Shown here one piece after another: positions 1-64,000 of a DNA stretch of 64,000 bases. Each line of letters starts with the position of its first letter. Position 1 is the stretch's first letter. The notes beneath the pieces were generated by a model. The model was given only the letters and a program-made list of their open reading frames with translations. It was not told where the DNA came from and ran no database searches. Source of the DNA: Pocillopora verrucosa (taxonomy: Eukaryota; Cnidaria; Anthozoa; Scleractinia; Pocilloporidae); the NCBI RefSeq assembly GCF_036669915.1, contig NC_089320.1, positions 2,705,129 to 2,769,128 of the forward strand. Reading direction: 5' to 3'. A program made the position numbers and the translations under genes.

Positions 1-170
1 AGAGCGAGCGTAGCCCTTCTCGAAACGTCAGCCTTGAAACTCTTTACGGTGATCAATTTACGTTAACAAGTCAGTCGATAATACTTAATTCCCCTGTTAT
101 ACTCTCCCACCGACGCAGCACCACAATTTCTTGAGAAACTTACCCCCTTTATTCATTGGACGACACTAAG
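1..170 (-). repeat. Dispersed repeat family A, copy 1
   Basis: Contains the block 'cgaaacgtca', then 'actctttacggtgatcaatt', 'ctcccaccgacgcagcacca' and 'gaaacttaccccctt'. The same ordered blocks recur, in either orientation and decayed to different degrees, near 3090-3182, 9548-9618, 9957-10012, 15259-15352, 20213-20343, 29697-29852, 43384-43590, 44934-45071, 53108-53288 and 54352-54492. No ORF is visible, so it is a non-autonomous element or the end of a larger one. Strand is arbitrary: minus here means opposite to the 29697 copy. Confidence 0.7.
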
Positions 171-454
171 TCCGGTTAAACTAAACTTTGGCAAGATTTG
201 AAAAACAACTAAGTTTTTCTTTACCAAAAAATTAGCCTGTCGAAGAAAATAACGCTCAAAAATGACTTCTTAAAACATAGTCCAATTACAAGAATTACAT
301 GTAAACTATCTTATTCGAGCTTAACTCGAGCAGTTAATAAACTAACCACGTTTAGGAAAACTATATAGTTTAATTTCGATCAGTGAGTCATTCTGCTGAG
401 ACCTACGAAAGTTGTAGAAATTTTTTTCTGAGCTTATCAGTTTACACACAAAAA

Positions 455-595
455 TTGGATCAATATCAGTATCTGGGCAACTGGCCACCTACCCCTCCCC
501 TAACTCAACAACAGTCAATTGACAACAAGTTAAGGTTAATGTTGGGTTAGGGGAGGGGTAGGTGGGCAGTTGCCCAGATACTGATATTGATCCAA
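455..595. mobile_element. Hairpin MITE-like element
   Basis: A near-perfect inverted repeat. The left arm begins TTGGATCAATATCAGTATCT and its complement closes the element. Inner arms carry ACCCCTCCCCTAAC on the left and GTTAGGGGAGGGGT on the right around a loop of about 40 bases. It sits in an intron or upstream flank of the proton-channel gene. A shorter relative of its core is at 4689-4771. Confidence 0.7.
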
Positions 596-856
596 AAATT
601 ATTAGAGATATCATTTTAATAATGTTTAACTACGGAGCTGGATAAAATTCTAGGTTCCTTCGTTTCCATTGAGAGTCTCAGCGTACTTACGATTTCGCAC
701 GAAGCCTAGGTCGAAGAGGATTCAACCAGGACATTCCCATGTTACTAAAGACGTAATTAATCCCAGGGGTATTCGAGGGCAATCCCTAAGATCGGCATGA
801 CATCCACACTGACGGATAGACGATACAGAAAATAAGAGGCTCTGTTCCTTCTTTAG

Positions 857-2802
857 ACGAAACTCACGTGTCCCGGTATCTGCTTCATTTTGTTGGCTTG
901 TCCATCCTCGCCATCTTCGTGTTTGAGGTAAGCCTCAGCAGAGTTGTTTTTGAGTTTAAAAGTAGAAATAAGAAATAATAGGCATCTAGGGTATCGTGGA
1001 CGCCTTATTGTTTCGTCAGATTACGCACAAGACTGGAAATTACTTGGTTAATATGTCTCAAGCGCGTCACGAAGATCCAACAAACCTTCGAGCCAATTCT
1101 GAACTTGGGATCGACTCACACATCTAAACCTGTTCCTGGCAAATCATGCATTCAATTTTGCTCAAAAATCGGAATTGACTGCTGCTCGATGGTATTTCAA
1201 TAATTGGACAAGTTTCCACTTGCAGTTGTGGTGACCAATGAGGTAAAAAAATTATCGGCTAAAGATAGCAGAGTAGCGAGCGATTTTTAAGCCGGTCACT
1301 GAGAGTTAAGAATTTACAACTCTGCATCTCTGGTTGAATTCACAAATTTGAATCTCAGCAGAAGTATACTTGGAGGTGTACTTCTGATCTCCAAAATAGC
1401 GATAATCAATTTTACGCATTGATAAAGAGTGACCTCCATTCTTCGCATTGATTACATTTGCTCATTTCTGTAGGTTTTTCTCAAGTTTTATGCAATGGGA
1501 TGTGAGTACTTTATGATAGAGAAACTGGAGGTGAGAAAATCCCTTTAACACCTACTGTGTTTAGACCTCAACAAAAGCTGTTATCTTCAGTGATTTAAAG
1601 ATACACTTTAGTTCATTTTAAACCTCATTTTCTTGTCTACAGTTATTTGATGCGTTTATCGTGGTATCGGCGTTTGTAATCGAAATAGTGTTAAGGTGAG
1701 TGTGTGCAAATAGGAGTATTCAAATCCTGTGTGCGGTTTGTTTAATAAGTGAATCTGTCCAGCGTCCATTCTCCTCGAAAGGGTGAATAACTGATTTGCG
1801 CAATCTTTTTCTTTTCGAAGGAGAGGGGGGAGGAGGGGGGGGGGGGCTTTGACCCGCCGTTCCTACACAAGTTTCATTCTAATCCGGAACCCTGTCAACG
1901 TGAAATTCTCCTTAGTGCAAAATAATTGCTTTTGAGTGGGGGCTGTTTAAATCCGGAATTTAACCAAAATTTTGGTTGATCTGTGATCAACAGTATTGTT
2001 CAAATATACAATTTTTTCTCGTTCACTTTTCTCCTTCCAATCTTTTCTGTGAAATTTGAAGGGCCTGTTCCCTTCTTCGTTAATTCATTCGTTCTTTAAT
2101 CATTTTATTTTTCGATGTTTGTTGTTTTTTTCTTCAGCGTCATCCGTGCAAAGAAGGCATGGAAAGGCTTTGCTTTCATCATAGTTCTTCGGTTGTGGAG
2201 AGTTTTAAGGGTCATTGTCAGTAAGTATTGGGTGTTGATTTTTATAAAACTCGGATTGTAGCAGACATTCGCAACTATATATGTGTTGCTGTTAATTCCC
2301 CTCAAGCCAGCGGAACAAACACAGAAAAATTATCAGCGACACTTGCCGGAGAGAACTATTGGGGTAAACTATCCATTAAAATTTTAAATTTATTCAACAG
2401 TTTCACAAAAATTGAAATTTCATCCTTTACTGATTTTCCTTGCCAATGGCCAATCCAGAGATATGAGTTGTTGTGAGGCTACTCTTTAAACTCGTCCCCG
2501 GAACTTTCTCGGCCAGTATTTAAGATAGCGGCTACCTAGAAAAAATGGCCGCAATCTGTGAAAGACTTTTGCTAAATTACCCTGATTGTTAGACCGATGC
2601 GAGTGAGAGAGTTATCCAAAACTTCTCAAGTCCTTGTCACCTAACCTTCAGTTTACATGATGCCTTTCTATCCTCAGTGGTATTCACCTTCAAAGAGGAA
2701 TTGTATGAGTTGATTGAAGATGACGTCGACGCTCCCAAACAAGAAATCAAAGACGAGGAAAACAAAGAGGCTGGGAAAAGTAAAGATGAACCAAAACACT
2801 GA
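857..2802 (+). CDS. HVCN1: Voltage-gated proton channel-like protein, 3' part (five exons)
   Basis: Exons read as 857-927, 1474-1530, 1643-1695, 2138-2220 and 2678-2802 (TGA), all GT-AG with agreeing phases (entry phase 2). They encode the S2 to S4 part of a voltage-sensor-only channel: S2 with LLHFVGLSILAIFVFE, an S2-S3 loop ending KLE, S3 with LFDAFIVVSAFVIEIVL, and S4 with VLRLWRVLRVIV. The S4 Arg-x-Trp-Arg-x-x-Arg pattern is the Hv1 signature. The S3 Asp is present. The S1 exon, with the selectivity Asp of known Hv1 channels, lies before the window or was not found. The C-terminus is only about 40 residues, acidic then Lys-rich, without the long coiled coil that dimerises vertebrate Hv1. 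A TMEM266-type relative is the main alternative. Role by family: voltage- and pH-gated proton efflux. The gene is tail-to-tail with POM121. Confidence 0.85.
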
Positions 2803-3795
2803 GGAGTTACAATTGAATTCAAACGGAAAAAAAGTTGAAAATATAAGTGAAATAAACTTTCGCACTGCTACCGATTACCTTTGGGTGCTTTTCAATCAAT
2901 TGCTGTAATACAGCCTGCTCCGTGTGTTCAATTGGTAAAACGAAGCGAAATAATAAACGGCGCAATAGTAGCCGTCTTCCGCTTCTAAGGCGCTTGGTTT
3001 TTCTATACTGAACCTCTAGAACAGGCAAGCTGTATTATAAGAACGAGACTATTCAAAACATCCAGTTGGAGCAAGGCGGGAAAATAGCTATTATCAACTG
3101 AGTTTATAATGTATCTTGGGCACCGTAGTAGGTTATAGAGCTGAAGTTTCCAGTGTTAGCCCTGCGTCAGAGCAAAGTGAATGAGGATGCACACTTGATT
3201 TACCTACATTTAAATTTTATTTCTGCATACACAGATACGTGTTTATGGTAAATCTTATTCGAACTAGACAACTACGTGATTTTAAAGGAACAAAAGGAAA
3301 AAATGCAAGTAAAAATTCATTTATTAATCCAAAATATCAATTTGAACAGCTAGCACTACTTCTGCAATCGCTATATACATCTATCATTGGGTAAATCAAT
3401 ATGGCCGAGTTTCTTTCGTCCAATTAAAAAAGAGAGATTCTATATGCCATTTGCGAGTCGCTTTTCTTTACAACAGCCAGCGTCGCCACGAAAAATGGAT
3501 TATGGTATGTTTAACAGCAAAACGTAACGCTTGCAAAGTCGTTCGTTACCACTTTCATAGATTCCAGTTCTTCTCCCAGTGGATTCACCCTGATTGTGAT
3601 ACGCAAACTCTACACCCTCCAATTAACCTGAGAAGCACGGTAACATCCTTCTTTTTCAGGAAAGCAGCATTAAGTTATGACTTTCCGACCATTTCAGTGA
3701 ATCACTCTCACCTTCGAAACGTGTACAGTGAGCCTTAATGCCCATGTATTCATAATCATCTCTTCAGCGCCAATTTTTCAATTTTCCGCGAGCGG
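2803..3795. other. Intergenic, tail-to-tail
   Basis: Lies between the stop codons of the proton channel and POM121. It holds the 3'-UTRs and a decayed family A repeat at about 3090-3182. Short open frames here look like chance. Confidence 0.6.
2952..2957 (+). terminator. Poly(A) signal of the proton-channel gene
   Basis: An AATAAA hexamer lies about 150 bases after the stop codon on the same strand, a normal 3'-UTR distance. Confidence 0.4.
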
Positions 3796-6700
3796 TTATT
3801 TCTTCCCCCTTCTCCGGGCCGCTGTGCGAGCCCTTGATCTTGCCGTCAGGTTGCTGCCTGCCCCTTGCGGAGTGCTTGGCGCCCCAAATGCTGGTGCAGG
3901 TGTGGGTGCGGCAAAACGACTTCCCGACGCACCACCTGGGGCGAAGTTGAAACCCCCACTGGGCGCAGGTGTCGCGGGCACAGCTATGAAAAAAAAAGGA
4001 TGGTGAAAAAATTACAATAGATTTCTACACGACTGCGAATTTTAATGGAGCTCAGAAAATTAGAGGTTAAAATTACAATGCGACTTTCTACTACTTAATA
4101 TAAAACTCCTTTCTCCATGCAATCAAGGGGGAGGAAATTACTGGCATGAACTGAAGTGGGGAGGGGGAGGGTGAGGGTGAGGGTGAGGGTGAGGGGGAGG
4201 GGGAGGGGGGGGTGAGGGTGAGGGGGAGGGGGAGGGGGAGGGGGAGGGTGAGGGTGAGGGGGAGGGGGAGGGGGAGGGGGGTAAGGTACTTTTCCCCAAA
4301 CCCCCGTAGCTTCATCTGGGGCTCTGCCGGCTGTGAAAAATCAAAGGGTGGGAACCCCGGAAGTCCTGATGTACTTACCCGCAGGTGGAGCTGTTGCTTG
4401 GCCAAACTGCCCGAAGCTACTGTTACTCGCTGAAGAGCCTGGGAAAAAAAAAGGCAATGAAAATTCAGTGAAACAGGGTAAGTGAAACTGCATTCGAAGT
4501 TATCGAAATTCAGAAGACGAAGAGAAGGTTTAAGAGCAGATGACAAGCCTAGCATGGTGACCAGACAATGAAAGGAAACGTCTTTAAAACCATGCCAACT
4601 TTTGACAGAGTTTCGCTTAAAAAAAAGAAAATAAGGAATAGAGGAAACTAACTAACAAAAGCACAATCATCCTCTGAATGAGAAACTGCGCACCTGCCCC
4701 TCCCCTAACACAACAATAACCCTAACTTGTTATCAGCTGATTATTTTGGGTTAGGGGAGGGGTAGCAACGCATTTGCTCACATATTAGCATTGATTAAAT
4801 TTTTCACTATTCCCAGATCTTACCAAATTGAAATCCTCCTGTTTTGTTCGCAGCGCCACTGAAATTAAAACCCCCGGGTGTTGGGTTATTTGCCGTCGTA
4901 TTTGCATTGAAACTAAATCCACTAGAAGCCGCAGCATTCTGGGAAGGCGCTGCTCCAAAGGTGTTCTGGGCACCGGCACTGTTTCCAAACCCATTGAAAG
5001 GGGACTTGGAAGCGTTTTGCGACGTATTTGCAGCAAAAGCGAACGGAGATGATTTCTGGCTAGGAGCTTGTCCAAAAGCACCTTGGGTAGTTTTTTGGTT
5101 TGGCTGAGTTCCAAAGTTAAACTGTGTCGATTGGGTACCAAAAGCATTATGGGCACTACTTTGATTTGGATTCGGTCCAAATACATTTTGATTCGCCTGG
5201 TTTCCGAAAATATTTTGTGTGGTTTTCTGCTGTGAACCAAAAGTATTTTGCAAATGCTGAGCACTCAAACCACTTTGAGGAGTCTTTTGACTTGCGTTTA
5301 GAGAACTGTTCGCGTTTTGCGCTCCAAACGTATTTGAAGAAGCTGGCTGGTTTTGCTGTTGCACTCCAAAGGCACCATGGCTAGGATTCGCTCCAAACGC
5401 ACTCTGGGAAGCATTCTGGCCAAATGTGTTCTGGGTAAACGGACTTTGTGTGAAACCTGAAGCTTGAGGAGTGTTTTGTGAAGGCTTGGCCCCAAAGCCA
5501 TTAACACCGAAGGCAGAACCAAACGAAGTTTGACCTTGTTTTCCTGTTACAGGTTGCATGTTACTTACACCAAAAGTGCCTTTGTTTTGGGTTGTTGATG
5601 CAAGGGAATTCTGAGGCGCCGTGGCACTCTGCCCAAATACATTTGTCGATGGAATCGCAGTTAGAGTAGAGCTATTTTGCGTAGTTTCGGTTCGTTTTCC
5701 AAACGGACTTTGCAGTGAAGCAGCTACATTGCCACTTGCCAACGACCCAGAAGTTTGGGAAGTATTTTGTCCTAAAAAGAAAGTACTTGAAGAATTCACA
5801 GAGGTCGTAACCTGAGTATTTTGTGTTGACTTCTCACCAAAGACAATCTTTGTACTATTTGAAGCTGAAAAATTGAACCCTGCTTGCCCATTGGTTGAAG
5901 CGTTGGACGGCGGCATCCCAGATACGCTCGACGAAGAAACTGTGGAGAAACTAAACCCAGCTTTTTGGGAAGAAGTAATATTTGTGTTCAAAGTTGGTGG
6001 GTTAGTTGTTGCCGGCTTAGCGAAGGGCGACGCCCCAAATGAGGAAAATGAAGAAAGCTGGAAACCTGAGGAAACTGGTCCTGTTGTAACAGTCAAACTT
6101 TGCGCTGGGTTTGCTTGTGACTGGACAGGAGCAATTGATGAGCTTGTGGGAGCAGCCTTTCCCTGTTGTGAAGTAGGAATTTTTATTCCTTCACCTGTCA
6201 ACGCCGTAGACAGCCCAGGTGTACCTGACGGTTTAGAACCCAAATCAACTCCTGGTCGCTGTTGGGATAGTAACGCACGCAAAGTAGAACTTTGGGATTG
6301 CGTAGCAGTGCCACTGCCGTGAATTACGGGATTGGAACTAGAAACACTTGATGAAGGGACCTGCTGATCACTTGTGGTCCTTCGAGGATCTCCCAAACCA
6401 AGGGTTGGGGCGATAAGGCTCTGGGCAGTAGTGGTAGTTATTGTCCCTCTGCTTGTCACAACACCTGCAGTAGGGACCTTGAATAACGAAGCTGAGGTCG
6501 AAGTAGCCGCAGCTGAAGAAACCGTTGTCGTATCTGACAAAAGAACATAAACGAGAATCCTAGCTCATGGCAGTTATTCCACTTACTTTTGCGGAATTTT
6601 CGTTTAAAGAAAAGAAGGAGCACTATCTTGAGTCGACAGTCAACGGGAGAGGTCGTTAAGTTTCTCGTGTAAGGAGTGGAGAAGAAATTTGTCATTTAAC

Positions 6701-9700
6701 GAGGGAAAACCAGCGATCGACACCTCGTCACACACAGGGTGTTGGTGACAAAGGGGCGAGTCATGTGTGTGACTTGTGAGAAGCAAAATAACTCGTACGT
6801 TAACGGTGGAAGTAGGAATAGCTAGGTTATGCTGTTCTTTAAAAAGAAAATCTGGTTATTGAAAACACTTCACTGAGACGTTTGTATCCATCCATACTCG
6901 TTCTAATCCCTTTTAAAGAAACAGTCTCCAGCTTTGCAGTCAGTAACCTCTGTGAGAAGCCCTCACGGAGGAGGGGGGGGGACTTGTCAATGCCCAAGGG
7001 TTTCTAAGGTAGAGGGGAGCTTATTAAAAGGAGGGGCTTAATAGATGGGGCTTATTAGAGCGTTTTCAAGAGTTGTGATTATTCGCCAAGACAAAAAAAA
7101 AATGCATCGTTAGAGTCTTTTTACCTGGTTTCTCTTTATCTTTCACTTTACTTTCATCATCATCATCATCATCACTGCCACCCAGCAGCTCATTCACCCG
7201 CTCCCAGGCTAACTTGCGATCGATCTTCAACTGCTCCTGGTTGATTTTTCTCGACACAGTTCTTCTTTGGGGCTAAAAATACGCGAAAAAACCGTTAAAG
7301 TAAACCAAACGCGGGAAAACACGTGTGCTGACCTCACGACTTCACTTCTGATACAGATTGCCAGAGCAGAAAGAGTACCAAATATTTCTGACTTTCAACC
7401 CAATTACAAACCGCATACCGACTGGTTCTTAAGGGCGGGAAATAACTGTTACTATAGCGAGGTTTGCAGCGGTGTTACTTGACTTCAATCTCAATTGTTT
7501 GAGAAAGTGGCGCAAGTATTTGTAAACCAATCGAACGATTTACATTGTACACGGGTCATTTTATGCCAAGTACGGGAAAAGTTGTCTAAACGAGTCCAAA
7601 GCCCGTTGGTTTGTTTGGTTGGTAAACTATGTTTAATTTAATCACTAAGCATAACAGAACAAAACCACAGCGCTTTTAATATTTATCTAGTAAGCACTTC
7701 GGTTAAAAAATGCCCCTAAAAAGACTTTAAAGTAAACCTCACCATCTCAGATTCTTCATTAGAAGCACAATAAACTGGTACAGCCCTTCTTCTTGAATCG
7801 TCTTTGGATGCAAATCTTGGAACTGTAAATCGTTTCTGTACATTTGTTGCCGGAGGTTTAAGTACCGAGCTGACATCTTCATTCACGTAATCAGTCTTTC
7901 CTCTACAAGAGAGATTAATATTAGAAATGAGCGCCAGTTGGTAAGCCTCCGCCCCCCACCCCCCGAAAAAAAAATGCAGCATAAAAATTCTGTTTGTAAA
8001 GACATGTAACCTGCGATAACGTGGCCATATGAGGCCATTTTAACATTGTTGTTAAAAAATTTATGTTTATTAATTAGTGATACAAACAGTTAAGGCGTCT
8101 ACTAACCGTTTAACTTCTTTATCTGTCAGTGGTTCTGACTCTTCAGTCTTCCTTGACTTACTCTCATTTTTGTCATCCTTTATGGAGCAAAATTATAATC
8201 ACATTTATTGAATAAAACAGCAAGAGCAAGGGGTCTGGCACTGATAATTATCGTCCCAGACCCCTCGCGGACCTTTCCCGCGCTCAAATCGCTCGCGGGC
8301 TCAAAACGCACGGCCACTCATATCGCAGCGCTATTGAAAGCCTACTCAGAAGCTACCGTGTACTTTATAGATATGATTTCCACTTACATTAGTTTTTGTT
8401 GCATCTCTTTCTGCGGTTGCTTCTTTTCTTTTTCGTGAGGCAGATTCATTTTGTGTCTCATTGTGTTCAGTCTCCATGGACTTGTAACCATTATCCAAAA
8501 TCTTACTTCTCTCTTTAGAGGAGTCAACTTCGTCTTCTCCTGAATTTTCTGCACTTTCTGTTATGTCTTCACTCTAAGATTGATCGGTAAAAAGTTAAGA
8601 ATGGGCTTAAAGAAAATGACAGAAGCCTTTAAGACAAACTACACTCATCTACATGTATGCTTGATTTCACCAAAGGGGTAATTTGACATGTAGCCTTGGT
8701 CTTACATACATATACATTGCCAGTGCTTGCTGGATTTTCATGAGATTTATTCAAAAGAAAAATGAAATGATGTTACCTGCCATGGACTTACATTTTACCA
8801 GCCAAAGGGGCACACCTCTGTCTGAGGTACTGGCTGGACACAATGGTAGCCCTTGAATCCACCTTCACTTTGCGCAAGGCAGCAGTTAACATGCATGTAA
8901 AGCAATTAGGGAATACCATGCTCCAGCTGTACCCTTCCTGGCTGAGGATCCACTACAAGAATCCCCAACGATCCACTGTTACCCATTTATACTTTTTGGC
9001 AAAAAAAGGCAATAGGAAAGAAATGTGTCTTTTGTTTCCCAAGAACACAACACAAATTACCTAAAAGACACCACTCAAATACAGAACTCATAAATCGGAG
9101 TATGGCTTCCGAACATCTCTCTTAACTGATGAAATAACAGTAACTGAAGCAACAAAAATCAGGGACAACTGATCTTTGATATAGCACAACTGTTTCACTT
9201 ACAACTGGTGGTTCTTTGTCAGTTTCCATATTTTTCCTCTTCTGTGTAACAGCCTCCACATAACTTTCATTCTGCACATTGTCAGAAGAATCACAAGCAC
9301 TATCATCCACAACTCTGCTTTTCTTCTTAGAGCCCCCATCAGCTGCTTTTTCAGTTCTTTCTGGGATTGCTACTCGTTTGCGGCCTTTGAGAAGAGGACT
9401 GCTAAATGGGTAAGATTCTGTTGGCTTGGTATCTCTCCTGAAAATAAAAAGATATGTTCAAATTTATTACTTGCTGGGTCTAGTGGGGGGAGGGGTGTCA
9501 GTTCAGAGTTGTCAAAAAATCATAGCTAACAAAAATCAACTGGCTTCATAATGTTAATTGGTCACCAGAGTAAATTTTGAAAGCTGGCATTTCTTGCATT
9601 AGCCCTCATCAGAGCAAATAGAGACATCTTTTTTCACATGTGGTATATATACAGAAAGATTGAGATAAGTTGTTGGTGGGAACATAGTAATGTGAAAAAA

Positions 9701-12569
9701 AAAAAAGAATTAATTGGCTAAATGAAAAGCATTTGGTCAAGCTGGAGGGATGAAGAGTGCTGAAATTTTTTTTCTGGAGTTGTGCCCCTTCTGAACTGCC
9801 TAGATCAGGGGAAAGGCTCTGTCTTTCTGTATATAAACCACACAAAACCTACAATTTCTCTATGTGCTCTCACGCAGTGCTACTGCTTGGAACATCAGTT
9901 TAAGAAACTCCAGCTAATTTACATCACAAATACAGTTGATGAAACAAAATAATGTTACCTTAACCCTCACCAAAACAGCATCACAGTTTCTTTAGAAACT
10001 TACCCCTTTTCGAAGAAATGTAGTTTGTAAACCCTTAGACCCTTACAGGTGACTAGCATCTAATTTCTCCTTTCAAAATCACCCTTCAATCAAACATTAA
10101 GGTCATGAGAATACAAGAAATGATCACCAACTAAAGAAGCTTTTGATTGTTACACAAATTCTCCTTGTCAGCACCTTAGGAAATGTAAAGAGAACAGTAT
10201 GGAGAATATGCCTACTGATGTTTGGGTGTAAAGGGTGAATGTTGGATACATTGTACAGTTTACCACACACCTTTTAGATGGTCTCGACACTTCTTCCTCC
10301 CCTTCATCAAAAACAGCAAAACTCCTTTTCCTGCTTTCTTTGAGAGCAGAGAGGACAGTGACTCTGCTACATGGGTTCTCATCAACTCCTGCTCTCTTTA
10401 AGGGACTGTTGGATCTACAGTAAACATCAACAAACATACTTTGGAAAACATTTACATAGACTCCAAGCCATACAATGAAACAATCTGCCCTCATTATTCC
10501 TATTTCAAACCATCAATTGAAATTCATACTTAAGTTAAGTATACAGTTCGTAATTGTAGAAGAAGTAGTGCTCTATTGTTCAGCGCACTGGATTCTAAGT
10601 CAAGTGGTCCAGATTCGAGACCTGGCTGGGTCAATGTGTTGTGTAAGATATTTATCACTCACACTGTGTGTCTCTCTCCCCCTAGGACTAAAAAAAAGTA
10701 TCAGCCAATTTCCAGGGAAGCCTGATAAAATGCTGGGGGGTAACCTTGCAATGGAATGGTACCCATCCCATCTGGGGAGGAGTAGTAATACTTCACTTCA
10801 TGTTACTTGGAAACCAAGGACAAGCTCCAGCTGGATGGGCCATTAGGCTCAAGTGCAGACTTTACCTTTTACCTAATACCAGTTAGTAATTACAGGGTTG
10901 TCATTAGAAGCCAGTAAGGGAGTATAATATCCTCAGTCCTTTTAAGACCATGATTGTTGTCCAGCTCTTCTTGAGCACTTAACTTCCCATATACAATCCA
11001 GAGCTCCACAACATGAGCGAATCAGATGGCAGTTAATTGAGCTAGGCAGATAATTTGGCCAGAGCGTATCACAGACTCAACAGAATGAAATGACTATTAC
11101 AGGGTTTGTACGCTTTCAAAGAAACAAATTTCCTGAACTTTTCCAGAACATTTCCAAGACTTTTCCAGGACTTTGACTGATTTTTCCAGGAAACTGAGTT
11201 TCACCTTCAAACCTTTCATTCCCAAGATTTCACAATCAATTCTTTTTACAGTCTACATGCATTTATTATATTGCTAATTCTGAAAACTTTATTGCTTGAG
11301 TCAAGCAGATATTCAGGACCTGTAGAGTCTTTTTCCAGGACTGGAAAGTCCTGGAAAATATCAAAACAAAATTTTGGGACTTTCCAGGTTTTCCAGGACC
11401 TGTGTTAAGGACCCTTCATATGAATCTAAGTAGAAGCAAAATTATTGCACTGAAATTACTTCCAACACTTGACCTGTGCATAGAACCACCTGATAAGGAA
11501 AACTGATCACTTACAATGTGAATGTCCTGTTAACTGTGACATCTGGTGAAGCTATTTTAACAGTGGATGGCCTCTGCAGTGCAGGATTCAAGAGACTAAA
11601 ATTGTGCGGCTTACGGTGATATCCAAGGGCACTTCCTCGCCCTGAATACAGAGTTCCATTCATATCTCTGCTGTTCCAGGCTTTTCTTGTGTGAAAAGGT
11701 GTTGTGGAACTAAAAGTATAAATCAGTTTGATATGACTAATAAATATTTTGCTTCATGCACCAAAAGAATTACAAAAACATTGACTGTCAAATCTGGCAC
11801 TCGGAGAGGGCACAAATTTTGGACCAAGATCTGGGAATTGATGTTGAAGCTTTAAGTTATTGATGCATAACAGACCAATACTTGCAAGCAGCTATTTTTC
11901 GGTTAAAAAGCGGGCTTTTAAAAAATGAAAAGAAAAAGGAAAGTGCATTCAGCGATAGAGGTTGTTACTGACCACGAAAGGGAAAACAAAGATATGTACC
12001 CGAAGACAAAAAGGCTGAATATTGCGCTAGTATATATTTGTACTTTCTTCTCTAACATACGAATTTTCTTATATATAAAAAAATATAGCGTGAAAAAGCC
12101 AGGGAGGTCTCAGCGGCAAACTCTAGATTTCCTTTTTTTCATTTTATTATCAAGCTTTTTTCTTAATAAGAGCATGGTTTACTTTGTCGAATGGCGAGTT
12201 TAAAAGGTTCGATTAAGACCTTTCGCTACTCACCTCATGTTGAAACTAAGCCTTTTGGTGACAGACATCAAAGGTGTGGGTGATCGCAGCGAATATCTGT
12301 CTGTGGGTAAACCAGTGAACTCCAAGTCTTGAAGCACCGGAAAATCATCCCTAGATTTCTTGAAACGTCAAATCTAGATCTGGTTTGCTGTCAACCTCTT
12401 CGTAAACGCGCCGAATTTTTCTATTTCCATGCCTTCCGAAGTTATATGCGTAGATCAGAAACGAAAAAACGAGAAGAAGGCTCCAAAATAAGCCGAAGAA
12501 CGACCATAAAATTAAAATTACCAAGCCAAGTATGGCTAGAACACGGAGTTCACTTCTTGTCAAGGCCAT
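3796..12569 (-). CDS. POM121: Nuclear pore membrane protein POM121
   Basis: Eleven exons in transcript order: 12569-12234, 11709-11515, 10414-10271, 9437-9203, 8573-8388, 8177-8107, 7902-7743, 7272-7125, 6533-4824, 4438-4379, 3983-3796; about 3.43 kb, about 1,140 aa (vertebrate POM121 about 1,200). Exon 1 starts at the first ATG after an in-frame stop and gives an N-terminal membrane helix (residues about 9-37). Exons 2-3 carry the family-typical STVKIASPD and VTVLSALKESRKRSF segments. Exons 4-8 are charged, with NLS-like KGRKR and KKKSR. Exon 9 (570 codons) is the FG-repeat region (FGQ, AFG, FNFS). The C-terminus ends in a basic RSRARTAARRRGKK tail. By family it anchors the central pore channel in the nuclear membrane. 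Every junction agrees in phase except inside exon 1, where about residue 66 the frame breaks by one base (see findings). Confidence 0.9.
4156..4282 (+). repeat. G-rich minisatellite (GAGGGT/GAGGGG)n
   Basis: Uninterrupted hexamer-like units, alternating GGGTGA and GGGGGA, in the last intron of POM121. The plus strand is G-quadruplex capable. The POM121 transcript carries the C-rich complement just upstream of the last exon. Confidence 0.9.
4689..4771. mobile_element. Short hairpin element related to 455-595
   Basis: Inverted arms CCCCTCCCCTAACACAA and TTGGGTTAGGGGAGGGG flank a loop of about 40 bases. It lies in POM121 intron 9, about 50 bases downstream of the large FG exon. Confidence 0.6.
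8223..8345. repeat. Short inverted repeat in POM121 intron
   Basis: 'aggggtctgg' is answered by 'ccagacccct' about 30 bases on, followed by a GC-rich 'cccgcgctcaaatcgctcgc' block unlike the AT-rich flanks. Probably a MITE remnant. Confidence 0.45.
10030..10237. repeat. Dispersed repeat family B, copy 1
   Basis: Shared blocks: 'gactagcatctaatttctcc', 'gatcaccaactaa', 'attctccttgtcag', 'gagaacagtatggagaatat', ending 'gtgtaaagggt'. Other copies: 34171-34380, 37147-37355, 38879-39062, and a reversed fragment near 52250-52335. About 200 bases, no ORF. This copy ends about 34 bases from POM121 exon 3. Confidence 0.7.
10560..10875 (+). mobile_element. tRNA-derived SINE
   Basis: Begins with a tRNA-like head: 'tagtgctctattgttcagcg' resembles an A box and 'ggtccagattcgagacctgg' contains a B box close to GGTTCGANNCC. 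A non-tRNA body follows with 'ggtaaccttgcaatgg', 'catcccatctggggaggagt' and 'ctggatgggccattaggctc', and the tail is repeated TTTACC. It lies in POM121 intron 2, opposite to the gene. The conserved look of the body suggests a widely shared metazoan SINE domain; the family name is unverified. Confidence 0.7.
11100..11410. repeat. Repeat rich in 'ttttccagga', inverted
   Basis: Multiple copies of TTTTCCAGGA and its complement (for example 'ttccaggactggaaagtcct' and 'gggactttccaggttttcca'). This makes an imperfect hairpin ending about 100 bases from POM121 exon 2. Likely a DNA-transposon MITE. Confidence 0.55.
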
Positions 12570-13232
12570 TTCCACTTAGAAGCGAACATCTGAGTAACGA
12601 TTCTGACTAGCAGAACTTCAAAATGTCGGTCGTGAAATCGTCATTGCGCATGGCATACTAAGAAGGCGCCATTTTTTAAACCTCCCTCGTTTCAGTGGTG
12701 ACAAAATTTCTTCGTCAGGGGAATAGGTCGATATCCCGGTAATTCCTTCTGTTTTTTTAATCGATTTACCACTACATCAGATAAATGGGCCTATGAAACG
12801 CAACTGCCGGTATTGCCAGTCGTTACACCTTGCCCAAAGTCATTCAAATTCATGTTAATCTGATCATTACAAGCTGAGTTACGGCGTTAAAGTAAATATT
12901 TTGTAGATAATTGGGTTCCCACCTCACAAACGCGAAACGATGATATCTTTTTTATTTTTTCAAGAATTTTATATTAAGATGATACAGCAATCAACACTGG
13001 CCAAAAGCATTAGAAGCGTCTACTTTTCCTCAAATTAAGGGATTTCAAAACTGTCAAATCCCATTAATTCGATCAAAAGAAAAAAATCAACTATTAACAC
13101 AACCGTCGCACTTAGGAGATTTTCTTTGCCACAAAATTTAAAGCTTCACAAACAACACTCAACACTTTGCTCAGCTTTGAAGTGATCACCAACTCTACAG
13201 AGCTTCGTCACATTTAAGAAGGACTCATCAGG
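12570..13232. other. Divergent intergenic region between POM121 and P1
   Basis: Holds the POM121 promoter (minus) and the P1 promoter (plus). No clear TATA box and no other feature recognised. Confidence 0.5.
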
Positions 13233-14037
13233 ATGAAAGTTTCTTTAAAGTTTTTCCCAAGTTTCCTTGTTTTTTCCTTGCTTCTGGTTTCATTTTGTTG
13301 CGTTGAAGGGCAAAAGAAAGACAGCAATGGAGCGCAATTCAAGCGTAACAACGAACGCATTCCACGGCAATGCATGCGGATAATCTGGGCAAGGCATAGA
13401 AAAGCTAAATGCTCTTCTGTGAAGAGAAGGCTAAGAAAATTACAAGCAGTGGTAAGTAAGTTCTGTCGACGACCTTGATTTAAAGAGTAAAGAGTAAATC
13501 AATTCTGTTCTAAGTAAACAAGAATCAGGGCGGGCACCGCTATTCCTAACCAGGTGAAGAACATATATCGTATAATAAGTTTTATCTACAGAAAAGACGT
13601 TTCTGATATCAATGCCCAAAAGAGAATGTATCTGCTTAATTACAACTCATTAAACAAAGAAATAAATATGGAGCTAAACCTTAAATTTCTATCGGATGTC
13701 TCCCCCTGCAAATTCAAGAAAAATTGTTTCAAAATTTTTAACGAAAAAAATTGAAAACAAATTGTTTGTTTTATTTTTCATTTTGTTTGTAGCAAATTCA
13801 CTCATGAATCGCACATCTAAGGTTTTGTCAACCATGGAACAATTTTAAAAAGAATCTTCCAGTTTAACATGATAAAAGAAAGGACAAGTTTCTAAAACGG
13901 AATTTAATTTGTTTTGGTAATGCTAGATGAACAAGCCTCCTATTGAAGATTCACACGGAGGAGGAGGAGAATTCCAAAGAGCGGAAGCACTGCTTAAACA
14001 AGCGAAGAGAGGGAGATCAGGAATAAATAATATGTAA
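13233..14037 (+). CDS. Small secreted two-cysteine prepropeptide P1
   Basis: Exon 1 is 13233-13451 (73 codons, phase-0 donor GTG|GTAAGT). Exon 2 is 13927-14037 (acceptor TGCTAG, stop TAA); together 109 aa. A signal peptide covers residues 1-26 (hydrophobic FLVFSLLLVSFCC, likely cut after VEG). A short Lys/Asp-rich spacer leads to Lys-Arg, then a core with two cysteines, CMRIIWARHRKAKC, followed by a basic Lys-Arg-Arg run. Exon 2 adds an acidic, Gly-rich then basic tail (QAKRGRSG). The core shares IIxxRxRxxxC with P2-P4 but has two extra residues after the first Cys and lacks Gly-Thr-Arg, so P1 is the divergent member. Expected fate: secretion, dibasic cleavage and a one-disulphide ring. Function unknown; peptide hormone/neuropeptide or cationic host-defence peptide are the two readings. 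Confidence 0.7.
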
Positions 14038-14203
14038 TGTTTGTATAAAACAAACAGAGAGGATCGATTATAATGAGTGTTGGAAAAATTTGGGAATCAG
14101 AAATTACTTGAATATGAAAGCAAACTCAAGTTTGTTATTTGAGTAACATGAAATCTAACGTATAAAACTTAACAAAATTGATTATGAATCAATGTTGATG
14201 TCC

Positions 14204-14209
14204 AATAAA
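14204..14209 (+). terminator. Poly(A) signal of P1
   Basis: AATAAA 167 bases after the P1 stop, with a T-rich stretch following. Confidence 0.5.
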
Positions 14210-14298
14210 CTTCTTCAAATTCGCCCCTTGTTCTTCAATTCAATGTGTATGTCTTTTGCCATAACTGAGATCAGGGTACGACATCAATGTCTCAGCTG

Positions 14299-14540
14299 TT
14301 GGAAGCCGTGTTGGCCTGATGCCTAGAGCAGATTTCGCATTTATCGAGAGGTCCTGGGTTAGAGCCTTAGCAAGGTGCTTTTGTCATGCTCTTGGGCAAG
14401 ACACTTTTCTCCCAAAATGTCTCTCTCCACTCAGGTGTATAAATGGGTGGTAGAGAGTAAAGGTTGTACAGTGGCGGAAACTACATACGGATTGAGAGTC
14501 TTCTAAAGACTTGTGAGTTGTTTTCAACTGAATACAGTGA
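14299..14540 (+). mobile_element. tRNA-derived SINE-like element
   Basis: Head with 'ggcctgatgcctagagcaga' and a B-box-like 'gtcctgggttagagcc', then 'cttgggcaagacacttttct' and 'caggtgtataaatgggtggt'. The CTTGGGCAAGACACTT block resembles the conserved central domain of several metazoan SINE superfamilies (from memory, unverified). Confidence 0.6.
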
Positions 14541-16344
14541 AAGCCCTTCGTAATTAAGACGTCCAAAATAGTCCTAGATTTTTATTTTTCAAAGCTCTTA
14601 CCTCATCCAAAAATCGTTTTCTGTCTATTAATAAGGCTGATGCGAAACAAGAAAGCAACTGGCACTTCTCTTCTCCAAGATGGATCTTAAAACTGCCAAT
14701 TGATAGCGAAAGGTGGGCTAAGCCTTTTTCCCTATCAGCTTAATGGTGAAACAATGTATAAAGTAGGAATCCAAAATAACTATTTGATTGAATTTGGCAT
14801 CATAATCTTACTCAAACATCGAGTAACGTTAAAAATTTGCCGTCTAAGATAAGGTCGATTTCCCAGAAGATCATGTGCGTCGTTTTTTGGGAGTTAGAGA
14901 CCTTCAGTAAACCGCGGCAGCGAAAGGGAAAGAGAACAACTCTTAGGGATTCGTTGAGCATAACAATGGCTCAGTATCATCGTCCTAGAGCATTGTTTAT
15001 TTTCTTGCTCCTTCTGTAAAACGACGACGTGAAATCTTCAAAATTTGTGTGATCTGAGAGCAGAAACCTCGATTGCTTGTTGATAACTTTCCTATTTGGA
15101 ACTCAATGCTGCTTACACAATGATAGAAAATGCTTATGTTAAGACGAGATACCGTAAGAAACAGTAAACACATCTAAACACATACAGCAATTTTCGAAAA
15201 GTGTTAGTTCATGTTTTTAATCGATGTTTTCCGTGGTGTTGTAGTCCTGTCTGCACGAGGTAATTTGGTTTTATCAACTGAGTTGCTAATGCAACTTGGC
15301 CGATGTAAAAAGCTTTTGAAGCTGACGTATCGAGTGTTACGCCCCTGTCTGCCCAAGTTTCTTCTACGACCATGTTTACGAGCAAAACTAAGCTTGGTGT
15401 TTTTTTTTTCTTGCTTTCATGTTTCAGTTTCAAGACAGCCTTTCTTTCATCACACTGACTGAGAGGGATAGTAAGAAATTAAAATCATTGGTAACAATTT
15501 TTCAGTACATTAAAATTATAATGATATAAATGGCATACAGCGGAGGTTCCGAAGATCATCAATTGAAACTTCAATTTAACAAAGCAGAGATACATTTAGA
15601 AAGCACCGGGCCTGCTTCGGCTCTGTTTGACAAATCGTTACAATTGTTATGTGGTTAAAAGTGAGTAACGCCTTGTAGAGCTGAACATTCAGTCAACACC
15701 TTCATCAAAAGTTTGATATCCAACAGAAGGAAATAAATGCATTATTCTCAAGTACTAACAGATGAAACTTTTCGCTATTTCCTTTTGATCACCTCTTAAA
15801 TGAAATTCGGTCCAAATGGCAATCTTCTGTCACAGTGAGAAGTGTTACCACGTAATTAATACATATAAATTAGTATTTTCGGGGCGTTGAGCTTGGTAAA
15901 TTAAATTGGAGAAGGGTCTATTGCTTTTGAGTGGTTAATAATCTTAACTGCACGATCAATAAATATTCTTCACAACTGTAACAGTGGGGTTGATTAAGGC
16001 TGTTCAGTTTTACAGACTCGGCGGTAACTGAAAGGCAACCTTCACGACCGCTCCAGTTGATTTAATATAACTTTTGACTATCAAAAGTTCGAATGTTAGA
16101 GTTTTGAATTTTTACCGAGTAGCATGAAAGTTGTGAAGAATCCTAACTGTCGTATTGGGAATTTTTTTAGTTTTTGCCAGGGAAAAGCGTTGTGCTTCAA
16201 GATTACTAAAGGTTACGTTAAGGACTAATTATAATCTAGAGATTTTCCGGTCGACAAGGTGAAGTCGATTGGCACTACTCATTCGTTGGGTTTATCAGGT
16301 TTATGAGTAAGATAATGGATAGATAAATTGAACACATGCAGGAA

Positions 16345-16527
16345 TCAGCGTATTTCTTTAATGCATTCATTGCACTGTTTCTCGTAGAATAGAGGAGCAG
16401 CAGTAAGTAACATTTCAAGAAGGGCTGCGAAGTTGTCACTACGTAGATTGTAGCAAGGTATTTTTTTGTCGCGATCACACAGCCCATCAATGTTGCTCGC
16501 ATCATTTTTAAGGGGAGTGGAACTTAA
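16345..16527 (-). CDS. Candidate terminal exon of an unrecognised Cys-containing protein
   Basis: Read on the minus strand from an acceptor (TTTATAG) at 16528-16530, this 61-codon phase-0 frame runs to TGA. It looks protein-like: Asn-Ile-Asp-Gly-Leu-Cys, then CDRDKKIPCYNL, an amphipathic Leu/Ala helix (FAALLEMLLTAAPLFYE) and a CxxC near the end (QCNECIKEIR). Four cysteines, no membrane segment. Base composition is richer in G+C than the flanks. No upstream exon could be assigned and no start codon fits, so this would be a 3' exon of a minus-strand gene. A longer ATG-started frame in the same place (76 codons) has poorer protein character. No function can be given; chance coding cannot be excluded. 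Confidence 0.35.
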   Translation of the reverse strand, partial: LSSTPLKNDASNIDGLCDRDKKIPCYNLRSDNFAALLEMLLTAAPLFYEKQCNECIKEIR

Positions 16528-17448
16528 CTATAAATTTGTTGCTTCTAAAATCTCAAAACCTGCTTTATGCCGGTTCATCGACTTCAGTGGACATCAAAGA
16601 GCACGCTAACCCTCAGCAGGTCCTCATTATAAGGGCATCACCTTTAACGCGCGAGCCTTTCTTAGGCGAGAGGTTTGCAAGGGGTTTAGCTCTGAAAATT
16701 AGTGTCAGACCACCGGCAAACCTCTCCCAAACTCGAATTAAATTTTCTCGCGGGAGGAGAAACGCGCGTCTTGGAGCGCCATTGATGAGTGCTAGCTCGA
16801 AAGCTAAGACTATGCTTACTGCTGTTCTTTCGTCAGAAACAAATCAAAATTATATGGTTACACCTAGTTGCCTCAAAATATTGTTACTCATAATTCCTCG
16901 GAAAGCAAACCGAAAAACTGTTTTAACCCTAGTAACCCCTAAACAAGAACACATTTTGAAGTCTCCGTTCCTCGAATAGGCGAAAATACATTGAACGAAG
17001 ACAAGATTTTAAAGGCTTTCCTCTGGGTGTTACGACAGGGGCTCCTTGTTTGGCTGTTGCCTATTTAGACTTTACGCCCGTCTCCCCACCCCCAGCGTGT
17101 GGAATTAGCGATAAAATGCAGGTTTCTTTCGAACCGATGATGTGGCAAAGTCCAAGCTAGCTAAAAGCGTCGGAAAATTGAAAATTGCGTGGAAAACTAA
17201 CTTAAGTGGCTTTAATTCCATGTGAATTCTTTCAGGGGCGCAGGATTATGTCGTAAAATTTAGGTTTTTTACTGAAAGATGTCATTTAATCAAGTCAATA
17301 GTGACAAGTTAACACGTGATTGTATCGGGAGAACACTGTTTCAACATAGGATGTAATTAATGGTAAACTTCTGAGAGCAAAGAAATGGATATTCAACATA
17401 GTAGTTGACGCAGAATTGGAATATGACTTGCTCTTCTTTTATTCTCAG

Positions 17449-17538
17449 CCAAATGACGAAACCACAAGGGATTTGAATGCTTTGCGCACTTTCTACCTGA
17501 GTCAAAAGAAAACCTGCCCTTTAAAACAGATAAATAAG
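17449..17538 (+). CDS. Candidate internal exon
   Basis: A strong acceptor (CTTTTATTCTCAG) opens a 30-codon phase-0 frame with DETTRDLNALRTFYLSQKK and one Cys, ending at the donor AATAAG|GTGTGT, which is also the start of a TG microsatellite. A further acceptor at 17645-17646 (CCCGACAG) would add ten codons, VIETRTSRRT, before a TGA. No first exon was found. It could be an alternative 3' part of P1 (P1 exon 1 also ends in phase 0), an independent gene, or a decoy. Confidence 0.25.
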
Positions 17539-19240
17539 GTGTGTGTGTGTGTGTGTTGTGAGAAAAGGAGCGGTACACAAAACGTATTTTACATCATAAC
17601 TTCTAATTGATAAATAAGTGCTCTGCCGACCTTTCTAACCCGACAGGTCATAGAGACGAGGACCTCACGAAGGACATGAACCATCACTCTGGGAAGATGA
17701 GCACGCAATTCCTTTTAAATGACATTCCTAGTGGACGTCAATGTTTGGTGATTCCATTGCATGATTTTACAACACCCTTATTCCATGATATGATTGGCCA
17801 GAGGGAAAATGCCCTGATACTCTGATTGGTGAAAGATGGCTATATACCGTAATGCTGTGATCCGAGTGGTTTGACATATGTACCCTAACATATCTGCGCC
17901 CTATGCAAAGCTCCGTGGAAACTGCCAAGGCACAATGAGCCTTTCCACTCTCTTATCTACAAACTTGTTGTAAAGTTTCTCAAATTAAAAACAGTGATTA
18001 CATCGAATCAACCGCAAAATTGGACGTTCGATTCACACCTCAAATCAGTTGAAATATAAAAATATCAGTAGCATTACAAAATATCAGTAGAGTCATATTG
18101 CGCACTAATAATTTTTCTTGGCAAGTGCCTCGAAAACTTTTTTACCACGACACCAAAAACAAGTCTTTCTTTTTATCTGTAACGTGTATACCTGAATTAA
18201 GGCTAAATAAGGGATTTACCGTTCCCTAACTTCTTTTTCTCGTATTTTGGCGTCTGGCTTTCGAAATACATCCTACGGTTTTTTTTTTCTGAATGAACAG
18301 AGTATCAATCAAACATGGCTTGTGTGAAGTTGTGTTGAAAACAACACGAGCGAGACCATTGGGGTGTTTTGTGACTGACAAAGAAATCTGATGCACTCAG
18401 AGGTTCGTTGCTTCGAAAATGGAACAAAACCAAAATGTGGATCGTTCAGTGCAGCATTTTGTTGCTCAGCTTTCCGTCCATATTTCTACCCTATTCTACA
18501 ATGCAATACCATGGAGTATTTTTGCACGTTCCGATATCCTAATATGGTAAAATGACGTAGAAGTGAGATAATAAACTACGTAAGAACATTTTGCGCTCTT
18601 TTCTGTTTCCATTCCCACGAGTACCATTTTCTTTGAGGTAATTGTTTCAAAGGTTCCGCTTGCTTGAAATAACCTTCGTGCCATATGAAAATCAATGGAA
18701 AAACACTTAAAAGGGGAACGTAGAAATACTACCATGTCTTATTTCCTCGAACAATGCCGCTTTAATTAAGATCTATTCAACAACTTATAAAAGATCCTTT
18801 ACAATTAAAAGCATAAATATTCAGAAAAGAATTGAAGCGGCTCCCACATTTTTCTTCGAAACTCAATCATTTTGTACCCTTCAAAGAAGAATGTCTTTAA
18901 AAAAAGCGGTTTTATATCGAGAAAATTCCGTTTAAAAATGTCACCCTACTTTCGTGAACTACGTTTCTCGCAATTACAAATATCTCACCATTATTCGCAA
19001 GGAAGGATTTTGTTATTCACAAAAAGACAGATGCCTTTTGTTAGCCTCAGCTGTATCGTTTTCAATTCGTTTCTCTTAATTATGAAAAGGGGAGAATGAA
19101 AGCCTTAGAAGATAACGAAAGTTTAATTGTCGTAATTAGCATTTCTTGCACAATATTAAAGAGAACCGGAATGTTTGTCTGCCAGCTTAAACTTGAATTT
19201 CGCTCAACTTCTAAAGCGTCACTTTGCTAATCTCTTCAGA

Positions 19241-20471
19241 ATGTCCTTTAAGACATGCGCTACTCTAGTAAGTTTAATAGTCCTACTGTTTCTTCTCAAT
19301 CCAAGGTCATCGTCAGTCACAGGTGATAGCGCTAACAACGTAGATCAAAATTCACAAGTTGTCCAACTTTGGCTAAGATCACCATGTGGTGTCATAGGAA
19401 CTCGCTACAGAACGGAAAGATGTCGCCGAAGAGGGAAACGAAGATTTTTCAAAAGGAAAAGTAATGAAAATGGTATTCAACTCCTAGTATAATATTTGTT
19501 TCGAAGAATTTTTGAAAATTGTTATTAAGTTCTGTGTCGGGTATCATATTATGGAGCCGTCAAGCGAGTAAATACCATGGGAACCAAGTTTTCGGAACTG
19601 GCCAATAACAGTGTAGAAAACATGTTTCTTAATTTTTCTCCTTGCCTCAATCATGAACAGAATGGTTTATTTATTCTCTATTCCCGTTTTCCAATTTTTG
19701 AAACGTTTCCATTTTATTGCCTGCTTGCTACTAACAAAAGGAATTAGTTTTTAAATTTATAATAACAGAATAATAATTAGTCATAATATCGTCCTTCTAG
19801 GAGTTTTCTTCAAGCACATGGTACAAGCATAAAACAATTATCCTTATTATCCTTTTTTGGTTGATCTTTCGTGAGACCTCTAAAAGATATGAGGTTTCTA
19901 AAAAAGGTTCTCACTAATCACCGAGGAGGTTCCGAACCCACGAAGAGTCACGAATGTCTCGAACAAGAAGTGTTTCAAAAAGTTGGCAAACGTTGCTACG
20001 AATTTCCTAAGATTTGCGATCTATTTTTACACATCTTGTTAAAGTAAAATGAATTAGATTGACTAATCAGGAGCCTGAGAGTGAGTTAGCACGTGGTAAC
20101 TACAACTTAGAGGATGTCGAAACTGCAGTGTTCTTGAAGCGAGTCAGCTGTGCAGATAAAAACGGAACATGCTCGACTACAAAACTCGACCAAGCTACCT
20201 GAGATATGTCAACAAAGGGGGGAAGTTTGTGAAGAAACCGTTGTTCTGCGTTGAAGGGATATAACGAGATAATTTAGTTTCATCAACTGAGTTGAAAATG
20301 TAAATTAGCCAACGTAGAGTAGAAGGCTGACGTTTCGAGATTAATATGCTTTTGATTCTGACCATTACAATAGTTTATCATAAATCCTCTTTTGTTTTTG
20401 TTTTTTTATCAGATAATCGAAGGCGTGGGGAGGAAGACGAGGACCAACAAACGAACGTGACTGAGTACTAA
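19241..20471 (+). CDS. Small secreted two-cysteine prepropeptide P2
   Basis: Exon 1 starts at the ATG at 19241 and ends at 19460 (AAAA|GTAATG) or 19472 (AATG|GTATTC), both phase 1. Exon 2 is 20413-20471 after TTTTTTATCAG and ends TAA. About 92-96 aa. The signal peptide has the core TLVSLIVLLFLL; the Asn/Asp/Gln spacer follows, then LRSPCGVIGTRYRTERC and RRRGKRR. The Gly-Lys-Arg after the core is a possible amidation and cleavage site, though the preceding RRR could be cut first. The ring has 11 residues between cysteines. Exon 2 encodes an acidic tail (GEEDEDQQ) that may balance the basic core in the precursor. Same strand and architecture as P1, P3 and P4. Confidence 0.7.
20213..20343. repeat. 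Dispersed repeat family A copy in P2 intron
   Basis: Contains 'aaggggggaagtttgtgaag', then 'ataatttagtttcatcaact' and 'gctgacgtttcgagattaat'. Orientation is opposite to copy 1. Confidence 0.6.
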
Positions 20472-22464
20472 GAATGAATGACATAAAGAAACACGGACGA
20501 AGTCGAATTCCATAAACCTATTACAGGATCTTGGCATTACAAAGGAATCTACAGAAAAAAAAAGGGGAAGGAAGATTGAAAAAAGGAAGTCTGTACCACG
20601 GATTTTTTCCCATCGAAAGATGACGAATATAAAAACATTTACCTAACTATCCGGACTGCTGTAACGAGAATTATTTCAAATTTTGTGTTCTTGGTTTATT
20701 TAAATTATTAATTTTTGGGAATTGTCTGTTATTTTAATAATGAAAAGTTCAATTCGTATATTTTTACGCCATTCAGCAACGATGTAAACTCATTCTAATC
20801 AAAAAATGTTTAAAAAGGTAAAACTATTAAATACTATCACTATTATTTGATAATCAAATGATTCAAGTATTCAGCTTTCCGTCAGCTACTCCTTGTATTT
20901 TTTTTTAAAAATAATTTTTCAACCCTTCTTAACAAGGGTTCCTATCGCCGGTGGTTCCTGCATCTATTTTATTTTTGTTTCCTCTCAGGGGCTTGTTTAC
21001 CCTCGAAATTATTGTTAAAGGTTTCATTCATTTTAGGACAATTTTCAGCGAACCAAGACAAAAAAAAAAGCTCGGTAAAACGTAGTAAAGGTGTTGTTAA
21101 ATACACCAGCAATGCTTCGCAAAATATCAGCAACAGGGCTGACAACTGAAAGCAGAAATGTGCTATAATTTTAGTGAACTTATAACTTAAGATCAATATT
21201 TTTGTGGGCATGTATAGTTTTTTTTAAAGTAAAAAAGCTATCCACGGCCGGACGGGTCTGTTTACCCTCTTGAGAGACAAGCTTCTCATCTATTCAGACA
21301 ATACTGCATCATAAAACGGGCATCTTGATTTTTATCTACAAGTGTTTTGGTGTAGGGCGCTCATAATCCAATACTTCCTCACTGTACAATCCTCTCAATT
21401 ATGAAAGCCTTGCCAACAGGTGGTTCGATTGTCTTTCACCAAGTTTCATTTTTATTTCCTTATTCAAGGAAATATGGCAAGGTGTCATCTCAGCATCTGT
21501 TAACATTTCCGAGGTCTGATGGTTATCTAATGAACTTAGCTTCAGCAAAATCAGCAGCTGTACATGACGAGCCACTTACCGTCAAAAACCACGGTTCGCA
21601 ATATTGTCATCCAGTGTTTCAGCGAAACAGCGTTTCTTTTCATGAAAGCTTTGTGTAAAATAACACATTGCCATCGCCGCTTTCACCTCTTTCAAGACAA
21701 AGATCAATCGATAAAAAACTCTTTATACTAAAATTGACCAACAAAAATTTCCTTACAATGACTGCCATTTTGTTGCTTGAGGGAGAAGGCTCTCTCGGTG
21801 TAAGGATTATTTATCAAAAATGTGGACCCAATCTATAGATGAACAAGTCCTAAGTCACATCGGCGCTAAAATTTTGCTTTTATTTCCACCACATTTCAGT
21901 CGTTAATAATTTCCTCACAAGTAAATTTACCATTAAAGCCTACCACGCTGATGACCCAACTAAAGAACTCAGTGAAAAAGAAAAACAAATTCCCTATTCA
22001 AATTTACTCCGTGTCAATCTCCGCCTCAGTTCCCTTAATTTTTACTTCGATCCTCTCTTGATGGCGGTAATTTTCATCCTTTTGATGACAGAAATTTTCA
22101 TTCATATAATTATTCTCCAATACTCACTCACTCAAGACCTTTTCTAAGACCCGTTTTCCATTCAACAGTTCTTTCCCTTGATATTTGATTTTCTTCTTTC
22201 TTCCCCTCAAACATTTAACTTTCCGGTGACTTTGGAAGGGGTAAATTAGTGGAGATCCTGTGCACATCCCATAACACTAAGAAAGTCTTGAGATAAATGC
22301 AAACAAAAGTTATTGGATTTCAGTTGAATTAAAATGAAAGGAACCATAGATTAATAACTCGCTATCAACGGCGTCCATTATTAACGTCCTGTCGCGCCAT
22401 TTGTCAAAATTTAATGATAGCGTTCATGATAAGGTAATATTGTACTCAATAAGAGCACAGAGAG
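20472..22464. other. Intergenic between P2 and P3
   Basis: AT-rich. It contains a minus-strand ATG frame of 80 codons at 20969-21211 with a hydrophobic stretch but no family features. Nothing else is supported. Confidence 0.45.
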
Positions 22465-22473
22465 TATAAAATA
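22465..22473 (+). promoter_or_regulatory. TATA box of P3
   Basis: TATAAAATA lies 111 bases before the P3 start codon, consistent with a core promoter and a short 5'-UTR. Confidence 0.55.
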
Positions 22474-22575
22474 AGTTGAAATCACACCGACGGGACATTC
22501 AACAGAACAGTGCTTCTTAGCCACAAATTTCATTAAGAGTCTTGTCTTTGATTCTTTGATTCAAAAAAAGCCAAT

Positions 22576-23563
22576 ATGTTACAAAAGACTTCTCTTTTTC
22601 TCTTTTTAGTTGTAGTTCTATATCTCATGAACGCATGTTTCTCTCTGGAAGACGACGAAAGATTTATGTCATCAAAGGATGAAGAAGCCAAGGTTTTTCA
22701 GTTAAAGCCGAGGAAGAGGTCTCCGTGTATTATCGGCACCCGATATCGCAGCAAGCATTGTGTAGGAAAGAGATTCTTCAAGGCTCAAAACCTCAAGGTA
22801 TGTCTACGGCTATTCTCTGCCTCTAAGATGCATTAAAAATAAAAAAAAAATCACTTTTCATTAGAACCTACTGGCTATCATTTTTTTTAATTCAATGACC
22901 TTGTCTGTTAGTTCCAACCGTTAAAAAAGATTGCACCCTCGAATCTGCTTTATTGCGAATTGAATTGGTTTCAAACGAGGGAAAATAATGGTACTCTATT
23001 TTTTCCTCTTGCTTCAAATTAAAAACAGCGATGTGCCTTTCTTCATAACCGATTGATTCGAAACAAAACTATTGGTGACCCATATTACGCACGGGTGCTT
23101 TTCCCGCGAAAAGGTTTCAGACGGTTGATTGGTTCTGTCATTCTTTTAGCTTTTTTTATCAATATTGATAGGTTTATTTCTAAACTTGTCTTAATGTATT
23201 TCGCGGTTTGATTCTTAATTGTGCCTGGACGATTCCTTTGAAGTTTCGAATACTTTTCCAGCTTCGAGAAGATATACGGTGAAATGAGATATAACTACAT
23301 TGTAGTAGGAAATGGACCGGTCGAGTGCACCTTTAGACATAGAGATGTCTGTCCAATCATAGTGCCGTTTCAAAGTAAAAATTCTAATAATCCCACAGAA
23401 GGGATCTTGCGGTTTTTCAGCGTGTTCACTCTTTTCACAAAGAGCTATGAATCTAAGGAAAGTTTTTATATATTAACTCAGAGATAGAAGGAATCTTTGG
23501 AGAAGTTAGCGCGCTTTTCTTTCGCAGAGTGCCATGGAAAACCCAGGCTATCTAGCTCCGTAA
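22576..23563 (+). CDS. Small secreted two-cysteine prepropeptide P3 (predicted amidated)
   Basis: Exon 1 is 22576-22797 (74 codons, phase-0 donor CAAG|GTATGT). The signal peptide covers residues 1-23 (TSLFLFLVVVLYLMNACFS). An acidic spacer (LEDDERF...DEEAK) precedes Lys-Pro-Arg-Lys-Arg, then the core SPCIIGTRYRSKHCV, then Gly-Lys-Arg. Dibasic sites on both sides with Gly before the second are the textbook arrangement for a C-terminally amidated peptide; here it would be 15 residues with one disulphide (10 residues between cysteines). Exon 2 is uncertain. Best guess is 23528-23563 after CTTTCGCAG (12 codons to TAA); an alternative acceptor near 25436 gives seven codons to TAA. The stop-bounded end used here is therefore provisional. 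Confidence 0.7.
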
Positions 23564-23595
23564 ATGATTTTAGAACTGGAAATGGGTACGAAAGA

Positions 23596-23762
23596 CAATT
23601 GACCTCCAAATTTAACCTCAAATGATTCCTGAGGAGGTCAACAAATGAACCTCAAATGAAATCACAAATGAACCCGCACCTCAAATGATCCTCAATTAAA
23701 TTGAACCGCAAATGATCTTTCTACCGCAAATTACTCTAAAGGAGGACCGCAAATGATCCCAT
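23596..23762. repeat. Irregular short tandem repeat 'aaatgaacctc/aaatgatcctc'
   Basis: About ten imperfect copies of an 11-14 base unit built on CAAATGA followed by CCTC or CCGC. No coding sense. Confidence 0.65.
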
Positions 23763-26700
23763 AGAGAAATCTAAAATGGCGTGGACAAAAGGGCGAATAA
23801 TGGAACACGTTATGTGTGACATCAAATGTCGGCGGTTTCTTATCGATTTTAGCGTACATCACCATCGTGGGAAAAGAAAAGAGGGACAAAGGTGCAGAGG
23901 TTGTACAACAGATATCAGTCTGCTTGTGTTTTAAGAAAGAAAACGTCGGAGGCAACGGCTCCAAAAGCATCATCAACACTTCATTTCTTGCTTTCGTGCT
24001 CAACACTGAATGGGTTTTAGTTCATATCGTTGCAGATTTATATCGGCAATAGCATTGTAAATCACTGATATTAACCCTCAACTAAAAGGAGACTCTTCGA
24101 TTATTACAGGAATCATAAAATTAGAAGTTGATTGTCGTTTGATTTCCAATTATTTTTGCGCACGCAAGCCATCTATCGATATCAAATCACTCTGTTATTA
24201 GAAACACATAAAGTCCATTAAATTGACGACTTTTGGATTCGAAATTTAACAATGCGACAGGATAAATCAAACTTTTGATGCTGTGTGCAATCCACTCCCA
24301 ATAAACACATTCGATTTCATATACCTCATGTTATATGTAAGCAGAAGAATTAGGCTACCCAACGTTATTTGATGTTTTCAGAGCATATTTCATTTACAAA
24401 TAATTTGCACTGGAAAGCAATCGCTGTATTAATTCAAATCATATTTTCAAATTAATCCTTTCTCTAAGAGGGTAACAAAGGTAGTTCTTGAAGGTGGGGA
24501 GGGGAGGGCTGATCTCGTTTCACGAATTTTAGAAATATTTAAGCGTCGCTTACACTTTAAACAGCATTTCACGCGCCACAAATTTTAAAGGGAAAACTTT
24601 TAATCTCTTTTCTAGCGCACGAAATTTCAGGAAAATCTCGAGGGCTTTTACGAAACGAAATAACAAACTCACGGGTCACGTATATTTCAGGAGGTAAATC
24701 ACGCCTCACGCTGACTCATAGATGCACGAATCACGTTCGCCTTCTGTAAAATTCACGCGTCGCATATTAAATGTAGCCCTGATCACGCGTCAGTTCTCTA
24801 CTCTAGTTTCTTATTAATTAATTAGTCTATTTTACTTCGAGTTTACTTTGATATGAATCAGTTGTTTGTAGAGCTTTAGAAAAAAGAATTATGGGTCATT
24901 CGGGTTTTTTCTTTAATCAACGGTATCATTTGCGTAGCTGTTCAGAACCAAAGTAAAAACAGGCCTGCCACCTGAAAGGCGGGAAAACGTGAGCGACTGA
25001 GACAAGATTGATTTTATGTTTGCATCTGATTGGTTGAATCGGTTGGATGAAATTCCTCTACCAATCACACGGCGCAGTAAAGCACAACGAAAAAACCCCG
25101 GATTACTGTCGACAATTGAATAAAAATTCCTGTATGGGAAAAGAAAACCGTTTATATCGGAAAAACTTAACAACTTAAGAAAATCGAAGCTGTCTTTCCT
25201 GTACCTAAGTTTGAATCAGCATTACATAAAAAGAAACATCAAAGGAAATTTTAAAGCAGCTTACTCCTCAAAACCATCTCTATAACCGCTTTGAATTCGC
25301 ATGAACGCAGCATTTCTGAACAATCTCTTTCTTTAGTGCTTGAAATTAAAAAGAAATTTGCTTATGTTAGCTTTAATATGTTTCCATTCCTATTCATTTG
25401 GGTTTTCTTTAGATTACCGAGGATTCAACATAAGGAGCAATCGATGCTGAATGACAGAATAATTAAAAACAGCAATAGAAACTATTTTAAAAGCAACTGC
25501 TACCTCGGACTCCTGAACAAGTTCCCGTCAAGACTGCAATCTACTGATAGCTGTATGTCAAAAAGATCCGTCGGCTCAACACATGAAGAAAGACCGTCCG
25601 CTAGTCATTACTGAATGCATATTGGCGGCAGGAGTCTTATTATATAACAATGTTTTTAGAAATATTGTTCATGAGTATTATTTGTAAAGTAAAACTTAAC
25701 TAAGAAAATAGAATAAAAACTTGATTCCTTATCCGTGCGCTGTGAATGTCCACACGTAGTCGCTAAAAACTTACAGACAAGATTTGTCAAGGTCGGGTTT
25801 TTTTCAACCATTTAACCCTCAGAAGTGATTAACGTGTAATTTCCCCTTAAAATATCCATACGTTATCCAGTCGAAAGGCAATGAGAATACACAAACTTAT
25901 CGGGTAGAAGTTGAAATCTAATCTAACACCAAATTCTCATAACTGATTTACAAAGAAATATCCAGGAACTAGAAAAGAGAATTAACAATAAGACCTCGCT
26001 AGTTAAAGTGTTAAAAATTGGGTATCGATAAAACCGGCCTAACAATCAGGAATTAACGTAAAAGGCGATTAACATCGCTTTAGGTATATGCTGTCAAATT
26101 CGGTCATAAATATTCGATTGAATATTGAAAAAAACCCTCTAAACCTTCATAGAATTCCAGAGCCTCTAAAGACAAACAAAAAATTAATTTTTTAGACAAT
26201 TTTTTTTCTTAGAACTGGACATCTTAGTTGTAGCTGTATTCTGCGATGAAGTTAAAAAAAAATGCCACTTGTAAATGGAAAACGAAAAAGTGAGAAAGCT
26301 GTGGTTATTTTAAAACAGCAAACACGAGAGGCAGTTTTGAATTTTTGACCGATCACTGTAAGTACACAACCGTTTAGACCTCCATAAACAGTTATTCCAC
26401 AGTTTAACAACCAACTAAGTCATTAGATTACGTCTTCGCTACCTTTAAATATTGAGTATAAAAAAATTCATTGGAATTTTTCGGAAAAGAAATGGAACAA
26501 AGGCTGATCAGGACTTTTTTTTTTAATGGTGTTTGAGTCGTTTTATACGTCAATATCCCACATTTAAACAAACATTTCCTGTTGTTAATCGGTTCTTCAG
26601 CCAAATAGACACCAAACTTAATATTACAAACAAACGCGCCTCGTGTGCCGCATGTTTTTTGACCACATTTTGACGTCATTTGTGATCTAGTGCTGAAAAA

Positions 26701-29198
26701 GTGCACGGCAACATGGAATCTGCTTGTTAACTGTCTCCTTTAAACGCAATACCTCGCAGTTGAATCCTTTCGAACGTATTTCGCGAAATACACAATGCAC
26801 ACTGAAAAACACTTCTAAGGTAGAGAAAAACAGACAAACAAAACCGACATTGTTTTCATTTTTTTAAAATATTTTGACACGAATTCCATCGAGTTTTGTC
26901 TACTTCTCCTCTCTCGTCATTATAAATTATATGCTTTTTAGTAAAGAAATTACGATTGTATACAAAAATTATATTCACTTGGTGAAATACTTTAAAAAGA
27001 ACGGTATCTTTGATAAAGATTATTAAACTTATCCAAAATCAGTAAATTTTACAAATTCTATCTTGTTTCTTTGCGGTTAATTTGTCCGAAAATGAAAATA
27101 AAAGCACCAAAATTATACCCTCCTGTCTTTGCGGTTACATTGACTAGAAAAAGTGACTCACAAGGGTTTGGCTTATGGCGGATGTTGAAGAAAAAAGGAG
27201 TATGTTTACTTGGTTAAAAGCGTCATATCTACACCTGTTTTGACGGAGAAAGGCGGCAAATTTAACGCCGCGCCAAATCGTTTTAGACACGGTTGAATAT
27301 CGAGATAACGTTATTCTTTTTCACGGCAGGGTCGCCGTCACTAATTTGCGTCAATCTTCACCATTCCCGACGACCCTTGTATCTCTGTCAGTAGTAATTC
27401 CGTCATCTTCGATTTTTGCCTTGATGAAAAACTGATGAGTCTCTTTAAAGTTTCCTCGCTCCTACCCAAAATTCTTCGTAGGTCAGCCAAATATCAGATT
27501 AAGAAAATTCCGGCGAAGCCTTGTAAAAGAAAAAGGCAAATAGTTATAACAGAAACTTAAAATGAACGTTTTTAGCTCATACTAGTCGGTTGTCAGATAG
27601 AAAACATGAAATAAAAATAGCTTGAGGGTCCGGATCTCATCACAAAGAATACAAAGCAGGCTATGTGATAACAACGTTTATGTGAAAGGTGATATGAATC
27701 ATATCGTGCAATATGTTTCCCAAAAAGAAGGGTTTTCGTTTTGTCATTTACATATCAACAGATTTAAAGTAAGAGGTCGTCTAAAACTATACCAAATTTC
27801 TCAGTGCTAGAATTTACCAGCTTGGCATCAGAGTCGCCGTGGACGCCGACTTAGTTTATTTCAGTGGGTTAACTCATGCTACGCATCTCACTGATTTTGA
27901 CGTTAAACATTCAGGGATTTGATTCAAATGGACACAGAGTCATGATATTTTAGGGGATTAGTCTTATTATTATTTATTACTATCGGCTTTAAATGTCAAA
28001 TCGGAAGAGCAAAAGCCCTTTTATTTGCCAAAATCACGCAAGGCTAAATGAACAAGAAGGATACGTAAAATAAACTGACAAACAGAGATATACTTTAGAA
28101 ACTTCTACCCGGCGACTTAAAGATCGTGGCAATCCATCAAGTTTTGCCAACTTATTATCCGTGATGCTCCGCTTTGTCTTCTGTATGTGTTCAATATCGG
28201 TCCCATAAGTTATCTTTTTTTTTTGTTTTGTTTTGTTGTTGTTGTTTTTTTACGATAGTTAATCTGTCTGTTGTGATCACCGCCTAGTCTGAGCTCATCT
28301 GAAGCAGTCATTGAAATATACATTCTAAACCTGAACGATTGCCTTTGTTCTCTTGGCCGCGCCGTTAAATTGTCCGCGTTTTTCCGTCAAAGCAGGTGTA
28401 TGTATGACGCTTTTCAGCACGTAAAGAACGCCTCTTTTCCTTACTAACCACTAGACGCCAAACTGTTGTACGTCACTTTTTTTGGGCAATGTAGCCGCTA
28501 AGACAGGAGGATAGAATTTGGAACTCTTTTGGTTTTCCACTGTTAGGGCACAGGCAACCGCATTCTGAATCATCACGATTTTTATAAAATAGCAGGATTA
28601 ATGGAACCTGTACTTTCAACTGGTTTTTAAATAGTAGCACAGTTGAGTTCCCCAGTTTCGTGAAAGTCTGGTTCACTCATTCCTCAGCAAATGTAAAACA
28701 TTCAGGCGTTTACTGAAGCAACTACAATTAAGTTCTTGCCGAAAATAAAGCGGGTGCGTTTTAAACACCATGAAGCCTTTCTTATCCTTCATTTATTTTG
28801 AGCCGTTATGGAACATGATTTGGTGGGGTTTATCAAATCAATCATAGTTATTTTAACTTCGGTTATGCCATGAAATGACGAAAGGTTCTTGGCATTAAAA
28901 TAACGCAAATGCAATTTACGTCAAAGAAGTCTCAAAAATATCATTTTTTTTTTTCATCTCTACCTTCGTCTTCTTTTATGGGTAAAAAAGGTGCTTTTTT
29001 CCTCCATCGCACTTCCGGGCCGCTCAGACTGTTTTCTTTTTTCCACAAAGCGGCGCAATTTGTTTTCGCAGTTTCACTTCCGGTTTTTATAGCTGTCGAA
29101 CTTCCGAAGTTGTTACAGAAGGCTATTATCCAACAAATCACGGACGTTAAACTGTTTGCATATCCGCTTAAACAACACGACCATTTTTCCACTGATGG
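23763..29198. other. Long non-coding stretch between P3 and P4
   Basis: AT-rich. At 24540-24790 a run of 'tcacg'-containing segments (cacgcgccac, cacgggtcac, cacgcctcac) looks like a degenerate repeat. At about 26640-26710 there is a fragment similar to the 34386-34561 MITE ('tttgtgatctagtgctg', 'caacatggaatct'). A (TTTTG)n/(TTG)n run is at 28215-28250. No recognisable exon except the weak frame near 25380-25614. Confidence 0.5.
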
Positions 29199-29206
29199 TA
29201 TAAATA
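29199..29206 (+). promoter_or_regulatory. TATA box of P4
   Basis: TATAAATA lies 86 bases before the P4 ATG, in the same relative place as the P3 TATA box. Confidence 0.55.
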
Positions 29207-29284
29207 CGACTTTCCACCAGATAATCCAACATCACAACGTTTTGCACCTAGAGGCCGTGTCAAACGCAGAACAACCAGTGCACA

Positions 29285-29503
29285 ATGACAGTCACGAAGA
29301 TATATATCCTTTACTTCTTCATCGCCACGCTTCTTCTCGATTCCGTGAAGAAATCTGAATGTTCCTCTGATAAATGGACTTTTTCTGGAAAGATGGCAGC
29401 TGGCTTCTCCACTCAAAAACGTCCCAAACGAAGCCCGTGTATTGTTGGTACAAGATGGAGAACAAGAAGATGCCAGAAAAGCAAACGAGCTCTACAACCG
29501 AAG
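29285..29503 (+). CDS. Small secreted two-cysteine prepropeptide P4 (exon 1)
   Basis: Exon 1 has 73 codons and a phase-0 donor CCGAAG|GTACGC. The signal peptide covers about residues 1-25 (YILYFFIATLLLDSV). A spacer follows, then Lys-Arg-Pro-Lys-Arg and the core SPCIVGTRWRTRRC, then QKS and Lys-Arg. There are 10 residues between the cysteines, as in P3; Tyr is replaced by Trp and the ring is very basic (four Arg). No Gly precedes the downstream Lys-Arg, so no amidation is predicted. Exon 2 is unresolved. Candidates are an acceptor at about 30155 (CCTTTCAAG; 11 codons, VFFSDRDWNKN) or one at about 30269 with a longer frame ending at 30384. First-exon length equals that of P1. Confidence 0.7.
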
Positions 29504-29696
29504 GTACGCAACAAAACTAAAAATCTATATCAGAGATAATTCCACGCAAAGAAATCCGGTTTCGTCTTAAGGCGACTTGTGAGTCGGTTTGCAAAACAAC
29601 GTTTACCAAAGAGTTTTACCCAGAGATATTCAGTAACGTAAAAATTATTTTATACCAAGTTTTTGAGCTAAGAAATGATTGTTAACAAATATTTTG

Positions 29697-29852
29697 AAGG
29701 GGTAAGTTTGTAAAGAAACTGTGGTGTTGCGTCGGTGGGAGAGTATAACAGGGATATTTATTATTATCGAATGAGTATATAACGTAAACTGGCCACCGTA
29801 AAGAGTTTCAAAGCTGACGTTTCGAGCGTTAGCCCTTCGTCATTCGCTCTCT
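29697..29852 (+). repeat. Dispersed repeat family A, well-preserved copy
   Basis: Reads 'ggggtaagtttgtaaagaaa', 'gtggtgttgcgtcggtggga', 'taaactggccaccgtaaaga' and 'gctgacgtttcgagcgttag'. The best reference copy in the window for the family. Confidence 0.75.
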
Positions 29853-32186
29853 TAGACGCGTAAGACGTGTGTGATTAACGCTGACCTGTAAACGATAAGC
29901 GACAACAATCGGAATTCAAGATCGTAAGTAAATTCCTGTTCTGGGAACTACAAAAAGCAAAACATTCAAAAAGAAAAAAATCTAGGCGTCGACGGATGTT
30001 AGGGTGTACTGATGCTAGGGTGTAAAAGGTTGCTATCAACAAAGCTACGAAGCTATATGTTGAGAGCTAGGTAAAGTGTGCTGGGTTTTGTTCCCCATAA
30101 AGAAGTATGAAAAAAACAATGATCAAGAATTCATGCTGTCACTTTTCCTTTCAAGGTATTTTTTTCTGATCGCGACTGGAATAAAAATTGATGAACAGAC
30201 ACTAAAAAGAAGAGGAAAAAAAAAAAGATGCACGTGGGGTCAAGGCCATTGGTCTAGGCATGTTCAGATCAAGTCTTCAAGGCAGCTCACCACGTTGGAA
30301 AATAATTGCTTGATGCTGAAACTGTTTATTTATGACTTTGACAGAATAAAGGAACTAACCCAGCTTGGTTTAATCAGAACTTGACACCATACCATGTATG
30401 CATTAGTGTTTTATTACAAAGATAACAAAGATAATTGCTTGGTCATCACTTATCATGGGGGTGGGTCACAATTAAACTTTCCTCAGCCCCCCCCCCCATG
30501 AGGCTCTGTAGTGTTCTAATGATCCCATATGATTGGCAGTCAATTTTCTCTGAGTTCCCCCTCCTGGTAGAGAAGCCTGCCCCCCCTTCCCCCTGGTTCC
30601 CTCCTAAACCATGTGATCCCCCAAAAAATCCTCAGACTCCCAGGTGATAAATAATGACTGCCCCATAAAGATGAAGATTTTTTTCCTACATGCATTTATT
30701 ATTTTTGTTTTAGTTTTGTTGCTTTGTGATGCTCTCATGTGAAGCCCTCACTAGATGCTGTTATGCGACACCCCCATGAATCTCCTTTTGTGCAACTGGG
30801 GAAGTTTGCAAATCCCCTCTCAAGCCAAAGATACAATCTCAACATTATCATCCAGACCAAAAGACGTCAACCTCAAGACACAATTATAATTAATATGAGA
30901 AGAAATTACATACTCAAATACAAAGTAAATAAGAAATAAAGGCTGGTGCCAACACAAAACAACCTCAGAGAGAGGACATTCAATGAAGAGAAAAAATATT
31001 TAACCCTTTAACTCCCAAGATCAGATTGTTAATTCTCCCCTCTAGCTGCTACATATTTCCTTGTAAACAAGTTACGAGAACTTAAACCTGAGTATTGAGT
31101 ATTCTTATTACATGTTTGCTGAATATTGTATGGATATTGTAGAGAGAACTAACATTTTCATCACTTCTGGGAGCTAAAGGTTTAATAGGCTTTAGTGAAT
31201 CCTTAGATATTATTTCTGTGCAGCCTAGAAACTGTACATGTGACCCATGGAAATATTTACACAACTTCATTTTTGTTGTATATGGTTTTAAGGAAAAGCA
31301 AATTTTGTACAAGAAAAACAAACCTCTAACATTCACAACAATTTGTGTGTAGCTTTAAGATTTGCTCTTCTATAGATACTGATATTTAAGTTGAATAGTC
31401 AATACAAAGTTGATCCCTGAAAATCAACTCAAAAATTTGTTTAATGTTTTCTAATTTAGGGCTATTGTAAATGATATCAACGGAATTAATTCTTTACATC
31501 TAAAAAATTAAAACTTGTGGATGTACGACCAGCAACATAAAAAACAAAAATAATTAATCATACAAATTTGGCACAAAATGTGTGTTCACTATCTGCATTG
31601 GCCTATGAGAGGAGAAACATACTCCTCAAACCAATAAAATTAATTTACAGTGTTTATCTCCACATCCGAAAAATAAAGATGAAAATATGACGACTATTTT
31701 CTTGAGATTCCCAAGAGTAACCAAACCTTTCTAGGCTTGCATTAAATGCACAGATGTAACAAATTCACCTGGGTTCCAGGACAAATGGTTGTAAAGAATT
31801 CTTTGAATCTTATGGCCTATGAAGAAGATGGAGCTGGATTGATAGTGTGTGCTCTGAATGTCACCATCAGCTCTACCAAGAGTGGCCTTTCGATGGACTC
31901 CAGATGGCCAATGAAAGAGAGGCCAACCTGAGGAAACTTGGAGGACAACCACAGAAAGGGAAACGAGGAACACAGCTCCAGACGGAGGCAGCCTGACAGA
32001 CTGGCAACCAACAGAATTAAATGACATTCTCTGCCAGATGCCTCATGTGCATAGAAGCACAAACGTTCATATACAATTCATACTGGAAAAGTATAAATAA
32101 TAAGTTTCTGGAGCTCACTTCTCCTTTTTAAAAGCTTTAATGTTCTGCTTACTGTAGTTGCATGTAGAGTGACTTCCATCCATGAA
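29853..32186. other. Non-coding region between P4 and ICMT
   Basis: Contains possible P4 3' sequence, a C-rich block at 30487-30650, a family C repeat at 31003-31185 and the ICMT 3'-UTR. Two overlapping minus frames at 31731-32062 show no recognisable domain and are probably UTR. Confidence 0.45.
31003..31185. repeat. Dispersed repeat family C
   Basis: Starts 'ccctttaactcccaagatca', continues 'gttaattctcccctctagct' and 'tccttgtaaacaagttacga', and ends 'cttctgggagctaaaggttt'. A second copy is at 37588-37792. Complementary 'ccctttaac...gttaaagg' ends suggest a short DNA-transposon derivative. Confidence 0.65.
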
Positions 32187-35100
32187 CTATGAGTTCTTTA
32201 CCATCTCCACATTGTATTCAAATCCTTTGACAAATGGGACTCCTACAGATGTGACCTTCTTCTGATAGGCCAAGTACTCTTCACCAAAGAAATCAATTAA
32301 TGTGATTTCCTCATCATAGACACGTTCATTGAAAAATCTCCATGAGGCCCAGATGTAACCAATGAGGCAAATGGGATTACACAATGTGAGTTGTGTTCCT
32401 GGGAAAAACACGTAGAAATTCATTTTTAAAAACAGATATTATTTACTTATTGACTGAGCACAGGATGGAAAAAAATGATGTATGGACCAACAGGAGCAAA
32501 GTCTGTGCATTATAATTAACTGACCAAACTCTTTAAATAAGCATGCTATCATATGATCACAAAGTGATGAAAATTTCAGAAGTTTTGTTTTAACCTAAAA
32601 ACAGTCAGTTTTGTTTTCCCATGAGTCTTGAACTCTCTGGAAAACAAAATCATCTGTTTGACCCTAGGGAGGGGAAATTAATGGGTTGATCAATTAGCAG
32701 CTTCAACATCCCCCCCAACCCAGGCAACCCCCATGTAGGTATATGAACTTTAAAAATTGGTTTGTTTAAATTCCTACTCCTGCTGGAGAAAAATTATGAT
32801 AAAATGCCTCTTCCAATGCTTTTGTAAAAGGAAAAATCTGCAGCCTTATAGACTTCTCTCTTCTGAGCTATTTGCTGGCAAAAGTGAAATATTATACACT
32901 TGATGTACGGTCCCAAGGAAAACACTTTGTCTTGGGAAACACCAGGACTTGTGGTAAAACAAAACTAACTAGTTTCCTGAGGGAACATACACTAAGTACT
33001 CTGCTATTTTTATTAGATTTTCCCTAAAACAATCATATGGCAAAAACAAACAAACAAAGATGGTACAACTTCTTTATTCACATGCATGTGGGCAACAACT
33101 GCTCAATTGTATCCTGGTCGGGTACATTTGAATTTGATCAGGGGCATGTGACCAAGAATCAAACAATCACATTGCTTGTTTTGTTGAGTGAAAGTCTAGG
33201 TTTATAATAATTACCAGTAAACATCTCCATATTTGAAGATATAACACTTGTTTTTGGCTAGAAAGACTTGAGACTACTTGTTCAAATTCCCCACCCCATC
33301 CAGACAAGGTTCAAATTCTCCACCCACCAGGCACAGAAGATGTTCAAATGCCTATGGGTTACCCAGGAGGGGTGGGGAGGGGGATGTTGAAGCTTTGAAT
33401 TGATCACTGTGTAAGTGTCTAATGCCTTACAATAACTTATCTGTATTTCACGGTGGCCCACAACTGTCATGGCAATAACAAATATCTCACAGCAAAACCG
33501 AAAGGCTAAGACAAATTTTCATAATCTCTCTGAACATGAGATAATTATTCTGTGAGCCTTTTGGTTTTTGCTGTGAGCTTTTTGGTTTTGCCATGAGATA
33601 TTTGTTATTGCCATAACAGTTGTGGGTCACCGTAGCATTTACCTAAACTCCACCAGAACCAGCCAGCATACCCTGGATGTCGACATAAACTATAAATTCC
33701 ACGTGTCACTAACACATGGCTTTTCTCCTTTCTGGTCTGAATAATATGGGTAAAATTAGATTCAGCCGTTATCATGGCAAGCTTTCGTAAAGTTTCTCCT
33801 CCAATCATACACAGCAAACCCATGGAGCTTGCAACGAACATGTTCTTCATGGAAGGGAAAAGCCACAGTTCTATACCAAATTCAATCCAACTTGCAACAG
33901 CGGCAATTTGATATTCTGGACTGTGATTCAGCAGAAATGAATCCACAGATAGCTTATCTGGAGAATAACATGCCACCATGACATATTCAGAGAGGTGAAA
34001 GAATGATAATGAAGCTAGGTACCAGCCAAAATATTTCCAGAATGTTTCACCCAAGCTTAGGAGAATGGCAATTCCAAAAATGATACCTTTGGGTCAAAAT
34101 ATATAAAATAGCATTTGTGAGTATAAGTGAAGAAAAATTTGAGTTCTTCATGAAGACTCTGATATCACCTTAATCCTTTAAACCCTAAGTTAGAGTGATA
34201 AGCATCTAGTTTTCTCTTCACCCCTGAATCACACATGAAAGTCATGAGAATACAGGAGATGATTACCAACTATTTAAGCTGCTCTTAATTGTTAAACAAA
34301 TTCTCCTTGTCAGTCTCTTTGAAAATGTATGGAGAACAGTATGGAGAATATGCATACTGATATTAGGTTGTAAAGGGTTAACAAATAGATTCCATGTCAC
34401 TATGCATCTGTTCAGCAATAGATCACAAATGATATCAAAATGCAGTAAGGACAAAAAAAAAGGACATGAAAGCAGTCAAGTGTGTCTCTGATTATCTAAC
34501 CAAATTTGGATATCATCTGTGATCTATTGCTGTACTGACAATTGGCAACATGGAATCTATTTGGTTTATATAGCAAGGAAGCAAAATGCTGTTTGTAGTG
34601 ACAGTATCTATGCATCTGTCCCCCAGTATATCATAAGTAAATACCAATCAAATAGCGCGCATAATTAATAATATAATTCAACAATTTGAAACATTTTGTA
34701 ACAATAATGAATTCAAAATTTATGAAAAATGTTGCACAGCATTGAATATTAGACGAAAGTAGACCCATTTGGTTATTGATATCGAATGACGTCTATAGCG
34801 CAATTTGTGGTCTCGGTTAAGAACTTAAAAAGTAATTTAACCTGGCCATCAACTTCTCCTTTGATATGTTTTATCTATGCCACAATAGAGTAGCTCTCCA
34901 CTTTCCTAGTTTGCCAACAAAAGTCGTGTCACGTACAAAATGAAACGCCAACCGCAAATAAACCACCATAAGTCTATATCAGTTGTCTCATTTTCGCAAA
35001 GACGCGCTCGATTAGATCGAAATAAAAAATCATTTTTAGCAAAAAAAATGATGCCGGTAACACTTAAGAAATTTTCGTTGGAACAACAATCTTAACAGTT

Positions 35101-35331
35101 GTTATAAATTCCTATATGCTTACCTAACAGGGCAGCTCTCTTGGCAACAGAAGAATATGGAACGAAACAAGTCGCACACATGGTTAATCCAAGAATTATG
35201 CCTCTCGTGGTGATACTCCATATTTCCGTGGGACTACAGCTTTGAAAGAGAGTTAAAACTAAGAGAATGCCAGCAATGAAATAGGAAAGTGCAACTTTCC
35301 CCTCTAATATCAAGGTGTTTAGCACCGACAT
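32187..35331 (-). CDS. ICMT: Protein-S-isoprenylcysteine O-methyltransferase
   Basis: Three exons in transcript order: 35331-35124, 34086-33643, 32398-32187 (TAG); 864 bases, 287 aa, matching the usual length of about 284. All junctions are phase 1. The enzyme methylates the carboxyl of the C-terminal prenylcysteine of CaaX proteins (Ras, Rho, lamins) using S-adenosylmethionine, in the ER membrane. Visible signatures are SFFHLSEY, DSFLLNHSPEY, GETLRKLAM, the cofactor/active-site motif RHPGYAGWFWW (end of exon 2) and the C-terminal FFGEEYLAYQKKV. Several hydrophobic segments fit the multi-pass topology. The first ATG of the frame is used. Head-to-head with the gene at 35624. Confidence 0.95.
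33450..33633. mobile_element. MITE in ICMT intron 2
   Basis: Terminal inverted repeats of about 55 bases: the left begins 'acggtggcccacaactgt' and the right ends 'acagttgtgggtcaccgt', with 'aataacaaatatctca' and 'gagatatttgttatt' inside. No ORF. Its right end lies 10 bases from exon 2, just outside the GTAAAT donor hexamer. Confidence 0.85.
34171..34380. repeat. Dispersed repeat family B, copy in ICMT intron 1
   Basis: Same ordered blocks as 10030-10237 ('gataagcatctagttttctc', 'gagaacagtatggagaatat', terminal 'gttgtaaagggtta'). Confidence 0.7.
34386..34561. mobile_element. MITE in ICMT intron 1
   Basis: Inverted arms of about 54 bases: 'atagattccatgt...cagcaatagatcacaaatgat' on the left and 'atctgtgatctattgctg...acatggaatctat' on the right. 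A fragment of the same family is near 26640-26710. Confidence 0.75.
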
Positions 35332-35623
35332 CTTGAAATCTGGGGGGAACTGGGTAATAGGAAAGGGTATGTGGGGGAGGGGGTAGTTCCAAATGACAAG
35401 CAAATTCTTCACCAGCAATGAGGCTGTTAGTCTAGAATTATTTTTAAATTCTTTATTCTTAAAACAAAATTCTTAAAAATATATTTTTTTTGATAGGAAA
35501 AGTATGCTAAAAACTTAAAATAAAATTTATTTCTGATAACTCACCCAAGTACCCTCGCCACGGCGAAAGTGGTTTCCAGGTTCTTTCACTTGTTTCCTAC
35601 TTGTTTGCAGTGCGTGAAGAAAT
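35332..35623. promoter_or_regulatory. Bidirectional promoter region
   Basis: Only 292 bases separate the ICMT start codon (minus) from the start codon of the 241-aa gene (plus). Both genes must be driven from here. No TATA box is clear. Confidence 0.6.
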
Positions 35624-38600
35624 ATGGCGAGTGACGACGACAGAAATCATAGAAAACGAAATTCCAGTCGCAATGGAAGGCCAGATTTGGTCGAAACATG
35701 CTTTGGTGTTTGGTCAAAAAGTGTAAAAGTTCATAAAGCCGTAGAGAAAGAACTAGAAAGTATATGCAATGGTATCCATGTTGTGAAGATCAGAGAAGTG
35801 AGTTTTACTTTCAATGTTACTTTTCACGTGACTCGACTTAAAGCGTTTTCCACTCGACAAGTGATCTTTGCTTTCACAATATTCGTCGGCCGAGAACGTC
35901 ATAACAAAACTAAACCTTCACTTTCTACCTAACAGATTTCCGCCGTGTTTTTTCAAATTAGTGGTTTAGGGTCTGCGGATAACCGTAGGTCTTTTTAACT
36001 TGATATATGGAATTTCCTTTCACCATAATGGTGAAAATGATATTATTTTTCTGGAATGTTTGGTGTATTGATGCAAGTTAATAATTGAATTTTGTCGATA
36101 GATTGTAAGCGTATTTAACGTTATCCTCTATCTATGATTTTCCTTATAGTGCTTACATTTTTGCATTCTGTTATTACGTATTTACATCTCATTGTCAGTA
36201 ATGGTTTATGAAAAAACATTAATGGACGGAATCAATAAAGTCATTGTTTTTGTTAGAATGTAAATTGGCCACAGTTTAGAGTTTCTACAAGACGCCCTTA
36301 CCTTTGCCAGCTAATAAGTTTTTTTTTTTTTTTACACTTATCTAATAAATCATCTTTAGAGGTTATACTGGCAAAGATTCAGCCAGATCACCATTATGAT
36401 ACTACATGTAAAATCAACTAATTTCTCTTTTTTTTTTAACATACTCAGGGTGCTAACCTTACCAAAGAGGAACTTAGTAGAACAAGGGGACTTCTGGTTG
36501 CGGTTCGTGCAACAGGTAATTGTAGTGATTGACCTTTAATTATATCCGTTTTAAACCACTCTGTGATCCTTGCAATCTGATTGTCACTCAGATGTGCAAC
36601 TACTTCATGAATCTTGGTAGAACCAAGTTGATATAATAATAACAGGAAACAGTATACAATCCACTTACAGTGGAAAAGTAGTTGCAGCTTTAAGCGCATC
36701 CTGTGCTGTGCTCTTGTGACAAATATACTTTTGCATCATTCTGTTATGATAGCAATCACTGTCAAAGGCATCACATTTCTGGTACATACATCTAGAGGCA
36801 ATGAACTGTCAATTTTGAATTTATCTGATAGATACACCTGTTGGGCAAAGCAGTCCCAAAGTTTATGATCATACATACATCAGAGTTGAAAGAGATGAAG
36901 CTGAAGATAAGTAAGTCTTGTGTGAACTGTAAACTTGCACATTGTAATCATACTGCTTGTACTGCAGTGTCTAATAATTGTAATTCCAGAGAAAAAGAAT
37001 ACAGAAAAAAGTTCTCATTTGCATGTATAACTGAGATTTCAGCCAAAACACTGTAGCATTCTAACTTGGTGTTTTGAAAACAAATTACATGTAGCTATGA
37101 ACGTGAGCTAGTTGTGTGCTATGGCAACCTGAAATTATCTCTACATTTTAACCCTCTAGTCCTCAAGAGTGACTAACATCTAATTTCATCTAACACTATT
37201 ATCACTGAATTTACTTCCCAGTCAAGAGAATAAAGGGAGAGAGCCTTGGGTTAAAATGTTCTCGATTGTTAAACAAATTCTCCTTGTCAGTAATTTGGAA
37301 ATGTATAAAGGACAGTATAGAGAATTTACATACTCATGCAAGGGTGTAAACACTGTCATGAGTAACTCCCATGGGTGACCAAGGCAGAATTTGTCCTGAC
37401 AATATCAACACATTATCCAGCAGACAAGTGACGAGAACAAAGAAAAATATAATATCAGTTACAAGCCAGGATATTTAGTTGTTCCAATACCAAATTCTCT
37501 GAACTAACTTCATAGGAATTTTATGGCAGTCAATAAAGAGACTTAGGAATGTGACCATGGAATAAGAGAAAAAGAGTTTAGAATAAACCCTTTAACTCCC
37601 ATGATGTAATTTTCAATTCTCCTCTGTAGCTGCAACACATCTCCTTGTAAATTAATTATGAGAATTTGGTGGTGGATCAAGATAACAACTTCTACCTGAT
37701 GAGATTGAGTTTTCTTATTGCTTGTTTGCTGAAAATGTATGGGTATTAGAGGGAGAAGTTACTTGTTAATCACTTCTAGGGGTTAAAGGATTAACACCAG
37801 CACCAAGTGTTGATGATCATAAGACTTCTGTATAATCTGGAGCTGTCTAGTAACAACATGCAAGAGGTGCTACTGTTTCTTGAATCATAATACAATTTTT
37901 TTTCAAGACTTCAGGAGAATGATAACAGTCATGCAAATGAAGCAAAAACTACGGAGGAGCATGGTGAATCTCTAACAGAAAGAGTGAAAGATGTTATAAA
38001 GAAAACAACTCCCGAGAAAGTAGAGAAAGGGAAAGATGCTGAGCAGAAAAGGAGAGAAATTAAGCAGCAAAGACATGAAAAGGAAAATGAACAGAGAGAA
38101 GAAAAACTGGGTGTGAGACCTGAAGGTATTTACAGACCAGTTTGTAACTCTACAACCCAAAGGAACCATGTGGCCTTGTTAGTTCCTAATGGAGAGGCCA
38201 GTGTTTATGGAGATTAGAAATTACATGTACACTGTTGAATAGTAACATTTTATTTCTAAAAAAATCTTATCACAAGAATGTCACAAGTAGCTCTTATGAC
38301 TTGTACAGAACCGTTGGTACTCAACTTCTTGAAGAAATTTTTTATTCAAAGTTATGGTGATGACTTTTTCTACCTTCGTTTAATTTTTGTGGATGTGTTG
38401 CCATTTGTTTTGTCTTTTTGTATCTCAAGCTTAAATGTTACATTGTCTCCCAGGTACTGTATACTACAAGATTGGTCCCCCCCCAAGTCCTGAAGTATCT
38501 AATAATCATCAGCAAACAGCAAACCTTTATTAACAATTTATTTAACTTTAAATTTGGAGTACAGTACTTTAACTTAATTTAATGATGTTGTGCTATTTCA

Positions 38601-39210
38601 TTGTTGCTATAGAAATTTTGTGGACTGGATTTCGCAGCATTATGGATAGATTTGCAAACTGCTATGAAATAAGTGGAAGAATTCTGTCTTACTGTCACCC
38701 GATTGAGAAAATTGGCCAGGTATGTGCAATATATAATTTTAATTATAAATAATAAAGTTTATTAAATTTATATTATTATCCATTGTGAGCAAGCAGTTGT
38801 GGTAGGGATAGATTTTCTGCTTTCTGCTGATTTATTATCATGGAGCTTTACATGCTTTACACGTAAACATATACAAATTTGACTCCTAAGAGTGACTAGT
38901 ATCTAAATTCTCCGCACGATATGAGGTCTTGAGAATAAAGGAGATGATCACCAACTAAGGAAGCTCTTGATCATTGAACAAATTCTTCTTGTCAGCACCT
39001 TGAGAAATGTATAGAGAACAGCAAGGAGAATATGCATATTGATGTTTGGGTGTTGAGGGTTAAGGAATGTATACTTGCCATGTAATCTAGAAGGAAAACG
39101 TAATGATTTGTCCTCCATTGATTTGACAGATTGTTGGCTTTGCAGAAAGGTGTATAAAGAATGCTGGAAGAAAATTTGTGGAGGGCAATGATGATAAGAA
39201 AAAGAAATGA
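35624..39210 (+). CDS. Unrecognised 241-aa charged protein
   Basis: Six exons: 35624-35797, 36449-36515, 36832-36910, 37908-38125, 38613-38719, 39130-39210 (TGA); 726 bases with all phases agreeing. The N-terminus is polar and basic (MASDDDRNHRKRNSSRNGR). A conserved-looking globular part follows (ETCFGVWSKSVKVHKAVEKE, TRGLLVAVRATGDTPVGQ). Exon 4 (about residues 107-179) is a highly charged Lys/Glu stretch likely to form a long helix or coiled coil. The C-terminal exons encode WTGFRSIMDRFANCYEISGR and end in KKKK. No signal peptide or membrane segment. I do not recognise the family. An extra possible exon at 38454 (acceptor CTCCCAG) is open but has no good donor matching the next phase; skipping it joins exons 4 and 5 perfectly. 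Shares a promoter region with ICMT. Confidence 0.75.
37147..37355. repeat. Dispersed repeat family B copy
   Basis: Starts 'ccctctagtcctcaagagtg' and includes 'attctccttgtcagtaattt' and 'aaggacagtatagagaattt'. Lies in intron 3 of the 241-aa gene. A further copy is at 38879-39062 in its last intron. Confidence 0.6.
37588..37792. repeat. Dispersed repeat family C copy
   Basis: Starts 'ccctttaactcccatgatgt' and ends 'acttctaggggttaaaggat'. Same layout as 31003-31185; lies in intron 3 of the 241-aa gene. Confidence 0.65.
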
Positions 39211-40951
39211 TGAATTATAATTATTTGATATGGTAAAGGACAGGTATTTCAGGGACATGTACAGTGAAAATTAAGGAGAAGTCACCTCCTTAAGTTTTGT
39301 GTATGGTACTCTCTAGGCTCAGAGGGGTAGCTGTGGAGGAATTTTTCTGAGGGAGGGATCATAGGTATGAATTTCTGCACCCCTTACATGTATTTAGTAA
39401 ATAAACTCCTTCACGCAACTGAGAAATAACCAAAAACTTAATAATTCAGAGGTGGAGCTTCATGGGCAATTTTAAAATTTTGAGGACAATCTCTCAGTCA
39501 AGGACGTTTTGGGACAACAAACCAGTAAGTCAGAAAGGAGTCGTCAGTGAAAGTGAAACTCTTTAGCTTTTGGGTTGCCGTGCCTCAGGTATTAATTTGG
39601 GCTATTATTTATTAAGTGCCAAGAAGAAATGGCAAATGAGTATCTGCATGTACACTGTAGCACAATAAGATTTTCCCAATGAAGATTCTTTGGATTTGGG
39701 TGTGTTTGCAAACCTGAATTTTAAGATGAACAGATTATGTTATTGAGAGCTGGGTGTTTGAACCTAATTGGGAATTATGTTAATTCTTTTGACAAGGCAT
39801 TTATTATTGACAGAACTTGACAGTATAACATAAGATCGATTAATGTGAAAGTCAGAACACTCTTAGCACCAGAAATATTTATGAAATGTTATGATCTGAT
39901 TTGACCTCAGATAACATAACAGGAAAAAAGGAGGATTTTTGAGTTCGAATATAGCAATAAAAATGCCATATTTCAACCACGTAAATTCTTGTAAAGTGTA
40001 ACAAGTTGGTGAGAAAGATAAAAACATAAAATTGGTACATAGCAAAAAAAATAAATGAATGTTTTATAAATCACATGATGTTAAAATTTCTGTTGTCATG
40101 TCTTTTAACTCTCCCCAGTCCCTTCCTTCAGTGGCTCTGATGGGAAGTGTTTTGATTGTAGATCAACCAAGAGAGAGGGGGTCTGGGTTCATAACTTTGC
40201 TGAAGCTTCCATGCTTTGTCCTGGGAAAGGCACTATTTAATTGAACTGTGTGGAGTGTTCTTTATTCTGAAATTGTGTAGTACACATGTGAACAAACAAA
40301 AGAGCATGCATCACGAGCTTGATTTGAAATTACAAGACAGTGTAACTCCAGAAAAAATTTTGTAGCACAAAGTTTAATTGCCTCTTCACTACATCTATAT
40401 TAAATTGGACAGTATTATCACCAAATTACAGGATTTTGATCAGTACCAGTATGCTATTGATACTGTTGATTTGAGTTTTGTAGTATATTTCACCTGCTTT
40501 GTCAATTCCTTTCTCACATTACCTAGTTAAGATTCAGATTCATTCTAGGGGGAGGGGGGGATCACAGCTGGATCCTGCAAGGTCATCCCACTGGAATCCC
40601 TTTGGAATCTCCCTTATTAGATCCTGCCTAGTTTCTGCTAGCACTGCTTTCAAATGCCCCCTGGATCACAATGGGATCCCTTACATGACCACACCAGATT
40701 CCTACGATCGCAACAAAACCCTGTCTGGGACAACACCAGGGGTTCCCTGGTATTGCACTACTCGAGCAATGCAGAGACTCCCTATTAACTTGCCAGTAGG
40801 AGAGTTCTCTTTCGGGAGAGCACAAAGTATAGCAGCACTGTTGGTCAACTTTTCTGCCTCCACATTTTCAGGCCACCTTTGATTTCATTGGGATAGTTCC
40901 CCTATCTTGGATTAAACCAGAGACAGATTATCCATTGGAACTTTTGGGTGT
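39211..40951. other. Intergenic, downstream of the 241-aa gene
   Basis: No supported gene. A plus frame at 40499-40882 lies over a 'gggatccc'-rich low-complexity block (ggatcctgcaagg, ggaatcccttt, ggatcacaatggga) and reads as non-protein. Confidence 0.5.
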
Positions 40952-41643
40952 GGTATTCTATATTTTTTTCAGTCACTTGGTTTGACTCATGCTAGCATCA
41001 AAAGACTCAACAGAGTTACAAATGACTTTTTCACTCAAGACGTAAAGAAAGCTAATAACCTTTTTTATTCTGGATAAGTGTTTGTTGTCTTTCACACAAA
41101 GCTTCATCTAACTGTATTTCTACTTGTAAAATATTCAAACCTCCTCTTTAGAGTAGAACTCTTTTACGCAACAGTATTTGTGAATGAAACTCAGACAGCT
41201 TCTTGAGATTGTTTAATCTTTTGACTTGCAAGAGGTCCTTTGTATTTGCAAATAACTTTTAATGCTCTCAATTGAGTGTCAAAAGTAAATGCAGATTACC
41301 TTTGTTCTTATGATAAGAGTAGACAATTTTCATTAGCCTCTCAACCATCAGGTTCAAAATTAAAACCAATCCAGACTAAGTCACCCATGTTTTCTCATCT
41401 GCACCTCAGGCAAATTGTTCATTTTTTACTTAAAATTCCCATTGCCTTCCTATAATATTTTTTCTTAATTATGATTAGCTGTAAGTTGTGACAACTCAAT
41501 CAACACTCAATCAAAAACTATTTAACCCTTTACACCACAAAATCAGTGTGTATTTTCTCTTTACTTCTCTCTACCCAATTCTTATGAGGTGCTGATAAAC
41601 AGTTAAGAGCTTGTTTAGTTCAGTGTTCTCCTTTTCAGGCAGT

Positions 41644-42659
41644 AGTACTTGTTGAGGCTGGATTGCATAAAATTTGTGACATGGTGAAGTCAAATGGGCA
41701 TTTTCATACGTTGTCTGACTTACAGTCCAAGAATATCCAACCCAGGAACTCCCTCTCCTGGCATGGGTTAATAGACGCTATTCCTGTCAATTGGAAGAAA
41801 GAGCTAAAATCTAAGGCGATACCACACACTCCCCCTTTCGACCCTCAGGATTATAACCTGGTTTTAAATTCTGTTAAAGTGTCTTTATCAGAAATGGACA
41901 CCAAAACGTTTTACGAAGCGCATATGTCTGATTTGCGTGAAACCCCACAGCACAGTTGAGATATAACAAAATGCTTCACGATTATTAGCCTGTGTGGAAT
42001 AAGATTTACAGTTTGCCTTTCCAAGTCGCGTTAGATACATATACGAGACATTTTCAGTACAAAATCTTAAATAGAATATTATTTACTAACTCTAAACTAT
42101 TTAAGCTTAAACTGGTTGAGTGACACCTTTATGCTCATTCTGTGATAAGAACGAGGAAACCCTTGAACATCTTTTTGTTTTTTGTGAACACTCTAGAGCT
42201 TTCTGGAAAGAAATCTCTGGTTGGTTACATGAATGCGGTATTGAAACGCTTCCTGATCTAACAGATCAAATTCATATTATGTTTGGCTTATTTGATGTCG
42301 ATAATCACTTTATGCTTTTAAATCACATCATGTTAATAGCGAAGCAGACCATCTTTCTCTGCAGACAGAAATCTATTACCCCAAGCTTTATTATCTTCCT
42401 CGTGCACCTTAAAAAAATTTTTAGAAAAGGAGAATACCTAGCTAAAGAAAAGAAAAAACTAAACCTGCACTTAATGAAATGGGAAAAACTTTTACAATCA
42501 CTCAGCTGAAATAACTCTACCTTGGGTAGCCTTGTATTAATATTTTTGTTTATTTATTTATTTATTTACTGACCTTATACAATTTTATTTACTTTACACT
42601 GCTGTAATTTTTTTTTTTTTAATGTAAAACGGAAAAACAATAAAATATAAAAAAAAAAA
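41644..42659 (+). mobile_element. 5'-truncated LINE (non-LTR retrotransposon) fragment
   Basis: Encodes the tail of a reverse-transcriptase ORF in two broken frames: 41663-41959, then, after frame damage and a stop, 42120-42509. The latter has the zinc-knuckle CSFCDKNEETLEHLFVFC, typical of the C-terminus of LINE ORF2 (zf-RVT). A 3' region with an A-rich tail ends at 42659. Absent from the equivalent place in duplication unit 2. No intact reverse transcriptase. Confidence 0.85.
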
Positions 42660-42887
42660 GTTTTAGCTTTGAAAAAAGATAGCTACATGAACATGCAATT
42701 TCACCATTTGATAAGCAGATCCTACAACAAATCAAGGACATCTCCTCCTCTCTCCCTTATTTTCCACAACATATCATTATATCCAAATGACAGAAGGCGA
42801 GGATCATCTCCACGGTTTTGAAAACTCAGTACATTTAGATGTACACACAAAACTATGCGACTTATATGAAGTATTTAAACAAAGTCT

Positions 42888-45800
42888 CTACATTGGAAGC
42901 AACGTATCATCTCTGTCATCATCTACTAAGGCATCATCCATTGCCTAAGAGAAAAAAAAATATTAAATTTAACAATAATTAAATCAGAATACAAAATCAC
43001 ACACACAAGCCTTAAGGTTCATGGTTATGTTACGAGCTTAATGCCCCATCTGGCTGGAACTTGTGCCACTTTCCCTTGGCAAAAAGCACATTTCTATTAG
43101 TGTTGTACAACCAAAACCACAGTAATCAGAATGCATGGCCAATCAGAACAAAGGGAAATATCCCTAGGAGCAAATGAAAACTAGGAAAAAACAAGGAAAT
43201 GACCTGAAGTGCAGGAAAATGCTAGCAACCAAGTTGCAATTGGTGTTCCATCTCATTGGTTAAGAATGTGGCAGCATTTTCTAGACAATTACAGAATTTG
43301 AAGATACCTAATGCCTGGGACAAGCTTATTCCCCTCAAACAGATTGCTGGCCATGCTGCTAAACCACTGAGAAATAGGCTTATCCCACTCCTGAGCATTT
43401 AAGCCCTTCCTCAGAGCAAATGGGATTGCCATTCACTATAATGAAGGGTTAATGGTTGGAACATCAGTTTTGTAACTCTTTACAGTGGCCAATTTACGTT
43501 ATCAACTCAGTTAATAAAACCATATTACCCTGTTGTACTCTCCCACTGACACAGCACCACAGTTTCTTCAGAAACTTACCCCCGTCACCCCACTTCCCCC
43601 TTGGGTGGGAAACTTCACTATGGTGGGGTACCTCCCATCTGACTCTCCCTCCCCCCCTCCCCCCCAACACAGCATTACCACCAGAGGGTTCCATTTCCTC
43701 AGCAGAAAGAGACACTAACAAGACTAAACTTCCTAGCCTTTAAGCAGGCCTGAATTACTATTAGCCCTGCAAGACATGCATTTCTCTGGCTTCAGAAATG
43801 TTTGAGACAAGTCAGGGAGAGGTTATCAGTGCTAGACCTATCACTAGCCCGCCCACAGGGAGAAATTCTCATCATGCTGAAGGGTTCATAATAAGCGCCT
43901 GCTTGCAGGCTAAAATTTATTTTCAGGACAGCTCAGAGGTGCATGGCCCAAAATGAATGCAAAAGGCACGTTTACAAAAAGCATGCACCTTTTCAAAACA
44001 TGCTTTAAAAAAACAGGTGCAAAGGAAGCAGATAAGTATATATGAGGCAATAGTTTGTTTTACCCTTTGTTTAACTTTAAATGGTGTTTTAGATTTATAA
44101 CAAAAGAGGGATTCTGATGTTGGTGACATTATGTGGTTTGTCCCAAAGTGTTTGCTGTCATGTGATTTTTGAAATGGCTTGCCTGCATTATGAAGAAAAA
44201 AAGAAAAGTACATGACCCAATGGGGACCTCTGGCAGTGTGACCTCACTCCAGCTTGTGCAGAGAGATTGTTTGTTACAGAATACTACTAACTATGCCTTT
44301 GTGCCTTGAACCATTTATATAATTGAGACATAGGATTTCACTTTGACAGCCCACCTTGTATCTTGTTGGGCTTGACTCTGAACACCGACACATAAAATTA
44401 CATCCATCCTGGGAAAAAAAAACAAAATTTAAAACAGTACTTAGAACCACACCACTAAAGGTAACTTGACCTTGAAGAAGTAGGAAAATTTTCCCAGAGA
44501 CAAGTAACCACTGAGAAATAAAGTATTTTGCTTTCATAGGATGAGAGCCATTTGAGACATGCTATCTGCTAATTTGGATTGACTATTTAGTTGTTTTCCC
44601 ACAGAAAAGGAACAAACCAAAACAAAAAACAAATTAAAGTAAAAAAAAAAAAAAAGAATTTTGATTTTGAGAAATTTTGGATGCAATTTGTTACTTTGTG
44701 TTCATTTACAAAGAAGTCTCCTGACCTACACAGATCAACAAGAAAACTCTTATTTGACTAATCACTCAACACAGAATCTCTCTCAAATGGCAAGAAAAAA
44801 AGACTAGGCTAACTTCCACTGTGTCTCAAAACCATTACGCAATAATACCATTGTAGATAAGGTAATTGAGTGATAACTAAATGGTTTAAACCCACACACA
44901 ACCCACAATTCCTCCAATCACTCTGATGAAGGGCTAACACTCGAAACATCAATCTTTTAACTCTTTGAAGAGGACAATTTACATTACCAACTCAGTCAAT
45001 AACACAAAAAAAACCCTGTTATACTCTCTCACTGACACAGCCCCACAGTTTCTTTAGAAACTTACCCCCTTTAACCATTGTAGATAGTTTGAAAAAAGAG
45101 AAAAACTTACAGCTTGCAGACTTCCACAGTCTTTCCAAAAGTTGTGGTTAGGTATCTGTTCCATTCCTTTAGCACTAACCTTAAATCTTCGGTACAAGAA
45201 ACCAAGAATTATGAAAATGGAGCCCACAACTATCAATCTGCAATGAAGAAAAAGTTATTGTCAACCATTTAATTGGTTTAATTTCAAAAAAAGCTTGTAA
45301 GTAAGTTCTTGATTTTTCCTTAGAGGTTTATTTCTTTAATTTTAATTGTTGAGATTCAAACTCAGATTGGCTTTAATTGGCAAATCAGAGCAAACAAAAG
45401 TACTCTGGGGAGGGCACACTCTGACTCCTTTTTTTTTTTCTTTTTTTTTTTTGACATCCACACTGTACCCCACCCCAGAAAAAGTAATTTTTAGCTCCCA
45501 AAAAATTCTCCCTTGAAATTTTGCATTTGTGTCAATCTGATTTCTTGATTTTCTCTGATGCTCAGTACAGTGGAACCCTAAGAATTCTAACCAGTTCCAC
45601 TCTAACCTGGTTACAGTGTAACTCAAACCCTGCTAACTCAGAAAAGATCCAAGTTCATTCAGAATTGACCCCATTTTTCCAGTAATTAACCATCACCTAC
45701 AAACAGTAACTTAACCTTGAATAACTCAAACCACTTTTTGTTTCCCTTCAGTGTTCAAGTTAGCAAGGTTCTACAGAACTGTAGTTAATAAGTTAGGTGT

Positions 45801-48800
45801 AATTCAATGAAAGTAAGCAAGCCCACCAACGTTGTGAGATTGTGCACCCATGTCATCCTAATTTCTTAATTTTCTTTGCTGCAGATAAACAGTAAAACCC
45901 TACAATCTCCAACCAGGTTAACTCAAACCCCTGCTAACACAGACAAGATCCAAGTTCCCTCAGATTTGACCCATTCTTCCAGACCTTTACTATCAGTTAT
46001 TGACAACTTACTATAACTCCAACTTGATTAACTTGCACCATTTTCTATTTCCCTTAAGAATTTGAGTAAGCTGGGTTCTACTGTAATTAATAATTACATG
46101 ACTACTGTGTAATTCAGAAAAAAGTAAGCAAGCTTTGTCAAAAAGTGCAATACTTACATTATCAACACAATGTATCCAGCACTAAAGTGCTTTGGCTTCG
46201 CTGTGCATGCTGCATCATTATTAAGTTCAAACAGGTAGTAACACTCCAGTGGGTTTTTTAGATCTTCTAGTTTACTTTGGTTCCTATATTCTTCAATGAC
46301 ACGCATGGTTCCCTGGAAAAAAAAATTATAAAATCCAATCTTTCCTGGATTTAGAGGCAAACAAAACATAAAGATTTTTTTTCCAAGTTAATACAGCTGC
46401 ACATGTTATCTATCCACAGAGGAAGCAAAAACCAAAATAACTAACACAGACAATTTTCTTCTCCTGAAAATTTAAGTTCATTTTTATAGTACCCTCATAA
46501 TTCAATCTTTCCAAGATGTACATATCAAATGCATATGAAATGTGTCTGTGTAGTCAATGTACATCTGACCGGTACTGTAGAGACAAAAAAAACTTAAAGA
46601 TTCTTTTTTGCAAGCAAAAACATTATTTCTGCCCAGAGGAAGCACAAAAAACAAAACCTGTCACAAATTTTTTTCCTCATACTGTAGATTAAAGTTCATT
46701 TTTTTTAAACTACAGGGCTGATTAAAATGGTCACCAGAAAGAAATCCTTATCTTCTAGAGAGTGCTGTCCAATCATCATCATCGTCATCAACTTTATTTG
46801 CCTTATTTTAACAACACAAAAATTTATTTACAGCATTAACAGCTAGAAGGCAAGGAGACCCAGGAAGCCACTGGGCTTATGGCCAAGCCCTTACAATCAT
46901 AAATTAAGTAAGGAAAAAGTGTTGCAAATGTGCAACTTTATTTAAGTTAAAACTCTTGCACTTTTGTCTTAAAGCTAGCAAGGTTTGACGAACAAGTAAC
47001 TGTTCCAAATTTTAGGACCTTGGTAGAGTATTATAAATTGCTAGAGATTTATACGGCACAAGTGTGTTCAATAATTACAGGCTCTTTTGGTACCATAATT
47101 GTGAATTTTACAAAAAGATTGAGAAGCAACAGGGGCAATAAGTTGTTTTTACAATAAAACATAAATTTGGTGATTTCAGAAGTATTGACCTAGAAAATAT
47201 ATAAGATTCCTACTTTGGAGAATAATTCAATTATTTAATAATTTTGTCATGTATATGATCAATGCAGGCAATCATCTTGTCCACCCACTGGCTAATCAGA
47301 ACACAAGATTCACTTCATCTTGCCTACGGGTGCTGTTAGCCATCTGATAAGTATTCGTTATCAACCAAGCCCTATCGGCCACAATAAGTAATAATTCACT
47401 CACCCTCTCAACCCCTGGGTCACATGTCACTAACACAATACTAATTCTTTCTAAGCCTTTGCAGTGGTGGGTATACACCTCTCCATGGAAGTATTTTATC
47501 ATCAGCCAGTTCGCTGGGAAAATGAAATTTTACATTTATTATTAAAGTTCAAATAATGATAAAAATCCTCTAATAGATATTTTCTTTATTCTCATCACTT
47601 ATCTGCTTGATTGTGTAGTGTTATGAAAATGAAAAACTCTGTCTTGGTCATGAAGTGAGGAAAAGGGTTAAAATCTGTGTACTTTATCTGTGCTCTGATG
47701 TTTATACACAATTATACATGTATTAAGTTTTGATCACATGACTTACTTCCTCCAGTAACATGGGCATCACGGAAGGTTCCTATTACCTTCCAATCTGATT
47801 CTTTCCACTTCACGCCATGTTGCTGAACTGCAGCGGTGTCTGAAGCACCTCGCTTACAGATTGATATTTTATATGAATAGTCATCATCGTCTGCAAAGTA
47901 AATCCTAGAAACAAAAACTCACTTGTTAACCGTTAAGCATAAAACAGTAAAAACAATTTGAGATCTGATATAAATGTGACAAACACTTGTGCAAGCTCAG
48001 TTTTTTTGAAAAATACAAAAAGTGTATGTTGGAACATTTGGAGGTAATATACTGTATACATATAATGCTGAGTTTGTGTCAGGCGAACTAAGTTACAGTC
48101 TGTAATGGGGTTAAGTAAGTTTAAAAAGGATCATTATTATAATTATTAAATCTATGGTAGCTGCTTCTTCATAATAATTACTTGTAACTTGAGACATGTT
48201 TTTTTAATAGAAAAGTTGGGTTAATAGGGATTTTGTATTCTTTCTGCTGGTGATATTATACCATAACAATTTATTCACTTAGGTTCTACTCTTTATTGTA
48301 CAGAATTATAATCTCACTTATTGCAACTGGAGTGAAATTTCTATGATCTACAGGAATGAAGCTTCCCACAGTGAATACATTTTATTCTTATAAACATTTG
48401 GCATAATATGATGTTGTTAAAATGTAAAAACATCAACTCTTCCAAGGGGACAGATTCACATCAATCTGTATCCAATCAGATACTTAAAATCTCTTAACTT
48501 GTAGTTAAAATTTCGACTGATCAAAAAACATTTTGCCGAGTTTTATTCACAGTTAATTAAAATTTTATTACAGTATAACGAAATTTAAACTACAGCAATT
48601 ATATAATTAAATGGTAATATTGTCGCACAAGAAACTCAATGGAGTTAAGGTGTTAAATCAGATTTAGTCTATGGGTGTTTGAGTCATCAAAATAGTTTCA
48701 GTTGTTCATATTCTTGAGGAAGGGAATGAAAAGTAACATGTTTCTTATATATTGCGTGACAAATTGCAAGGCAATGCAACATTGAAATGGCTTCCAATTT

Positions 48801-49331
48801 CGGTTTCACAGCTGCCTGCAGTATGTTTAGCGTCGTATACGAATTTCCTCCCAATTATTGAGCAAATTTATCGAAAATTTTCGCAATTTTGCCGTACACT
48901 TGACTGTAACATAATACTAAATTCCTCTTTAGCTTAGATGACTTTTAAACAGAAATTACAAAACTTGTAATTTTAAGTTAAATATTATTAAACTGACGTC
49001 ATTTTAACACGTGTCAACTCCTCCTTTTGCCCGAATATAATGACTTAAATATAAATCTAACTTCCTTCAAGGCACAACTCCCAGTTTGCATAGTTTCTTT
49101 CGAAGGATACTTATAAAATCGAGAAAGAAAGCGAAGTAAAAGTGATAACGTGTTCACAACTCACTTTTGCCCCGATAACTTTTTTATTCTCTCGTTCACA
49201 TCGTTTGGGTCAGTCCTTTGATGTTGAGGACACATTTTGGGAGCCGGCGCCGTCGTCCTCACAGACGCAAAACGAGTGCACAGACCCAACCATAACAAGA
49301 CCGCCTTCATAATGAGCGACAAGGTCTCCAT
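42888..49331 (-). CDS. M6PR: Cation-dependent mannose-6-phosphate receptor, copy A
   Basis: Seven exons in transcript order: 49331-49165, 47904-47747, 47513-47404, 46312-46158, 45237-45111, 44408-44355, 42944-42888 (TAG); 828 bases, 275 aa (vertebrate CD-MPR 277). It carries lysosomal enzymes tagged with mannose-6-phosphate from trans-Golgi to endosomes. Signal peptide at residues 1-25. The lumenal MRH domain has six cysteines (CPQH, ICKR, HCKG, TCDP, ECYY, ACTA), the family number. Candidate sugar-binding residues are the Gln in AAVQQ, Arg in LERI, Glu in VIEEY and Tyr in CYYLFEL. One membrane helix (VVGSIFIILGFLY) and a tail with AKGMEQ, a Phe-Trp signal (NFWKD), a Cys cluster (CNFMCRC) and the acidic dileucine signal DDTLLPM. 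The tail differs from copy B at YRRFKVS. Confidence 0.95.
44934..45071. repeat. Dispersed repeat family A copy in M6PR-A intron
   Basis: 'gaagggctaacactcgaaac' to 'gaaacttacccccttt', ending about 40 bases before exon 5. The paralogous position in unit 2 is 54352-54492, so it predates the duplication. Confidence 0.7.
46781..46910. mobile_element. Retroposon 3' end with (ATC)n tail in M6PR-A intron
   Basis: 'catcatcatcgtcatcaact' is followed by 'gaaggcaaggagacccagga' and 'ctgggcttatggccaagccc'. It looks like the minus-oriented 3' end of a LINE/SINE with a short microsatellite tail. The unit 2 copy near 56180-56300 has a longer (CAT)n run. Confidence 0.45.
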
Positions 49332-49446
49332 TGTTCTAAAATGCTGCTATTTCAAGGCCGCTCCCTCACCAACTTCGATTCCACGTGCCAGGTTACTAAG
49401 TGATGACAATATTTGACTCGAGTGGTCATGTGTTTGTCACAAGACA

Positions 49447-49830
49447 AAGTGAAGTCGAAGGAGAGAATTCTACTTAGACTTTAATTAAGATTAAATCGGG
49501 TCACAGCCATTTACAGTGTTCTTCTAGGCTACAAAATACATTTCAAGGTTGTGTTTTCTTAATATTTCCGTAATTCTTTTATAAAAAAATCGATGAAGAA
49601 TGGCAATGGTCCATTCAAACCTTCGTAGACTTCATATAAGTTCATGAATGAATAAAGTGGTCCGCAAATGCGGCTCGTATTACATGTTACATGAGCTCCT
49701 TAGTTTTTGGCGCGCAATTTGTCTTGAATTTCGAGCAGTTAGCTAGTTCAAGTAGCAGCGTGGATAGTTCCAACTTGTGTTTAATTAGAACACAATATCA
49801 AATCCCATATCCTCTGCCAAGGCAACAAAG
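49447..49830. other. Spacer 5' of the 341-aa ORF
   Basis: Non-duplicated sequence joining the head end of M6PR-A to the ORF at 49831. AT-rich, no feature recognised. Confidence 0.4.
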
Positions 49831-50856
49831 ATGTCTTTAAAGATTGACTGTACTTGGGCAAGAGTGTTTCTTAGAAAAACTAAAAGTTTAAGCAAAACTG
49901 AAAGGATTCCCGGTGAAGGAAATGCGAAGTTTGCTGCTAGATTGCTGCAAGATAGATTTAAAATCTTCGATAAACATTTTCAAGAATACCCTGGGCTACA
50001 CATGAAACGGGAAGACTTCATGCGGCATTACAGAACCATTGATGAAAAATTTTACAACTGGAGAAGCAAAACCGAAAAAGAAGCATACCTAACAGCGTTT
50101 TCCTCAAAGAACTGGAATGAGGGCAAAGTAATAAGTAAAGAAGGGAAAAAAGATCACTCGTTGACCAGCTGCCAGGCCTGTCTTTTATTCAACTCTCAAT
50201 TACAATCTACCTTCCCTATAAGTAAGTTTTGCAGAGGGGCTAGGAAAGGACCCCTGACTGAACTTAACACAAATATCAAGAGACAATGTCAGAGAGAACC
50301 TAAGGTCACAAAAAGGAAATTAAAAAGCATTGGGGAAGCAATATATGCCACCTACAATGAAAAATGCGAGGAAAACTTTCAAAAATCACTTCGTGACATT
50401 CTAGTACTTGTCCCTGAAGCTGGTCTTCAAAAGAAGCCTTCACCTGCTGAAAAGAAAAAAATGAAGAGAAATGAGCGAAGGCAAACAAAAAAAGAACTAG
50501 AGACCAAAATGTCACAAAATGACAGTGCTGTTCACCTTAGCCTTCGTCAGTCTTACAGTTCAAGACAAGTCCAAAGAATGGCCCTGTCCTTTGAAACCTT
50601 TGAAGAGGCCAAGGAGAGAGCAAAAACGACCCCACCAAAGGTCAGGGAACAATCCCACACAGCTTCACCTGCTAACATAGAAGGAAAGTTGGACCAGCTA
50701 CTAGCAGATGTAGAGTCATGGCCTAATGGTCCTCCAAACTGGTCAGAAAAGGCCAGAATGTACAACATCAAAACCAGGGGAAGTGATTCGACACCTGGCA
50801 ATGGAGGGCAATTAGTCAAAGCCTTTTTACAGTCAAAAAGAGTAGACATTACCTGA
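49831..50856 (+). CDS. Intronless 341-aa ORF of unknown function in the duplication spacer
   Basis: One open frame from ATG to TGA, the longest uninterrupted plus-strand frame of the window. No signal peptide or membrane segment; strongly basic. The first third holds WARVFLRKTKSLSKTER and aromatic-rich segments (FDKHFQEYPGLHMK, EKFYNWRSK). The middle has CQACLLFNSQL and a Lys/Arg stretch (EKKKMKRNERRQTKKE, NLS-like). The end, PPNWSEKARMYNIK followed by NGGQLVKAFLQS, resembles a small helix-turn-helix-like unit sometimes seen in transposon-associated proteins of aquatic animals (impression, unverified). The lack of introns and the basic composition suggest a retrogene or a domesticated mobile-element protein. 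It occurs once, between the two M6PR units, head-to-head with copy A. Confidence 0.65.
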   Translation: MSLKIDCTWARVFLRKTKSLSKTERIPGEGNAKFAARLLQDRFKIFDKHFQEYPGLHMKREDFMRHYRTIDEKFYNWRSKTEKEAYLTAFSSKNWNEGKVISKEGKKDHSLTSCQACLLFNSQLQSTFPISKFCRGARKGPLTELNTNIKRQCQREPKVTKRKLKSIGEAIYATYNEKCEENFQKSLRDILVLVPEAGLQKKPSPAEKKKMKRNERRQTKKELETKMSQNDSAVHLSLRQSYSSRQVQRMALSFETFEEAKERAKTTPPKVREQSHTASPANIEGKLDQLLADVESWPNGPPNWSEKARMYNIKTRGSDSTPGNGGQLVKAFLQSKRVDIT

Positions 50857-51437
50857 TTTAAGCCCCCATCAGAAGTGCATCTCAATTCAGAGGATGGCCT
50901 TACAGGTAAAAAAAGTGGTAAATTTGTAACTAAGCCAACAGTGGAGAGTTACATCTCTGCAATATCATATAGAAGTGAAAGAAATATTGTGTATTAGGAT
51001 TGAACAAAATTTGATTTATTAATTAAAGAACAGTGAGATTTAAGAGTTAAAATTTAGAATTTAGAATTTAGAAGTACCAGCAATACTGCTAATTATCATT
51101 TTCATCAGTTTAATTAGACTACAAATTAGAAAAACATTAGAAGAAGTAGGCCTGAAGTAATAAGAATGCATACATCAGTCTAAGTCAAGTTAATGATGAA
51201 TATGTGACCCTATAATTCTTTCATGGGGTTTTTATCATTTCTCTAGCCTCATGTAACAAAAGGTTTGATTAATTTTCCAGGATTCAGGGTACGCAGAGCT
51301 ATGAGGAAGCAAAAGGGGGGAGAAATTTCCGTGCCTGTGATGCAATCAAATAAGCAACTCAAGCAAAGCATCCATGAGGGAATAGTGAGTGGCAAATTTA
51401 ACATAGGAGAGCCAGTGATAGAAAGTGGCTGATAAAA
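50857..51437. other. Spacer 3' of the 341-aa ORF
   Basis: Non-duplicated AT-rich sequence up to the left end of duplication unit 2. Contains a short 'aaaatttagaatttagaattt' repetition near 51050. No gene seen. Confidence 0.4.
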
Positions 51438-52586
51438 ATTCTATATTTTTCTCAGTCACTAGGTTTGACTTATGCTAGCATCAAAAGACTCAACAGAGTT
51501 ACAAATGACTTTTTCACTCAGGACATAAAGAAAGCTAATAACCTTTTTTATTCTGGATGAGTGTTTGTTGTCTTTCACACAAAGCTTCATCTAACTGTAT
51601 TTCTACTTGTAAAATATTCAAACCTCCTCTTTAGAGTAGAACTCTTCAACGCAACAGTATTTGTGAATGAAACTTGGACAGCTTCTTGAGATTGTTTAAT
51701 CTTTTGACTTGCAAGAGGTCCTTTGTATTTGCAAATAACTTTTAATGCTCTCAATTGAGTGTCGAAAGTAATTGCAGATTACCTTTGTTCTTATGATAAG
51801 AGTAGACAATTTTCAGTAGCCTATCAACCATCAGGTGCAAAATTAAAACCAATCCAGACTAAGTCACCCGTGTTTTCTCATCTGCACCTCAGGCAAATTG
51901 TTCATTTTTTACTTAAAAATTCTCATTGCCTTCCTATGATATTTTTTTCTTGATTACAATTAGCTGTAAGTTGTGACAACTCAATCAACACTCAATCAAA
52001 AACTATTTAACCCTTTACACCACAAAATCAGTGTGTATTTCCTCTTTACTTCTCTCTACCCAATTCTTATGAGGTGCTGATAAACAGTTAAGAGCTTGTT
52101 TAGTTCAGTGTTCTCCTTTTCAGGCAGTAACCGGTAACATTTACTGCCTGTAGTACCTCTTACTACTGTTTAAAATTGCTTGGAATTCTTGAAAATTCAA
52201 CTTGTACAAGGATTGCTTTTATTAACAGTTTGAAAATTTAATTTACCTGTCATGCTTAAAATAAGGGAGAACACTGTTAGTTGGTGATCATTTCCTTAGT
52301 TAATTCTTGTGACCTTAATGTTTGATTCACGGTCAAAGGGTAGAAGATGCCTAATCTAAAGATTCATGACATGTTCTATGATTGTATTGACTTTCTCTGT
52401 CATCTTTTTAGAAGAGCTACCTGAGTTCTGACTTTTAATCCAAATACATTTCCTAGAAGGCTACCACCTTAAGTTTGCATAGTCGTTAAACACAGAAAAG
52501 AAAACTTGCCTATACACCATATTTATCAGTACATTTAGATGTACACACAAAACTATGTGACTTATATGGAGTATTTAAAAAAAAGG

Positions 52587-55500
52587 CTACATTGGAAGCA
52601 ATGTATCATCTCTGTCATCATCTGCTAAGGCATCATCCATTGCCTAAGAGAAAAAAAAATTAAATTTAACAATAGTTAAATCAGAATACAAAATCACACA
52701 CATGAGCCTTAAGGTTCATGGTCATGTTACAAGCTTAATGCCCCATCTGGCTGGAACTTGTGCCACTTTCCCTTGGCAAAAAGCACATTTCTATTAGTGT
52801 TGTACAACCAAAAGCACAGTAATCAGAATGGCCAATCAGAACAAAGGGAAATATCCCTAGGAGCAAATGAAAACTAGGAAAAAACAAGGAAATGGCCTGA
52901 AGTGCAGGAAAATGCTTGCAACCAAGTTGCAATTGGTATTCCATCGCATTGGTTAAGAAGCTAGCAGTAATTTTCTAGACAATTACAGAATTTGAAGAAA
53001 AACCAATGATACTTAATGCCTGTGACAAGCTTATTCCCCTGAAACAAATTGCTGGCCATGCTGGTAAAGCACTGAGAAACAGGCTTACCCCACTTCTGAG
53101 CATTAGCCTTTCCTCAGAGCAAATGGGATTGCCATTCGCTATAACAAAGGGCTAATGGTGGAAACATCAGCTTTGTAACTCTTTTTGGTGGCCAATTTAC
53201 GTTATCAACTCTGATGATAAAACCAAATTACCCTGTTGTACTCTCCCACTGACACAGCACCACAGTTTCTTCAGAAACTTACCCCCTTCACCCCACGTCC
53301 CCCTTGGGTGGGAAACTTCACTATGGTGGGGTACCTCCCATCTGACTCTCCCTCCCCCCCTCCCCTCCTCCCCAGGTGCTTAAAAAACAGGTGCTTAAAA
53401 AACAGGTGCTTAAAAAACAGGTGCTTAAAAAACAGGTGCAAAGGAAGCAGATAAGTATGTACAAGGCAGTAGTCTGTTTTACCCAAGGTTTAACTTTGAA
53501 TGGTGTTTTAGATTTATAACAAAAGAGGAATTCTGATGTTGGTGACATTATGTGGTTTGTCCCAAAGTGTTTGCTGTCATGTGATTTTTGAAATGGCTTG
53601 CCTGCATTATGAAGAAAAAAAGAAAAGTATTTGACCCAATGGGGACCTCTGGCAGTGTGACCTCACTCCAGCTTGTGCAGAGAGATGGTTTGTTACAGAT
53701 TACTGCTAACTATGCCTTTGTGCCTTGAACCATTTATATAATTGAGACATAGGATTTCACTTTGACAGCCCACCTTGTATCTTGTTGGGCTTGACTCTGA
53801 ACACCGACACATAAAATTACATCCATCCTGGGAAAAAAAAACAAAATTTAAAACAGTACTTAGAACCACACCACTGAAGGTAACTTGAACTTGAAGAAGA
53901 AGGAAAATTTTCCCAGAGACAAGTCACCACTGAGAAATAAAGTATTTTGCTTTGATAGGATGAGAGCCATTTGAGACATGCTATCTGCTAATTTGGATTG
54001 ACTATTTAGTTGCTTTCCCACAGAAAAGGAACAAACCAAAACAAAAAACAAATTAAAGTAAAAAAAAAAAAATAATAATTTTGATTTTGAGAAAGTTTGG
54101 ATGCAATTTGTTACTTTGTGTTCATTTACAAAGAAGTCTTCTGACCTACACAGATCAACAAGAAAACTCTTATTTGACTAAAGACTCACTCAACACAAAA
54201 TCTCTCTCAAATGGCAAGAAAAAAAGATTAAGCCAACTTCCACTGCCTCAAAACCATTACGCACTAACACCATTGTAGATAGGGTAATTGAGTGTTATTA
54301 ACTAAATGGTTTAAACCCACACACAACCCACAATTCCTCCAATCACTCTGATGAAGGGCTAACACTCCAAATGTCAATCTTTTAACTCTTTACAGAGTCC
54401 AATTTACATTACCAACTCAGTCAATAACACTAAATTACCGAGTTATACTCTCTCACTGACACAGCACCACAGTTTCTTTAGAAACCTAGCCCCTTTAACC
54501 ATTGTAGATAGTTTGAAAAAAGAGAAAAACTTACAGCTTGCAGACTTCCGCAGTCTTTCCAAAAGTTGTAGTTAGGTATCTGCTCCATTCCTTTAGCACC
54601 AACCATATATCTTTGGTACAAGAAACCAAGAATTAAATAAATGGAGCCCACAACTATCAATCTGCAATGAAGAAAAAGTTATTGTCAATGGGTTATTAAA
54701 TTGGTTTAATTTCAAAAAAAGCTTGTAAGTAAGTTCTTGATTTTTCCTTAGAGGTTTATTTCTTTAATTTTAATTGTTGAGATTCAAACTCAGATTGGCT
54801 TTGATTGGCAAATCAGAGCAAACAAAAGTACTCTGGGGAGGGGACACTCTGACTCCTTCTTTTTTTTTTTTTTTTTTGACATCCACACTGCGCCTCACCC
54901 CAGAAAAAGTAATTTTTAGCTCCCAAAAAATTATTCCTTGAAATTGTGCATTTGTGTCAATCTGATTTCTTGATTTTCTCTGATGCACAGTACAGTGGAA
55001 CCCTAAGAATTCTAACCAGTTCCACTCCAACCTGGTTACAGAATAACTCAAACCCTGCTAACTCAGAAAAGATCCAAGTTCACTCAGAATTGACCCCATT
55101 TTTCCAGTAACTAACTATCACCTACAAACAGTAACTTAACCTTGAATAACTCAAACCACTTTTTGTTTCCCTTCAGTGTTCAAGTTAGCAAGGTTCTACA
55201 GAACTGTAGTTAATAAGTTAGGTGTAATTCAATGAAAGTAAGCAAGCCCACCAACGTTGTGAAATTGTGCACCCATGTCATTCTAATTTCTTAATTTTCT
55301 TTGCTGCAGATAAACAGTAAAACCCTACAATCTCCAACCAGGTTAACTCAAACCCCTGCTAACACAGACAAGATCCAAGTTCCCTCAGATTTGACCCATT
55401 CTTCCAGACCTTTACTATCAGTTACTGACAACTGTAACTCCAACTTGATTAACTTGCACCATTTTCCATTTCCCTTAGAAGTTTGAGTAAGCTGGGTTCT

Positions 55501-58500
55501 ACTGTAGTTAATAATTACATGACTTTTGTGTAATTCAGAAAAAAGTAAGCAAGCTTTGTCAAAAAGTGCAATACTTACATTATCAACATAATGGATCCAG
55601 CACTCAAGTGCTTTGGCTTCGCTGTGCATGCTGCATCATTATTAAGTTCAAACAGGTAGTAACATTCCAGTGGGTTTTTTGGATCATCTACGCTACTTTG
55701 GTTCCTATATTCTTCAATGACACGCATGGTTCCCTGGAAAAAAAAATTATAAAATCCAATCTTTCCTGGATTTAGAGGCAAACAAAACATAAAGATCTTT
55801 TTTCCAAGTTAATACAGCTGCACATGCTATCTATCCACAGAGGAAGCAAAAACCAAAATAACTAACACAGACAATTTTCTTCTCCTGAAAATTTAAGTTC
55901 ATTTTTATAGTACCCTCATAATTCAATCTTTCCAAGATGTACATATCAAATGCTTATGAAATGTGTCTGTGTAGTCAACGTATATCTGACCAATACTGTA
56001 GAGACAAAAAAAACTTAAAGATTCTTTTTTGCAAGCAAAAACATTATTTCTGCCCAGAGGAAGCACAAAAAACAAATTTTTTTCCTCATACTGTAGATTA
56101 AAGTTCATTTTTTTTAAACTACAGAGCTGATTAAAATGGTCACCAGAAAGAAATCCTTATCTTCTAGAGAGTGCTGTCCAATCATCATCATCATCATCAT
56201 CATCAACTTTATTTGCCTTATTTTAACAACACAAAAATTTATTTACAGCATTAACAGCTAGAAGGCAAGGAGACCCAGGAAGCCAATGGGCTTATGGCCG
56301 AGCCCTTACAATCATAAATTAAGTAAGGAAAAAGTGTTGCAAATGTGCAACTTTATTTAAGTTAAAACTCTTGCGCTTTTGTCTTAAAGCTAGCAAGGTT
56401 TGACAAACAAGTAACTGTTCCAAATTTTAGAACCTTGGTAGAGTATTATATTGCTAGAGATTTGTACAGCACAAGTGTGTTCAATAATTACAGGCTCTTC
56501 TGGTACCATAATTGTGAATTTGGCTATTTGTTACAAAAAGATTGAGAAACAACAGGGGCAATAAGTTGTTTTTACAATAAAACATAAATTTGGCAATTTC
56601 AAAAGTATTGACCAAGAAAATATGTAAGATTCCTACTTTGGAGAATAATTCAATTATTTAATAATTTTGTCACGTATATGATCAAAGCAGGCAATCATCT
56701 TGTCCACCAATTGGCTAATCAGAACATAAGATTCACTTCATCTTGCCTACAGGTGCTGTCAGCCATCTGATAAGTATTTGTTATCAACCAAGCCCTTTCA
56801 GCTACAATAAGTAATAATTCACTCACCCTCTCAACCCCTGGGTCACAAGTCATTAACACAATACTAATTCTTTCTAAGCCTTTGCAGTGGTGGGTATACT
56901 CCTCTCCATGGAAGTATTTTATCATCAGCCAGTCCGCTGAGAAAATGAAATTTTACATTATTATTAAAGTTCAAATAATGATAAAAATCCTCTAATAGAT
57001 ATTTTCTTTATTCTCATCACTTATCTGCTTGATTTTGTAATGTTATGACAATGAAAAACTTTGTCTTGGTCACAAAGTGAGGAAAAGGGTTAAAATCTGT
57101 GTACTTTATCTGTGCTCTGATGTTTATACACAATTATGCATGTATTAAGTTTTGATCACATGACTTACTTCCTCCAGTAACATGGGCACCACGGAAGGTT
57201 CCTATTACCTTCCAATCTGATTCTTTCCACTTCACGCCATGTTGCTGAACTGCAGCGGTGTCTGAAGCACCTCGCTTACAGATTGATATTTTATATGAAT
57301 AGTCATCATCGTTTGCAAAGTAAATCCTAAAAAACAAAAACTCACTTGTTAACCGTTAAGCATAAAACAGTGAAAACAATTTGAGATCTGATATAAATTT
57401 GACAAACACTTGTGCAAGCTCAGTTTTTTTGAAAAATACAAAAAGTGTATGTTGGAACATTTGGAGGTAGTATACTGTACATGTATAAAGGTGAGTTTGT
57501 GTCAGGTGAACTAAGTTACAGTCTGTAATGGGGTAAAGTAAGTTTAAAAAGGATCATTATTGTTATTAAATCTATGGTAGCTGCTTCTTCATAACAATTA
57601 CTTGTAACTTGAGACATGTTTTTTTAATAGAAAAGTTGGGTTAATAGGGATTTTGTATTCTTTCTGCTGGTGATATTATACCATAACAATTTATTCACTG
57701 GGTTGTACTCTTTATTGTACAGAATATTTCACTTATTGCAACTGGAGTGAAATTTCTATGATCTACAGGAATGAAGCTTCCCACAGTGAATGCATTTTAT
57801 TCTTATAAACATTTGGCATGATATGATGTTGTTAAAATGTAAAAACATCAACACTTCCAAAGGGGACAGATTCACATCAATCTGTATCCAATCAGATACT
57901 ACATCTCTTAACTTGTAGTTAAAATTCTGACTGATCAAAAAACATTTGCCGAGTTTTATTCACAGTTAATTAAAATTTTACTACAGTAATGAAATTTTAA
58001 CTACAGCAATTATATAATTAAATGGTAATATTGTCGCGCAAGAAACTCAGTGGAGTTAAGGTGCTAAATCAGATTTAGTCTATGGGTGTTTGAGTCATCA
58101 AAATAGTTTCAGTTGTTCATATTCTTGAGGAAGGGAATGAAAAGTAACATGTTTCTTATAAATTGCGTGACAAATTGCAAGGCAAGCAACATTGAAATGG
58201 CTTCCAATTTCGTTTTCATAGTTGCCTACAATATGTTTAGTGTCGTATACGAATTTCCTCCCAATTATTGAGCAAATTTATCGAAAATGTTCGCAATTTT
58301 GCTGTACACTTGACTGTAACGTAATACTAAATTCCTCCTTAGCTTAGATGACTTTTAAACAGAAATTACAAAACTTGTAATTTTAAGTTAAATATTATTA
58401 AACTAGACGTCATTTCAACACGTGCCAACTCCTCCTTTTGCCCGAATATAATGACTTAAATATAAATCTAAGTTCCTTCAAGGCACAACTCCCAGTTTGC

Positions 58501-58744
58501 ATAGTTTCTTTCAAAGGATACTTAAAAATCGAGAAAGAAAGCGAAGTAAAAGTGATAACGTGTTCACAACTCACTTTTGCCCCGATAACTTTTTTATTCT
58601 CTCGTTCACATCGTTTGGGTCAGTCTTTTGATGTTGGGGACACATTTGGCCGGGAGCTTGCGTCGTCGTCCTCACAGACACAAAACGAGTGCACAGACCC
58701 AACCACAACAAGACCGCCTTCATAAAGGGCGACAAGGTCTCCAT
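52587..58744 (-). CDS. M6PR: Cation-dependent mannose-6-phosphate receptor, copy B
   Basis: Exons in transcript order: 58744-58575, 57326-57169, 56936-56827, 55733-55579, 54661-54535, 53827-53774, 52643-52587 (TAG); 831 bases, 276 aa. Exon lengths equal copy A except exon 1, one codon longer. Every splice site and cysteine is intact, so both copies look functional. Signal peptide at 1-25, MRH-type lumenal domain about 30-185, one membrane helix about 188-212, cytoplasmic tail about 213-276. Differences from copy A cluster in the signal peptide and N-terminus ([14 protein letters not shown]), in the lumenal [11 protein letters not shown] segment and at the membrane border ([14 protein letters not shown], closer to vertebrates). 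The tail keeps NFWKD and DDTLLPM. Same proposed role as copy A. Confidence 0.95.
53374..53435. repeat. Minisatellite (CAGGTGCTTAAAAAA)4
   Basis: Four perfect 15-base units in intron 6 of M6PR-B. Unit 1 has a single related unit near 44005 ('catgctttaaaaaaacaggt') after a segment of about 340 bases that is missing here. Confidence 0.9.
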
Positions 58745-58870
58745 TGCTCTAAAATGCTGCTATTTCAAGGCCGCTTCCTCACCAACTTCGATTCCACGTG
58801 CCAGGTTACTAAGCGATGACAATATTTGACTCGAGTGGTTATGGGTAAGTCATGTGTTTGTCACAAGACA

Positions 58871-60315
58871 TCAAGGCATCACACGTCAGCGATAATAAAA
58901 CGCTCGTGTAGGAACAAGAATGATATATTTCTTAGGTATGCTTGGACTGAGTGTGATAAGGAATGATATTTTTTATAGGGTTCTTCAACCCTTAATCGCT
59001 AATTATATACTAAATCCATTCCTACGTTAAAATCCAAAGTATTTAGAGGATTCAACGACACAATTTGAGCCGACAACGCTCAGTGGATCGACTGGATCCC
59101 GGAAGTCTAAACTACCACAAGTAGACCGCTACTGGTGCTGATGGAGGCCTAAAAAATCCGTGACAATCAATATTCTCGGTCAAATGGTGATCAGCTGATT
59201 TGGAGTAATTTTCTTTTTCTCAGAGTGTTGTTTGAAGTGATGGTTTAAGGAAGTTATTGGCTTGAAAATCTCTCCTCTCCGACTTCACTTCACGCTTCTT
59301 TGAATTTTCATCTCCTGCCATTTATTACTTCAGATTTGTGATTACGGAACATTACCATTTTTGTGTTTTTTACCTGCTACCCTCTCTTTCCTCAACCATC
59401 TCCCGTGTCTCTACTAGGCTCCTCCTTCACCCCCCCCCCCCCAACCCATGACGGTTAAACTCCAGATTTGTGATTAAGGAACGTTACCATTTTTGTGTTT
59501 TTTACCTGCTACCCTCTCTTTCCTAAACCACCTCCCGTGACTCTCCTAACTCGCCTCCATCCCCCACCCTACGGACAGGTTAGCTGTAGTCTCCCCACCT
59601 TGTCTCAACCCTCTCTTAATGAACTGTTTGATTACGTTTTATTTTATTTTATGGAAAAATAATACCACGCTAACCATTTTCATAGAGTTGTCCGAGAAGG
59701 AAGATTTCCACAAGTTCGTCCCCATGCCACTCGAATCACATTACTTTTGCCTGAGAGTTGGAAACTGAAGACTGAAAGAACCTGGGGAAGAGTTTTATCA
59801 AGGTAGTTTCTGTATCTAAGAGACATATAATTGTGCGAAGTATGAGGATAGGGAGGTAAATGGAACTAGTCTCTTCACGAAGTTAATTTTCCGCGAAGAA
59901 TCTTTTCTTTCGATTGAAGAAATCATTATGAACTGAACATATTTTATGTGCAGCTCAGCACGAACGCGCAAGCCCACACCATACCTATCCAAGACGATCC
60001 AAGACAGGTGATGTTTTGTAATTAAATCGAAAAGGTGACGATACTTCAGTTCGATATTGATTTCAATTTTTCGCCTGTCATGTCCTAATTAAACAAAATC
60101 TGATGATGTCAAATGACACTTCCTATGATCGCTCGATAAAATGTCAATTCCTTGAAACAACAAACTCATGCTATTAAACAGGAAGGCCTCCCTCAGGTCG
60201 CGTGTGCGCGTGAAAGACAAAAATCGACATGAACGGTCTTTGAGACGGAGACGGGGCTAGCTAGCGCTGTGCACATGAAGCAAGTTGAACAGTTCCTCCG
60301 CCTTTAGCCACAGTG
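58871..60315. other. Divergent intergenic region, M6PR-B to class C receptor
   Basis: Contains a two-copy direct repeat at 59331-59575 and a C-rich run at 59433. It must include the receptor promoter; a GC-rich patch with 'gtgtgcgcgtgaaag' lies near 60200. No gene seen. Confidence 0.45.
59331..59575. repeat. Direct tandem duplication, about 130-base unit
   Basis: 'cagatttgtgattacggaac' through 'tttacctgctaccctctctt' is repeated from 59463 with a few substitutions. The two units diverge only in their C-rich ends. Confidence 0.85.
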
Positions 60316-63300
60316 ATGAGGGTACATCTCCAAATATGCCAACTTCTGATCTCTGCTCAAGTCTTGACGGTTTTCTCGTTCTCTACATCCGCGCGCTCTG
60401 AACAACGTTCAAAAACAGGAATTATCACCGCGGGTGACATCATAATTGGCGGCTTAATACCCGTTCACTTCTCGCCCAACTTTTCGCCGCATCCTGGAAA
60501 TTCGTCATGCCAGGGTTCCTTCCATTTGCGCGGGTTCAAAGGAGTAGAAGCTATGCTATACGCGATAGACCTCATAAACAAAAACCCTACGTTGCTGCCA
60601 AATGTAACTCTGGGAGTTGATGTAAAAGATACATGTGGAAGTGTGGATTATGCAATTATGGAAAGCTTGAGTTTTGACTTTATCAGAAGCGCTTATGTTG
60701 CTTCAGAGCTTCTTGATTGCGCAGAGGATTCATCCAGCGAAAAGCACTCGGTACTCAAACCTAAAGCCAGTGATAGACCTATGTCAGGAAAGAAAGATTC
60801 GAAGAGACACGATGGTGATATGTCAGGTTTGTTTTATTGATGTTGGCTGAAAGTCGCTTGAGTTCAATTTTATTTCTTAAGTTTTGTCATCCATATTACA
60901 TTTTCTGATAAATATCGAGCGCGATTCCGTTATTCAACGCAATTTATTCAATTTCATACGCACGTAAACAAAATAACCCGCTACCGCGCCAGATAATTTT
61001 TTAAACCGTGGCTTCTTGTTTTCTGTATTGTGGCGAATTGACCCACTGAGTCAAACAGCTCGTTTATTTGCTCTATATTCACGTTAATGACAGTCTCTAT
61101 CGCGTCCAGTGTTTTTAGACGCCATCTAATTTACAAATGTGTTTTAACTACAACGACGACGTGAAAAGTCATAAGAAAACATCTGACTTCCAGTCTCTGC
61201 CTTCCATTTGAATCATTTCATGTGTTTCGCACAGGCGACCAACTTTAAAAGTTGTGTACACAAACACTATATCCAGTGTTTCTACTTTGTTTAACTCACG
61301 ATCTAGAACTGACAGTTCAGTTTCGATATGCATGTGCATGAAGTTCAGTCTCTCGAAATCAAGTTCAAACTTCATACAGGGAGGGTGGATTGCAGCCGGT
61401 TCTTAAACGAAACAAAATTTTTTTTGCATTTGTTAGCTAAAAAAATTAGGTAGTTTTCCATTAGTGTAATTAGTTCTGAAAAAGATTTATTATGAAGCCT
61501 GTTGGGATTGAAACATCTATCTTCATTTTCAGTCAATCGACTTTAAAATGGATAATAATAAAATATTGCATCCAATCGAAAACCAAGATATCTGGCAAGT
61601 TTTAGCTAGGTTTACGCAATTTAAATGGCCATAACACTGAGTACAAATCACAAAGCAGATCTCATAGAAATTTAGGCCAAACAGGCTTCTTTTTCTTAAA
61701 ATTTGACTTTTTAATTAAGAAATACGCCGGATTAAAACCCTTTTAAAAATTTTTTAAAGTTACGCCCACGACAAGACAGCATGCAGTAGCTATCACAACT
61801 ATATTTCGCAAACTGACAGAGCTTTCAATCTGTCCAAAGTTCTCCGTTCGTGGAGAAGTCTGTATTGAATTAAATCTTAATTTTTTTCCGACAGCAGATT
61901 GTGGCTTCCGTTCTCAAAAAACAGGAAGAAAAAATGTTGAAATATGACCATAACCGTGCCTGTCAACCACTCTCGAAACTGTCAATGCGAAACCGCAAAG
62001 TATACCTCTCAGAATTTGAAGAACCTTTGGTGAAATGCATTAAAAATTATGAATTTTTGCCAATGATTTGCCCTCCAATAAGTGAGATATATCTATAAAG
62101 CAAATTAGATTAGATGTTTTTCAGGTACTTTCAAAATTAACATGATTTTTAATATTTTCGACTTAAGCCACAGTTTAAGTATTGCTGAATATTTTCAAGA
62201 TTAACTTTCTGTAACATTTTTCGATCTGCCTTACAGTTTCCAAGTCAGTGCTCAATAACCACGCTTGAGATAAATTTGTGTTGTGGTAAATGTCGTTAAA
62301 CTTGTTTATGGCAAGCTGAATAAATACGACGAATGCAAAGTGTCTTGAAAGCACTTCACAGATCACATACGCAATAGAAATATCACGTCTTTTCCTTCAT
62401 TCCAGATGAGTAAAACCTTAATTGCAAAATTAACTGGATCAATTTTGCAGAGTGGAAACAAGGCGCGTTTACTGAAGAATATTTTGACTAAAAGCCGTGC
62501 AAAAATTTGGTTCATTAGTAATGCAAACTCCTCGATAATTTGTATGCTTTTTTTGAACAAAACCGGGATAAACTCTAACTAGTTGAAATTAAAACAATCC
62601 TAAATTCAAAGTCTATTCTTTACCCTATTTAAAATTAATTATAAAATTCTGTGTAGAGGGAAGTATTTGAAACGAAGTTACTTTGGCCCAGATAAAGAAA
62701 AAATATTTCAACTAATAAAATAACTAATGGCCTTGTGGCCTTACTTTGCTAGACCAACCACTTGCATGAAAAATTAATTTTGTTTTTGCGCATTAGTGTC
62801 TGCTGTGGAATAAGAAAATACAAGTGAATCCGTATTTAATTAAAGATTTAACTCTGAAAATCTAAATATATTCGCTGCGGCTTCATAAACTTCCGTGAAA
62901 TGCGTAAGCTTATTTGTCTCTAGTTAAAACTTAGAAACAATAAACATTTTTTGGCGAATAATACATCGAGGGGTCCATACATAATTGCAATGTTTTAAGC
63001 TTTCATATTTCGCCATGGTTATCCATTATCATGTTCCTGTGACATCTTTACCCTCTTTTAGTACTTACCCAACATTAGACACAACATTAATTTTTTTGCG
63101 TATGCGTAAAACATAGACACTTTTAACAGAAAACCTTCGTTTTGTCTTAGCGTTTCTGTAATAACTGTAAAACTATTTCTAGGGGTTCAGGTTAGTGCTC
63201 ACGGACTAAGAGGCTTTTGAATCGCAATGAGGGGTTTCGTTAATTGTGAAATTTCTTATATATAACTGTAACCGCAAAGGACTACGAATTTACCTTTTTG

Positions 63301-64000
63301 ACCTGATACAAGGTGCTGATTTAATCCGAATATGAAAATCAAGGTTGTTTTCCCAAGCAGCCTTGTAAGTACTTCTATTTGAGAAAATTTGAGAAAGAAA
63401 ATTAACCAAACGTAAAGTCGAATGGAAATCAAGAGAATATCAATCTTTCGCCCGAATTTACCCTCAATAATTACCCTAGTATTATAAGCGGCCGTGATCG
63501 ATTCTTTGAGAAACCCCAGCCTTTTCTATGTTTCTGTTTCGGATTTGATTGATTCTCGAACATTACTGTGATAAATACAAAGTTATTATTCGTTCTGACT
63601 CGCTTTTGCTGCGAGAATAGCTCGTCTTGTATACAAGTTTCTATGGTGTTGTTCTTAATAAAAAACACATTACTTTATTTAGGTTGCTGTTCAAGTAAGT
63701 CTCGCACAGCAGCTATCGTTGGAGCAGCTTTTAGTGGCGTAACCATGGCAACAGCAAGCCTTACAGGACTTTTCCACGTGCCTGTAATTAGTTATGCTTC
63801 AACGAGTCGTCTTCTCAGTGACAGGTCTCGGTTCCAGTACTTCTACCGAACGGTTCCGTCAGACAACCTCCAGGCTCAAGCAATTACTTCCCTTCTTCAT
63901 GAATTTAGCTGGCATTTTGTCATCGTTCTCGCGTCCGATAACGAATACGGGCGATCAGGTGTCACAGCCTTGAAGCAGACGATACAAAATTACACGACTC
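60316..64000 (+). CDS. Class C GPCR (CaSR/mGluR-like), first two exons
   Basis: Exon 1 is 60316-60826 (170 codons plus 1) and exon 2 is 63683 to beyond 64000, joined in phase 1 across a 2.86-kb intron. Signal peptide at residues 1-28, then the start of a Venus-flytrap domain: GDIIIGGLIPVHFS, LRGFKGVEAMLYAID, LLPNVTLGVDVKDTC. Exon 2 has VGAAFSGVTMATA, LTGLFHVPVISYASTSRLLS, RTVPSDNLQAQA and SDNEYGRSG. Ser/Thr, Asp and Tyr of the amino-acid pocket (FSG, ASTS, PSDN, NEYG) are kept, while the position of the mGluR carboxylate-binding Arg is not Arg. This favours a calcium-sensing or amino-acid-sensing receptor over a strict glutamate receptor. A Ser/Lys-rich loop (SSSEKHSV...GKKDSKRHDG) precedes the splice. 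The seven-helix part lies beyond the window. Confidence 0.9.
60827..63682 (+). other. Intron 1 of the class C receptor
   Basis: AT-rich, with no repeat family of this window and no supported coding exon. A 65-codon plus frame at 61901-62098 follows an acceptor-like site but has no family features. Confidence 0.5.

Follow-up and report, generated by a model that had tools for sequence, protein, structure and literature searches.

Do the four short open reading frames (ORFs) P1–P4 in a 64,000-nt stretch of Pocillopora verrucosa DNA, here called the window, encode related secreted peptides, and if so, what might these peptides do? All four are on the forward strand, with ATG starts at 13233, 19241, 22576, and 29285, where an earlier reading made from the letters alone (the sequence-only reading) had put them. 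All four carry a hydrophobic segment at the N-terminal end (Kyte-Doolittle mean over 11 residues, 2.69–3.43), by hydropathy only a putative signal peptide, and have only two cysteines after residue 26. The core pattern that the sequence-only reading saw in all four, C-x(0-2)-[IV][IV]-x-x-R-x-R-x-x-x-C, does occur exactly four times in the six frames of the window, at 13371–13412, 19385–19423, 22726–22761, and 29438–29473; 60 order-1 Markov sequences as long as the window average 0.03, and there are no matches in 161,101 bases (~161 kb) of flanking chromosome. Because the motif was defined after the four genes had been seen, the ratio of four to 0.03 overstates the surprise, and homologues are the better test. 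The features are as follows, with slashes at the predicted peptide boundaries:

13233..13451, + strand: P1 precursor exon 1, 73 codons (ORF; donor GTAAGT, 219 nt, phase 0); signal-like segment, spacer, then ..IPR/QCMRIIWARHRKAKCSSV/KRR
13371..13412, + strand: P1 two-Cys core, CMRIIWARHRKAKC (motif scan)
13927..14037, + strand: possible P1 exon 2, 36 codons plus stop, speculative (by eye; ..ATGCTAG acceptor, weak pyrimidine tract)
19241..19460, + strand: P2 precursor exon 1, 73 codons plus 1 nt if donor GTAATG is used (ORF, donor scan); ..LWLR/SPCGVIGTRYRTERCRRR-G-KR
19385..19423, + strand: P2 core, CGVIGTRYRTERC, then RRRGKR, an amidation-type site (motif scan, alignment)
20413..20471, + strand: possible P2 exon 2, NRRRGEEDEDQQTNVTEY then stop, speculative (acceptor scan)
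22465..22471, + strand: putative TATA-box-like TATAAAA 5' of P3 (sequence)
22576..22797, + strand: P3 precursor exon 1, 74 codons (ORF; donor GTATGT, 222 nt, phase 0); ..PRKR/SPCIIGTRYRSKHCV-G-KR
22726..22761, + strand: P3 core, CIIGTRYRSKHC, then VGKR, an amidation-type site (motif scan, alignment)
29199..29205, + strand: putative TATA-box-like TATAAAT 5' of P4 (sequence)
29285..29503, + strand: P4 precursor exon 1, 73 codons (ORF; donor GTACGC, 219 nt, phase 0); ..RPKR/SPCIVGTRWRTRRCQKSKR, then a basic site with no preceding Gly
29438..29473, + strand: P4 core, CIVGTRWRTRRC (motif scan)

First exons of 73, 73, 74, and 73 codons had been proposed. The figures hold for P1, P3, and P4, but the P2 donor, either GTAATG or a second GT 12 nt on, leaves 220 or 232 nt in phase 1 (the ORF ends at 19492), so this exon is not strictly 73 codons. 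Of the acceptors listed, the P2 exon 2 candidate is the nearest and is in the top two by pyrimidine count; the P1 exon 2 candidate acceptor was not listed by the acceptor scan. In P2 and P3, the core is followed by a Gly-Lys-Arg that had been overlooked.

The widest protein search found 29 related proteins sharing the core. Two have weak E-values (0.15, and 0.33 for a Porites harrisoni hypothetical protein), and their first parts resemble P0027 (E 4.4e-5). P2 has a near-identical homologue, P0002; P3 is 97% identical to P0001, and P4 64% identical to P0003. The sequence-only reading had named loss of the cysteines and of Arg-x-Arg in relatives as evidence against it; both cysteines are present in 29/29 homologues and Arg-x-Arg in 28/29, the exception being P0019, where Cys replaces the second Arg. 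Candidates were picked by shared 5-residue words, which favour conserved cores, so core conservation is in part a search effect. Judged by sequence, P2, P3, and P4 are paralogues of a real, conserved family, and to that extent the proposed paralogous array of secreted small-peptide precursors stands; P1 is marginal.

The family core may be written [KR]R-S-P-C-x(0,1)-[IV][IV]-G-T-R-[WY]-R-x3-C, with one core per precursor in every aligned row. Counts below are for 32 rows, three from the window plus the 29 homologues; P1 is outside them because it misfits the pattern fitted by 32 of the 33 rows, which itself requires both cysteines, the hydrophobic pair, and Gly. All 32 rows have Thr followed by the first Arg, 31 have the second Arg, and Lys never takes the place of either Arg; at the basic positions after these, residues vary (R, K, E, T, H). 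The hydrophobic pair opens with Ile in 20 rows, Val in 10, and Leu in two. The basic position next but one to Cys2 is R/K in 29/32, with Glu in P2 and P0002 and Thr in P0016; P2 and P0002 also have a Gly directly after Cys1. A gene tree built on 25 rows, the 33 less P1 and seven near-duplicates, puts P4 in a group of nine with P0003–P0005, P0011–P0014, and P0016 (support 81/90); the sole partner of P2, and likewise of P3, is its near-identical homologue, and deeper branches are weak.

Within the whole genome (353 Mb), a P3 query recovered P3, P2 (E 0.001), P4 (E 0.0037), and two chance matches; a P4 query recovered P4, P3, and one chance match, and P2 was not recovered. With these two queries, no members beyond P2, P3, and P4 were found, and there is no related ORF at three weak protein matches (L004, L005, L040). 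The degenerate DNA pattern for PC[IV][IV]GTR[WY]R is matched exactly at just two places genome-wide, P3 and P4; the extra residue in P2 prevents a match there. With up to two mismatches allowed, the pattern had 31 matches and the reversed control 36, and at the five examined of the 29 inexact ones (L008, L009, L010, L012, L015) there is no related ORF. The array lies between a Nup-like gene and the ICMT gene. Between the four loci there is no non-coding DNA match at E <0.09 other than one dispersed repeat near P2 and P4, and a recent tandem duplication as the origin of the array is thus unsupported.

The sequence-only reading recognized no named family, and nor do the searches. In Pfam, the four ORFs and 13 profile members gave nothing above cut-off (CYTL1, FAM209, DUF997, and DUF4489 appeared below it and were set aside); P3 and the 13-member profile had no match among PDB sequences; and a full-text literature search for the motif returned nothing relevant. 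The conserved coral family of predicted ring peptides is apparently undescribed. AlphaFold2, run on P0003 with 13 rows, predicts an N-terminal helix (2–28) and no confident core structure (mean pLDDT 55.8; core mostly <50).

P1 is the divergent candidate. After its core comes SSVKRR, with no Gly, and its predicted peptide would begin with a Gln that follows an Arg, if cleavage occurs there. It has no S-P-C, G-T, or aromatic residue; against an HMM built without it, it scores E 0.031; hhalign gives E 0.003, yet a probability of 10%; and no orthologue of it came up, although only one of the three protein searches included P1 in its query. All this would suit an arrangement in which the family is P2–P4 alone and P1, a small secreted basic peptide unrelated to them, fits the motif by chance, which would be compatible with any functional reading. 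Against it, P1 shares its strand and neighbourhood with P2–P4, its exon length and phase-0 donor are those of P4, its second Cys lies as far from [IV][IV] as in the others, and in the HMM search it ranks 4 of 5695 ORFs, with 2/2000 shuffles scoring as high. (P2–P4 are built into that profile; their own scores are high by construction and are no evidence.) A chance resemblance seems somewhat unlikely: P1 matches the family plan, its sequence match is marginal, and it is probably a member.

Flanking residues suggest how the precursors may be processed. The residue before the predicted peptide is Arg in 31/32 precursors (Lys-Arg in 26/32), and the peptide, if cleaved there, would start with X-Pro in 30/32. 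A Gly-basic-basic amidation-type site follows the core in 18/32, P2 and P3 included, and is absent from P4 and 13 of the 31 other rows. The predicted products have 14–18 residues, one Trp/Tyr, one likely disulphide, and a net charge of about +3 to +8 (for rows with no Gly site, counted on the first 18 residues), or about +4 to +5 for the P3 and P0025 types.

The best explanation, with a probability of roughly 0.62, is that P2–P4, and probably P1, are precursors each carrying one copy of a signalling peptide, cyclic and often amidated; we infer the processing, the disulphide, the receptor, and the signalling role. The signal peptide would direct the precursor into the secretory pathway; cleavage after the basic residues directly before S-P-C would be by a prohormone convertase or furin-like protease; and a second cut at the next basic site, often Gly-Lys-Arg, would yield a peptide of ~14–18 residues, SPCIIGTRYRSKHCV for example. 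Basic residues would be trimmed and a C-terminal Gly, where present, would become an amide. A bond between the two cysteines would form a ring of 12 residues, or 13 in P2, with the N-terminus shielded by X-Pro. With its G-T-R-[WY]-R face, the ring would be the ligand of a specific putative receptor, most likely a GPCR, and serve as a cell-to-cell signal. The preprohormone reading is suggested by mean pairwise identity: the core (KRSPC..C) reaches 83%, against 35% for the signal region, 27% for the tail, and 19% for the spacer (from 20 of the 33 rows, near-duplicates and P1 omitted). Specific recognition fits better than bulk charge, because Thr-Arg is fixed and Arg is never Lys, while neighbouring basic residues vary.

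Several points count against signalling. Conservation of the core is in part due to the word-based choice of candidates, and AlphaFold2 gave it no confident structure; P4 and 13 others have no Gly-basic-basic site; most of the predicted products are strongly cationic, as antimicrobial peptides are; similarity outside the core is weak, and the P4 query missed P2; and basic residues precede the peptide, unlike in the cnidarian neuropeptide precursors described in PMC7523074, whose account has no basic residues N-terminal of the peptide. In favour of signalling, hexacoral neuropeptides are mostly protected in that account, at the N-terminus by pQ or prolyl and at the C-terminus by an amide; the predicted X-Pro start, or the Gln of P1, would be in keeping with this. 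A bioactive non-amidated neuropeptide is reported from Hydra (PMC12440616), so members with no amidation site are no bar to a signalling role.

Charge, together with one Trp/Tyr and one likely disulphide in so short a peptide, and the tandem clustering of small secreted precursors would also fit cationic one-disulphide antimicrobial peptides (beta-hairpin or loop) released onto epithelia or mucus, the array being a host-defence expansion. Exact residues are held, however, with Thr-Arg in every row and no change of R to K at the conserved Arg positions; there are only three clear members in the genome by the P3 and P4 queries; there is no sign of recent expansion, the one non-coding match being a dispersed repeat; and the P3- and P0025-type products reach only about +4 to +5. 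The sequence-only reading had left signalling and host defence level; the balance now tilts to signalling, and defence remains as an unlikely second. In cnidarians, furin-type propeptide sites are found in many small secreted Cys peptides, and the core includes an R-x-R-R-like basic stretch, both of which would suit a venom or gland component (a channel-active or protease-directed cyclic peptide) instead of an internal signal. This is very unlikely: P1–P4 have only the two late cysteines, there is no PDB-sequence match and nothing above cut-off in Pfam, and the core is strongly conserved between distant homologues, whereas many toxins would be expected to diversify. SCRiPs, with eight cysteines, and damicornin/AmAMP1, with six, differ from P1–P4 in the same respect, the latter pair being set apart by description. 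Damicornin (entry 107 aa, PMC11820242) and AmAMP1 are likewise small secreted coral peptides from precursors, and are described as ShK-related; the 13 profile members had no ShK match in Pfam.

Under the signalling reading, the nearest likenesses are to ring hormones and to other cnidarian neuropeptides. In the vertebrate melanin-concentrating hormone (MCH) ring, C-M-L-G-R-V-Y-R-P-C, the hydrophobic pair, Gly, and Tyr-Arg are at the same offsets from Cys1 as in C-I-I-G-T-R-Y-R. Somatostatin and allatostatin-C also have one-disulphide rings; that of somatostatin is also of 12 residues, with an aromatic-basic-Thr stretch, but its Trp is one place off. In ambulacrarian MCH, the small precursor (88 aa in starfish) has a single two-Cys peptide at its C-terminal end, behind a dibasic site; Met/Ile follows Cys1, the residue next but one to Cys2 is basic, and the ring is two residues longer than that of vertebrate MCH (PMC4772807). 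P2 and P0002 depart from this both after Cys1 and at the basic position. The gamma rhodopsin receptor group, which includes the MCH and somatostatin/allatostatin-C receptors, is given as bilaterian-specific (PMC11087051). The MCH resemblance, drawn from described features, is likely to be convergence.

Closer to home, the cyclic FRamides (CxxxMCWFR..) of Scyphozoa and Cubozoa, reported absent from Staurozoa and Octocorallia, are predicted ring neuropeptides of cnidarians, with one cystine and amidation sites of the GR/GKR type (PMC6909153); unlike the coral family, with 12–13 residues, one copy, and a basic site in front, they have a six-residue ring, several similar copies, and another sequence. 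Antho-RWamide of Hexacorallia (PMC7523074) shares small single-copy stony-coral precursors, N-terminal protection, and amidation, and has two or three genes in some species, but is a linear pQ..RWamide right after the signal sequence, unlike a two-Cys peptide after a spacer and basic site.

It is possible, at somewhat less than even odds, that these genes represent an overlooked stony-coral hormone system: a cyclic, Arg-rich, often amidated ligand, SPC[IV][IV]GTR[WY]RTRRC, encoded by no fewer than three diverged paralogues at a single locus, with its own receptor, and an independent, convergent counterpart of the bilaterian MCH/somatostatin-type ring hormones. It would have been missed because the published hexacoral survey needed several similar copies per precursor, the criterion of its neuropeptide script, or a known peptide as query; the coral family has one copy, and single-copy precursors are known in the group. 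None of the seven stony-coral neuropeptide families in PMC7523074 is described there as cyclic, and the words “cyclic” and “cysteine” are absent from its main text; most cnidarian GPCRs have no known ligand (PMC11087051). The definite predicted product allows direct synthesis and testing on coral larvae, polyps, and orphan receptors. If antimicrobial, it would be a conserved coral defence peptide; if a signal, it would give studies of settlement, feeding, contraction, or symbiosis a further class of ligand.

The four small secreted-peptide ORFs begin where the sequence-only reading had placed them, and a six-frame scan of the window with its two-cysteine core pattern, C-x(0-2)-[IV][IV]-x-x-R-x-R-x-x-x-C, returns exactly four matches, all at these ORFs; chance expectation is a mean of 0.03 matches (60 Markov sequences), and the pattern is absent from 161,101 bases of flanking sequence (100 kb on the left side and some 59 kb on the right). 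As the pattern was drawn up post hoc, homologues are a better test than motif counts. First exons of 73, 74, and 73 codons, each with a phase-0 GT donor, hold for P1, P3, and P4, but the 73 codons proposed for P2 do not: its exon is 220 or 232 nt, in phase 1. Several homologous ORFs continue past roughly the P1–P4 exon-end position with V-S-F/L-like residues, as would be expected from read-through of a GTAAGT donor.

Features of the window:
4807-5916, minus: ORF without Pfam match, presumably FG-repeat nucleoporin-like
13233, plus: start of P1
19241, plus: start of P2
22576, plus: start of P3
29285, plus: start of P4
32187-33979, minus: ICMT gene (ORFs within)
40955-49446 and 51438-58870: near-duplicate copies of one large block (94.7% identical over 5.5 kb; two shorter pieces 92% and 97%)
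46154-46369 and 55575-55790, minus: mannose-6-phosphate receptor exon (PF02157), one per block copy
60316-60840: ORF encoding the first part of an ANF_receptor ligand-binding domain (PF01094, E 1.8e-7); may be exon 1 of a family C GPCR
19-158, 20218-20339, 29699-29842, 43429-43583, 44914-45069, 53141-53290, 54339-54504: dispersed repeat (about 140 bp, roughly 73–87% identical, both orientations)

The nucleoporin-like ORF and the ICMT gene flank the cluster. Against the whole genome (353 Mb, 52 contigs), P3 as query finds itself, P2 (E 0.001), P4 (E 0.0037), and two chance matches; P4 finds itself, P3 (E 0.0044), and one chance match, without reaching P2. There is no related ORF at these chance matches. 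The paralogues are probably old, since non-coding DNA of the four loci has no significant shared match except one dispersed repeat. TATA-like boxes lie upstream of P3 and P4 and a weaker TATTAAA upstream of P2, with none within 200 bases of P1.

Protein searches gave one match with P3 alone, 10 among 290 candidates with a five-row alignment (P1–P4 and the homologue P0001), and 29 among 2171 with a 13-row alignment lacking P1; 27 of these 29 have E ≤ 4.4e-5, the others 0.15 and 0.33. P0001 is nearly identical to P3 (97%), as is P0002 to P2 (94% over 66 columns). P4 is 64% identical to P0003, and falls inside a nine-row group in the gene tree (support 81/90). P0029 is a hypothetical protein of Porites harrisoni. 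The earlier reading recognized no named family, and the searches match none: no Pfam family exceeds cut-off and no PDB sequence matches. A full-text literature search with six core fragments, which cannot reach sequences in figures or supplements, found nothing relevant. P0008, P0020, and P0022 form a sub-clade with a CRVSQRKVS tail and no Gly-basic-basic site, followed by a stop in some records and read-through in others, perhaps through splicing or polymorphism. The locus behind one weak protein match (G000:C2:13558443-13561613) has on its minus strand a short ORF that begins hydrophobic and whose C-terminal half contains six Cys; it looks ShK-like by eye and is unrelated to the family.

Across 20 non-redundant rows out of 33, the KRSPC..C core averages 83% pairwise identity, a figure biased upward because the search prefers shared words; the averages are 35% for the signal region, 19% for the spacer, and 27% for the tail. 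The signal-region likeness, though partly composition, adds support. All rows but P1 (32 of 33) fit a pattern of Cys, hydrophobic pair, Gly, and second Cys. Neither Thr nor the first Arg varies among the 32, and the residue after them is Trp (24) or Tyr (8); the second Arg is present in 31 and Pro directly precedes the first Cys in 30. Lys replaces neither Arg in any row, while adjoining basic positions vary.

Against a profile built without it, P1 scores E 0.031, ranking fourth of 5695 ORFs in window and flanks, a score reached by 2 of 2000 shuffles; P2–P4 score far higher, but were profile members. By hhalign P1 has E 0.003, yet a probability of only 10%. Its position, exon length, and spacing are consistent with membership, and it is probably a diverged member.

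Arg precedes the predicted peptide in 31 of 32 rows (Lys-Arg in 26), and 18 rows, P2 and P3 among them though P4 is not, have a Gly-basic-basic site within six residues past the second Cys. P4 need not be inactive on that account, since a bioactive non-amidated peptide is reported from Hydra (PMC12440616). Predicted products are 14–18 residues long with net charge about +3 to +8 (first 18 residues counted in rows without the Gly site). They share with hexacoral neuropeptides, whose protective plan for peptide ends is described in PMC7523074, an X-Pro start and, in many, a predicted amide end, but differ in the basic residues in front and the two-Cys ring. AlphaFold2 predicts no confident structure for the core.

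The ring of melanin-concentrating hormone (MCH), whose ambulacrarian form is described in PMC4772807, offers a comparison. The predicted one-ring SPC..C product resembles MCH in layout, the vertebrate ring included, but the receptor group with MCH and somatostatin receptors is reported as bilaterian-specific (PMC11087051). We read this as convergence and keep the coral peptides out of the MCH family. In a 2022 review (PMC9545775), 12 of the 21 passages touching on cystines, disulfides or cyclic peptides were covered, and these describe no coral ring peptide.

The charge of the products favors antimicrobial peptides of host defense; exact-residue conservation, a single locus, and the cleavage and amidation plan favor a receptor ligand. 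Defense is rather unlikely, and a venom or gland role is more improbable still. We put the chance that the peptides act in signaling, as receptor ligands, at roughly 60%. Such a cnidarian ring peptide would have precedent in the cyclic one-cystine neuropeptides with six-residue rings predicted in Scyphozoa and Cubozoa (PMC6909153, in part). The script criteria given in PMC7523074 (a minimum of three processing sites and of three similar peptides in each precursor, plus known-peptide searches) are ones that a single-copy precursor family of unfamiliar sequence would escape.
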